64,000 bases of DNA from positions 1 through 64,000 of the forward strand of contig WFMF01000052.1 of the NCBI GenBank assembly GCA_011033025.1. Direction: 5' to 3'. The notes beneath the pieces were generated by a model that saw nothing but the letters and a program-made list of their open reading frames with translations, had not been told where the DNA came from and did no database searches. The position numbers and the translations under genes are program-made. Source of the stretch: Beroe forskalii. Lineage: Eukaryota > Ctenophora > Nuda > Beroida > Beroidae. Every line of letters starts with the position of its first letter. Position 1 is the stretch's first letter. Positions 1 through 64,000 of the stretch are shown here, piece by piece.

Positions 1-2965
1 CCCTTTATTTGAATAATAATGCAAATGTAAAAAAGTGGTTACAGTTTCACCTAGTTAAAAGAATTCCACCTAGCTTAAAGGCAATGCAATATATGCCATT
101 GATATTTCAGCTCTCAGGGATACACGTGTTTAGCAATGTTTCATGAAATGTTTTGTGAATTGTGAAATTTGTCATGAAACATTTCAATTATATTTCATGA
201 AACATTTCGATGGGAAATAACGAAAATTTTTCCCAAGGCAAAGGGCAGACAACGGTTGACGGCAGCATTCTTAAAATATTTATACGAAAGTGCGCGGCTG
301 TGATTGACGAAAGGCCTAAAAAGGACACGCGGATTTCCCAGCACGCTTCAATTTTTGAAAAATTTCCCGTCAAGGCGTAAAAAGAAAAACTTTTGGCCCT
401 TTCGAGCCCTTTTCAATCGAGGGGACGTAACAAGGGGGTGACTTTACCCGGGGCGCGAAATTAGCAAAAAGGGCTCCATCTAGTAACTAAGTAACCAGAG
501 CCCCCTTTTGTGCGCGGCGCGCGCCGACGCGCCGTCGCTTTACTCCTTAAAAGTGGATGCTTTTCCGTTCGGTGTGAGCATCTTGTTCGTCCGCGTCAGA
601 CGTTGTCTGAATCCCTCGCCTTCGGTGGACGCGCCGCCTGCCCGCCGAAGGGCCCGGGGTCGGACAACGTCTTACAAAAATTTCATTTACGATTTTTTGG
701 TCACCCTCAATGTCAGAAAATATGAACTTCATTAATAACATTGTAATAATAATCGTGGACGTTTTGGTTACCCTCGATTTGAAAGAATATTTTTATTTCA
801 TTATAATAATAATCGTGGAAGAATACACCTAGATCATAGATTTTATTTCATTACAATCAACTATGTGATATGGAAATCAAAATTGCAATTTGTTTATCTT
901 TGAAGGACTTTGAAGGCCTGTGTGAAATGTAAATTAAGTACTTTAAATTATTGACAAAATTTTTTCGAGATTGGGTTGAATATTCGAGTTGATATCATGT
1001 AAAAATTTTTCTATTTCTATTTCTATTTACAATTGGGTGTGGGCAGGTCCTCTCATCATTAGGATAGGTTTCAAGATGGGAACTTGCCACTTGGTTCTTC
1101 CCAGTCCTACCAAGAACAAAGCCTGTCCTGTCATTCTCAAGCGAACCACCAGACCATGCACAAACTCTATCCAGTAGCATGCTCACAGAGTACAAGGTTA
1201 AGAGGGAATCATCACTCTTTTTCTCTTATTACCACCGGGAATCAGGTAGTTAATCTTTGGAAGTTTGGAGGGGCACCCCCCAACCAATTGTTACTCGAAA
1301 GAGTATCACCACCTGGCACCTAGGTAAGGGGTTGCTAGCAGGTCTAGTAGTGCAACAAGGTGGGTCCCAGTAGAAATCTCTGTGGAATTGAGAGTTGCCA
1401 TCCATCCCCCCAAGGGGATGTGGTGGTCTGTTGGATATTGCACCAAACAAAAAAGTCCTCTCATATTAAAGTAAAGATAGCTTCCAATTCCAGCTGTATC
1501 TTTCAATTTAATTCTAAATTCTTTATCAGGGCATTACTCTCAATGGTTTTTCGAAAATTTTACTTCTATCCAACAGCATATGACAGGAATCAAAGGATTC
1601 TAGGGTAATCAAGCAAGTTCATATGCAAGCCACAATTCAATAACTTTGGGGAAGTCAGTGCTCTTGCCACATGATGTCACAGTAGTGGTAGTCATGCTTC
1701 TACTACTCATGCCCATTTTCTACCACTATTAGAGCTAACTTTACCCTCTCACCAACCCATAAGATTATAAAAATCACCTTAAATCTACAAAGCCATCTGA
1801 AGTCATGCAAAACACAGAGACTTGTATCATGGGCACAATGAGGGTGTGCACTCTTGAGTAGCTGAAATTGTATGACTGCCTAAATATCCCTGCCTGTGAA
1901 GTCATATCCTATTGTTTATCATTTGTAAATTACATTTTTAGTTGAAACTTGCTCTTTGGTCTCTGTATGTACTCTAAGCATCAAGAAATTAAGTAACACA
2001 CTTAGTGAAGAGAAGTAGAGGACAGGTGGATGGATCCGGGTTATTTGTGTCCTTTTACGTTGCACATTAATAAATTAATGAGAAGTGGCATGCATCCTGA
2101 TCCAATACTCCATCTTGAGAGATGCTTCTCCTGAAAATCAGGGTTAAAACATATTTTTTAGTTGATTCATTATTTTGAATAGCATGGTATGCTTTACCAT
2201 GAGGATAATAGTTTAGTATTTATTGTTCATTGGGTCCACAATAAGGAGCAGGTTATACTGTGTGTATAAATAAGTAGAATTATTAATTAACTAGCAGGCC
2301 CAATGGGCATGCTAATACATAGCTCATTTGGCGGCACTATGCACCACCTCATTCACAAACTTCGGCCAATGCAATTCACAACACATCAAATAATTTTAAA
2401 TCGGAACTGATCCAGAAAAAAGTACAGATTGGACTTTATGAGTTTCATACCGAGAATTGAGTCACATGCCTGATTTAATGATTCATCATTGTTTTTAATT
2501 TCCCTGTTGAATCACGCTTTTCACTGCATCAAAAAATACAATCAGTTCTAAAATTATGAAAAACAACACAATTGAAACACCATTACACAGAAATGATTGC
2601 ACACGCAAATCCTAGTTGCACATTTTGCCATAGCAACACATGCACTTCTTACAAAACTGCACATGGGCGTGCAAAAGTGACCTTGAGCTTTGGTGCGGTT
2701 GGCTCAAGCAAGCTGTATGTTTGTCTGGCATTACACCAGTAACAAGCCAATGCTATGATAGGTTGCTTTCATGGAAGCCAAAACACACAGAGGGCACCCA
2801 GCCACATCTCCTTGCCAACTTCGAGCAAAGAGATGTTGCTGGGTGACGTGGGCCCAAGTGAATGGCAGTGTCTTTCCATTTGAAAGCATTATATCCATAC
2901 ATACTGATGTAATAAGGGTTCACTAATTGTACCAATAGCTGGTTCTAATCAAGTTGTTTTGCAGA
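1..2965. other. Repeat-rich stretch without a recognised gene
   Basis: No convincing exon is visible before the Rab-like start codon. Bases 135-215 contain three imperfect copies of catgaaacattt. Bases 505-660 form an isolated GC- and CpG-rich patch in AT-rich surroundings. Bases 1555-1610 share a sequence (ttctatccaacagcatatga and following) with copies near 41540 and 57670, the tail of a SINE-like family. Bases 2285-2645 look like a reversed Helitron-like element. The small open frames here show no domain I recognise. An upstream non-coding exon of the Rab-like gene may lie here, because that gene's first coding exon begins just after a splice acceptor. Confidence 0.5.
2285..2645 (-). mobile_element. 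Helitron-like copy, reverse orientation
   Basis: actagcaggcccaatgggca at the left edge is the reverse complement of the hairpin end seen at 56397 and 57533. tgccatagcaacacatgcac at the right edge matches the internal gttgctatgg...gcacgtgca region of those copies. Confidence 0.5.
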
Positions 2966-4077
2966 ATGTCAAAAACGGAATATGACTATCAGCTGCGAAT
3001 TGTTTTGTCTGGTGAGACTGGTGTTGGAAAGACATGTTTACTTAATCAACTATGTAACAAAGAATTTATAATACCTCCTCTTACTGTTGGGGTTGATCAG
3101 AAGTTCCACAGTCTTCAGTTCCAGGATATGAAGATTAAGTTACAGATCATTGATACTGCTGGGAACCATAGATTTCGTGGAATGACTAAGTAAGTCTATT
3201 ATTATCACTTCTATTCAGCTATTAACATGTTTGTTTCTCTAATATGAATAATATGATGATTTTCCCTAAATAATTCACATGTAAAATGCATGTCTCAATG
3301 CAGTACATGAAACCAGATGAAACTAGGTTCATATTGTGTAATTTGAGCTAACCCATATTACCTCAGATCATATTACAAGGGCATAGCAGCTGCAATCATA
3401 GTGTACGATGTGACACAGCGGAGCACGTTCAAAGAGGTGGAATCCTGGTTGCAGGACTGCTTACTGCAGTGCGAACCAAACACCACTACGGTGCTCATAG
3501 GCAACAAGTGTGACATAGCTGAGAAGAGACAGGTTCCTACTGAGGTTAGTGGCTTCTTACTGACTTACTGAGATTTCTGTGCCACTATTTTAGCTTCATC
3601 TGTGTAAATTGGTGGATATATAATTGACTGTCTGTAAACTGACTGATGGCTCGTAGTTTGTTCTAGTACTGAGGATTTACTAGAGGAGGCTTTTCCGGCA
3701 GAAAGCTCTCTGCTACTGTACCAGAGTATGCTATATACATTTCGCTACGACCGTTGTGGCGCTGTGAAATCTATGTACACTTTACTCTGTACAATGTGTG
3801 TCCAGTGTTTGTCTGTTTGTACCAGAAACTACACCCCCACTCTTCTTTACAGGAAGGTGCAGAGTACGCGCGTCGTAACAAAATGATATTCTTCGAGTGC
3901 AGTGCGCACCACCACGCGGACATAGTGTCCGTTATCAACGTTATCGTGGAGCACGTGTACTGCACTCTCATGGCGGGTAACACCTCTCTCAGCGATGACA
4001 CGGGAATCAGGAACAGTGCCATGGCACCCAGTCTCACTCTAGAGCAGGAAACGGACTGTACTGTGCACTCGGACTGA
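2966..4077 (+). CDS. Divergent Rab-like small GTPase, three exons
   Basis: Exons at 2966-3189, 3367-3544 and 3853-4077 join in phase into a 208-residue Ras-superfamily GTPase. All have GT-AG borders. The start chosen is the ATG at 2966, two bases after a TTTTGCAG acceptor, which implies an upstream 5' non-coding exon. The P-loop GETGVGKT, the switch-I threonine in TVGVDQ, the G3 motif DTAGN, the G4 motif NKCD and the G5-like ECSAH are all present. The order and spacing, and SYYKG after switch II, are those of Rab proteins. Two features are odd. The usual catalytic glutamine of DTAGQ is asparagine. The C terminus ends DCTVHSD and lacks the paired cysteines used for geranylgeranylation. It may therefore hydrolyse GTP slowly and be soluble or differently anchored; that is inference. 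It lies 7.3 kb upstream of Rab2 on the same strand but is not a close copy, since intron positions and sequence differ. I cannot assign a named Rab subfamily. Confidence 0.85.
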
Positions 4078-4084
4078 GGAGGGA

Positions 4085-4285
4085 GCAATGTACATCGTAT
4101 ACAGTGTACAATGTACATCGTATACACTGTACAGTGTATACAATGTTCATTGTGCGGGGTATACACTGTACAATTGACATTGTACAATATTCAATCTTTC
4201 ATTGTACAAAGTATACAATGTGCTATGTTGTGGGTATACGTTGTACATGATGTACACTATAAATTGTATAATATGATATGTATAT
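4085..4285. repeat. TGTACA-rich degenerate repeat after the Rab-like gene
   Basis: Immediately after the stop codon come many copies of palindromic tgtaca and gtatac words (for example cgtatacagtgtacaatgta), spaced about 10-20 bases apart. It probably lies in the 3' untranslated region and could fold. The open frame that runs across it on the other strand is an artefact of this repeat. Confidence 0.6.
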
Positions 4286-6218
4286 AACATACGCGTCAGG
4301 GAGACGTGGTCCAACGAGAGGAGGAGAATCAGTCGAAGAGTGAGATGTGCAGCCGAGTGTTTAGTTCTGAAATGCTGTTCATTTTCCAGTAAATGTTAAG
4401 TAGTATGAAAGTAAGCTTGTCACAGTATAGGTACACTGTACAGTACAGCAAACTGAACACGGAACTGTGTTTGCAGCGCACGGTATTATGCCACACCCAT
4501 ACTCACATACAAAGTGTACTGTAAGCGCCATTATATTCTAACAGTTCAGAGGCTTATTGTGCTTAGAACATAAGATGTACTGACTATTGGTGCTAGACTC
4601 TGGATTCTGTATGCTGTATACCTCGTACATCAAACAGGGCACGCACTGTACACAAATCACAATACACGAGTCTGCTCAAGGCACACAATTGAGATAATAC
4701 CGTGTACATCCTTTTAATTAGTTACATTGGTAGTTACATGCCTTTGCACATGTTACCGTTTCCCATGATAACACGCGTGTGGTTAAGAGTATTGAGAAAC
4801 CATATCGTAATTACTTGCCGCCTTGGGTGTCGCTCTGTACAATTAGCCGGACCAGCGTCATCCAATTAACCGTGCTAAACCAAGGCAATTCCGTCACTCA
4901 CCACCGTGTATAATACGTACAGAGTCTCCTTCATTACCATTATCATTATCATTAGTGTACCTCTACAGATGGAAGTGAGAGCGGTGTACCACCACCTGTC
5001 CAATTATTGTGCGGGGACCTCATTATCGCATGGGTGTCACACTGAGTCAGTGTGTTGAGGGCTGTACTGTCTTCACTCCCCAGTTTCTTGTGTGTTCTAG
5101 TTCTATTCATAGGTATATGGACAAAAAGTATTCCTGAAGTTTGAATTTATTAGAGTAGGACTTTACCCTCCGTTTATTCTTTATTTCATGAAGAACTGAA
5201 GAAGTGGCAAGCTATAACCAGTGGAAACCCGAATTATCATTTAGATGTACCTATAATATCATATAGGTCCAATGAATCGTGATGATTTGCTCTCGTTACA
5301 TTTGCGAGTTGTGACTGAGAATTTTCTAAATTGTGAATACTGACATATTGTTTTGAGAAAAGCGTCCACCAACGGGGACAAAATATGTTGCAATGAGTGC
5401 CTTATATATTGATTTAATTGGGTTAATTAGTCTGTAAGTTATATAAATGTATTTGGGTTTAATTATTATCTTACCTATCTAACATTGTGAACTTGAAAGT
5501 GAGTACTGGATAAAGGATCGTTGTTCAGCTCACATTCATCAGTTAAGATTATGTTATGAGTGCCTTTCTTACTTAGCCTTAAATATTATTATCTTTCCTT
5601 TAAATCTAGTTATTATCAAGTTATTATTCAAACTTGGCTGTTAATGAGTTGATAAGAGACTGTTTGAGTCAAAATAATTTAAATTAGGTGATTAGTGAAG
5701 TTGTGTGTAATCTAATGGAATTGTCATGTAAGGACCTGTTTTTGGATTCATAAGAAAATTTGAATGCGCAGACCATAATATGAAGTTGACATTTGAAGTC
5801 CATCAAACTCAGCAATTAAGCAATGAAAGAAATAATTTTAAACTTTTAAAGCTTCAATTCAGGCTTGCGATTTTGTATCATTACCAATTTTACTTCAAAC
5901 GACATGTAAGGGCTGAGCAATCTTTTTTCTGAATGCTAATGGCTATTCCAGGTATCAAAAGGCTTAATAGGCATATCATGAACTTAATGATCAACCACAC
6001 CAAGAAAATTTACTTGAGTTCGTTCCACGTTACTGACCCCCTTCTATTTGAACCTTACATTGTGTATCATGTAGTATCTAACGTAACTTTGGGTTGAAAA
6101 CTTTGTAGTTCTAAAATATTATTTATTGTTTTAATTTGTGGTTTGATACTGTTTTATAATCAGGATTGTCAGAAAACATTCAGATTGTATATAATTAACT
6201 GTCCCCGCAAATATCTAG

Positions 6219-6584
6219 ATGGGATCGTTCACAAATCAAAGTAACAAGACAAAGTGGCCATCAGATTCTTCTGGAGGTTCTTGCTGATGAGTTTCATCAC
6301 TCGATGCACTTGTCACAAGTGATTGTGGCAATAAAATTATTTCACGCAGATTTATCGAACTATCGCCAGATCTACTTAGCCTTCTGACGACAAGCCAAAT
6401 TATCATACTCGACTGATACTCGTGCAGGAAATTCTTTTTCATGTCCCAATTTTACGCACTGAATTTCTGTAAATAGCCATGAAGTTCAACTGTGAAACCT
6501 ATTAACTTGGTTATAGATGAGGTTGGGGGCTGATGATAAGTCGAAAAACTGTAGGTAGCCTATAATATGTGAACGACCCCCATC
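6219..6584. mobile_element. MITE-like element, GGGATCGTTCACA family, copy 1
   Basis: The left end reads gatgggatcgttcaca and the right end tgtgaacgacccccatc, forming inverted termini about 365 bases apart. The same termini recur at 16142-16463, 18363-18515 and 47826-47995, each with different internal sequence. No coding capacity is seen. This copy is more diverged than the one at 47826. Confidence 0.5.
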
Positions 6585-8519
6585 ATACTTGAAGTTACAG
6601 TTCATGTAGGATTCTTACTGAGTGTAATAATTGAGTTATCGAATATTAAGTGGATCATAATATTGTTATTTGTTATCAAGAACATACTTATTATACTATT
6701 AAGGAAGTTAGTTAGTTACCGTACCTGAACTCACTTAAGAACTGCATCACGTAATTGGTACGCAATTAGAGATGTCCGCACTTAATTAGTGGGGGTTTCA
6801 AATGGAACAAAATATCACAATTTCAATCAGTGCGCACTATATTATTAAGTAATAAGGTGTCGCAGTTCTTAATTAAGTGTACTAAGATACTTCTCTTATT
6901 ACGAGTTAGGGTTGGGATTTGGCGAGCAAAAGGCAGGTTAAACTGTCGAAGTCAGATCTGCTATGTAGCTTTTTTAGTTTCAATGTTTCATGAATTTGAA
7001 AACAAAATAATGAGAAATCGATTGTGATGAATGATCTTTATAATTAGGTTAATTGATTCTGGTGCATGACTGTTTAATTGATTAATCCCCTTTGTAATAA
7101 TTGCTATTAGGAACGCTTTATTTTCAGAAGTGGACATTTGATATTGTTATCATGAGTAAAACATGATATACATGAATCATGGTGTTATGATCAATATTTT
7201 ATTAAATTGTATCAATGCTCTTTCAATAAATTTCAGAGTACCTTCGTTTAATTGAAATTCTTAAATCGACCGATTTCATATTTCAAACAACTGCTGCAAG
7301 AATCTGAGTTTGCTTTCCATTAACCTTGAATATGTTCGACAACCTTTTTTGAATAATTTCAATATAATAACTTCTATCAACTACTGTACGAAAATTTACC
7401 TATTTTTTACAACAGTGGTAACTGAAGTTTTTGTTTTAACCGATGAATTTAACCTTACCGTTTACCTTTCAGGATAGCATGTTTTGTCTCCAGAGTTTGA
7501 TACTTGGTATGTACGAAATGTCTTCCCACAATATTACAAGAAATACAAGCGACCACTTTATCAAAAGTATCTAGTAAAGAAGTTCTGTAAGTTTTGAAAC
7601 CTAGTGAGTCGATATAACGCGTGTACAGTAGGTAATACGGCATGAAGTATGAGCTGTAATGTGCTGGTGAGCTTGTGATTTCTTAGTTCTCGCAAAACGG
7701 CATCCTATTGAGTCGGGAACCCCGTTGTTTCAAGTCAGCGTGACTCACTGGTAGGCGATTTCTGAAAAAACCCAGAATTTTACGAATATTTTCCGGTTGC
7801 CCATGTGACATGTAGTACGCCTTAAGACTTTAAGAGCTCAAGAGGCGCTCCTATGCGAGAAGATCCCACAATGGGTGAAGTTGATTAGGATGTACCTACT
7901 ACTCAAATCACAACGCCATGTACTAATTCAGTGGTTTGGTGTGTATAATTACCAAGTGAATCCACAGCAGCATCGTATTTCACTTTAAATCAGTGACTTA
8001 TTACCGACTTATCACGTATTTACGTATTCAACATTGTAACACTGGTAAATATTTGATGTACCCAAATACTCAAATAGAATCTGATTACCCCCCTTCATTT
8101 GGTGAGAGGGGGAATTTGCTATAAATTTGTACTGTAGTTGTCTTGAGTTCTCTTCATTCTACTGTTTCTACTCTATATACGTGTATATCCACATATTCGT
8201 TATAATAATATTTCAACTATACCCGAATACCTGCTGGTATTAGACTAAACCTACCCTCCCGATATAGTTCATTGGAGGTGTAAATGTTTGTTGAAATAGT
8301 ACTCAGCTCTGAATACTTGCTTCGTAAGCTGTACATATCAGAATAGCGCTGTGTATTCGCACTGTGTCCATGGGTAGGAGATGAAATCATTAGCTTCAAT
8401 ACAAGATGTAGTAGCTCACATGGAATCACTTATCATTAGCTCTAATGATGTACTCGAAATCAAGTACATTCAACGTACCATTAGGCATGGTCTATCGAAA
8501 TGAATATCAGCTTATTGTT

Positions 8520-8871
8520 CTTTATTTAACCGGCCTTTTTTAATAATGGCTCATTTTCAACCCATCTTACCGGCCCTTTGGACAAAAAATTTTCATGCAG
8601 TAGCCAAACCAAGGATTTTCTGCTCAAAATTAACCATTAAAGCCAATTCATACTCAGCAAATTACATCAAAAAGCCAAATCTGGGCCCAATTCCTACCAT
8701 GATTCAGGTCATTATCTGAGTAATATAAACATATGCCTAATTGAATTATCCGGTCTCACCTTAATAACAACCTTTTTTATCCCGACAAAAATCTGAAAGT
8801 TGTTTTTTCCTTATGGGTTATGGGATCCCATGAAGTTATGGGCCGGTCAAATAAGGGCCGGTTAAATAAGG
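8520..8871. mobile_element. Non-autonomous element with CCGGCC inverted ends
   Basis: Left terminus ctttatttaaccggcc and right terminus ggccggttaaataagg are perfect inverted repeats except at one outer base. The element is about 350 bases, AT-rich inside and without coding capacity. A much shorter relative with the same ends is at 44253-44318. The repeated ggccggt words near the right end suggest a small internal duplication. Confidence 0.65.
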
Positions 8872-10189
8872 GCCAATAGTTGAGATGTAATATTGCGCAT
8901 GTACTTTGATATGTGTACAATACCTTACAATACCTTACATGATAACGCAATGTACTCTTATACAATGTACACTGCAGTAGCAATGGCCAGTGAATATGAA
9001 GTTCAGTTTCTAATCAAGTGGGATGAAAATAATTTGTAGTGAACATTGACGTCACAAAAGGAGAAATAACGTCATGGCACCCATATATTTTGTAGAATGG
9101 AGTCCAGACCTTTCTAAAAACTTTTAGAAAATGTACCAACTGCAATGAGTGCGTCATCAAATGACTTTATTACTTCTGACTTAACTTGGAATTAAGTTAC
9201 ATCATCGAATGCTCTTCATATCTTTATCAGGTTTCTCCTTCGTTTCTGGAATGATATATTAGATGTTGAAATGATATATTGAAGTCACGCCTTAAAATGA
9301 TATTCAGATCAAGACAAATAGCTGTTCTCCACACTAGCATGTGGGCACTTGCCTTTTATAAGACCTTCCAATCTATTGCTACGTGATAGCTCCTAGACAA
9401 ATTAAATGTAGCGTGCTAAAGTTTCAGATTTATGGTTTCAGCTGTGGAATAGTCGAATGCTGTCTGTCATAGTGTAATACTTCAAAAGTGTAATACTTAA
9501 ATTCAGTGTAACTCTTAAATAATAGGTACTTGTTTATAATATAGTATTCAGGTTAGGCTCGTGTATCGTCCTGAAATAAGGTTAAAAGGTGACGAATTTC
9601 CAAGGTATCAATATGACAGGTTCTAATATTCGGAAGGCAATATCTTGAAGATATGATGCTAAAAGTTCAAAGCTATTAAAACTTGCAGACGACATTTTAT
9701 AGCGTCTAGTCACTAGCGTGGGCGTGTCAGGCTTAGTCAAAGTGAACGCATTCCTCCACCCATCATTATTGTTCAATTTCTTAATGGGACCTTTTATTTT
9801 ATACACCTGCAACCATTAGCAGTAGTAAATCAGCTCTTGCGGTTTCTAAAAGGGATAATTGCTGTAGTATGAGCAATGTTGTGAAGTGGGACAAATCTGC
9901 AACATTAACTAACGACTAGCAAGCAATGTACAAACTTGTGGTGCGGGATAGAAGTTTGATCAGCGTGCTTAACAACGTTTCGCGGCGCGCGCGCATAGAT
10001 GCGCGTTATCTTACGTATTGGCCAATGATAGCGGGAAATTGCTGCAAGAGTCAATTTGATCAAAATTGATGACTTGAGCCGCTGTCTGTGACGAATTGCT
10101 CACGCCTCAGCCCTCATCAAAATAAGTAGTGACTATTGAAACTTGTCAAAAACTCCGAACCCAGCCAGGCAGTGCCGGAAGCACCCATG

Positions 10190-10333
10190 GACCCGAAACT
10201 TTCAGTCTATTCAATAGGCGACACTGCCTATTATAGGTACCGAAAGATTCAAGTTGATAGCCCCCTGCCAGCCCAGGCTGTTTTGTTGGTAAAGTTTGTC
10301 GACAAACGAAGCTTTGCCACGGTTTCCAAGTGA
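10190..10333 (+). CDS. Possible short ORF or first exon, unrecognised
   Basis: An ATG at 10190 opens 47 codons whose protein (MDPKLSVYSIGDTAYYRYRK onwards) has a globular-looking composition and balanced codon use, unlike the surrounding noise. It could be a beta-rich Tudor-like or chromo-like fragment, but I do not recognise a family. A GC-rich patch lies about 190 bases upstream, as at a promoter. A GTGATT that might serve as a donor overlaps the last codon. No partner exon was found downstream before Rab2. It may be a first exon, a gene relic or chance. Confidence 0.25.
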   Translation, partial: DPKLSVYSIGDTAYYRYRKIQVDSPLPAQAVLLVKFVDKRSFATVSK

Positions 10334-10599
10334 TTAATTATTCGCTAGTCTTAAGTGGTGTGAAACAGGAAGATGGTGTCACTGTATGGATGATTGCTCA
10401 AAATAGAAAAGTATGATGGGTCTCGGGAATTTAACTATTTAACATTTATTGAGTAGTCGGTACTTCAAGTTGTAGTGTCAAGGCGATTCTTTATAGGGTG
10501 GCCACCCAAAGAGTTGATCAAAAAGTTGTGATTCTTCTAGTAAGCATCGTCATCATGTTGTCAAGGCAGTAATCATTCCCAAAAAGTTGAATACCTACC

Positions 10600-11010
10600 T
10601 GAAGTTTGCGAGGCGGTGTCAAGGTGGTTCTCTGGTTCAGACTGTTTGTTGGTAGTAAGGTGTTGTCATGGTAGTTAGCAAGTCGGTGTCAAGTTTGCGA
10701 CAAGGTGTCAAAGTGATAAATGCCAAATGGTGTCAAGCTAGTAAGGTGGTGTCAAGGTTTGAAATGGAAGATGGTGTCAATGTGGTACGGTGGTGTCAAG
10801 GCAGAAAAGGTGGTGTCAGGGTAGTAAGGCGGTGTCAAGTACAAAGTGTTTGCCAGATCAAGGTTTAAAAGCAAATTTCACGGAAGTGAAGTGGTGTTAA
10901 GGTATTAAGGTGACGACAAGGTTGTGATGCGGTGTAGTAATAGGAAAGTGGTGTCAAGGTGGTAAAACGGTGTCAAAGTGAGGAGGTGGTAAAGCGGTGT
11001 CAAGTGATTA
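10600..11010. repeat. Degenerate GGTGGTGTCAAG tandem repeat
   Basis: About twenty diverged copies of a word near aaggtggtgtcaaggtag occur at irregular spacing of roughly 18-25 bases. One strand is G/T-rich throughout. It has the look of an old minisatellite. The open frame across it has no other support. Confidence 0.6.
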
Positions 11011-11357
11011 ATGTTTTTTAAAGGTAGAAAGCTATGGTAATATAGAAAAGCAATGTTTATCTGTCAAAAAGTGAAGCATGAGGTTAGGCGACAGGCGGTG
11101 TTCTGAATTTTGTGGGTGTTTGCAATTCAACAGGTTGCTGTAAGTACCAGAGCTACTGTGTAAATTCAGATTTCTGAAATTTTGTTTTTCCAAAACGTGA
11201 GGATAAAATGATGAGCTCATCATTTTACAATCCTACATACATAATATCTATCACAACCTCATCATTTCCAAAACATAGATACCTTCCCAAGTGATGAGCT
11301 CATTTCTGGATGGCCCTAATTCATGAACTCTATGCTGTTACGTTGTCCGTATGGTAA

Positions 11358-12820
<1,463 letters not shown>

Positions 12821-12970
12821 TATACCCGGGTCCTGTGAAAATAATTATACTAATAATTGGTTAATTTTATTTTGTTCCCCCATTATATTATTGATCTTAT
12901 TGCAGCAGGACTGATAATTTTCAATAATTTATGATATATTTGTGTTCAAGTCCATAAGTGTAAATTATAT

Positions 12971-13138
12971 ACGGTAAATACACACTTGGGTGTGTAATTA
13001 CCACATTAATTCCACGAGCTTGCGAGTGGAATTCATGCAATAAATGCACGAGCTTGCGAGTGCATTTATTGGAGTAATTGCACGAGCTTGCGAGTGCAAT
13101 TACGATGGTAATTACACACCCAAGTGTGTATTTACTGT
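12971..13138. mobile_element. Short foldback element with three internal hairpins
   Basis: Inverted arms of 33 bases (12971-13003 and 13106-13138, starting acggtaaatacacac) differ at one position. They are flanked by TA, as in Tc1/mariner-type MITEs. Between them are three consecutive smaller palindromes. Each is built around cacgagcttgcgagtg, with different AT-rich arms: aattc/gaatt, aataaatg/catttatt and aattg/caatt. The element lies 150 bases beyond the Rab2 stop codon and may be transcribed in its 3' untranslated region. Confidence 0.8.
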
Positions 13139-13439
13139 ATTATTACCCTGCCATATATGCAGCAATCAAAGGATACGGATTGAATAGAAACATAGCAACA
13201 TTTTAATATGAATGAACGTTTGTCGTATTCGAACTCAATAGTTTATGAACAATAGGTACACCATTTCATAATTGAAACATGCGAATATTTTGGACAAATT
13301 TGCCATTGATGAATTTGTAAAAGTCAATATCCCATCATCATCGTGTTGGGGTCAATTCAGCGAATAAGTTCAAAAGTCCAAATGATAGAACCTGCTGCGC
13401 CCAGCATTGATACAAACTGATAGTGTATGACGAAGTGTA

Positions 13440-13468
13440 ATTAGAATTAGAATTAGAATTAGAATTCA
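13440..13468. repeat. Hexanucleotide microsatellite (aattag)
   Basis: Four and a half perfect units of aattag occur in tandem. It is a short simple repeat in AT-rich DNA with no coding context. Confidence 0.8.
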
Positions 13469-13711
13469 CATGGTCAAATTACATTTGTAATGACAGACCC
13501 TATATAAAAGTTAGAAATCAAAAGTTAAAAATAAGAAATGGCCAAAGAAATACTTATAGATGACATGGCAACACTGGGAGGTAAACTCCTCAAATTTACT
13601 TGAAAGGGTACCCAATAAAAAACAAAAAGACCCGGACCTTCATGCACAAAAGTAAAAGGAGGAAATGGAAGCAGGAAAATGGAAAAGTTGATTGGCAGAA
13701 ACTTGCACAAG

Positions 13712-13993
13712 TTAACAATCTGAGTCCTGCTTAGGAAAGCGCAACTTAAGCATTCTGCTGATGACATTTGCAGTTTTCCTTACATTTTCTTTCTGAAAGA
13801 TAGGGTCCCATACTTCCTGTGAAATATTTTCCTGGATGGTGCTGTCAAGATCTTTTCTGATGTCTATATAGAGGGGGCAGTCTTTCAGGACATGAACCTC
13901 ATCTTCAACTATGGGGTTGTGTTCTCCAGGGAGCTCCATGATGTATTCCATGGCATTCATGTCAGTACAAGTAGGGCAGTGTATGTGTATGTA
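13712..13993 (-). pseudogene. Retroelement C-terminal fragment (CPxC...ECP-type)
   Basis: Reading leftward from about 13993, the translation contains CPTC, then IVEDEVHVLKDCPLY and a basic segment ending in ISRMLKLRFPKQ. The pattern is two cysteines, then an acidic VEDE, then hxxxCPxY. It is the usual end of non-LTR retrotransposon polyproteins after the reverse transcriptase. Only this C-terminal piece is present, with no reverse-transcriptase domain next to it. It is most likely a 5'-truncated insertion, though a fragment of a host gene remains possible. Confidence 0.45.
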
Positions 13994-14764
13994 CTCTAAA
14001 AAAATTGTTTCGATATTTCATTGCCATAAAAACATGTATCATGAAAGTTAAGTACTCAATTGAAAACAAAACCATCCAAACCACAACCATTAACAACTGA
14101 CTCGAGAGCTACATTCTTATACGGATAGAATTTGCCCTTAAAGAAAAACACGATCACATGTGAATATAATTAGCTAATTCGTTACTATGTATCAAAATGT
14201 ATGCATGTATTCCTCGGTTGAACAATAAGTATTGCACCATAATCATTATCTTCATCCCGATCTGAAATGAGAAACGAACACTGACAGATAAAAGTGACGA
14301 CGAACAGAAATAATGCAAATGAAATTGATGAAACGGAGCAACACACCATAATATATATGGCGCCACAAGTCTGCGTTATCTCTCAAACACTAGATAAATA
14401 AACATTGAAACACGGATTGAGTTATCAAGCGCGTCTGGCTGGCGCCATTTAGGTATATACGATAGTGCCCTTTGATATCGTTTAGATAAAGTGTATTTTA
14501 TATATTGTACTCCTTATCTACTTTATCTCATGCTAACGAATGTACCATTTAAGACAACATATATCGTACCGAAAATATTGTGCTCCTTGTCGCTTTTTTA
14601 TCTTGTTTTAAGGTATACATACGGTTAAGAATAAATTATATCGAGTCTTTTTTATATGAAAAGTGCGATAACAGATATCATGGGAGCTTATTATTCTCAT
14701 ATTTAGATCCTCAAAGAGATAGCAAATAGGTTAGAATCGTACGAATGGCCGTTTCAGAAAATGA

Positions 14765-14940
14765 TTAGTAATTCAACAGTAGTAATTCAACAGTTGGGAA
14801 TAGTAATTCAACACTTGAATAGTAATTCAACAGTTGAGGTTTAGTAATTACACACTTGACAGTAATTCAACTGCTGGGTACGGTGATATTACATGATTAA
14901 TTTTGCTCAAAAATTCCAAAAGTAATTACACTGCAGGTAA
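14765..14940. repeat. Degenerate AGTAATTCAACAGT tandem repeat
   Basis: Six or more copies of a word near tagtaattcaacagttg, 15-27 bases apart, with progressive divergence toward the right (acacttg, actgctgg, actgcagg). It is an old minisatellite. Confidence 0.6.
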
Positions 14941-15009
14941 ATTATAACTATAGATCCTGATAATTTGTGGTTGTAAATGATAATTTAGTAATGCATTACG
15001 GTGGCGTGC

Positions 15010-15105
15010 CGGACACCTTCGTGCTTGGCTTTTTCATGCGCGGCTCACTGGCTTTTAATGACAGGCAGTGAGCCGTGCCTGGAAAAGATGCGCACGTAGG
15101 AGTTT
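15010..15105. repeat. Imperfect inverted repeat around ggctcactg/cagtgagcc
   Basis: The segment cgcggctcactg and its partner cagtgagccgtg form a hairpin with a spacer of about 15 bases. Weaker complementarity continues outward (cttcgtgc against gcgcacg). It is GC-rich relative to its surroundings and probably a small mobile-element relic. Confidence 0.5.
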
Positions 15106-16141
15106 GACATGCCCCTGTAAATCTCTGTAGATTACGTAAACATTAAAACAATGGTTGACATTAACGCATAGAAAAGGATAACAGTCATTCGATAGCATTT
15201 AATCTCCAATTTGACACATTTCTCACCTTTGGTTGATGGGCATTACAAGATAAGTGTTCATATTTGACTATCAAATCAAATAATTTCAATAAAACATTTG
15301 ATTTGGAAGGGTAACGTAATCATGAGTAAATTTAGATATGGAATTTCGCGTCATGTAACGAACTGAAAGGTGGTTTGAAATTGTAAGACTAAAAAGTTGA
15401 GACTAATACCATATTTTGCCTAAGTGTTGAGTATGTAATCTTACTGACTGGTAGCAGTGCTCGTTGGTCTTAACCAACACCTGTTCTTGGCCTTTCAACG
15501 TGTTGCTCTCGATCTATGAGCTTATGAGCAAATATACGTATCGGTCGAAAGCAACACGTTAAAAGTGAGGTAGAAAGCACTGTTTGATTTAGAAAGCTGC
15601 ACAGAGTCTCAATACTCTGTTGTTTTGTTAAATCCGATCCCTAGTGAAATAGGGGGACATGGGTAATGCCTGAGAGCTGTCAGCACAGCGACATAAAGGA
15701 CAACAATCAGCTCTACTAATGGTCCTTTCCACGTGTTCTGGAGCACACATTGACAAACCTAACCTTAGCAACTTAGTGAGTTAGTCTGACTGAACAAGCT
15801 TTAGTAAAAGATGAAAGTTCTTACTCTAATAAATTGTCAATTACGTATCAGAAAATTAGTTATATTTAAATTTTGATTTGAAGTGTTTTCAATAATAGTG
15901 ATAATAAAGAAAATTTCCTGGATGTTGTTAAATATATATTTGCGATTATTTAAGATTAAACCTCGACAGCAGAGTATTTCGTTTTGAATTGGAAAATTCG
16001 AATGCTTCTTATTAAAACGTGTATATATTATATTATCAAATTAGTAATGATGTCTACTTCCAAAATTAATGATATCTATTTTCTTTGTTTGATGATAAAC
16101 TAAACTTGCAATTTCTGAATTGCTAGAAATTAATCTCCATA

Positions 16142-16463
16142 GGGGATATATTCGTTCACATATAACGTAATCAATTTTTGGCCATTTTTAAACCCCCTCG
16201 TAATCATATTGAGTAGATAATGAAGAAAAGGGACAGTTCGAATACTTGAACTGTCCGTTCAAGTAATTGATCATGCTTCAATTTTGGAAAATCTTTGACG
16301 ATGATATTGAGAACAGTTTTAAAAAATGTTGCTGAAAAATGTTGATTTTGGGTCGATTTTCTGAAATTTCACCAAAAATACCGAGAATTTCTACCGAGAA
16401 TCAAATGTTATCATTTGAAAACACCCCCTCCCCTAGATGATTACGTAATATATGAATGATCCC
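16142..16463. mobile_element. MITE-like element, GGGATCGTTCACA family, copy 2
   Basis: Left end ggggatatattcgttcacat and right end atatgaatgatccct form diverged inverted termini. Next to them are the internal words acgtaatcaatttttggcc and gatgattacgtaat, which also occur in the 47826-47995 copy. No coding capacity is seen. Confidence 0.6.
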
Positions 16464-17937
16464 TAGTGATCGAAATTTGCAAAAATTATGAAAGGGCCCA
16501 TTACTATGTTGATCCAAGTCTCAGCCCGCGTCACTGGACATCAGATTAGACTCAAAACCGAGGAACCATGTTGGTGGATGATTTAAATTTTAGTCGCCAT
16601 TGAGCCCAAAAGTAACTGTGGTATAACATTATATGGCCTTTTACTTTGAGAGCTGCGGAATAACTGCCCAGACGAAGTCGAGGCGGTTGCACAGGTGAAA
16701 TCGACACTTAAAACATCCACCAGAAGTACCTTTTTAACTCAAATCTGAAGCACCGTACTATAAACCGCGTCGTTGCATTGAAATGTCAGATGTCCAATGA
16801 CATAATATGCCCTACTTAACTTTTCGATATACACTTTGAGCATTTTGGCGCGAAATCCCAATGAGGAAATACTGTGCGCTGCGCGCGTATTTTTACGCGC
16901 AGTTAATTTGTTAATTGCGCTGTTGAGATCGTACAAATGTTGTTTGGATTTCGCGCCTTAACAAAATACAATCTCAGGAGAATGTTCTTATAATAATTGT
17001 GCTTTCATGTTCCATTATTCGCAGAGCAATAGATAAACGTGTGTCAAATTATTTGATAACGTTGAAGAGTGCAAATAATGAATAAAACAAATTTATAAAA
17101 ACTGAAGTATAAATAAGATAAGATTAATAAGCATTGATAACGTATAAAGAACTTAAAGCAAGTTTGAGTACAACAAGAATTGCGCCTGCACCGACACAAT
17201 TATTATAGTTCCCGTAGGCCGTATGCAGGCGCTTAATTTCCCTCCCCCACGGTGCTTGATGTAACCTTAGCATCATAATAAGATAATACAAAACGCAGTC
17301 GTTTTAAATTAATAAGAGTAAGACTCTGAGTATGAATATTGTATTTGTTCCGATGCGGGTGCTGCGCGCAACCACCGAGAATACGAATTGGCACGTGCCA
17401 TTTCTTCTAAAATTCCTGCGCGCGCGTTCGTTGTTGTACTCAGTTCGTTGTAGATTTCGCCATTTTGTTGAATTGGTTACGTTTCACATCAAATTGTGTC
17501 ACCGTTTATTCACGCGATGTATTTTCTTGAATGTTTATACTAAGTTGATATCACTTTTATATGATTTTCAAATTTCGTGCTTTTGTTTCTGTTTCAATGC
17601 TGTCTCTTGTTCCAAAAGCAATATTCGTCTTTCACAGCGAATAGTATTTCTCAAAACTTAGTCGAATCCAGCAGAAAGTCTAATAGTTATGCAGTTTGGT
17701 ACTAAACCTAGTACAAAACCAAAGCCTTTTCCTCCAATCACCACCCAACTCACACCTAAGATTTTAACTTTTTAAGACACGAATTCTTCAACAGTCTAAT
17801 TAAATTTAGAACTTATCATAATTTAGTAGTTCGAGCATGTGGCACGGATGGGCCAGATCAACCTATAAGATTCATACTTTTGACAACCGACAGCTCCATG
17901 AATTAAGAAATTCGTTATTTTTGAAGATGTATGTGAT

Positions 17938-17995
17938 ATGGGGGGGGGACGGACGGAGGGACGGAGGGACGGAAGGACGGAGGGACGGAGGGACA
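17938..17995. repeat. GGAC/GGAG simple repeat
   Basis: A run of nine or more G is followed by alternating ggac and ggag units (gggacggagggacggaagga and so on). The strand is nearly all purine, so it could form unusual secondary structure. The open frames on both strands here only reflect the repeat. Confidence 0.85.
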
Positions 17996-18362
17996 TTTTC
18001 GCGACTGATATTATAAAGGAGCAATCCGGGCACTTTCCAGAAATTACAGTAGTTGTATTGCAAAACTGGACCTGCTATGCACATATCCTATTTCTCACCC
18101 TCCCAGACCACGATCTCTGCCAACCCTCTCATTTGCCTTTTTGTATACACAAAAAGGCCAATGGGGAGGGAAAAAATCCAGCTGAGAATGAATGGGTTAT
18201 CATCAATACGATTAATAAGGTGCATAATTATTTAGGTTAGTCATTAATTACCGTGAATCGGTTTAATCGAACGAACGAACTATTGAATTGTGGATTATTT
18301 CACTAACAATAAACATATAGTTGATCTGATCTATTTTGCTCCAAGAAGAAATAAGAATATTT

Positions 18363-18515
18363 TAGGGATGATTCACTGTTCACATATTACATAACAAATA
18401 TCTGGCCGAATTCAAAGTTCTTGCTCTCAACTTTGTCAAATAAACATCTATTTGGGTCATACAAATGATTGCGTAATTCCTTCGCCTTTGTTGGTTAAGT
18501 GATATGTGAACGTTC
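18363..18515. mobile_element. MITE-like element, GGGATCGTTCACA family, copy 3
   Basis: agggatgattcactgttcac and attacat on the left pair loosely with gatatgtgaacgttcac on the right. This is the most diverged of the four copies, and it lies just beyond the DNMT3 stop codon on the DNMT3 3' side. Confidence 0.35.
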
Positions 18516-18976
18516 ACGAATAAATCAATTCAAATCAATCTCTCCACATAATATCAAGGGATGAATAAAGGAACAGAAAGTTGAATGAACAATCAAGTTA
18601 GAATTGATGAATGTAACAAAAACCAAACTAAAATAGAAAAATAATTAAATATTGTCTTGAGATAAATAAGTAAATAATGATGTAAACCACAACATAAATT
18701 ATCACCATATTGCTGTACAAGCATGTCCATTACAATTGCATACTGCAATGTCAAAGATAATCATAATGTCAATGGATTAAATCCATCACGATAAAAACAC
18801 CATAAAACGTTTAAAAAGTTCTGACCTTCCGATCAATAACAACGATTTGTTAGTCAGTATGAATGAATAAAATGATAAAATGAATGTTCATTGCTTCATT
18901 GGAGTTAAAATAGCACACCGCACCCGAGCCCCCCTGCAGCACACACAGCCATAAATTTCAGAGAGTCAGAGTGTTG

Positions 18977-19427
18977 CTATCGTTCGCACTTGAAGTGGTC
19001 TCTGAGGGGACTGAAGAGGTGCCGTAGTGTCGGAACACTCCAGGCTTTTCCCAGCAGACGTTGTCTGGCTTGACGTGTCATGTTAGCCACATCCGTGTAA
19101 TGGGGCTTCAACCCAAACACTCGTTCTATCTGAAACAATCACAGGATCAAATCCAAGCTATGATGGGAAAAACTACCATTCGCAACTTAAAAACAGAGAA
19201 CCAACTGAAGTGATGATACTATGATAGTGCGTACCAATTATTTGGGGAACGCAATGTTTTCACTGTAAAATCATAACTAATCAGTAATCACTGAAGATAT
19301 CACCTCAGTGCACCAGAGGTAGTCTCCAGGCCCCGTCTCATCCCCTTCTATCATTACAGGCAGAGTCCTCTGTCCTCCCTGCTTCATGGACCCTATCCGG
19401 GTGGTGATGCAGTTGATCTTCTTAAAC
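18977..19427 (-). CDS. DNMT3: DNMT3 DNA methyltransferase, last two exons
   Basis: Two - strand exons encode the C terminus of a DNMT3-type cytosine-5 methyltransferase. Exon 19304-19427 begins one base into an arginine codon and gives [17 protein letters not shown] to GDYLWCTE, the target-recognition end and motif IX approach. Exon 18977-19129 gives [17 protein letters not shown] to [12 protein letters not shown] and LRHLFSPL, then stops. It covers motifs IX-X, which close the S-adenosylmethionine fold. The match to vertebrate DNMT3A (ITTR..S.KQG, LWCTE.ERVFG, HYTDVSNM, RQRLLG.SWSVP) is unmistakable. The upstream acceptor needs two bases from the previous exon. The donor at 60122 supplies exactly that (AG + G = Arg), giving GRIARFKK. 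The rest of the catalytic domain is therefore 40.7 kb away. Stop codon at 18977-18979. Confidence 0.95.
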
Positions 19428-20204
19428 CTGTAAAAATGGTTTCAGAATGTGGAGGAGAGGAGACGATAGAAATCTGGAAAAAAAAGTGAATGGTTAATTT
19501 GGGAGATGGTTTCTGAATTCAATAATACATTCTCATGATGGAACCGAAACATATCCAAACATACAACGATTCAATGAAATATGTCAATCACGCTTTTGGT
19601 TAAAAACACTCGTATTGAATTCCAGTTTATTTTCCCTAATTGATAATGATATAATTATATCAACTTTATATTTAAAATCTTTATTGGTCTACTCTGATAT
19701 GCAAGCATACAAACATACAGCTATACAGTTCATTTACACTGAATGAATAATTCTAAAATATAAGTTTAGATCACAGAAAGCTCAACATTTTACAATTAAC
19801 ACAGCATTGAGCAACATTCTGAGCTGAAAGTCAGCAAATCATTAAACTCAAATAAAGTAAGATTTAGGTTAATTAATCCAATACTCAAATAAAACCATAG
19901 GGTCACATCATTGTACACATGGCTTAGAGGCGAGATGTACTGTCATCACTGACTCCTTGTCAGTTTTAACTATTACATCCTTGCGTTGCTCAATATCTGG
20001 TCATTGTTTCATTCATAACTTAGCAACTGATTTCTGATTCTGGTCACTCCTAAACTCTGTACCTAAATTCACTCATGTGAGCAATAGATAAAGCTTCGAC
20101 GACTGGCGCCATGTCACTGTTCAGACCTCTTCAAAAGTTTACAGTACAAATAATAACCTCATGTGAAAATAGTTCAGTGTATATTGCACGGTTACTGGCA
20201 CCAA

Positions 20205-23058
20205 ACCTGCGGAAGACCCGCACCAAACTTGCATCATACCTGCACAAGACTGACACAAGCCGGCGTAAGACCTGCACAAAACTGACACAAGCCGGTGTAA
20301 GACCTGCACAAGACTGAAACAAGCCGGCGTAAGACCTGCATAAGACTGACACAAGCCGGCGTACGACCTGCATAAGACTGACACAAGCCGGCGTAAGACC
20401 TGCACAAGACTGACACAAGCCGGCGTAAGACCTGCACAAGACTGAAACAAGCCGGTGTAAGACCTGCACAAGACTGACACAAGCCGGCGTAAGACCTGCA
20501 AAAGACTGACACAAGCCGGTGTAAGACCTGCACAAGACTGACACAAGCCGGTGTAAGACCTGCATAAGACTGACACAAGCCGGCGTAAGACCTGCAAAAG
20601 ACTGACACAAGCCGGCGTAAGACCTGCACAAGACTGACACAAGCCGGCGTAAGACCTGCACAAGACTGAAACAAGCCGGCGTAAGACCTGCACAAGACTG
20701 ACACAAGCCGGCGTAAGACCTGCACAAGACTGTCACAAGCCGGCGTAAGACCTGCACAAGACTGAAACAAGCCGGCGTAATACCTGCACAAGACTGACAC
20801 AAGCCGGCGTAAGACCTGCACAATACTGACACAAGCCGGCGTAAGACCTGCACAAGACTGACACAAGCCGGCGTAAGACCTGCACAAGACTGAAACAAGC
20901 TGGCGTAAGACCTGCACAAGACTCACACAAGCCGGCGTAAGAACTGCACAAGACTGAAACAAGCCAGTGGAAGACCTGCACAAGACTGACACAAGCCGGC
21001 GTAAGAACTGCACAAGACTGACATAAGCCAGTGGAAGACCTGCACAAGACTGACACAAGCCGACGTAAGACCGACATAAGACTGACACAAGCCAGTGTAA
21101 GACCTGCAAAAGACTGACACAAGCCGGCGAGAGACCGGCACAAGACTGACACAAGCAGGCGTGAGACCTGTACAAGACTGACACAAGCCAGTGTAAGACC
21201 TGCACAAGAATGACACAAGCCGGTGCAAGACCTGCACAAGACTGACACAAGCCGGCGTAAGACCTGCACAAGACTGACACAAGCCGGCGTAAGACCTGCA
21301 CAAGACTGAAACAAGCCATCGTAAGACCTGCACAATACTGACACAAGCCGGCATAAGACCTGCACAAGACTGACACAAGCCGGCGTAAGACCTGCACAAG
21401 ACAAACACAAGCCGGCGTAAGACCTGCACAAGACTGTCACAAGCCGGCGTAAGACCTGCACAAGACTGAAACAAGCCGGCGTAATACCTGCACAAGACTG
21501 ACACAAGCCGGCGTAAGACCTGCACAATACTGACACAAGCCGGCGTAAGACCTGCACAAGACTGACACAAGCCGGCGTAAGACCTGCACAAGACTGAAAC
21601 AAGCTGGCGTAAGACCTGCACAAGACTCACACAAGCCGGCGTAAGAACTGCACAAGACTGAAACAAGCCAGTGGAAGACCTGCACAAGACTGACACAAGC
21701 CGGCGTAAGAACTGCACAAGACTGACATAAGCCAGTGGAAGACCTGCACAAGACTGACACAAGCCGACGTAAGACCGACATAAGACTGACACAAGCCAGT
21801 GTAAGACCTGCAAAAGACTGACACAAGCCGGCGAGAGACCGGCACAAGACTGACACAAGCAGGCGTGAGACCTGTACAAGACTGACACAAGCCAGTGTAA
21901 GACCTGCACAAGAATGACACAAGCCGGTGCAAGACCTGCACAAGACTGACACAAGCCGGCGTAAGACCTGCACAAGACTGACACAAGCCGGCGTAAGACC
22001 TGCACAAGACTGAAACAAGCCATCGTAAGACCTGCACAATACTGACACAAGCCGGCATAAGACCTGCACAAGACTGACACAAGCCGGTGTAAGACCTGCA
22101 CAAGACTGACACAAGCCGGTGTAAGACCTGCACAAGACTGACACAAGCCGGCGTAAGACCTGCACAAGACTGACACAAGCCGGCGTAAGACCTGCAGAAG
22201 ACTGACACAAACCGGCGTAAGACCTGCACAAGACTGACACAAGCCAGTGTAAGACCTGCACAAGACTGACAAGCCGGCTTAAGACCTGCACAAGACTGAC
22301 ACAAGCCGGCGTAAGACCTGCACAAGACTGACACAAGCCTGCGTAAGAACTGTACAAGACTGACACAAGTCGGCGTAAGACCTGCACAAGACTGACATAA
22401 GCCGGCCTAAGACCTGCAAAAGACTGACACAAACCGGCTTAAGACCTGCACAAGACAAACACAAGCCGGCGTAAGACCTGCACAAGACTGACACAAGCCG
22501 GCGTAAGACCTGCACAAGACTGACACAAGCCGGCGTAAGACCTGCACAAGACTGAAACAAGCCATCGTAAGACCTGCACAATACTGACACAAGCCGGCAT
22601 AAGACCTGCACAAGACTGACACAAGCCGGTGTAAGACCTGCACAAGACTGACACAAGCCGGTGTAAGACCTGCACAAGACTGACACAAGCCGGCGTAAGA
22701 CCTGCACAAGACTGACACAAGCCGGCGTAAGACCTGCAGAAGACTGACACAAACCGGCGTAAGACCTGCACAAGACTGACACAAGCCAGTGTAAGACCTG
22801 CACAAGACTGACAGAAGCCGGCTTAAGACCTGCACAAGACTGACACAAGCCGGCGTAAGACCTGCACAAGACTGACACAAGCCTGCGTAAGAACTGCACA
22901 AGACTGACACAAGTCGGCGTAAGACCTGCACAAGACTGACATAAGCCGGCCTAAGACCTGCAAAAGACTGACACAAACCGGCTTAAGACCTGCACAAGAC
23001 AAACACAAGCCGGCGTAAGACCTGCACAAGACTGACACAAGCCGGCGTAAGACCTGCA
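20205..23058. repeat. 32-base minisatellite with higher-order repeats
   Basis: About 88 head-to-tail copies of a 32-base unit (gacctgcacaagactgacac + aagccggcgtaa). The left edge decays from about 20205 and the right edge stops cleanly at 23058. Variant units recur in blocks. The marker tgtcacaagc repeats 704 bases apart (22 units), and acaaacacaag repeats 544 bases apart (17 units), showing segmental amplification inside the array. The - strand lacks stop codons in all three frames, so it yields long open frames of up to 449 codons. Because 32 is not divisible by three, every frame encodes rotations of the same 32-residue peptide. I treat this as a repeat, not a gene. The array ends about 47 bases from the 3' end of the GPCR coding region at 23105. 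Confidence 0.95.
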
Positions 23059-23104
23059 TATTAGCTCAGTGCCAGACAGAAGGCATACAGATCCTGTCCA
23101 CCGG

Positions 23105-24267
23105 TTACACTGATTGAACAGAGGAAGGCATGTTATTGCTGTTAAGTTGGTTCATCACAACAACAGGATCCTGTGCTACTTTATCAGAACCTCCAGCATA
23201 CTTCCTCAAACACCCGCCAAATATCGTGTGGTTAACGTACTCTCTAAACTCCAACATCCGCCAGTAGTAGAGTATGGGATTCAGAGCGGCGTTTAGAGAT
23301 ATGCTGAGCACGTGAGTGAACCCTGCCACGTACTGTTTGAACACAGGACTGGGTATGACTAGGGGAGGGGGAATGGACTGACGCTGGGACACGATCTGGA
23401 CATACATGTAGATCATACAATAGGGAACGTTAAGGATTATGTAGACTGCTGCGAAGAGAACTACTGTTATACCGGATTGGTGCGCCATGCTTCTTTTCTT
23501 CTGTTTCCCTCTCCACCAACCCCTCCTCCAACCCCTCCTCCAGCCCCTTCCTCTCCATCCACCACTATTCCTTCTACCACTCCAGTTTGATTAGACAGGA
23601 CCAAAGCATTATTGAGATTCCTCCTGATAACCCACTCATGTCTCAATATCTTCACTAGAGTCAGCGCAGCGCTGGCTACAGTGAGGGGGAGGGGTAGGAA
23701 GAGCAGGGCAGGGATTGACATGACGATCAGACAGTACTTGAGCCCACTGGTGTTCACGAACTGCGACTTGTCGAGCGCCAGAGCTCGCCACTCCTCCTTG
23801 TAGTAGTGAGGAATGCTGTAGAAAGTGGGCGTGGTCGCTACCAGGAACAAGGCGTATACCCCCATCGCCAAGAACACTTGGAAGGGTCGTATCTCCGAGA
23901 AGGGCTGGAGAATGCGGCAGGCACGGGTCACGCTCAGCAGCGCGACCAGGAACACCGAGTAGCGACTGCTGAAGTTCCACAGGGACCCCCACACCTCCCG
24001 AAAGTGGGCGTTACCAAACGCGAGGGCAGCTCCGTTAGCAAGGTAGGAAACACCCACGAATAGGGTGAGGATCCCCGTGAGAATGTCGGTGAGGGCGATC
24101 ACGGAGAAAACCCGGGAGAAGATCCGAGACGCCATCCTCGTGAGGAAGAAATAGAGAGCGACACAGTTCGATAGGACGCCGAATAGGACGAGAAAGATGA
24201 GGATTATGAGACCGGTGATGAGGGAGTAGGCCTTGTAGGAGGCGTCCGGGGTATCGCCCGACATCAC
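23105..24267 (-). CDS. Rhodopsin-family GPCR, orphan, apparent frameshift in loop 3
   Basis: Two overlapping - strand frames together make one seven-helix receptor with no intron. The first (24267 down to 23467) starts MMSGDTPDAS and carries helices 1-5. Helix 1 contains GVLSNCVALYFFL, helix 2 ALTDILTG, and helix 3 ends LLSVTRACRI where DRY would be. The second frame (to 23105) carries helices 6 and 7, with KQKKRSMAHQSG before helix 6 and LNPILYY, the NPxxY motif, in helix 7. The frame changes inside a G-rich, glycine-coding repeat of intracellular loop 3 at about 23500-23560. That is a place prone to slippage or sequencing error. A tiny intron is unlikely because there is no pyrimidine tract. 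DRY is replaced by TRA. The ligand is unknown. It is nested in the DNMT3 intron on the same strand. Confidence 0.75.
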
Positions 24268-25597
24268 TGGGGGATGGAGGTGTAAAGTCGGGAAATAAGG
24301 GGTAAGGGTACATTGTACTATTGTGATAATATACAGTAAGTGTAACGCTCTTCATGCAGTATAACAGTATCCGAATATAGTGAAAAAGTGATAGATGTTT
24401 TCTCATTTGTGGAGGAGATCAAAAACTGACACATAACAAAAAAGATACGTAACAGAAAGATAATACAAAAGAACGAAACACATGTCCTCATAAATCAGTA
24501 AACATAATTTCTTGAGTTAATGACGATAATATAGCTGGCAGGACGTGCTCCTTACTGTTACCTGTCAATAACGCAATAATGAAGCATTAGATTGCAGAAC
24601 GAATTTGCAAATTACAGTATTATTATATTATCAATATTATTGCGTGACCGTTATAAGCTTGGGTCAAGATTTGGGTTACGGTATAACTGTCGATCAAATT
24701 GGAAAGGGCTTTTGACATCAATAGCTGTACACATTACAATATTCATACACGAAGGTGCAGTGACAATCCTGTACGGAGCCTTACGGTCTCATTTCCTTGT
24801 TCAATAATTAGCAAGTCGTACAGTACGGACTTCTACCGTATTAGCCGGGCGAGATACATCGATTCTCTCCACTCCTCCATGTTGATGTACAAATTTTCCT
24901 TATACTCTTATATGTCGCCGGCAAGTTGGGAATTTTTCCTTGTGGTTTGAAAGGTACGGTTCACGGTTTAGAGGGGGCTTTTGACTGGTATAAAGGGGCT
25001 TTTCCGGAGGAGGGGGGCTGTGTCTGAGATAAGTGACTTTGCGTGGCTGATATGAGAAATTCTATCTTTACATCAACAATCAGCAGTGAATCATGGGTCA
25101 ACGTTGACTTCCATAGAACTATAAAACTTAGAAAAAGAAATTTAGAAATCTCAACAAGCTGACAATTTGAAATTAATCGTATAGTACAGGCATCAGGTAG
25201 ATTGGAGTAATAGAGTGATAATAAGACTAAAAACATTATCGAAGTATGTCATTGCTTCATCTAGAAAATTAATCCTCATTACCTCATTTAATTAATCTAA
25301 ATGCTGAAACACGGACCAGCTGGTAAGTCTTGATATATTATATTGAAGAAGGAGTTTCGGCTCATAGTAAACAGTAAACTGGAAGCTACATGGCACGTTC
25401 TAATAGTTTAGGCGAAAATGAATTTCAGCAGAGTTTTACTTTTTTACTTTTTCAATAAGCCGAGCACCTGTAAAAGAAGGATAAAACTTTTTTGCAGCGT
25501 AAGCAGGTTTGGAATCCGTCGTGATGAATGGTCGCATATTGAACGCATGCCCTGACTATTACATTAATTAAATATGAGTTGTCACTTTGACAGAACT
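24268..25597. other. Spacer between the GPCR and PAN genes
   Basis: These 1.3 kb lie between two - strand genes and show no supported exon or recognised repeat. They probably hold the GPCR promoter and the 3' untranslated region of the PAN-domain gene. Confidence 0.4.
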
Positions 25598-26976
25598 TCA
25601 CTGAAGGAGTGCTGACAAGACAAGTGCTAGTAAGCCTCTGATATGGACCACTCTCTCCTGCCCAGCCCCACTCCTTTCTTTCACACTCCCTTTCTGCTCT
25701 GTAGACGTATTGAATGTCATGGGGGTGGTTTGTGGAGTCTTCATGTTGGCTCCCCCCAGCTTCCTACACCGATATGGTTTAGCGTTCTTGGCGCACACCA
25801 CAAGCTGTTCCCGGTTGTTCCCCAGCTCCGGAACTCCATACCCGTCCTCACACACAACACGCACTCTGGCTCCCTCCAGAAAGAGCGGAACTCTGTTACG
25901 GTTATCTACCTGACCGTGCTTCACTGCCATGGTCTCTAGCGGACACGTGCCCTTCCAGCGATAGGGACGGAATATCCTGAGCCCAGACAACATCTCCACC
26001 GGAACAGGGTACGAAACCTGTGAGAAATCTTTGAAATAGCGGATGAAGACGGTGTAGTTATAATGCAACCTTTGTAAGTTGTAAACCTTCTTCTTGTCAT
26101 CCCTTGTTACCAAGTAAGTGTGGTTGAATAACTCGATGCCAATTTCGCTATGAGATCCATGTCATCCATGACTGTTTTTTCGTTCATTTTAACCACTGTT
26201 GGGGAGCTGTTGCACTCTGATCTTTGGTCATGGGCCGGTAGACGACCTATTCCTTGACCTCCAGAAATGTTAAAGATGCGCACCACGCTGTGGTTCCCTG
26301 AAAAAGCTATGGTTTCAAAGGGGCTTAACCTCCAGGTTGTCGCTAAGTAGCAGTCCGTCCATTTTAAGATAGGCCAGGTTTCCGAGCCACTAGGTCCTGA
26401 ACATTCAGTCGTGGTCAGGCATTGATCCCAAGACTCCCCTTTAGACATGTACACATGGTTATTGTAAAAGTTCTCTTTGGTCTCCAGAATACCTGCCAGT
26501 GTGGGAGTCCATTCCATACAGCGCCTACTGAAACTCACCGACTGCCCCTTAGGACCCGGCGCTATAACTATCCCATCATCTTCGTTGAAGAGCAGACACA
26601 TACGGTCAGTGAACGAGTAGGAGAAGACTTTGCAGTCCCAAATGAAGGTGCAGTAATGGTAGCACTGATTGAGATCAGATACTCGGAATCTTTGGAGAAG
26701 GCGGGAGAGCAGGTAGGAGGGAGGTACTTCGCAGATGCAGGAAGACTGCAAGATTTCTCCAGACTGCAAGATTTCTCCAGAAATATTCAGCATTGTTCCA
26801 TTTTCATTTCTTCTGTTTGAAGATGATGTATGATTGACATGCCCTTCATCAATTAAAGATGCAACATTCCATTCTTTTGACTCTTTCTTCTTGTGTTGAC
26901 CTGGTTTTGATACATTTGGTTTTGATACATTTGCCTCACATTGACAGCAAAGGGAGATAAAGAGCAAAAGCAACAT
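25598..26976 (-). CDS. Secreted PAN plus sushi-like protein, probable GPI anchor, frameshifted
   Basis: The - strand start at 26976 gives a signal peptide (MLLLLFISLCCQCEA) followed by an N-glycosylation-rich segment. Next comes a PAN/apple-like module (CICEVPPSYLL to CYHYCTFIWDCKVFSYSF to MCLLF and RRC). A middle region with WTDC and CSGPSG follows. The frame stops at 26107. A different frame, open from just upstream, continues with YLVTRDDKKKVYNLQRL and a sushi-like module (TCPLETMAVKHGQV, VRVVCEDGYG, VVCAKN, YRCRKL). It ends ERSGAGQERVV plus a short hydrophobic tail, as in a GPI-attachment signal. No GT-AG intron explains the switch, so there is a one-base shift near 26100-26170, either a real lesion or an assembly error. 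A 17-base unit is duplicated near 26740-26775, encoding GEILQS twice. It is a likely cell-surface recognition or adhesion protein, but its partner is unknown. Confidence 0.65.
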
Positions 26977-27865
26977 CTTATCAGCGGCTTATAAATAATA
27001 TCTAATGGGATCTAGTGATAACATTGTAAACTTATGTCGCAAATCAGCTGACGACGATAATCACAAGATTTTCGAAACCTTCTGATTACAACTCTCTCGT
27101 ATTATTTATATCGTTTAAAACTTCAATCCCTTGACTTCTTGAGAACAAATCAGAGCTTATTGTTTTTTTAAATGAAATAAATAATTAATAAAGCTTACGA
27201 CCGTTTTTGGTCAATAGACTACGTTAATTGATGTTCAAATGAGCTCCAGTGTCGAGCTATAATGATTCGAGTTGTCGACAATTGAAATTTCACAACCACT
27301 AATAGAGTTTTGATTACATGTTATTACACTTTTAGAAACCCTTATTTTAGATCTAAGTAACGCATCATGTTGATGTAGTACTAATAAATACGCTTATCTC
27401 ACGGTACATAGTAGTATTACTATATACTATTGTTGCAACGCAAATCCAAGTGCTAATTAGTGAAATAATAAGTAATCACACTAATTGGCACGAGGCTTCA
27501 GCCGAGTGAAAATCAGTGAAACAGTATCGAGACGAGTAACTGCATATCTAATCTAATTTCAAAGTATAATATAAAGCAAATATCATGAAATATTTGCTGA
27601 TTAGTAAGGTACCTAAATGTACGGAATTGATAAACATAGGAAATTTTATTCTTTTTTGATTTATTGACCATAAAAACACAAGTTATCAATCTGAGCAGCT
27701 GAAAATTCTAAAGTAGGTATTTTATCCCCGTTTGTTATTTTGATGTCCTTTCCGGGCTTGGTATTGCACCCTTATTTCCATCAGTCCCCGAAATAATTTT
27801 ACATGAATCGATTCCGATAGTCCAATCAAAAATAATTTAGAAACATTTAGGTAGCCTTCACTTCA
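26977..27865. other. Spacer between divergent PAN gene and transposase gene
   Basis: AT-rich, with no supported exon. It should contain the promoters of both flanking genes and the left end of the transposase-bearing element. I searched by eye for a match to the candidate right end (ttaaagggatactgaag) and did not find one. Bases 27460-27530 hold a small repeat with ggcacgaggcttcagccgag, similar in style to other hairpin elements here. Confidence 0.4.
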
Positions 27866-30202
27866 ATGGTCGCTGGTTGTGTGGTAGGAGGATGTAATAA
27901 TGATACAAAGTCGTTGAGTACACGTAGAGACTTTTTGATACTTCACGCAGTACCTTTGGATGCACATATAAGAAGGAAATGGGACATGAGGGTAAACCGT
28001 CAAATAAGTCATTTGAGCTCCATGAAGCAGTATAGAGTCTGTTCTGACCACTTCAATGATTGTGATTATGTTGCATCTGACTTTTTAAGATACAAAACGA
28101 TGGGTTTTAGTAAGAAAATGAAATTGCGTCTTCAAAATGATGCAATACCAAATACAGATCCAGAAACAGGTAGGCAGCGGCTGTATCTTGGTTCTGGATT
28201 CACAGCTGATGAAACCAATGCCAGCAGTGCGAAAAGAAGGAGAATCAATCGCAGATTACTCGATTCTATGGACACGTACAGCTCTAACATAAGCACATCA
28301 CAGTATCCTTATACCATAGATGAAACTCCTTGCGGAATTGTAGATAATACAGCCTCATTTAGTGATGTTTTGAGTGAAGACATACTTGATGAATACAGGA
28401 TTGAATTGCAATCTCAGTTTGGATATGTTCCTAGTTCAAATGGGCCTGAGCCTGATATAGATCTAGACACGCTTTATGACTTCCTTAAGATAACAGCATC
28501 CACTCAAACTGAAGATTCCTTTTTTCAACCTGAAATCAATGAATCTGAAGATGACGAGTGGTTTGATTGTGATGATGCTGGTCCACATGATCCTGACTAT
28601 GAACCATCATCAGAAAGTGATGACAGTTCTGAGAAACTGAGTAATGCAGAGCCAAATATGGATTATAGTACCAGAAAGGATTTCAGGAAGCTTCTCAGTG
28701 AGTTTTTGTGGATATTTGTGTCCGTTGAGCAACTTCTTAAACTTTTCAACTGGTGTCCGAATTGTGGAAGTTCAGCTGAAGTTTTAAAAAGTTACTCAAC
28801 GGGATTCTCAACAACAATTCAGTACAGATGTTCAGGACCAATACCGCATACTGAGTTATGGCATTCTTCACCAGTATTTTACAAAAGATATCAGCTGAAT
28901 GTTGTATTCACATCTGTTCTATCCATGTGTGGTGTTGGGTACTCGGCAATAAGGAGTGTGTTTGATACAATGAAAATTCCCATAATTTCTGAACGTCGGT
29001 ACTACCATATCACCCGTTCCTGGCTCAATCCAGTAGTATACAACTTCTATATTCCATTGCGGGATGCCACCATTGACAGGCTGAAGACTCTCAAAGACGT
29101 CGTGTTGTCTGGGGACGGTCAGTTTGATAGCCCCGGACATTGTGCTAAATATTGCGTGTATACAGCGATGGATCATGCGACAGGGGCAATTGTTGATTTT
29201 AGTATAACTCAGAAAGGTATCCACCACGAGGAATTAGAAAGAGCTGGTTGTAGAGAGCTTCTCCAAAAGCTCATTGGAAAAGGCATTTCAATGTTCAGTT
29301 TTGTTACTGACCGTCACAGTGGTATCAAGGCCATGATTCGTGACGATAAAGCATTTTCCAAGATACAACATTATTTTGATATTTGGCATTTAGCCAAAAA
29401 TTTGTCTAAAAAGTTGAGAGAATTGGTAAAACTGAAAAGAAATAAAAGTTTGCTTCCCTGGAAACAGGCTATAATCAATCACTTCTGGCACTCTTGTAGG
29501 TCAAGTGCAGGAGACAGAGTGAAGCTTGTGGAAACATTTCACTCTTTTCTACTGCACATTACTAACGCCCACTTTTGGACTAGAAGAACATTCACTAGGT
29601 TGAAAGGTGATCAGCTGTACCCGTCATTCACAAAAATTTTCAAATGTGAACATGGTAAGCTCCAAAGGAAACAGTTACGAAGAGGGCCATGGATCAAGAG
29701 AACATCTCAAACATTCAAAGATTTGTTTAGACTTGTGACGAAGAAAGAGTTCGTTGAGGATATAATGCATTGTACTACTTTCTTGCACACTGGTGCGTTG
29801 GAAAATTACCATAGTGTGCGTCTGAAGTATTTGCCAAAACGTATTGCTTTCACTAGGGAGACAACAGCAATTCGTTCAATGCTTGTAGCCATCGAGACTA
29901 ACAAAAACCTCAAGAGTTCTACTGCGAGCAGTGATTCAAAAAAATATGCAAGATATTCGAAACAGGGTGACACTTGGACTCTGCGAAATAAACAACAGAA
30001 GAAAAGTTACTCTTTCCGTCAAGAAATCCTGGGTACGATCATCAGAAATGTAATGAGCAATCGGAAGCTTAAAGTTGATATGACAGAGTATATACCCAAT
30101 GACATACCCACAAATATTGCTGTTCAACCCCGACCTAGTATGTCGGACCTTCTGAAAAAGCACCGGTCAAGAATGATAACTTCACAAAATAATCGTCCGT
30201 GA
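27866..30202 (+). CDS. THAP-domain DDE transposase-like protein
   Basis: An uninterrupted 778-codon frame. Residues 1-90 form a THAP zinc finger: CVVGGC, a tryptophan in RRKWDMRV, then CSDHF, then FLRYKTMGF. THAP is the C2CH DNA-binding fold shared with P-element and other transposases. An acidic, low-complexity linker follows (about 180-270). A CPNCGS/YRC cysteine motif comes next (about 297-330), then a RNase-H-like catalytic region. In it DGQFDSPGHCAKYC and FVTDRHSGIK supply candidate acidic residues, followed by FDIWHLAKNL and LENYHSVRLKYLPKR. The overall form is that of the THAP-bearing Kolobok-like transposases, though the superfamily call is from memory. No stop or frameshift is seen, so it may be young or domesticated. 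An AATAAA lies at about 30343. A ballast-domain gene follows on the same strand 330 bases later. Confidence 0.8.
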   Translation: MVAGCVVGGCNNDTKSLSTRRDFLILHAVPLDAHIRRKWDMRVNRQISHLSSMKQYRVCSDHFNDCDYVASDFLRYKTMGFSKKMKLRLQNDAIPNTDPETGRQRLYLGSGFTADETNASSAKRRRINRRLLDSMDTYSSNISTSQYPYTIDETPCGIVDNTASFSDVLSEDILDEYRIELQSQFGYVPSSNGPEPDIDLDTLYDFLKITASTQTEDSFFQPEINESEDDEWFDCDDAGPHDPDYEPSSESDDSSEKLSNAEPNMDYSTRKDFRKLLSEFLWIFVSVEQLLKLFNWCPNCGSSAEVLKSYSTGFSTTIQYRCSGPIPHTELWHSSPVFYKRYQLNVVFTSVLSMCGVGYSAIRSVFDTMKIPIISERRYYHITRSWLNPVVYNFYIPLRDATIDRLKTLKDVVLSGDGQFDSPGHCAKYCVYTAMDHATGAIVDFSITQKGIHHEELERAGCRELLQKLIGKGISMFSFVTDRHSGIKAMIRDDKAFSKIQHYFDIWHLAKNLSKKLRELVKLKRNKSLLPWKQAIINHFWHSCRSSAGDRVKLVETFHSFLLHITNAHFWTRRTFTRLKGDQLYPSFTKIFKCEHGKLQRKQLRRGPWIKRTSQTFKDLFRLVTKKEFVEDIMHCTTFLHTGALENYHSVRLKYLPKRIAFTRETTAIRSMLVAIETNKNLKSSTASSDSKKYARYSKQGDTWTLRNKQQKKSYSFRQEILGTIIRNVMSNRKLKVDMTEYIPNDIPTNIAVQPRPSMSDLLKKHRSRMITSQNNRP

Positions 30203-30530
30203 ATCAAAAGGTCTGACTGAATATAATGAATATTTTAGACACTCGTTAGTTGCCGATAATACTTTTGCTTTTTTTGCGTCAAGATCCAAATTTTTTTCAC
30301 TTTTCAGTTGTTTTGTATTGTTTTTATTATTTACCTGGCAATAAATCTACAATTTACTTTTATACTTGAATGCTCTATTATATTGTGATTATTCGAATTA
30401 ATTTTTGTCAAGAGACTGCCGAATTGTCCACGTTGTGTCTTTTTGGCCTTATTCTATATCCATTTCCAATTATTCAGTCTTGAGTTTATCTTATTCCTAA
30501 CCTTTACCTATAGGCTGTGTCGATTTCAAG

Positions 30531-31160
30531 ATGTCTCTCAAAAGCTGCGAAGAAGCTCCAAATATTGATTTAGACCATTTCTATCCCATCATATTACTGG
30601 ACGGTTCACCACATGTGAGTGATGAGGAGTGGGTAGACCCACCTGCATATGAAGAGAGCGAGGATGATACTGAGGTTGATGGGTCATACTTTGCCAACAT
30701 TTGTAAAAATAGACTGCAAAACCCGATCGAAATTTGGTGTTCGTGTGGAACTTGTAAAACAATGAATACGGAGATAGAATGTGTGTGCTGCTGTGAATCT
30801 TACGTTATTGCTAAACACAGGGGTGATGCTAAATGCATCACAGATGTCGGTTTGTTCAAGGAACTGGTTCTTAACAAAGAAGGTCTCAAATATAGTCGTT
30901 ATCTGTATTCACTTACCATCGAGGATGTGGAAAAGCGACGAAATTACATGGAAAAAGAGCTAGGCCCTGCAAATCTACGTTTTTTGGCTTATAAATCATT
31001 CATTAACATTATATCATCGAGTGAATTTGACAGAAAAATACGATACATATTGCCATCTTGTGTTGTAACAGCTGTGAGAGACAAGTTTCCAAACCCTGAA
31101 GGAGTACCGTACATTGGGCATATTGAGATTGAAACAAGTGACTCATTGAAATTACCTTGA
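30531..31160 (+). CDS. P2X7 ballast-domain-like protein
   Basis: A 209-codon intact frame. The N-terminal 60 residues are acidic. From about residue 65 it has NRLQNPIEIWCSCGTCKTM, TEIECVCC and, later, DAKCITDVGLF. Then come LRFLAYKSFINI and IRYILPSCVVTAVRDKFP, ending near GVPYIGH. This cysteine array and the (L/Y)PSCVV..(I/V)R..FP block are those of the zinc-coordinating cytoplasmic ballast domain found at the C terminus of vertebrate P2X7 receptors. The same domain occurs as stand-alone proteins in other animals. There is no channel domain here. It lies just downstream of the THAP transposase, same strand, with its own ATG. Its acidic N terminus resembles the transposase linker in composition. 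Being the second gene of a mobile element is a reasonable inference. Confidence 0.75.
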   Translation: MSLKSCEEAPNIDLDHFYPIILLDGSPHVSDEEWVDPPAYEESEDDTEVDGSYFANICKNRLQNPIEIWCSCGTCKTMNTEIECVCCCESYVIAKHRGDAKCITDVGLFKELVLNKEGLKYSRYLYSLTIEDVEKRRNYMEKELGPANLRFLAYKSFINIISSSEFDRKIRYILPSCVVTAVRDKFPNPEGVPYIGHIEIETSDSLKLP

Positions 31161-31804
31161 AATATTAGGTTATCGAAGGGAAACATGAACCTAAATTCGA
31201 CAGTTAATTCGACAGTCTTTCGGTGATAACATTTTGTTTTGTGAGTTCAAATTTGTGAGGTCTGTCGGACGGACCAAACATTTGACACGATAAATCTTAT
31301 TTAAATCAAAGAATTGACTTTTCAGATAGGTAGATACGAGCTAGGTACAAGATCGAATAATAAAGTAATAAGGAATAAAAGCTTGAAAGCTAGAAGCATG
31401 AATGCGATGGTTAAATTAAATGTAATTAGATGCTGATTCAGCAAGATTATATCGTTGCGTACGTAGGTTTGCAAGCTGTATCCATAAATAAATTACTACA
31501 ATATTCATACATTATACATGTTTTATTTTTAAAACATGCAACAGAAACGCATACTTTATTGATACTTTACACTATAATTTCACACTATACCTACTGTGCG
31601 CTCTCTCCTGTGATCTGTTCCCCTACCCCCGTGATGACGTAGCACGCCAAACCACAGAATAATTTCACACGCTTATTATAGCACATAGGGCGGAGATAGA
31701 AATGTCGGAATTTCACCAATCGATTTCTTATGATATAAATATTCAAATAAAATGAATTTAAGCAAAAATAAAATTTTTGTCAGAAAACTTCAGTATCCCT
31801 TTAA
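31161..31804. mobile_element. Candidate right end of the THAP/ballast element, TTAA flank
   Basis: Beyond the ballast gene come aataaa-type signals (about 31370), then non-coding sequence ending cagaaaacttcagtatccct directly before TTAA at 31801-31804. An abrupt end of this kind at TTAA fits elements that duplicate TTAA, as Kolobok and piggyBac do. The matching left terminus was not found by eye, so the boundary is provisional. Confidence 0.35.
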
Positions 31805-31808
31805 CCTA

Positions 31809-32099
31809 TTAATTGAGTCCTTTATTTATCATACGCAAGCATCGATTATACTGAAGGCGGCGGATCAAAGCATTATAATACTGATAGCATTGGTTAAACG
31901 TCGAAAGTATGTCTCCCAATTGTGCTGAATGGGTATCCTGGATTTGATCGACTTCAAGCATACTGGTACGAAGGTAACAGAGGTAGCCACCCTCTCCAAA
32001 TGATTTAGTGCGCACAAAAGAGGAGCGGGAGGGAGATCCTTTGAGAGATTGAGGCATTGGAGCATTGTAACTTTGTAAGATATCACGAGGATTCAGCCT
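31809..32099 (-). CDS. Possible C-terminal exon of an unknown gene
   Basis: A - strand frame opens after a possible acceptor (ttgacacag near 32100) and reads LNPRDILQSYNAP, then about 80 more residues with tyrosine- and cysteine-containing, helix-like sequence, ending MINKGLN and a stop. Composition looks protein-like, but I recognise no family and found no partner exons. It may be an exon relic or chance. Confidence 0.2.
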   Translation of the reverse strand, partial: RLNPRDILQSYNAPMPQSLKGSPSRSSFVRTKSFGEGGYLCYLRTSMLEVDQIQDTHSAQLGDILSTFNQCYQYYNALIRRLQYNRCLRMINKGLN

Positions 32100-32336
32100 G
32101 TGTCAATGTAGGAACCATTATTACCCTCCCGTGGCTGAAACTCCAGTGTGATAATTATCGATATATCACTCCTTTATAGGACTACTGAACAGTGGCGGAA
32201 TAATAGAGCAAAATATCGTTAAATAAATTGTTGATTTTATGAAGGAGCACTTAAAAATCTATAAAAACGTTGAATTCAGACGAGGGTCGTCAGACCCGAG
32301 TGGTAGGAAGTACTGTTTTAGCGGGTAATAATACAA

Positions 32337-32434
32337 TTAACAAACTCATGGATCGTGTGATATCGAAAATTGTCAAACTCGGCTGACGCCTCGTGTGATA
32401 ATTTTCGATATAACACTCCCATTCGTTTGTTAAT
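32337..32434. repeat. Small palindromic element, TTAACAAAC arms
   Basis: attaacaaac on the left pairs with gtttgttaat on the right. Inside, gtgtgatatcgaaaatt pairs with aattttcgatataacac, leaving an 18-base loop around ggctgacgcc. A related partial copy is at about 32150-32185. It is probably a short foldback element. Confidence 0.7.
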
Positions 32435-32794
32435 CGTACATTATAGAATGATAGTTTGACCTTGGAGCCTTGACTGTTGCCACTAATTGAATCAGTTCTC
32501 CAGAAGTATACTGGTCTACAAGTTCATTGTTCAAAGGACTGGGATCAATAACAAGGGGGAATGATAAAGGGTTAAAGTGAATGTTCCCAGCTATAATATC
32601 AAGTTTCTACTTTTCAACGTAATTATCTAACTATCTAAGTACCGGCTTAATCTTTTTTTTTGATAATCTCTAAATTACTGAGGTTTGATTCAAAGTGGCA
32701 CGTAATTATTGCCTCATTGTTCTGGCAAACGCGATCACTGCTGCTGGCTAGATATAATTAAGTAATTAATAATTATTTCAGCCCGGAGCATCGT

Positions 32795-35700
32795 CCAGGA
32801 CGTAAGGTCCAAAAAATGCCATCCGTTAGCAACCCGTGTCAAAAGCGATTTTTCGACGGTTACTAGGCCTTTAGACCATGTAGAATCGATCTAGCTCAGT
32901 CAGGACATCTGATCTCGATGGCGCCAAGTCGATATTGACCACGCCCTTTTTTAAGGTTACGCGCAGGCTTGATATTTCATAACTTGGCTCAGGAAGGTCG
33001 TAGAGACTTCGTTTTGGGCGCAAACGAAGCGCAATGGTCATGTTTGTATACAATTGTTGAAGAAATTATGCACTAAAATGATCAGAGAAAAAGTTATGAC
33101 CGAAAAACAGTTTTTAAGCCTTACGCGAAGCGAATTTTTGGTGATTTTCGAAAATCCGTTAGCAACCCGTGTTTAAAGCGATTTCTCGACGGTTACTAGG
33201 CCTTTAGACCATGTAGAATCGAATTAGCTTGGTCACGACATCTGATCTCGATGGCGCCAAGTCGATATTGACCACGCCCTTTTTTAAGGTTACGCGCAGG
33301 CTTGATATTTCATAACTTGGCTCAGGGAGGTCGTAGAGACTTCATTTTGGGCGCAAACGAAGCGCAATGGTCATGTTTCTTGACAATTGTTCATAAAGAT
33401 ATACCCTAAAATGCTCAGGAAGATAGTTGTGGGCGAAAAGCTGATTTTTTGGCACCCGCGGGACATAGCGGAGGCGTTTTTTGTATCTTGGCCCAGGAAA
33501 GTCGTAGAGAGTTCGTTTTGGGCGCTAATGAATCCCAATATTCATGTTTATATACGACTTGTTAATAAACATTTGCCCTAAAATGGCCAGGAAGAGAGTT
33601 ATGGGCGAAAAACTGACTTTTCTTGGTACCCGCAAGGCATAGCAGAGGCGATTTTTTATCTTGGCCCAGGAAGTTCGTAGAGACTTCGTCGTGTGTGCAA
33701 ACGAATCACAATGACCATGTTTATATACAGCTTACAGATAAAAATATGCCCTAAATTCCTCAAGAACAGAGCATTGGACGAAAACTGATAATTTGGACAC
33801 CTGCAGGGCGTAGTGGACTAGTGTAGACAATTTTGTATTTTGGCCCAGGAGAGGTTTTTGAGCGCGAATCGAAATGACCATTTTTATAAATGACTTACAA
33901 AATAAAGAATCTCAGAAATGACCATGTTTTTTGGGCAAAGATATGCTCAGGAACAGAAGTATGAACGGCCGAAAAACTGTCAATTTTTGGGCACGCCTGT
34001 GATGCATAGCACCTACTATAAAATTGGCTTCTTGTCTGCATCTAATGGAAACTTAATTGGTTCAACTGTTGTAGGCCGCCCGTGGTCCAATTCAGTGGGA
34101 AGGGGATTCCTAGGTCGTTTGACACGACATAATGCCAGATCTTCCACATTTACATTATCACATACCGCTATCTGTGCCTCTGGAGGGACATTACCAAGTC
34201 TCTTCAACCTTTCCCAGTAGTACTTCCAATGTTGTAGTGTGTAAAAGCACGTTGGGTGGATTCCAGTTTGTCTTGGACTGTGTTAGGGCTCCAAACTGGA
34301 TAGGAGTATTCAAGTTGACTGCGAACAATACTTTTTTTACAGCATAAGGACCGGACTGAGAATACACTGAGCACCCAGTTAGCTTTTTACTTCCATTTTG
34401 GGCAGCAACTGTAGCCTGGAGAGACCACTTCATGTCTGGACTCTGGACTGAGGTGGACAGTGGAAACCAAGGTATTTGACACGGGTTGCTGAGGTACCTA
34501 CGAATATGTCCTACGAATATGTACTGGACCCACACAGCAGTGAAAAAAAGATCTTCAAGATATTATCAACACGAACAGTAACAGAATCTTATTGAATGAA
34601 GTCTTGTAAGCGAGGTATCGAATTTGTTTTCATGCTACTCTGCGTAGTCCATTTCACCACGGAATTGAGGTCGTCCTGGAGAACAGAGACATCTTCACAC
34701 TTAGACAAAATTAAACTACCAGCAACTGAGCCTTGTGATATGGCATTGCAGATTGTTTATGCGTGCGGGGAAGAGTATGGGACCTAGGACAGACCCTTGA
34801 GGTATTTCACTGAGGACAAGTGAGAGAAGAATGGAAGCCTTTTATGGTGACGAATCATTTCCTGTATTTGAGGATCCAATGAAGAAGTTTACCCTAAACC
34901 CCACATTGACCCAGCTCGTGATCCACTTTGTCGAATGCCTTAGCTAAGTCAAGGTACCATCGTGGTTACTCCTGTAAAGGAGAATTTGAATGATCTCATC
35001 TATGGGAGCAAATAATTGGGGGCTGTGTTGCATCTAATCTTCGTGGGAGCTGTGTGGGAACTAATGAGAGCTTCGTGGGAGCTGCATGGCTAAAAATAAA
35101 GAATCTTTTGATAGTTATTTTTTACACAACTCAACTTGATTTTCGATCAAAAATTGGTTCCACAATGGGGTGTTCAGTCTGTTCACTCCCACTGTAGCTA
35201 AGTGCTAACACCCTGTTCTTGATCGTTTAATTGCATTTATGCTTATCAACAATAGTTATTGATAGGCATAATATGCTCTAAAACGATCATAAACAAAATT
35301 AAGAGCGAAAAACGGTTTTTGGGTTATTGACTATTGACATCCAACTTCTTCAAAAAAATTCCCAATCTCCTTCCAATACCAAGTAACACTAAGCCCGACT
35401 AAAACTAATTACTGGATTGGACCACGGGCAGTCTGCAACAGGTGGTCTAATGGGGTCCCCATTGGAATTTTGGAAACGGAAATGAGGTACAGAGGTAGGT
35501 GCTACGCATTACAGGTGCCCAAAAATCAGTTTTTCGCTCATACCTCTGTTCATAAGTATATCTTTATTAACAAGTCGTATATAAACATGGTCATTGCGAT
35601 TCGTCACCCACAACGAAGCCTCGACGATCTTCCTGGGCCAAGATTAAAAAATCGCCTCTGCTATGCCTTGCGGGTACCAAGAAAAGTCAGTTTTTCGCCC

Positions 35701-36499
35701 ATAACTCTCTTCCTGGCCATTTTAGGGCAAATGTTTATTAACAAGTCGTATATAAACATGAATATTGGGATTCATTAGCGCCCAAAACGAACTCTCTACG
35801 ACTTTCCTGGGCCAAGATACAAAAAACGCCTCCGCTATGTCCCGAGGGTGCCAAAAAATCAGTTTATCGCCCACAACTATCTTCCTGAGCATTTTAGGGC
35901 ATATCTTTATGAACAATTGTCTAGAAACATGACCATTGCGCTTCGTTTGCGCCCAAAATGAAGTCTCTACGACCTCCCTGAGCCAAGTTATGAAATATCA
36001 AGCCTGCGTGTAACCTTAAAAAAAGGGCGTGGTCAATATCGACTTGGCGCCATCGAGATCAGATGTCGTGACCAAGCTAATTCGATTCTACATGGTCTAA
36101 AGGCCTAGTAACCGTCGAGAAATCGCTTTAAACACGGGTTGCTAACGGATTTTCGAAAATCACCGAAAATTCGCTTTGTGTAAGGCTTAAAAACTGTTTT
36201 TCGGTCATAACTTTTTCTCTGATCATTTAAGTGCATAATTTCTTCAACAATTGTATACAAACTTGGCCATTGCGCTTCGTTTGCGCCCAAAACGAAGTCT
36301 CTAGGACCTTCCTGAGCCAAGTTATGAAATATCAAACCTGCGCGTAACCTTAAAAAAGGGCGTGGTCAATATCGACTTGGCGCCATCGAGATCAGATGTC
36401 CTGACCGAGCTAGATCGATTCTACATGGTCTAAAGGCCTAGTAACCGTCGAAAAATCGCTTTTAACACGGGTTGCTAACGGATGGACCTTACGTCTTGG
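32795..36499. mobile_element. 3.7-kb foldback element with 1-kb inverted arms
   Basis: The left arm (32795 to about 33820) and right arm (about 35480 to 36499) are inverted copies over roughly a kilobase. They start ccaggacgtaaggtcc and end ggaccttacgtcttgg. Each arm is itself made of direct repeats about 330 bases apart, for example cgttagcaacccgtgt at about 32824 and 33158. Shorter units near cataacttggctcaggaagg diverge toward the centre. The spacer, about 1.7 kb, carries a dead reverse-transcriptase fragment. The arms encode nothing convincing; their small open frames mirror each other. The structure is typical of foldback-type elements. Confidence 0.85.
34640..34965 (-). pseudogene. Dead non-LTR reverse-transcriptase fragment
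   Basis: On the - strand the translation contains YLDLAKAFDKVDHE (34915-34957), then PQGSVLGPILF (about 34765-34805), then LILSKCEDVSVLQDDLNSVV. These are the palm motifs of CR1- or jockey-like reverse transcriptases in the right order. The FADD catalytic box is replaced by an AGS-like sequence, and the pieces sit in shifted frames. It is a relic inside the spacer of the foldback element. Bases 34016-34535 may be further 3' remains of the same insertion. Confidence 0.7.
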
Positions 36500-38044
36500 A
36501 ATATTATTAAAGTCATAAAATTTGCCTGTGTGCTGAATGAATGAATGATCTAATTATTGTAAACGAATGCATGAATGTCCATTTTCATACTGTTCTTTTT
36601 TCAAAATAAATTATTCAAAACACAGAGACATGAGTTGATCGAATCACTGCAACTTTGTACTGTGTTTTTTAGATTGAAATAGGTATTAGAGAGTCAGAGT
36701 ATAGTCTACAATCGTGCTCTTTTTAATAACAAAATTGCCTCAACAAAGCAGATAACCTCGTTATTTTATTACATAGTTACTGAGAATGTTCCATTTAGAA
36801 AATGAGTATGGATGCCATAAATAAGCTGCTTGAAATTGATGAGCCCTTTTTTGAGGCCCTAATTATATTAATAAATAAGCGCAATTTAATGTTTTTCTAA
36901 ATACATGTAGACAAATTAATTATTCAGCATTATTATGAAATTTATATTTAATCATAGTTTGAGCATCTTAATATTATCTAAGGTATTCAAATACTCAAAT
37001 ATAATTGATTCTATTCTATTCCAAAATTCAATTATGGCATTAATAATATACAAAACAAGAAAACTCAAAACAAAAGCTATTATGTGCGTGGGGACGCGGG
37101 GTGGTTCTACTGAGAATGGTGTCTAAGTATCTAAGTATCTAACCAGCTGCTAACAAGCTGCCTTTAGTGCCAAACAAACTTCAAGGAGTGCCATTCAAAA
37201 AGATGATGATGACGTCATCAATTCAACATTCAACAAGATGATGATGACGTCATCAATTCAGCATTCAACAAGATGATGATGACGTCATCAATTCACAATT
37301 CAACAGGATAATGATGCCGTCATCAATTCACCATTCAGTACAAGGATTATGACGTCATTTATTCGTCCATTCAGTAACAAGATGATAACGACATCAATCC
37401 TCACTGCTTTGATCCACCTATGAGAGGTGCGGTGGTGCTAAGGAATTTATCACAATGCATCTACCTCATCAGCCAATGTCTCGTTTTCAGATCCCAAGTT
37501 AACAAGAAGTTAATGAGATCGCTATATTAGGTTGATGTTGAGTAACAGCCATGCCTTGATGACATCACCTGACCTAAAGAATAATGTACATTGTACCCCC
37601 AACAATGTGAGATATTCTGGTTGCCTAGCAACATCAGAGTAGATTATTAATGGTTAGGTCGAGTATAGGCAGCTGGGTTAGCATTGACATTTGACCCAAT
37701 AACTCAGTAAGTATTAGTGTGTCTACAGGATCTACCACCTTCGGCACATAAGAATGAGGAATAGTAGACTGTTAACTCAATTCTTGAGAAAGCACTTTCC
37801 AATTTCTATACCGTATCAGATTATAAGCTAGGATATATCAGGCCATTCAACCACCTGCAATAATAAAGCCACGGAAGTTTCTAATATTCCTTTGCCGTTA
37901 TCAAGCGGTAAACTGCATTGATATGTTGAACTGAACCGTTCTCCTATTACTCTATTATCATTCTGGATACCATTCTTGGAATGGGGTGGCAAGTTATGGG
38001 AGCCCCTGTATCCGTTTTGGATACACGGACTTCTCCTAAACCTG
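36500..38044. other. Spacer between the two large foldbacks
   Basis: AT-rich sequence with no supported exon. It contains the 35-base repeat array at 37200-37390. Bases 36620-36680 share the cagagacatgagttgatcga-type sequence with about 48399 and 55810, marking another dispersed repeat. Confidence 0.4.
37200..37390. repeat. 35-base tandem array of TGACGTCA palindromes
   Basis: Five to six units of 35 bases, each containing gatgatgatgacgtcatcaa followed by ttcaacattcaacaa. The first three are nearly identical and the later ones decay (gatgccgtcatc, tatgacgtcatt). TGACGTCA is the full cAMP-response element bound by CREB/ATF dimers. Periodic full sites could act as a cluster, although chance amplification explains the array equally well. 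Confidence 0.8.
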
Positions 38045-41000
38045 GTATACATCATAACAGAGTTAACAATACCCAGGCTCGCCCTACACTTGGGCTAACC
38101 TCTAATCACGGGCTTCCCTATACAGTATACACCGCTCCCCTTAATAATCTTGGGCTTACCCACTTCCCTTGGTCTCACCCCTAAACAAGGGATCGTCCAT
38201 ACCAGACTCGCCCTTATCCTGGGCTATACTGCATATGGCTCCCCCTACCTTGGGCTTCTGGAATGCATTGGGCTAACCCCCAAACACGGGATCCACCATA
38301 CCAGACCAACCCTTATCCTGGGCTATACCGCATAATATGGCACCACCCTACCTTGGGCTTCTGCAATGCCTTGGGCTAACCCCCAAACACGGGATCCACC
38401 ATACCAGACCAACCCTTATCCTGGGCTATACCGCATATGGCTCCACCCTACCTTGGGCTTCTGCAATGCCTTGGGCTAACCCCCAAACACGGGATCCACC
38501 ATACCAGACCAACCCTTATCCTGGGCTATACCGCATATGGCTCCACCCGACCTTGGGCTCCCCCTCGCTTTAAATATGGGCTCCCCTCCGTTATATTGGG
38601 CTACCCCATTCACTCACCCCATGCCCTCTCCCCCTAGTTTGGGCTCCCCCATGATCAAAACCCGGACTACCCCCGCATCAACTCGGGCTCCCTCATGATA
38701 ACTCGGGCTACCCCCATAAAAACTCGGGCTACCCCTATACTAACTCGGGCTCCCCCAGTATTAACTCAGGCTCCCCCAATATTAACTCGGGCTCCCAGAT
38801 ATTATGATAACTTGAGCTCCCCTTGATAACTCAGGCTCCCCCATTATTACTCGGGCTCTTATCTCGGGCTCCCCCATATTAACTTTGGCTTCCCCCACTA
38901 TTTGGCTCCCCCATACCAACTTGGGCTCCCCCGTACCAACTTTGGACTCCCCCGTACTAACTTGGGCTCCCCCATATTAACTTGGGCTCTCCCGTACTAT
39001 CTGGGGCTCCCCCGAACCAACTGGGGCTCCCCTGTACTAACTTGGGCTCCCCCATACCAACTTGGGCTCCCCCGTACTATCTGGGCTCTCCCGTGCTATC
39101 AGGGTTCCCCCGTACTATCTGGGCTCCTCCGTACTAACTTGGGCTCCCCCGCGCTATCTGGGCTCCCCGCACTAACTGGGCTTCCCCATACCAACTTGGG
39201 CTCCCAACTTGCCACCAACTTGGGCTCCCCCGTACTATGTGGGCTCCCCCGTGCTATCAGGGCTCCCCCGTACTATGGGCTCCCCCGTACTAATTGGGCT
39301 CCAGAAATATTTTCCAAAAATATCAGGGCGGCCAATCCCTTCACTGTAGAGAGAGATATGAAAATCTGATATACAGGGGGAGTCCCCTAAAAGTAAATCT
39401 TATTGTTGATTGGACCCCACCGTACTAATTGGACTCCCACATAGGGAAACGTTCAGAAATAACTACTGTGAAATTCCAGAAATTATTTTCCAAAATATGG
39501 CAAATTTAACGAAAATGGCGGCCAATCGTAAAACCTTCACTGTAGAGATATGAAAATCTGATATATATGGTCAAGGATGATCTATTTATCTCCATCTTAA
39601 TGTGATAAAATGCATTCGACCTCTTGTACACAAGTACCTACACAGTATCACTTTACATTTTCATTGTCAGGGCGGTAATACGCATTTACGAGTTTGGGGA
39701 GGGACTTGGCGAGCGAAGCGAGCCCAATAATTTGAGGTCCAGGGGTGAAACCCCTGGCAGGCATAAGGGAGGCGGAGCCCCCGCAAAATTTTTAGTATGT
39801 GTGGGGAGCCCAAGTTGGTATGGGGGAGCCCAAGTTAGTACGGGGCAGCACAAGATAATACGGGGGAGCCCAGATAGTACGGGGGAGCCCTGATAGTGCG
39901 AGGGAGCCCAAGTTGGTTCGGGGGAGCCCAAGTTGGTATGGGGAGCCCAAGTTAGTACGGGGGAGCTCAGATAGTAGGGGGAGCCCAGATATTATGGGGG
40001 AACCGAAGTTGGCAAGGGGGAACCCAAATAGTGTGGGGGAGCTCAGGTTAGTACGGGGAGCCCAAATAGTGTGGGGAGCCCAAGTAAGTACGGGAGAGCC
40101 CAAGTTAGAGCGGGGGGAGCCCAGATAGTACGGGGGAGCCCTGATAGTACGGGGGAGCCCAGATAGTACGGGGGAGCCCAAGTTAGTACGGGGAGCCCAA
40201 GTTGGTACGAGGAAGCTCAAGTTAGTACGGGGGAGCCCAAGTTAGTACGGGGGAGCCCAAGTTGGTATGGGGGAGCTCTGATAGTACGGGGGAGCCGAAG
40301 TTGGTATGGGGGAGCCCAGATAGTACGGTGGAGCCCAAGTTAGTATGGGGAGCCCAAGTTGGTATGGGGGAGCCCAGTTAGTGCGGGGGAGCCCAGATAG
40401 TACGGTGGAGCCCAAGTTAGTATGGGGGAGCCCAAGTTGGTATGGGGGTGCCCAGTTAGTGCGGGGGAGCCCAAGTTAGTACGGGGGAGCCCAGATAGTA
40501 CGGGGGAGCCTAAGTTAGTACGAGGGAGCCCAAGTTAGTACGGGGGAGCCCAGATAGAACGGGGAAGCCCAAGTTAGTACGGGGGAGCCCAAGTTGGTAT
40601 GGGGGAGCCCTGATAGTACGGGGGAGCACAAGTTGGTTTGGGGGATCCCCAGAGAGTACGGGAGAGCCCAAGTTAATATGGGGGAGCCCAAGTTGGTACG
40701 GGGGAGCCCAAGTTGGTATGGGGGAGCCAAATAGTGTGGGGGAGCCAAAGTTAATACGGGGGGAGCCCAAGATAACATGGGGGAGAGCCCGAGTAATAAT
40801 GGGGGGGGGAGCCCGAGTTATCAAGGGGAGCCCAAGTTATCATGGGGAGCCCGAGTTAATATTGGGGAGCCCGAGTTAATACCCGAGTTAGTACGGGGGT
40901 AGTCCGGGTTTTGATCATGGGGGAGCCCAAACTAGGGGGGAGGGGCATGGGGTGAGTGAATGGAGTGGCCCGATATACTGATATAACGGAGGGGAGCCCA

Positions 41001-41520
41001 TATTTAAAGCGAGGGGGAGCCCAAGGTAGGGTGGAGCCATATGCGGTATAGCCCAGGATAAGGGTTGGTCTGGTATGGTGGATCCCGTGTTTGGGGGTTA
41101 GCCCAAGGCATTGCAGAAGCCCAAGGTAGGGTGGAGCCATATGCGGTATAGCCCAGGATAAGGGTTGGTCTGGTATGGTGGATCCCGTGTTTGGGGGTTA
41201 GCCCAAGGCATTGCAGAAGCCCAAGGTAGGGTGGAGCCATATGCGGTATAGCCCAGGATAAGGGTTGGTCTGGTATGGTTGATCCCGTGTTTGGGGGTTA
41301 GCCCAATGCATTCCAGAAGCCCAAGGTAGGGGGGGCCATATGCAGTATAGCCCAGGATAAGGGCGAGTCTGGTATGGACGATCCCTTGTTTAGGGGTGAG
41401 ACCAAGGGGAGTGGGTAAGCCCAAGATTAAGGGGAGCGGTGTATAGGGGACCCCGTGATTAGAGGTTAGCCCAAGTGTAAGGCGAGCCTGGGTATGGTTA
41501 GCTCTGTTATGATGTATACC
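38045..41520. mobile_element. 3.5-kb foldback of GC-skewed short repeats
   Basis: The outer ends (ggtatacatcataacagagt on the left, its complement on the right) and more than a kilobase inward are inverted copies. In each arm the outer part is a 100-base tandem repeat, for example at 38346, 38446 and at 41041, 41141, 41241. The inner part is dozens of roughly 20-base units near gtactaacttgggctccccc. The left arm is C-rich and the right arm G-rich. The spacer (39300-39790) holds a direct repeat around cttcactgtagagatatg and a GC-rich word (gcgagcgaagcgagcc). The many open frames are repeat artefacts. Confidence 0.85.
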
Positions 41521-42748
41521 TTTTTTATTTTGAAGGTTTTACTTCTATTCCAACAGCTGTAACAGCCAATGACAGGATTAATGGGGAGGCATTTTGGCTC
41601 CCCCATTGTCCGGTATACCAAACATGCCACCCCCGGAACCATTGTTCAAGAAAGTATTTTCTTAGAAGAACCTGCCCTCCATGTGGAATGTATATAACTT
41701 AAGGCGCGCACACGAATGACGCGCAGAGTACAGTTTGAATTGCCCCTACAATAGAAGCTTTGAGTTGTTCTATTTTTTATTGCAGTTTTTCTGTTCGGTG
41801 CACTGCGAAGTAAGATGCGTTAGTTTCCACGTTTACAAAAATAAAAAGTAAAAGTAAAAACGTTAATCCTGATGTATATTTTAGCATTCCTACTAGCATG
41901 ATGCTCATTCCAGTATGAAACCAATCTTATAGTTCAGATTTGAAAACTAGAATCAAGAAAGAAATCTATATTAATAATTTCAATTGTTCGTGCGTCTGTG
42001 TGTCTTTTGAACTTTTGAGTGATTATTTTTACTTTTGTAAAGTACAAAGAGTACAAAGAGTACAAAGAGTACTTTTAATAACTTAATAAGTTTTTTTATA
42101 GATTCGTCTGGGTTAGTTCATTGACTGAGGATTTAGCCGGAGGGAGGGGATATTTAGATACAGTAATAGACACGAAGGCAAAATCCCTCTATCAAATACC
42201 TTAGTACAGAAACTTATATTCATACGAATTTTGATTTTTTTTTTTCGTATAAATTTCATGTCGTATAAAATTTATAAAGTATAAATAATGTGTCGTACAA
42301 GTTTTCCATTCTTGTCACCACTGATGGCTTCGAGGTCCCGTTCTTTAGCTTCACATTGAGTTATAAATTTCAAATTTTTTACTGAATTCATAAAACCGAA
42401 TTTCGATGTTCTTGGTGGCTGATAAAATCGTATGAATTTAATGTCGAATAAATGATATCTGTATAAAATTCGTGACGTATAAATATTCTTTACTAAGGTA
42501 CATTCTCTATCTCTATATCATAGTTTCAGTGTAAGGTACTTCTTTCAAACAACGCGCACTCTTTCTAACAACCTATATACCTTTTCGTTCTCATGAGAAT
42601 CTCTCTGAACTTGTCATTTCTGTCCCACGTGATTTGCGCTTGGTATACTGTGGCAAGTCAATGTCATGTGTTACCCGCACGCACGTGCCACTGGTTTCAG
42701 AGCAATATCCTTGAGCAAAAGGTTTGGCACATTCACAGTTTCTGCACT

Positions 42749-42901
42749 TTAGACCCCAACTAGTCGGCACCTACTGCAATACGTACCGCGGTACTTGTCC
42801 TAACTAGTCGGCACCTACCGCGGTACGTACCATGGTAGGGGACGACTAGTTGGGGTCTTAGACCCTCAACCAGTCAACTCAATGACTCAGACTGGTTGAG
42901 A
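42749..42901. repeat. Cluster of palindromes around ACTAGTCGGCACC
   Basis: agaccccaactagtcg on the left pairs with cgactagttggggtct about 90 bases on. Between them ctagtcggcacctac occurs twice directly, along with gtaccgcggtac-type self-complementary words. Just right, ctcaaccagtc pairs with gactggttgag. The cluster could extrude several stems and has no coding sequence. Confidence 0.65.
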
Positions 42902-44029
42902 GCGCATTACGTGTGTTAGTCACGTGGATATTCGGCTCGGGCACACTCTAGCTAAGAGTGCAGGGGCAAAGGTAGTTGGAAAATAAACCTTGTCATTTGT
43001 TTATTTGTTAATTGTTTGTCTTTGTTGTTGTAAAACAGTGTTTTTGTGAAACTCTGCATAATTTGTTTAACTATTTGATTGTGAAATATGCCTTTAATAA
43101 GTTAATACAATTATTTCTTTGGTATTTCTGTTCAATTGATTAGTACTTTATTTATTATCTTTTGACTCAAAGGTACAAGTACGAATGTAAACGATGTGGT
43201 TCTTTGATGACAATCAATTTCGTCGTTCTACGACATCTCCAGGTCTCAGTTAGTTAATTTAATGTGTTGTGCTGTAAGTTTATTTCTGTTCATAGGTCAT
43301 CTTTCACCTTTCATACTCAATTCAATAGCACCGAAGCTATTGAAAAGTTGAATTGCTTGTTCTGCCAATTGCGTTACCAGTTACTTCCATTATTGTGGTC
43401 TTAATAAACTCTCGTGCAACTACCACGGTTCTTCTGTAATACATAGCCTGGACACGGTGCTCTCAGAGTCTATTTAAGTGTAATCTTTCGACTTCGTCTC
43501 GGGATTACACAAAGAATAAAACCTCGTGCGCTGTGCAGACGCGAAACATTCTATCAGAGTATCAGATAGCACCCGCTACACAGGTTCTAACTGGAATATA
43601 TCACGTCGCACACCGTGTCTGTGTACCTATTTTATAGAATACACTACTGAAATATAATTGTTCGCACTGTAATTTGCCGCTGACTGTGTACTGCGCAACT
43701 GCTATGGTCCTGAAACAAGCGCGGAAGGGATGCCTAGAGTAATTACTAATTAATAGATCCGCCTCATTTCTTGATTTATTCATTTCAATTACAATCGGGT
43801 TAGGCGTCTCTTTCTTTGTTGGAACAATCGTTCCAAATCGCAGATTCAAGGCGTTGGCTATTATGTTACTAGTGAAAGTATGCAAATAGAGGGATTGTGG
43901 TGAGGGTTTGGGGGAACCTTGGAGCCAGGGGCCGGACATGGGAACAGCAACAGTGATTATTGAAATGCTACAATTAGATAATCAGCATTTGATCGTTTCT
44001 TGTCTTCTCATCAGCATCACAAGAAGCAA

Positions 44030-44203
44030 CCACTGCTCTAATTTCGACAATGCTCCTTGGCAACGCAACCACTGCTCTAATTTCGACAATACTCCTTGGC
44101 TACGTTGGAGCAGCTAAAGGGTCGTACTAGTGAATTTCGACGACACACCTGCGCCACACCTGCGCCACACCTGCGACACACCTGCAACATACCTGCGACA
44201 CAA
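44030..44203. repeat. Two adjacent short tandem repeats
   Basis: gcaaccactgctctaatttc plus the following 17 bases is duplicated in tandem (44030-44104). After a 37-base gap comes a run of five to six units near cacacctgcgc (44141-44203). Both are simple local duplications. Confidence 0.7.
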
Positions 44204-44252
44204 CTCAAACATAAGTTCTGTCGTTATTGTTATACCTTATTGGCCTTTATTC

Positions 44253-44318
44253 TTTTATTTAACCGGCCATTAAAGACAAAAATGACTTTGAGATTTTCGT
44301 CCAAAGGGCCGGTTAATT
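44253..44318. mobile_element. Short relative of the CCGGCC-ended element
   Basis: ttttatttaaccggcc and ggccggttaattc bracket about 40 bases, matching the ends of the 8520-8871 element. It is probably an internally deleted derivative. Confidence 0.55.
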
Positions 44319-45348
44319 CACTTGCCTGACATGCAGTAGAATATAGGAGTATTCCAATTGTCCTGTAAAGCCTATTTCGTGTTTTTCCCGCATTAATCGA
44401 GCCTATGGTAGGAAGTGCTTGTCGAGTAAGGTACTCTGCGGATTATTTCTTGAATAGGTCATGAGCCCATGATAGTAGAACCTCAGCTCACCAGTCTTCA
44501 AGTGTACTTTTAATGTTTTTATAATTAAATAAATTCACTCAAACACTCTTCAAAGTTCTGTAATTGAGCTATGATGGGAACTTTTTGAGGGGCTAAGCAC
44601 AAAAAACTTTTGTTTTATGGAGTTTATAAGTTCTAAGAAAATAGAATATAAAGCAGAGAACAATAGCTCGTGTGACATATGGTGGTATTGAACACAAAGC
44701 TTTATTTTAAAACTCTTATTAATACTCCTTTCTTCCTTTGAGTTGTTTTATTTTTATTCTACTTGGTATATTCCGCTTACTCTTTCGTTATTTGATTTGA
44801 TAGCCTTATAAAGGAGGCCTACGATGAGCTTATCAATTATTCAAATGTTTACTACTCTGAAGTAGTCATTTGTTGAGCTCAGACCTCTATTAACTTATTA
44901 ACTTTTGTGCGAATTATAGGTCAATACTAGTATAGTGTAAGCTGAAAAGAGTTAAATGATACGAGAAGGAGCAGCCAGAGAAAGTGGTTTCTTAGCTTGA
45001 TAGCTTGATAACTTGCTCCTAAAGTCCTGACTCCTTCATTTTGCTCTGTATCCCTCAGGCTCTTAGGGACTGGCCACCACTTTTTACGTTCTTGCTTAAT
45101 ATTACGTTGTTGGAAACACTCCACGATCATGTTTACAATCGTCACATCGTGGTATTTGGTACAATAACATGGAGGCCAATATCGTTGAAGTTTACGTATT
45201 ATGCTTGTATTTTATTATGTGAATTGTGAATGATGAACCATCGCTTGCTTTCACCAAGTTTCAAGTACGTACCTAGTGTATTACTGTAACAAAGTTTCAT
45301 TTGGCACATTTCCATTATACTAATTACTTCAGTCACTCAGTTACTCGG

Positions 45349-48300
45349 ATGGACCAGAAATATATCTTGGTAATCACGATAGTTGCTCATGTGACACTAG
45401 TTCTATCGGAGCCAGGTAATTGTCTAAAATATTGAGTAAAATAATCAAACCTGCCCACAACGGCATAGATAGGCTAATGATAATGTAAACTGCAAAATAA
45501 TAAAATATTACTTATTATAACTATTCAATATATAATTCCATATATTTAAGTATTTAGTAGCTATAAAATGCATTATTTTAGAGACATTCTTGGTTTAAAT
45601 TCTATCTGAAAGTTAAATTGTCTAATTAGGGAGTGGGGAGGTCCAACCCTAATAGAGTAATAACTTGGAAAACGCGAATTTGGGATAGGAGTTGGCCATG
45701 ATGGTCTGGACATGTACCAACATTTTGATAGTGGTGTCGACTCAATTGGTCCAACATTGCCCATGTGAGGCCTCGGAGCAAACATGGGGTCCAAAAATCG
45801 AAATTTTAACGGAAAGAGATAGAGCTTAGTTTTTGCTTGCATTCGATTCGTCTCGACGAGCTGATCATATTTTTAGAGTCATTGTTTGTCAAAATCGGAT
45901 GAAAAATGGACAAAGCACGCGTGCCAAAGTGGCAGTTGGCATATTTTGGACCTAAAGGTAGCCAGATTGGCCAGGTTTTCTGAGATATGAGCTTCAAAAT
46001 TGTTTTGCCCATCATTTAGGTCAAAATTGATCATGGGCAAACCAAATTATACGTAAATCGGACCTTATTTGGCCATTTTAGCCCATAAAAACCTTCAAAA
46101 ATCTACAAAAATGGCCATATCTCAAAACCAGATTTTTCCGAAGTGTCGTACACTCAAGGTTATAACTTCGACTACGAATAATATTTTTGCATGAATCGTT
46201 TTGCATAAGTTAGAAGACTAAATTCCTCAGAAACAAATAGAGCCGGATTTTTGCAAAAAAAAGCTAAGCTCAATCCCCTTTTAAAATTTCGATTTTTGGA
46301 CCCCAATTTTGCACCAAGGCCTCATATGAGCAATGTTGGACCCATGGACTCGACACCACCGACAAAATGTTGGTACACGTCCAGGCCATCCTGGCCAACT
46401 CCTATCCCAAATTCGTGTTTCCAAAAGTCCAAAATATTAGGGTTGAAACCCCCCCCTACAAAAATACAAACAGCTATGACAGCTGTATAATTAATCATTT
46501 CAGAGACATTGTTGGTATACAGTTTATCTGAAAGCAATAGTGATTTGGAGGTAGAGTGCTTGAGTAATATTGATATGGGACCTGTATGGAACCCAGAAGA
46601 TTCCACAGGTGGATCCTTTGATAAACCCACTGATGAACCCACTGATGGATCTGATGACCCCACTGAAGATTTCACAGATTGGTCTGACTGGGGCACGCTG
46701 AACCCAGTTGAACAGTTTTCTGAATGGTACTCCGAAGAGGACAATGTTATAACAGTTTCGTGGTTTGTAGACGATGAACTGATCTACACCAGTCACGATA
46801 AAGGTAAAACTAAATGTTCTTTGGCAATTACTATTCAATTGAATCGTCCCTTGGGATCATCCATAGGAATACAAATATTGTTATTGTGTTTTTCAATAAA
46901 TGTATCTACTCATTTATAATTAAATAGCTGACTGGATTTGCGGTTCGTATTTGATCGAAGACCATTTGGCCTCGGCCTCCTAAACGGCCCAGTGACAGAA
47001 CACGCTCAGCGTGGCGTCAAGTCGGCCTTCTCCAGACGTGATTTTGGCGAAAAATTAACGATGATTATAATCACTATAATATAATAGCTTTGGACACAAA
47101 AGGGCGATTCAGCATGACATTGGCAATTTCACCAAATTTCGTCGTTGCATGAATACACCATTTCGAATGGCACGTTATCATAGATTAACGTAGGCTCGGC
47201 TTCGGAATCGATATTGTTCGGAAATGTCGTTATAGTTCCCGCAATGACTAAAATTGTTATGAGAGTGAAGAGGTGATTTGAGATCAAGTCTGCACTCTCA
47301 GATTAGCGTTTTACCACTCTCAGCGCGGAGACGTGATTTGAAAATCACGTCTCTGCTCTGAAAGTGGCAAAACACTGATCTGCAAAATCTTTCGTTGCGA
47401 TGGACTATGACATCTGACGGTATTTTGATGTAATTTGTTCTCAATTCTTCGCTTATTACAAACACAAGAAAAATGTTTATACTTTTATAAGAGCATTTTA
47501 AATTATCATCTTTTACTATACAATTTGCCGTATCTAAGTGGCATATGCTTGGCTGGTCTCCGGTCAGCTGGGTAATCACCAGAAATACCCCAGCTTTTGA
47601 TTTTGTTGCATGTATTTCATACCCAGCGCACAGTAGTGTGTAATCGCCATAAACAAATCAATGAACGAAACACACTCGCTAAGTAGATTCATGCCACGCT
47701 GTTAGACGAAACAAAATTGACAAGGTATAATTTTGGGAAAAAGTAGGCCGGTGATGGAAGACGTGATTTGGCACTCCTAAAATCGGCGAGGTGCTGACTG
47801 TGTTCTGTCGCTGGGCCAAACGGTAAGGGATCGTTCACATATTACGTAATCAATTTTTGGCCGATCTTAACCCCCCTCCCTCCCCCTCGTAATCAATTTT
47901 ACAGTAGTTGTATTTGTTACAATAACATGTATCGTAATCATTTGGAAACACCCTCCTCCCCCCTAGGTGATTATGTAATATGTGAACAATCCCTAAACAG
48001 TTTAATCAGGTACATACTTTTTCTTATCATTTAACATGCTTTTCATATATTCGAGTGATAATTGATATGATCTTTTTTTAGTTTAGTTTCAGTTCGGAAT
48101 GGATGTAGTGCAGTGTGCTCACCGTCTTTGTCCATGGCTTCCGGGGGTGTAGGTTTCTTGGGCTAGGGAGCCGAAAAACCGTGTGCAGTACATTTTGTCC
48201 CTCATAATCACCATTGTCCAACTGATGACCCTTTGTTAGCCCAGAGAACTTGTTGGTTTTTAGGCCTTAAATTATTATCAAATTCATTGAATATCTTTTA

Positions 48301-51300
48301 TTCATTCATATTTTTGACACTTGCATAAAACGATGAGCATGATATTAATTTACTCCTTTTATTATTATTGCTTATTACTTCATTAACTATAGAGACATGG
48401 ATTGATCAGATTACAGCACTTCTGTATTGTATTTTGAAGATAACAATACATCTTTTCCATAGTTTCGTATGTTGTGTTGAATTGTGACATTTGGACATTG
48501 ATACCGTGGTAATAATTAAAGTGTTTTCCCCACTAAGAGTATGCAGCCTGGACATGTACTGAGGAGCCTTTCCAAATCACGTGTCCAGATAACCAGAAGA
48601 TCTTCATCCATGATGCTTACCAAGGCTGGCAGAAAGAGAACGCCTACGATTACGTTCTCTTCAACAATAATCAGAGCTATTGTGGTGGAAAATACGATGA
48701 GATAAATGACTCATGCAACATAGACAGGTCAGCATTTGAATTTGTGGTACATCAAAGCTCTTATCTATGAACCCCAAATCCACATTAACAGTGAAATCGG
48801 GTACACCTCATGTACATTATACCTATGTACGAATATTCCGATTACCGAATCGTATGTGATGGTAAGACGCTAAGAGTACCTACAAATAATAAACAATCGC
48901 ACAAAATACGCTTAGAGCATGGCTGGGAATCCGTTTATATACGCTTAGAGCATGGCTGGGAATGCGCTTATGCAAATTATACATTATATAATACACGCCT
49001 ACAAGTACCCTCAAAATTGGCTAATATTATATCATATCACATTTAAAAGTTAGATGTTTGCTTTGTCTATGAATGTTATGGTTAACAGAGTTTGTTATCA
49101 TTATCTTACTCTTCCAGGTCAATTGAAGTGGAAACAAAGTGCAATGGGAAAACAGAATGCCAGATTGAACCTCTAAGCAACGACACGTCTTGTGAAGAGT
49201 CAACTAACTCTTATCATAAAGCGTTCTCAATGATTTACTACAAATGTTCTTTATCAGGTTATCTGTCATTTAATAAGCTGTGAGATCATTGTTTAAATAT
49301 GACTTGACATCAATTTTAAAATGAAGTAGTGCTGTGTTGGCATCAACTTTCAAACGCAAGGAAAAAATTGTCAATTCCATCTCGGAAACTTGCAGAGGAT
49401 GGAAAAAATCTAATTATATATATCTTTCGTCGTAGTAGTAATAATGGCTATGTGCCCTTTCAGAAAAGGCTGAAAATTTATTGTACTGATTTTATTCAAT
49501 TTCAAAGCCCTTATGGGTGCCCCACCGTGGATTTTTATACAAACCAAAACAAAATTGTAACATTTCAAAAAATGGCTGAAAATCCCCTAACCTTGCAAAG
49601 TTACAACTCTAAAACAAAATGACGTACCATTTCAGCTTTTATTTTATAAAATAATAATTTTAGCAAAAATTATGACAGCATTTCACAAGAAACAAAAATT
49701 TCGCATCGAAAATGGTGCCATTTCAGAAAAAGCGTCGAAAATCGCAAATTCTTCAACAAAATGGAACCATTTCCGAATGTGGTTGAAATTCCCAAGCGGA
49801 ATTGATACCATTTCGGTGATTTATGATAAAACTGCCATAAATTAAATCCCTTTAAGCCTTTACACACTGAAAAGTCAGGAAAAAAGGAGTTAAAATGGTA
49901 GCAAAGAATCGAGTCAAATTTGTTCATCGCCGGTCTTTCCCTTGAAAAATATTCAAATCAAGAAACCTGAATTAGATCTTCTACGATTGTGTAGAGGTTA
50001 CCACGACTCAAATCGGAAAAGTGCAAATTTTCAATCGGCCTTCTACTTCGGGGCGCCACGGGGGCGTAAGGGGGCGCCAAAAGGGCATCGGTCTGGGCAC
50101 TAACTCACTCAGGATGCAACATCAAGGTGAACTTTTCCTCGCTACCAAAACCTTTGACTCTTAGGCAATTCGATGTATGCACTTTATTTTGCTTATATTT
50201 TGACATTTTGTTCTCTTCAGAGGGCTGTAACGACGACCAGCCCTGGATTTGCAATGTGAATAAGATAATGGATGCCTGTTATGATAAGGATTCACCAAGC
50301 TATTACGATGCGCAGTATAGTTGTCAGAGGACGTGTAACCTGTGCAACCCAAAAACAAGTGGTATGGAGTGGTTTGGACTTTGCAGTGATCATACAAAAA
50401 ATAAACTGGCATTCAGAGGCTTTTGATAGCAAACTTACATACTAACAAGAAATTAGAATAATTCATTCACTTCAACAATCGTCGATCATTAAATGATAAC
50501 CATCTGTCAATTTCTTAATTGATATATGCTATAAAATAATTATTTAGACAATTAAGTAGGTACATTGTGTAACACGAAAATTTCCAACTCAAAATCAGAA
50601 TGAATCAATTTCAGAGTGGATTGACATTAAAGACGACGCAATTCAAACCAGTATCTCCATAGAGTCTGGTATATCAATCAGGAAGAAGGTCATCGATGAA
50701 TTATCAAAGAGAGAAAACTTCAAAGTTTCTTTAGTTGGAATCTTTGGCGAAGATGAAGTACAGAACGAAGTGGAGTGGAAATTCAACAAGTTTGTAATTT
50801 ATTGTTTTTTTTTTCTTTATTTATGTAGCCATGATTATGCTGAGGAGTCTGGGATTCATTGAAACATTGAGTCATTGCCCATTGGGTAATCTTAACTCAG
50901 AAAAGCATGATTAGAATCATTAATTCAGACGTTATAAAAGAATAATGAAATATTCTTATCAGAGTTAAGAGACGAGTGAAATTTGCCACAGAGAGTTGTA
51001 ATAGTGCATCCGAAGAAGCAGATGAGGCCTACGAAGCACCTTTTTGCGAAGCAACCTCAGTTTGGAATTTCAGGATTGCAAGGTTAGTATGATATAGGAA
51101 ATTTTTAGATACTATAGAAAGTTTAATGAACAATAATCTCATAATTAATTATTGATCAATTCAAATTGAGTATATTTGTTCCCCATGTTGCATTATTATC
51201 GCACGGATCTTAAGACCAGGCTAGTAATACTCCAATATCGTATATGCTTGTCTGTCTAGTGTCTACGGTAAACTATTGGCTTGAGAAAAAATCATCTTCA

Positions 51301-54300
51301 GTGACCTATTTCAATTGTCTTGTGACAATCATCAAGTATTCAATATGGAAATCCCAAATTGGTGCCCGTTTTGGTTGGCGCTGCAATACCCTTCCTACTT
51401 CAAAGGGATAAGATTTGATCAAAAAATAATAGAAAAAGTGACTGATCAGCTGGAATTAATGACAGGTTAGAAATCACAATATTTTGTTGTTGATACTTTG
51501 ATATGGCACCTATTGACTAAATGACACCTTTGATATGCCACCTATTGATATTATTTAGCCACTTTCTTACGACTGCACCTGACACAGCTTCAGACTGAAA
51601 TGCCCGTTGCCCATCTACGATCCGTCTATTGAAAGTAATCGGTTATTAAGTTGTTAGTGAGAGCAGTGAACATTGCCATTACCTTATTGAATGAGCCAAA
51701 TTATTATCATCAAATAAGCAAATTATACCTCATTGAAAATTATAGATCTACTACTGACTTCATTAAAGGCTTTAATAAGGCATGTGCCGATTGTGCTCAT
51801 TGAAGAAATTCTGGATAGGTAGGCAGAATTTCTTAACTCTTAATATCATAATATTATTATCATAATAATTGTAATAATTATCATAATTTTAATTATCATG
51901 ATAGGTAACTATAGTAATTATCATGACGATCAGAATAATTACCAGTTTTCAGGGGCACTCCGTACCATCAAGGGCTTTTAAATAAACTTCACTGTAGCTG
52001 TAAAGCTGTAACCAGCTCGGTAATCGGTACTTTGGCATCAGATTTTTTTACCCATCTTAATCTAAGATTTCGATTATTGGAATTTACTGTAGGTATGTAA
52101 AACAGTCAATTTTGTTGCAGAAGATGAAGCATACTTGATATCCAATACAAGGAGTGGCGAAAGTTTTCACTCGAGACTCACTTATACTGGATCTCCGAAA
52201 GGTAACGTACGAATTTTGCGGGAGATGGTTAATTTGGTTACAATTCGGGTTACAATGTTAAGATAACTTATTAACTTAAATTTTAACAATGAACATCATC
52301 AAAATTTGTTATCATCAAACTGAATGCTACGGCCTATTATTGGTAGTATATTATAACAAATTTAACATTTTTTTCTATTATATTATGTCATTGTAAATAA
52401 AATGAGTTTCAGTTAACGGCATGCGCCTGAAGTGTGTTATGGCAAGGCGACTGAGTAATGAAGTTGTCCACACAGCTAACTACAGAGCAATTGTCGAAAG
52501 TTTCCATCCTGCAGGTAGGTAATCGTTGCATTAAAACTAGTTCATCTTCCTGCATCTTCCTGCAAATTCATGGATCGTTTTACTCCCTTTTTCTAGCGTG
52601 TTAGCATCAATTGCGACACTTCTACGCAAATCCTTTACTATAAGACTATACTACGTTACTAAACATTGTCACATTATATTCTCAGATTGGAAAGAAGTGT
52701 TGGATGATTTTGATGGGAGGCAATGTTTCTACACGTACCGCGATATTCCTGGTATGGATCAAAGGGTGTATCTGTGCGATGAGAGCAGCCTTCAAACTTA
52801 CACGATTACAATGCGAGACGAGGATATCTGCATCTTCAGCTCCCATTGTATCGGTAAACATCGCTATTTACTTATTATTCTATGCCTATGAGTCTATACA
52901 AAGTGAGAAAGAGCTGAGTTAGACACTGAATATTATAACCTTTACTTCTATAACAAGTAATAACGATGATGAAGATACATTATTAAAAGTTGGCCCATTG
53001 AAAGTGAAACACGACAAGAAAATATCACATACATGCATTTAAGTCAAATTGTTCATCAATTTATTTCAGTATCGGGCAATAATCAAGCGTGCATGTGTCC
53101 CAGTGTTGAGATTGGAACTGATCAAAAGCAGCTGAACACCACCATATGTATGGGCAGAACAGGCCAATACACCGCAGTTCCCACAAAATATATGTGTCAA
53201 ACGCATAATTGGAATTATTGCATAGACGCAAATACATTCATATTGAGCCTCTGTGTGGAACCTAGTCAGACATTTGAGTGTAGTAATGGTAAGGTGATTA
53301 GTAAAGAACTGACATGTAACTATAGGGATGACTGTGGTACGTATGATGATTGGCATCGCTTTAGTCTCTATGAAGACGAGTCTCAGTGTGGACATGGACA
53401 CGGAGTATCTTGTCCTTACGAATCAACTGAGGGCAATAGGACGATCGATGTGTGGATACCTCCATTTTCTCTGTGCCAAGAAGAAAGTATATGCAGTGAG
53501 GAGTATATGCCGACATGTGAAAAAGCACTGGATTGTAAATACGAAGGTTATTATAATGTTCACGTGAACAAGACGCAAATGTGCGATCCAACGGGCTATA
53601 GTTATTGTGACGACTCCCAGAAAACATATTTAAACTGTCCCAACACCCAGGAGTCTCGGTCGGTGGAGTGTTTTCACCAGAATGAGCAAGTCAAAGTGGG
53701 AAAACGTTTGGAATGCGATGGATATGTCACTTGCGACAACGGAGATGATGAAAAGTGCCTCAAATCAAACAGCAGTTGTTTGGAGAATGTTATATGGCTG
53801 CATTCATCCGAATCGTGTATCGACACAAATGTTGATTACATCCTATGCCCACAATCATCATGGGAGGATGAACTATTGAATCATTATTTGCACATAGATC
53901 TGATGTGCAATGGCCGAAAAGACTGCGAGGGCAGAAACGAAGAAGAGCAATGCGGGTCAAAGAGTGACTTAATTTTGAAACGTTTCCTTCCTGGACCTGA
54001 GGGATACTTTTTCTTTAATCGTAGTTCTTATGTTCATCCTGATTGCATACCAGGGATAAAAAAATCAGGAATTAATTGCGAGCAGAGACGGTTCTATTAT
54101 ACAGAAGAATTCAAGTGCACCTCAACAGCAAAAAAATGTAAATTAGAATACGTCTTTGACTATTGTTTAACTGATCAGTTATGTGGTATTGCGTCTGGTC
54201 AAGCTAATAAAACGTACGATGAAATTAAAGGTATCAAAGATAACATCTACATGGACGTTCCTGAGACTAAACCCCGTGATTTTGGATTCACGAAATGCTC

Positions 54301-55786
54301 CGACAATCATATCATTCGTATAACATCTTGGTGTGACACCATAGTAGATTGTACAGACGGCTCCGATGAGCTTAACTGTTCGTCTAATAGCAACATAATG
54401 ACGTTTGATTGTGGAGAAAATATTACATTAGCAAGGCGATTTCAACCCATTTCACAGAAGTGCAATGGTGTGATGGATTGCCCTAACGGCTACGATGAAT
54501 GTAATGAGGACTGCGTTTTCGACAGCAGCCGATCTATAGTAACGAAGAAGTACATACCTGTGGCTGGCTTTATCGGCATTACAGCTACAGTAGTCAATCT
54601 ACTATCTATCACCAAGTATCTGCTACAAGTTTCTTCCATGCGCCAGATGAACAGTTTCATAAACCAGTCATTCATTGCGATGATATCGATAGGAGACTTG
54701 CTGGTCGGAGTTTACATGATTGCAATAGTGGCTGTTACTCTATCTTACGGGGATGAGTATTGTGTGGACAGACTCAGGTGGCTGAGTAGTGATGGGTGCT
54801 CAGCTTTAGGGATAGTTAGCACTACAGGGACACTAATCTCTATGCTATCAATGACAACTTTAAGTGTTTTCAGGATGGTTTCCTTGAAATCTATGATCAG
54901 TGCGGGAGAGGTGAATAAGAGAAAAGTGCTAAAAGTAACATTAGTTTGCCTTTTCATTTCTACCATAGCATTCACCATAGCCCTTGTTCCTATACTGGAG
55001 GAAACAGAAAACTATTTTGTGAATGGAATGCTTTTTGAGAATAATCCTTTATTCACTGAAGTTGTTGACCGCAGAATGATCTATGAGCTTCACCGTTCCT
55101 TTACGGACAATCTCAACATTGATTCGCACTATGGAAAATTCATTAAACATACATGGGATTGGCATTCTTTTGAAGTCCTCTTCGAAAGTTTATACTACAC
55201 AGAGAATCGCACTGTTGGTTTTCCAAAACCGACATACATTGGTAAAAAAGTAGGTTTCTATGGAAATCAAGGGGTATGCCTATTCAAGTATTTTGTAACA
55301 CCATCAGATCCACAATTTGCGTTTTCTCTATCCATCATCTTCCTAAGTGCCCTGTGTTTCGTCATCATCACATGTTGCTATGTGATAATCTTCAAGCATG
55401 CTTCCTCGAGCACACAAACATCGGGAGCTTCAGACATGCAACGAAATTCCATGATACGACTGCAACGGAAGATATCCCTCATAATCGCCACAGATTTCAT
55501 GACTTGGATTCCATTTATTGCTATATGTATACTACATCTCATGGGCTTGATCGTGGCGACACCCTTATATGAATTTTGTTCAATTCTACTCATTCCCATA
55601 AACAGTGTTATCAACCCAGTGATATATAATGGCGACAAGATAGTGGATGGCATCAGAAAAACATTTTCAAAGGTGACGATAAGACGCAAAAGAAATCTAA
55701 CGGTTGTTGCCTCGATCAATCAAGGAACAGTTGTGGAAAACATCAGTATTGTCATGACGAAGAGATCTGACACAAAAACAAACTAA
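45349..55786 (+). CDS. SUEL lectin-ShKT-LDLa seven-transmembrane receptor, 12 exons
   Basis: Exons: 45349-45415, 46504-46803, 48538-48727, 49118-49257, 50221-50361, 50615-50789, 50963-51082, 51302-51465, 52121-52201, 52413-52514, 52686-52853, 53070-55786. All have GT-AG borders and join in phase to 1,454 residues. Exon 1 is a signal peptide (MDQKYILVITIVAHVTLVLS). Exon 2 is an acidic, PTD-rich linker. Exons 3-4 (residues about 128-231) form a SUEL/galactose-binding lectin domain (ITCPDNQKIFIHDAYQGW, CNIDRSIEVETKCNGKTEC, SMIYYKC). Exon 5 is a ShKT domain (CNDDQPWIC to ACYDKDSPSYYDAQYSC to RTCNLC). Exons 6-11 are unrecognised. Exon 12 holds a cysteine-rich stretch and five LDLa modules (about 620-656, 750-779, 809-844, 959-986, 997-1027; for example CDTIVDCTDGSDELNC). 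It then encodes seven helices (about 1044-1403) with TDFMTWIP in helix 6 and NPVIY in helix 7. The helices resemble the LDLa/relaxin-receptor and GRL101-like rhodopsin subfamily. DRY is replaced by VFRMVS. Loop 2 is about 105 residues. The ligand is unknown. Confidence 0.82.
45628..46460. mobile_element. Foldback element in intron 1 of the lectin receptor
   Basis: The left arm (about 45628-45842, starting gagtggggaggtccaaccct) and right arm (about 46250-46460, ending agggttgaaacccccccc) are inverted copies, roughly 210 bases each at about 80% by eye. A 400-base spacer lies between. Recognisable matched words are gcctcggagca against tgcaccaaggcc and cccaaattcg against cgaatttggg. It ends about 40 bases before the exon 2 acceptor. 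Confidence 0.75.
46986..47817. mobile_element. 830-base element with GGCCCAGYGACAGAACAC ends
   Basis: Left ggcccagtgacagaacacgc and right gtgttctgtcgctgggcc are inverted termini of about 25 bases with two mismatches. They are flanked by aaac on both sides, a possible 4-base target duplication. The centre (about 47310-47400) is a second long hairpin built on gagacgtgatt and aatcacgtctc. It is non-coding and sits in intron 2 of the lectin-receptor gene. Confidence 0.7.
47826..47995. mobile_element. MITE-like element, GGGATCGTTCACA family, copy 4
   Basis: agggatcgttcacatattac and gtaatatgtgaacaatccct are inverted termini with a few mismatches, 170 bases apart, in intron 2 of the lectin receptor. 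This is the best-preserved copy in the window. The internal acgtaatcaatttttggccg and tccccctcgtaatc words match the copy at 16142. Confidence 0.75.
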
Positions 55787-55974
55787 GAATATTTTTTTGC
55801 CTTATATAGCAGGCATGGATTGATCAAATTGCAGCACTTCTGTATTGTCTTACAACAAAATAATTTACGATTTGAAACTTATTTCAATTTTAAGTCTTAA
55901 GAAGGATCTCATAAATCAGAATTTTGTGAAACATCTCTTATATAATTTCGCAACCTCTGTTTTTTTGTTTGTCG

Positions 55975-57533
55975 TAACGGCGGAAACATCTTCGGAACGC
56001 GCGCGCATTACGATTTGTGCGGGTTACCATGGTGACACGTGCACGGAGAATTGCGCGCGCGCTCATTTCTGTTAACGGTGTTTTGATTACGTTAGTACGT
56101 TGCGATCTCGGACAACTTTTGAACGAATCGGAGTTTTTTGATGCGGTAAAAAGCATGATTCAACGGAAAAGTTGTTGAGTCTTGAAACATCAAAGAAGCA
56201 ACAATTCGGATACTGGGACTTTATCTGTTGAAGTGTTGTTTAATGCTGTTTTCATTTCGTTGCAGCTCCGTAATTTTTTGATCTAATTGGAATTTTTTGA
56301 TGCGGTAAAAAGAATTGTGGGGGTTGAAATTTGCGAAGGAGGTGCTGCGTAGCAGCGCCGAGTGAGCTGTGTATATGCAGGCCCTACGGGCCTGCTAGTC
56401 TTATATATAATTTGGAGATGGCACGTGAATTATGTCTGTTTGTGCGGGCGCACAGTTTAAATTTGAGCTTGCCAAGAAAATATCAAGGAAAACGAATGCA
56501 AAGATGCGCGTAATGGTACCGTTGCTATGGAAACCAATTTTTGCACGTGCAGATTATGATCAGTTCTATGCGAGTGCTTTCTATTACGCTACGACTGTAT
56601 AATGCTGTGCTGTAGTTTTTGAAAATTTTTGACGTTTCCTTAACTTCAAATTTAAGATCTCAAGATGGAGAATGGGCATAACTTGAATAACGGAGGATAT
56701 TTCAGATGGATTGCTTTTGTTGTGGCAGAGGTTGGTCAATGGTTGATAATCAAAGTTGATTCAGTGATAACTGTAGCTACGAAATTTAATGTTTAAAGCA
56801 ATTTAAGGTTTGAAACCATCGAATATAAGTGTAGCAGGTTACGAAGACAGTTCCTAGCCTGGATCAATGAAAAAAAAAGCAACAAAATTTGTCCAATGTC
56901 GGTATGAGAATCGGTTGTCAGAATTAACATCATCTTGCAATCAAAACGTAACAAAAGTCGCGTCGATTAGCACGACTAAGATAAACCGAAGGACAACTCT
57001 TCACTCTGCTCCTTCATAAAACTGAAAATTTTATTTCTTTGATAACGGATCGGATTTTTTGATGTGGTAAAAAGTATCCAATCACTTTAATTGGTAGTGT
57101 TTAAAATTGGCGAAAGAGAAGCTTTGTAGCAGCGTCAAGTGAGATGTGTTTTTGCAGGCCCAAGGCCCAAACGGGCCTGCTAGTCTTAATAATAAAGTAA
57201 ATTCACACGTGAATAATGTTTGTGCGGGCGCACACCATTAAATTAGAGCTTGCCAAGGAAATTTCAAGAGAAAGAAAGGCTAAGCCGGGCTTAGTCGCGC
57301 CGTTGCTATGGATACAGATATTCTGCACGTGAAGATTAATCGCACGCGCATTCTTTACGGTTTAATGCTGTTTTGATTTCGGAGCTTTATAACTTTTGGT
57401 GTGATTAGAATTTTTTGATGCGGTAAAAATAATTTAGTTGATTTGAGTTGCGGGGTTTGAAATTTGCGAACGAGGTACTGCGTAGCAGCGCCGAGTGAGC
57501 TCTGTGTATGCAGGCCCAACGGGCCTGCTAGTA
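55975..57533 (+). mobile_element. Three Helitron-like copies with hairpin and CTAG ends
   Basis: Three similar segments end at about 56397, 57182 and 57533. Each ends in a perfect hairpin (gcaggcccaacgggcctgc or a variant) followed directly by tagt, so that CTAG then T closes the copy. Shared internal words are tttttgatgcggtaaaaa, gctgcgtagcagcgccgagt, gtgcgggcgcacac and gttgctatggaaac. A reversed copy is at 2285-2645, and a diverged one ends at about 61822. A 3' hairpin with CTRR and a T flank is the Helitron signature, but no Rep/helicase is present, so these would be non-autonomous. Confidence 0.6.
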
Positions 57534-57649
57534 AATTATAATATAATAGTTCCAAATATATAATGGTCCTAAATTCTTAAATTGATGGCATATCTAATTT
57601 TCAACTGCTAGATAGAATCCAATGTCGTGACAAGTTGTAGACAATTTTA

Positions 57650-57975
57650 CTTTGAAGGTTTTTCTTCTATTTTAACAGCCGTATGGCCAATGACAGGAAT
57701 CGAAGGATCCAAGTAACCAAGCCAGTGACGGTAAATAGGGAAGTGTAATACATACTGATATACTTTATTTGCCTGAGCCTTCGCTGCAATGGACAGCTCC
57801 TCCCGCAGTTTCCTTTACGCTCGGCTAATAAGTGAACCGTGTGGCTGCAATATAGGATTGACATACCTAATAATACGTATCTTTGACCCTTGGTGGGAAT
57901 GGAAGGGAATCGAACTCGGGATCTTTCGATCCCGAGCAAGACTTAATACCATTACACCAACTGACCACAATGGAA
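57650..57975 (-). mobile_element. tRNA-derived SINE-like sequence
   Basis: On the - strand, GTCAGTTGGTGTAATGGTA is followed by CTCGGGATCGAAAGATCCCG and AGTTCGATTCC, which resemble a tRNA A box, a stem and a B box. The 9-base stem with GAAA loop and the unpaired T arm rule out a working tRNA. About 200 bases on, the tail GATTCCTGTCATTGGC to AACCTTCAAAGT matches copies at 1549-1612 and 41525-41580. Confidence 0.5.
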
Positions 57976-60121
57976 CTATGCCATGAAGATGGCATAATTT
58001 TCTTTTTCTTTTTGTAAATAGATTAGGTATCACTAGAAGAGAAATTGCATTCATTGATAAGACTGCCAGTTCAACCAATATGCAAGCAATGAATTAAGGA
58101 AATACAGGAAGAAGCTCTCAGTTTTGTACTTCTGTTAATATTTAAATCTTTAAATGAACTTTTACATGCTGTCCTTCCTCCTTAATAGATTTATCAAAAT
58201 AATACCTATGTCCTATTTCCTCTAGAATTCTCATAATATCCTAGATTTCTCATAAGTTTATGGTACTAATCATGGAATAGATTAAAGGAGAGGAGGTTTA
58301 TTAAGATTATGTCTTGGACTTATGCCATTCTGTTTTAATCAGTGTCCTTTTCGTTATAAACCGCACATATTATTAAATGCAGCCCTCCGTACTCTCATCA
58401 TGCCATACCACATTTTCCTGGTATCGGTATGTTTACAGTGTCCTCTTTGACCAGGAATTCTTGTTCCAGCTTCATCGTAATCAGAGACTGTTTGCCGCTC
58501 AAGAGAGTGTGTCGAATAGCGATTCTCCAGGTTAATGGGTCTGAGTTCTCCTATCTGGCATTGGATAAAACTCCTAAATTCAACACAATGGGCGCAAAGA
58601 CGCAAGAAAATGGAAGGGAATGAATCCAATGGGCGACATATCGGTAATTAATAATTATGGAATACATATAGATACAATGGGCGCTTAGACGCTAGCTATA
58701 ACGTAATAAAGTAATAGAACATACTTGCAAACCAGCAAATTCACTTCAATACTGTAGTTACCTAAATTATGAAATATAACAACTTAACAAATTGGAAATA
58801 AATGGGGAAAATTGGGAAATAAATTGGGAAACAAAAGGGGGTACAAAGGTTGTCTGACCCGTTCGCGGGGGAAAAACGTCTGACAATACAAAGGAGAGTA
58901 TTTTCATTACCAAGCACATTGCCAGAAAGTTCACCAGACTTGGGGGTGCGTTTGCTCGATGTACCAAAAAATAAGTGAGCACAATTTTAGCACAGATAAG
59001 AAAGAAGGGGGCACCTATTGTCTTTTCAGGTAGGAGGAGACTTACTTTTGCAGCCCATCAAATTGATGTATAGACTTATAGAGGGCAAAGTATCTATTTA
59101 GGAAGAGAATGTATGGTTTTATGATCGCAGCCAGGTTTACAGTGAGGTACCAAAACTACTACTCACCTCTTACTTAAAATAGTTTTAAAAACTTAACGAT
59201 GAAATAGTACAGTAGTCAGCATCGAAAATTAGTCATTGAAAACATTCAGTCTGAATAACGCGGTTTTAATAAGTATTGGCCGAGTGAATTGGCGCGTTAC
59301 ATTACCTACGTATTTTAAAATTGATTTGAAGAGGGAAAGATGTAGTTGGAAGGGATGAAAGAGGGGGTGAGATGGCGGGAAGCCGGAAGTGAGACAATGT
59401 AAACAAGCCAGAAAGTGTTAAGGTGTTAAGATGATTGATGGATCTAAAGCTGGATGAATATAGCAACAGGACACGCCAACAAAACGATAGAAATGGCTCC
59501 ATTACGAATTGTTGATACCACAGCATTGCACTTCATTATGGTTTCCGATGATAAGGCACTGCAAGTAGGGAGATACAGACGTGTGCATACGAAGCTCATC
59601 AAGTTCTCACTCATAATATCAAGGACACAATATGGCAATAACACATGACATGTACAAGCAGTTTAGAAGCAAGTTATTACTTAATTAAGTATTAGTGAGG
59701 AGCATGTTGTGAAGTTACATAGCTGACACGATCAGCCAGTGAAAGGAGAAGTACAGCAATATCAATTACCAGTAAAGCAGTAAACAATAGTCAAATTAGT
59801 GGAGCGTTGTTTGTATCGGTTCCGTACAGGGCTATCAAGCTGCGGTGTTATAATCACAGGAGAATAGGAGATTATTAATCTAATGCTGCATCATGTACGA
59901 CTAATTAACTAAATTGAAATTATGACGACCATGCGGCCCAACATCACCAGCTAACCATTCCAAAGGAAAACAGAGCCGTCACATTCAACCGCCTATTATC
60001 TGAGTGTGACACGCAATATAATATCATTTTTACGGTAATCAGGTGCTAACAAAGCAAAACGAGAAAGCACATTTGATACAGTTTAAATCTTGATTTCCGA
60101 AGATCTCGTAATTCATCTTAC

Positions 60122-63087
60122 CTGGCGATTCTGCCACAGTTTGGCTCCAGGCAATCTTGCAACGTTAGCTTGTCACTTTCCAAAGCATGTACTTTCCTAG
60201 GCATACCAGGCAAGTTCCCCCAAAAATAACGTGGTCTGAGGAAGGTACAAATTTACTTTCAGACAATTTCATTCATCGGGGGAAAGTGATTGCCAAGTAA
60301 ACTTTTTGAAAATAACATCCATTCCTTATCAGAGTTATTTTGGGAATTCGGGTCAATGCTTGCAAATTCTGCCATTCGTTTCTTGCTTACCTACCGGTTC
60401 ATGCACGACAAATCTTTTGCGTTGACGACAACAGGATTAGCCTGCAGGAACCTCGAAATGCAGGACTTGTCGTCTTTGGACATGGTCACCACGTTCTCAA
60501 ACAACCAGAACACGTGATTTGAAGCTGATGTCTCACGCACGTAGCTGCGGGGTAGGATCCTTAATTCAAGATTTTACTTTCCAGCTATCATTATGTGAGA
60601 GTTATACAGTGAAAAGTGAATATCTTACATTTTGCTCATGAAACTTTTAGGGGTTTATTAAACCATACATTAGTACCTTTAAATTGCCCAGGCAATGCTC
60701 ATTATGCAAGCAGCAGAATTGCTGAAATTTGTAAAAACTCTACATTTAATGGCATAATGGATGCAGAATGTGGCATCAATGTATTATGTAGACAGTGATA
60801 AGTGAACCATCTATTATTATAATCGAAAGAGGCAGTTCAAGGTAGGAGCCTCCGCTTTCCATGAAAATCTGACACACTAGGAGTTGGAAGCCCGCGATTT
60901 TTTGCAGGGTGGTAGGAAAAAGGTGTCTTCGTATTGCTACATTCTTCTTTTTTGCGTAAAGGCTTTAGATTTTCCGTAATCAATGCTCAAAGTTGGAAAA
61001 AGGGTCGCGAAAAATAAGTCTATCGAGTTTTAGATTTGATTCACCAGTTGCACGCTAGCGCGCGCTAAACTGCACGTGCATTTTAACCAAGAATCTTCCA
61101 TTTCGTTATTGTGTATTTTGGAAACGTTTCCACTGATGAAATTCATGATTAACGTTTCCAATGGAATTTTCGAGTTCGGTAAAAAGTTTATGACAGAAGA
61201 CTAACTCTTATCACTGTTGTAGGAGCTTAGGAGAAATGGTAAGAGTTGTTCCATTGTATAAAATAGCGATAATTCTTTCAAGAAATAAATTCGATGGTTT
61301 GCTGCGAGAATTCGACGGAATGAGTACAGTAATTCATATTTACTGAAGCTAGAAGTGGTTTATAAAATGCAAACAATTTTGATTTTATTAATGAGCTCGG
61401 ATTCAAATTTGTTGCCCATCTATTCTCCTAATCTGAACTTTAGATTAAAAAACATTATTCTAAATTCTTGTGTTCTTATTTAACAGCTGTTTGTTCGAGG
61501 TTAATACGCAATCGTAAAATTTGGTCTATATTTTCATTTATTTTCAAAGCCTTCATGTGAATATTAGATATCACATTTGACACTTCCAAACTTTAAAAGT
61601 TGATCATATCATTTCAATTTCATACTTTTCACTTGTTTTTGTCATTAATTTTCATAATTTATGACATCTGTGTTGTGGCTCATGAAAATACAGCCATTTT
61701 TTGAAGTTTTCAAGTCTAAGAAACCAGGGTTCTGACTAGGGCTGGCATGGTGGTGCCCTGTAGCCAGCATTCAAAGGGTCGGGTGTCCTGTGACCCAGAA
61801 GGCCCAACGGGCCTTCTAGTAATCTTATAATTTAAAAGGTTAAAAGATCAATCAATCCCAGTCGTAACTGCAATGTGATATCAATAACTGCTAAAAAAGT
61901 AAAAAGCTAAAACGTTATTTTGGATTTGTAGAAGCTCAGGAAGAGAAAATTCGCTTTGAAATACAACTCGTTTGAGCATTACAATCACCACTTTTAGCAG
62001 CAGATTACACTACTTTACTAAGACAAAAGATAATATTATTTCCACATAGCAACCTGAGTACCCTGTAGAACTCGAAGAAGAGTCTGCCGGTGCCCTGGTA
62101 GATTCCCTTTCTAGCAGGGTTCACATGGGAGAGCTCATTGCACGGACTTCCTCCCATGACCAGATCAAATGGTCCAAGCTCTCGTATCTGTAAAGTTATA
62201 TTCTTATATATCTTGGACATAATTCTCCCCTTTTAAGTATTGATACCTTTAATCTTTTATTTCGACTGCATTGATGCCTCTATTTCGGGAAATACAGTAC
62301 CCGTTTGAGAGTGAGCTTCTTAATGTCTCCTATCTGAACAACATGGGGGTGGTGAACAAGTGACACTTTGATAGCTTCTTCATCAATCTCACTCGATATG
62401 TACTTACTGATCTGAAATAAAACATTTTCCTTGGGCCGTCAAAGCCTGGCAAGAAAGATGCTCTGTAGCATAATAATGTCCCGCTTAGGCTTTTCGCCCT
62501 TGGCTGACACCATGGTCCTCTGTTTATGAACATGGCCATCGGCCGAGGCCAGGGGTGGTCAGAGGACTGCTGCCTTGCACTGGTATTCTACCTAAATATG
62601 ATAACAATTAAATAAAAAAGCTACTGGGTAAAGTGTATGGAGATAATGCACTGATTTTCATGAGCGATAAAGCGTTGTATTGAATAAAAGTTAAGCTGTT
62701 AAGTTCTGTACCAAGATATCATTGCAATTATATTATCAGTTAATAACATGTTAGACAATGAACCAAGAGCAGTGCAAGACATCAATGGAAATCGTTAATA
62801 ATGACCTGGTAATTTTAAGTCGGTAAGTAGCAACCAGTATTTACTTACTAAAGGCTTAAGTTATAATAATCAATCAAAACGTAGTCACTGAGTTTATGGT
62901 GTAATTCAACATTCAATACCTGCAAACCAACCCTATTGAGAGCCACAAGTCCTGTTGATATCCCATCAAACAAGCTGAGCACTCTGATGGGTTTCCTTTG
63001 GGGTACAGGAGGAACTGGGTATGGGATGTAGACATTGTAATCGCAATCTTTACTATCACTTTTCATCAGCAATGTTTTCAACTGCTC
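60122..63087 (-). CDS. DNMT3: DNMT3 DNA methyltransferase, five catalytic exons
   Basis: Exons on the - strand: 62920-63087 (56 codons; [23 protein letters not shown]-binding motif I), 62301-62411 (37 codons; [10 protein letters not shown] to [14 protein letters not shown]), about 62019-62187 ([14 protein letters not shown], catalytic PCN motif IV, then [20 protein letters not shown]), 60395-60524 ([11 protein letters not shown], motif VI ENV) and 60122-60235 ([11 protein letters not shown], motif VIII, to LEPNCGRIA). Phases agree throughout. The only doubtful border is the donor of the PCN exon. I chose GTAAAG at about 62018, the only phase-1 option with a good +3 to +5 context; an earlier donor is possible. 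DNMT3 carries out de novo CpG methylation. With the two distal exons the domain totals 322 residues, including all catalytic residues. The PWWP and ADD modules expected upstream must lie beyond 64000. Confidence 0.95.
61040..61822 (+). mobile_element. Diverged Helitron-like copy in a DNMT3 intron
   Basis: It ends agaaggcccaacgggccttc followed by tagt, the same hairpin-CTAG layout as the copies near 57000. Internally it carries gagttcggtaaaaag, related to their gatgcggtaaaaag. The left border is uncertain. Confidence 0.45.
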
Positions 63088-64000
63088 CTGAAAGGGTGAA
63101 GTACCGACAGTGACTATTACTTTCTTATCATTATCAAGGCAGCAAATTAAAAAGAAATAAGAGCATCAGTCTAAGTGTGAATGCTGCGTTTTGGGAATAT
63201 TGAACGTATTGTCATTTTTTTCTTGAAAGAGGATACCACTACCTCAATACAAAATAATGACTCATATCAGGGGGCTGGCAAGCCCCCCGCGGCGGTTTGC
63301 GAGCCCGAGGGCCCGAAGGGCCCGAGGGTGAGCATTGGACGGCGGTCCTAACAGTGCGAGGGCCGAAGGCCCGAGCCGCGAGCCCGAGGACCCGAAGGGT
63401 CCGAGGGCGAGCATTGGACGGCGGACCTAACAGTGCGAGGGCCGAAGGCCCGAGCGCGAGCCCGAGGACCCGAAGGGTCCGAGGGCGAGCATTGAACGGC
63501 GATCCTTACAGTAAACGTGCTTCCGGACATCGGAAGTGAGTTTTGTTAACTTTGCTTGCCAGCCCCCAACTATATGTTTTTATGGATTCGCTATATTTCA
63601 CGTTGAAATTTGAGTAAGTTCCCGTTGCCGAAATAGCACCAAAATTTGAACATCGCATGTTTAGAGGTCAAAGGTGCAACTGTCAAAATTTCAGGTCAAT
63701 CAGATGAAAAAGGGCCGAGTTATTACAACTTGAATATTGCCAAAATCGAGGGTGTTCTTGTTAAATTGGGTTACGACCATATAAGTATATACATATAGAC
63801 ATAGGTATATACATATCGAGAGACTTTTTTAGTGAAAGAAGTATACCCTATTTAAACGGCCATATCTCGGGAACGGTAAAAGATACAGAGCTCATCGACC
63901 CAGTGTTGGAAAGTAGAAGGATAGAACTTGCGAATAATGCCCTTAAAAACTTTTTTACGTCACGATAATGACGTCATAATGACGTCACAAAACTAAGAAT
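63088..64000. other. Start of a DNMT3 intron upstream of the motif I exon
   Basis: No earlier DNMT3 exon is recognisable before the window ends. The stretch contains a GC-rich element at 63270-63567. The last 40 bases contain two gacgtcat words, which may be part of another repeat. Confidence 0.4.
63270..63567. mobile_element. GC-rich TIR element with internal 88-base repeats
   Basis: gggggctggcaagc and gcttgccagccccc are perfect 14-base inverted termini 300 bases apart. Inside are three tandem copies of a roughly 88-base GC-rich unit containing gcccgaggacccgaagggtc, gcgagcattggacggcgg and gcgagggccgaaggcccgag. The composition differs sharply from the AT-rich intron around it. Open frames on both strands are by-products of the GC-rich repeat. 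Confidence 0.8.

Follow-up and report, generated by a model that had tools for sequence, protein, structure and literature searches.

The 64,000-nucleotide window analyzed here, the first part of contig WFMF01000052.1 of the ctenophore Beroe forskalii, carries on its forward strand a gene of 12 exons (45349-55786), which we rebuilt exactly from the DNA in the form modelled by an earlier note on this sequence: a single open frame of 1454 amino acids ending in TAA, with GT-AG borders in 11 of 11 introns and intron phases 1-1-2-1-1-2-2-1-1-1-1. Exon 1 (45349..45415) provides the start codon and a signal peptide, MDQKYILVITIVAHVTLVLSEP, judged by eye, and exon 2 (46504..46803) an acidic, tryptophan-rich linker whose length differs among this gene and the two sister genes described below. 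A SUEL-like lectin module begins in exon 3 (48538..48727) and is completed in exon 4 (49118..49257), the whole module spanning 48549-49247, and is followed in exon 5 (50221..50361) by a ShKT-like module (50226-50345) with six cysteines and a CxxxCxxC end. Unrecognised ectodomain occupies exons 6 (50615..50789), 7 (50963..51082), 8 (51302..51465), 9 (52121..52201) and 10 (52413..52514); exon 6 is conserved in the sister genes and gave no Pfam match over the cut-off, and exons 7 to 10 are placed by the gene model and the sister genes. Exon 11 (52686..52853) encodes a cysteine module, and exon 12 (53070..55786) a single-exon core of LDLa ectodomain, seven transmembrane helices (7TM), tail and stop. 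Taken alone, exon 12 has no signal peptide that could be seen by eye. Phase-1 introns, the class usual in module shuffling, flank each of the exon blocks 3-4, 5, 6-8, 9, 10 and 11.

The core opens with five LDLa modules, at 53273..53389, 53663..53758, 53840..53953, 54287..54379 and 54401..54514. The fourth has the best score, the borders of the other four were set by eye, and the fifth, which adjoins TM1, aligned to an N-terminal stretch of RXFP1 at only 2.8 bits. Pfam reported LDLa in four stretches of the whole protein (E 2.3e-7), in three of the exon-12 frame and in five when the exon-12 ectodomain was searched alone; by eye, the modules look degenerate. The seven-helix domain (54548..55636) includes NPVIY at 55613-55627 and a long second extracellular loop that, together with the end of TM4, covers 54989..55285 and closes in FYGNQGVC, a stretch that lines up with YYGTNGVC in RXFP1. 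Pfam 7tm_1 matched the whole protein at E 7.1e-13 and 49.1 bits (cut-off 30.5), which places it in class A. In 21 aligned proteins the TM2 Asp, the pre-TM3 Cys, the Arg of the DRY position, the loop-2 Cys, the TM6 Trp and Pro, and the Asn and Pro of NPxxY are invariant, and the Tyr is nearly so, these class A landmarks (D2.50, R3.50, W6.48-P6.50, NPxxY) being numbered by hand. TM3 reads FRM in place of the usual DRY/ERW, Phe standing for the acidic residue before R3.50.

The best PDB sequence match of the 7TM was RXFP1 (E 7.1e-11), and the first 28 Foldseek matches of the predicted core were all LGRs (TSHR, RXFP1, FSHR, LHCGR, LGR4 and a C. elegans LGR), for an AlphaFold model with a mean pLDDT of 66.6 and with its first 60 residues below 50. 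No leucine-rich repeat (LRR) family was reported for the whole protein at E up to 10, in a search whose HMMER filters drop most weak matches. By sequence and predicted fold, the seven-helix part is of the LGR type, like the relaxin and glycoprotein hormone receptors, with an apparently LRR-free ectodomain. Pfam gave just 7tm_1 and LDLa, and membership among the latrophilins or other adhesion GPCRs was ruled out, as neither 7tm_2 nor GAIN/GPS was reported.

The SUEL and ShKT modules that had been proposed ahead of this core were both recovered by profiles built from the three genes and weakly in single sequences; because the single-sequence scores fall below the Pfam cut-offs, both modules are divergent. 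All five PDB matches of the three-gene profile of exons 3-4 were SUEL chains (E 0.0023, 0.022, 0.028, 0.25 and 0.48), the best being latrophilin-like protein 1. Against Pfam, exons 3-4 alone gave SUEL as the sole match (E 0.011; 16.5 bits, cut-off 31.4), those of the sisters gave it as the top match (E 0.046 in one, where the runner-up family scored 0.079, and E 2.4e-4 in the other), and 0 of 5 shuffles of the window module with cysteines fixed gave it at all. SUEL was unreported in the Pfam search of the whole 1454-residue protein, and phmmer with the single SUEL or ShKT sequence returned nothing from PDB for either. The module has the eight cysteines required for a SUEL, or rhamnose-binding lectin, domain. 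Lectins of this kind are characterized by YGR and DPC motifs and a Glu after Cys1, with variation at those places in some true rhamnose-binding lectins (PMC3269628). YGR and DPC are absent from all three genes, and Thr or Ser follows Cys1 where lectins have the sugar-site Glu, so that the carbohydrate sensing suggested earlier is unsupported.

For exon 5, the three-gene profile had two PDB matches, AcK1 (E 0.0087) and Acan1 (E 0.062), whose letters are identical where aligned, so that they amount in effect to one peptide of the ShK type. Pfam ShK was weak in the sisters (E 0.63 and 1.6) and was not reported in the window copy; its absence from all five shuffles of the window module with cysteines fixed tells little, because the unshuffled copy also lacks the match. 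A Pfam scan of the whole genome gave seven SUEL and 102 ShK matches, exons 3-4 and exon 5 not being among them. No core 7TM was found in the six stretches holding all seven SUEL places, in two stretches adjoining the one on contig C680, or in one continuing the window; LDLa-like matches occurred only in the stretch from contig C306, among the stretches examined. A ShK frame on contig C691, considered as a second ShK receptor, was rejected, since by eye it looks like a protease of the papain type in which ShK-like repeats are numerous.

The core has 22 database homologues, the best named relative being from another ctenophore, Mnemiopsis (P0010); two EukProt entries labelled 'sb' are also among the relatives, a label that we take to mean Pleurobrachia. 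A cysteine module similar to that of exon 11 apparently lies ahead of the core in P0005, P0010, P0013 and P0017, and a profile of these four (five rows picked by eye, no window row) ranked the exon-11 frame first of 2093 window frames (E 0.032). This link is weakened by the three-gene profiles of exons 6, 7-8, 7-11, 9-11 and SUEL-ShK, against which the 22 homologues scored no higher than 440 shuffles; with the profile of exons 9-11, those four proteins did not rise above shuffles. Searches of the protein database over part of the possible lengths returned no homologue of the head, either at E 10 or better with the single sequence (3378 candidates) or with the three-gene alignment (2825 candidates). 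Among the 22 homologues, P0021 matched the head at E 0.006 by blastp without composition correction, which phmmer (best 0.22) did not bear out. P0010 and the database frames start near exon 11/12.

Two sister genes, C303a and C303b, lie on contig C303 of the same genome, each with all 11 upstream exons and an exon-12 homologue in the order of the window gene, and with introns 1-11 all GT-AG and identical in phase. Exon 1 is present in both (77% DNA identity across 86 bases in one, 79% across 78 bases in the other), and 24 of 24 cysteines of exons 1-11 are common to the three genes. Since the sisters keep exons 1-11 colinear with the core, exons 1-5 do not form a gene of their own, and the architecture read in the earlier note (leader, SUEL, ShKT, five LDLa and a rhodopsin-type 7TM) stands on Pfam, PDB profiles and sister genes, with the leader judged by eye. 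The combination of head and core is thus real, as observed in two sister genes that are themselves damaged: C303a carries an insertion of roughly 2 kb whose ends are inverted, together with frame jumps, and C303b has frame jumps. A fourth member of the subfamily, C1091, has only exons 11-12, with stops. Of the four members found, three thus appear broken, and the window copy is open over all 1454 codons. Assembly errors could explain some of this damage.

Protein identity to the sisters is highest in exon 11 (40/56 and 39/54) and lowest in the leader and linker (51/110 and 55/100), SUEL (54/105 and 51/105) and ShKT (22/47 and 20/47). Against the window gene, dN/dS was 0.367 (529 codons) and 0.373 (517 codons), a part of which is contributed by decay, as the sisters are broken in exon 12. 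By module it was 0.322 and 0.437 for SUEL, 0.233 and 0.404 for ShKT, and 0.397 and 0.310 for exon 11 (Nei-Gojobori, three genes, several module dS values being near or above 1). Because dN/dS is not raised in the head, the lower identity there does not point to selection for recognition.

At least 50 such cores occur in the window's own genome (50 scored among 480 candidates), each with an E-value of 1.4e-69 or lower. In the tree, 24 sampled paralogues from this genome form several tight clusters and the window gene branches apart from them, so that it is chiefly its cousins that have expanded. The tunicate P0022, the GRL101-like P0023, P0020 and P0021 are placed outside one branch (96/97); their own branches are long, and the tree included no other LGR.

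The closest published kind that we found is the LDLRR-GPCR of Ciona, an LRR-free receptor of 14 members with LDLa repeats and an LGR-like 7TM (PMC2396169). The window gene has everything that defines this LDLa-only kind, that is, several LDLa, a 7TM like that of LGRs and relaxin receptors, and no LRR, and each of the two kinds shows a lineage-specific expansion. However, the Ciona receptors are described with LDLa only, whereas the window gene adds the SUEL-like and ShKT-like modules and the unrecognised region, and its LDLa are degenerate. The likeness to relaxin receptors and GRL101 drawn earlier holds for the 7TM, but had left this closer kind unnamed. The tunicate homologue P0022 (Clavelina) also has, by eye, a long loop 2 with YYG..SVC, although it lies outside the branch of the window gene. 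RXFP1/2 (type C1 LGRs) resemble the window gene in 7TM sequence and fold, in loop-2 YG..GVC and in an ectodomain LDLa, but have LRR and one LDLa, where the window gene has no LRR, five LDLa and an extra head. GRL101 (type C2) likewise joins several LDLa to an LGR 7TM, but has 6 LRR and 12 LDLa, with no SUEL or ShKT described in the part of the source at hand (PMC8286064). The latrophilins (ADGRL, class B2) resemble the window gene in joining an ectodomain SUEL to a 7TM, but theirs is a 7tm_2 with GAIN/GPS. In print we found SUEL or ShKT heads on no receptor of class A and, to our knowledge, SUEL-headed receptors are class B2 latrophilins; both modules are more usual on proteins of other kinds. 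The window gene is a variant of the known LDLa-only LGR-type receptors that bears a SUEL/ShKT head.

As to its working, we lean toward an intact ctenophore LGR-type class A GPCR that serves as a recognition receptor and not as a receptor for small free sugars. The LDLa modules and the N-terminal head would occupy the place of the absent leucine-rich ligand-binding part, and the head may capture a macromolecule, either a protein or a glycoprotein, whose source could be prey, microbes or adjacent cells. In RXFP1, LDLa and loop 2 pass the signal to the helices; by analogy, the LDLa next to the membrane and the long loop 2 could relay capture to the helices of the window gene, which would then signal via a G protein. 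Lipoprotein sensing, also proposed earlier, found no support and is only speculated upon for the Ciona receptors (PMC2396169).

Chemosensing of cues that are dissolved or met by contact, by a member of a lineage-specific sensory superfamily, is a possibility that we entertain with some reserve: it agrees with the abundance of cores in the genome, with the tight clusters of sampled paralogues and with the enrichment of a GRL101-like receptor in starfish sensory tentacles (PMC6267866), but the window gene sits on a different branch from those paralogues. By analogy, immune or self/non-self recognition on wandering or epithelial cells would suit a lectin-type head and the Ciona LDLRR-GPCR ESTs, which come mostly from blood and haemocytes (PMC2396169), although the missing sugar-site motifs and the unraised dN/dS of the head make such a role rather doubtful. 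Still less probable is that the ligand is a peptide hormone, relaxin-like or of the cystine-knot type, with the head only tuning its presentation. Relaxins and glycoprotein hormones act through LGRs, and in sequence and fold the gene comes closest to RXFP1 and glycoprotein hormone receptors; moreover, cystine-knot peptides and an LGR are reported in Mnemiopsis (PMC4079206). However, the core family is large, the LRR that bind hormone in LGRs were not reported within the limits of the search given above, and the lack of LRR led the Ciona authors to judge their LDLa-only receptors functionally unrelated to relaxin receptors (PMC2396169). That every copy of the subfamily is a relict on its way out, as the three broken members might suggest, is very unlikely given the open frame of the window copy and a dN/dS of about 0.37. 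A misjoin of two neighbouring genes, exons 1-5 apart from 6-12, would account for a head absent from the database proteins recovered and for relatives beginning near exon 11/12, but is hardly credible, a separate 5' gene being ruled out by the order and phase kept in both sisters and exon 12 alone lacking a signal peptide by eye.

The ctenophore lineage is a candidate sister group of all other animals, and little is known of its sensory and immune receptors. As a probable recognition receptor, the window gene is a candidate, open to test, for the sensing of partners, prey or microbes by comb jellies; it also places SUEL and ShKT heads on rhodopsin-type receptors. More tentatively, ctenophores might have built, independently of other animals, their own modular receptor superfamily, with exchangeable recognition heads, encoded by exons between phase-1 introns, set ahead of a single-exon LDLa-LGR signalling core that recurs in very many copies; P0013 carries kringles as its head, against SUEL and ShKT in the window gene. 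If true, such a superfamily would be a rhodopsin-class counterpart of latrophilins and mosaic immune receptors.

The earlier note had read positions 45349..55786 as one 12-exon receptor gene, and this model was recovered when rebuilt from the sequence: its exons (45349-45415, 46504-46803, 48538-48727, 49118-49257, 50221-50361, 50615-50789, 50963-51082, 51302-51465, 52121-52201, 52413-52514, 52686-52853 and 53070-55786) are joined by introns that are all GT-AG (11/11), with closed phases, and encode 1454 residues before one stop. No further copy of the protein was found by tblastn in the 64-kb window besides the gene itself. When the core (exon 12: LDLa ectodomain, 7TM and tail) was searched against the species' own genome (216,145,372 bases, 1134 contigs, the window being C603:1-64000), the best 50 of 480 first-look candidates were scored, all with E 1.4e-69 or better; they represent at least 48 places, window included, two row pairs being pieces of one place each. 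Among the matches listed, the closest relatives are two genes on contig C303 (C303a and C303b) and one place on C1091, and 13 kb from each of the three was compared with the whole window protein by tblastn. Both C303 genes present all 12 exons, on one strand and in order, with some short additional matches; exon 1 alone is weak as protein (E 0.28 and 0.11) and is found as DNA at E 5.7e-12 and 4.7e-13. Their splice sites and phases are identical to those of the window gene, exons 1-11 have dN/dS values against it of 0.367 (529 codons) and 0.373 (517 codons), with 0.585 (519 codons) for C303a against C303b, and the cysteines of these exons are common to all three genes (24/24). Chance reading frames, or two genes joined in error, are very unlikely given this colinearity, the shared junctions, the dN/dS values and the retained cysteines, and the model is best read, at the sequence level, as one gene.

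Within the 13 kb examined, the C1091 copy has exons 11-12 only. It matches at 97% DNA identity over 2230 bases, the match is interrupted by stops and the stretch includes 100 N, so that this could be a partial copy or in part an assembly matter. All three nearest relatives (C303:428864-439403, C303:465349-475803 and C1091:288316-291979) look damaged, C303a by an insert of ~2 kb with inverted repeat ends and by frame jumps in exon 12, C303b by frame jumps; of the four, only the window copy is open. Synonymous divergence from the sisters (stretches L031/L032 and L035/L036) is strongly module-dependent, at 0.37 and 0.49 in exon 11 and >1 in exons 1-2 and 5, perhaps owing to gene conversion of the 3' part. 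Elsewhere in the window lie a 32-base unit in 88 tandem copies (20238-23058), a 294-aa open frame (23467-24351, minus strand) that by eye resembles several helices of another rhodopsin-type receptor but has no Pfam match at E 0.01, a PAN-domain protein (26107-26988, minus strand, E 2.2e-6), a likely mobile element (27851-31160, plus strand) in which a P2RX7_C-domain frame comes after one for THAP and a Mutator-like transposase, and an array of 20- and 100-base units (38167-41502) ending ~4 kb upstream of the gene.

In Pfam, the whole protein scores 49.1 bits for 7tm_1 (cut-off 30.5) and 31.3 bits for LDLa (cut-off 24.1), and no other family, LRR included, is reported up to E 10; five LDLa stretches are recognized when the exon-12 ectodomain is searched by itself. 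These five modules (53273-54514), with borders set by eye, have 4, 4, 4, 4 and 5 cysteines instead of six, as if one disulfide had been given up throughout, and a flanking cysteine outside some borders may belong to them. By sequence, the best PDB match of the core is RXFP1 (7tmw, E 7.1e-11), followed by FSHR and TSHR, and for the predicted structure of exon 12 (AlphaFold, 21 rows, mean pLDDT 66.6, pTM 0.60) all of the first 28 Foldseek places are LGRs. The long loop 2 ends in FYGNQGVC, aligned to YYGTNGVC of RXFP1. Database searches with the core yielded 22 proteins, from Mnemiopsis leidyi (P0010), EukProt (two), the tunicate Clavelina, a scallop (GRL101-like) and ENA (17 entries). A 7TM tree of 46 rows, built without the C303 and C1091 copies and without P0005 (7TM doubled), places the window receptor together with P0002-P0004 and P0006-P0013 in a branch of 12 rows (100/100) that includes 0/24 of the own-genome paralogues entered; P0020-P0023, on long branches, are separated by one branch (96/97). 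Within the window's branch, P0013 carries two kringle stretches (E 3.4e-23) in place of the SUEL and ShKT of the window gene, so that head types would differ inside the branch, provided that the P0013 gene model is correct.

Exons 3-4 of the window copy alone match Pfam SUEL at E 0.011 (16.5 bits, cut-off 31.4), and SUEL is the top family for both sisters (E 0.046, next family 0.079; and 2.4e-4). With a three-gene profile, 5/5 matches among all PDB chains up to E 10 are SUEL domains: latrophilin-like protein 1 (E 0.0023), lectin CSL2 (0.022), a rhamnose-binding lectin (0.028), latrophilin 1 (0.25) and ADGRL2 (0.48). All eight cysteines typical of the family are present in the module. Of the family's sugar-site features (YGR motif, DPC motif and Glu after the first cysteine; PMC3269628), neither motif occurs in the module and Thr/Ser replaces the Glu, and with these missing a free sugar would be a less likely ligand. 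Exon 5 has no Pfam match in the window copy and reaches Pfam ShK at E 0.63 and 1.6 in the sisters; its three-gene profile matches two PDB chains, AcK1 (E 0.0087) and Acan1 (0.062), with identical letters where aligned, both ShK-type peptides. Window modules shuffled with cysteines fixed gave 0/5 for SUEL and 0/5 for ShK. Single-sequence PDB searches with either module found no match, and these exons are not among the 7 SUEL and 102 ShK matches of genome-wide Pfam searches in the own genome. The best support for both identities comes from the three-row profiles; set against these failures, they indicate that the SUEL and ShKT modules are real, though divergent.

Two other loci of the genome touch on these domains. 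C306:113500-123499 (L045) has two Pfam SUEL places interspersed with LDLa-like frames that share their strand, with the core 7TM absent from the 10 kb, and is perhaps another SUEL and LDLa protein; C691:207700-211110 (L050) contains a 1137-aa frame that appears by eye to join a papain-type protease to many downstream ShK-like repeats.

For exons 6-10, Pfam gives nothing above its cut-offs, and none of the 22 database proteins matches them detectably. A profile of the cysteine module preceding the core in P0005, P0010, P0013 and P0017, built from segments picked by eye with no window row, puts the exon-11 frame first of 2093 window frames (E 0.032, next 0.3); in the opposite direction, a profile built from exons 9-11 of the three genes matched those four proteins no better than shuffles. 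This mixed evidence suggests, without proving, that exon 11 adjoins the core upstream in other species too.

Beyond the anatomy, we infer that the leader would place the large ectodomain outside, where a macromolecular partner would bind, and that the signal would pass via the LDLa adjoining TM1 and loop 2 to the LGR-type helix bundle. Its role may be the sensing of an external cue or immune recognition. Protein identity to the sisters is among the lowest in the head and highest in exon 11; since synonymous divergence varies in the same direction and the head shows no elevated dN/dS (SUEL 0.322 and 0.437, ShKT 0.233 and 0.404, exon 11 0.397 and 0.310), the low identity does not indicate selection for variety. 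A hormone is less likely as ligand because there is no LRR.

Among the published receptors found, the Ciona LDLRR-GPCR comes closest: an LGR-like 7TM with LDLa repeats and without LRR, lineage-specific and with 14 members (PMC2396169). In two papers where SUEL/Gal_Lectin appears beside class A terms, the domain belongs to latrophilin-type 7tm_2 receptors (PMC8660763, PMC8687355), and a paper on choanoflagellate GPCRs names LRR and LDLa as extra domains of rhodopsins and has no lectin term in its text (PMC12716839). The literature covered, which excludes most subscription papers and all of bioRxiv, yielded neither a class A receptor carrying SUEL or ShKT nor a published description of a large LDLa-LGR-type receptor family in this lineage. 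That family is large, the scored candidates being all strong. The LDLa-repeat, LRR-less, LGR-like receptor would be of a known kind, and the new element would be the presence of SUEL and ShKT modules on a class A receptor.
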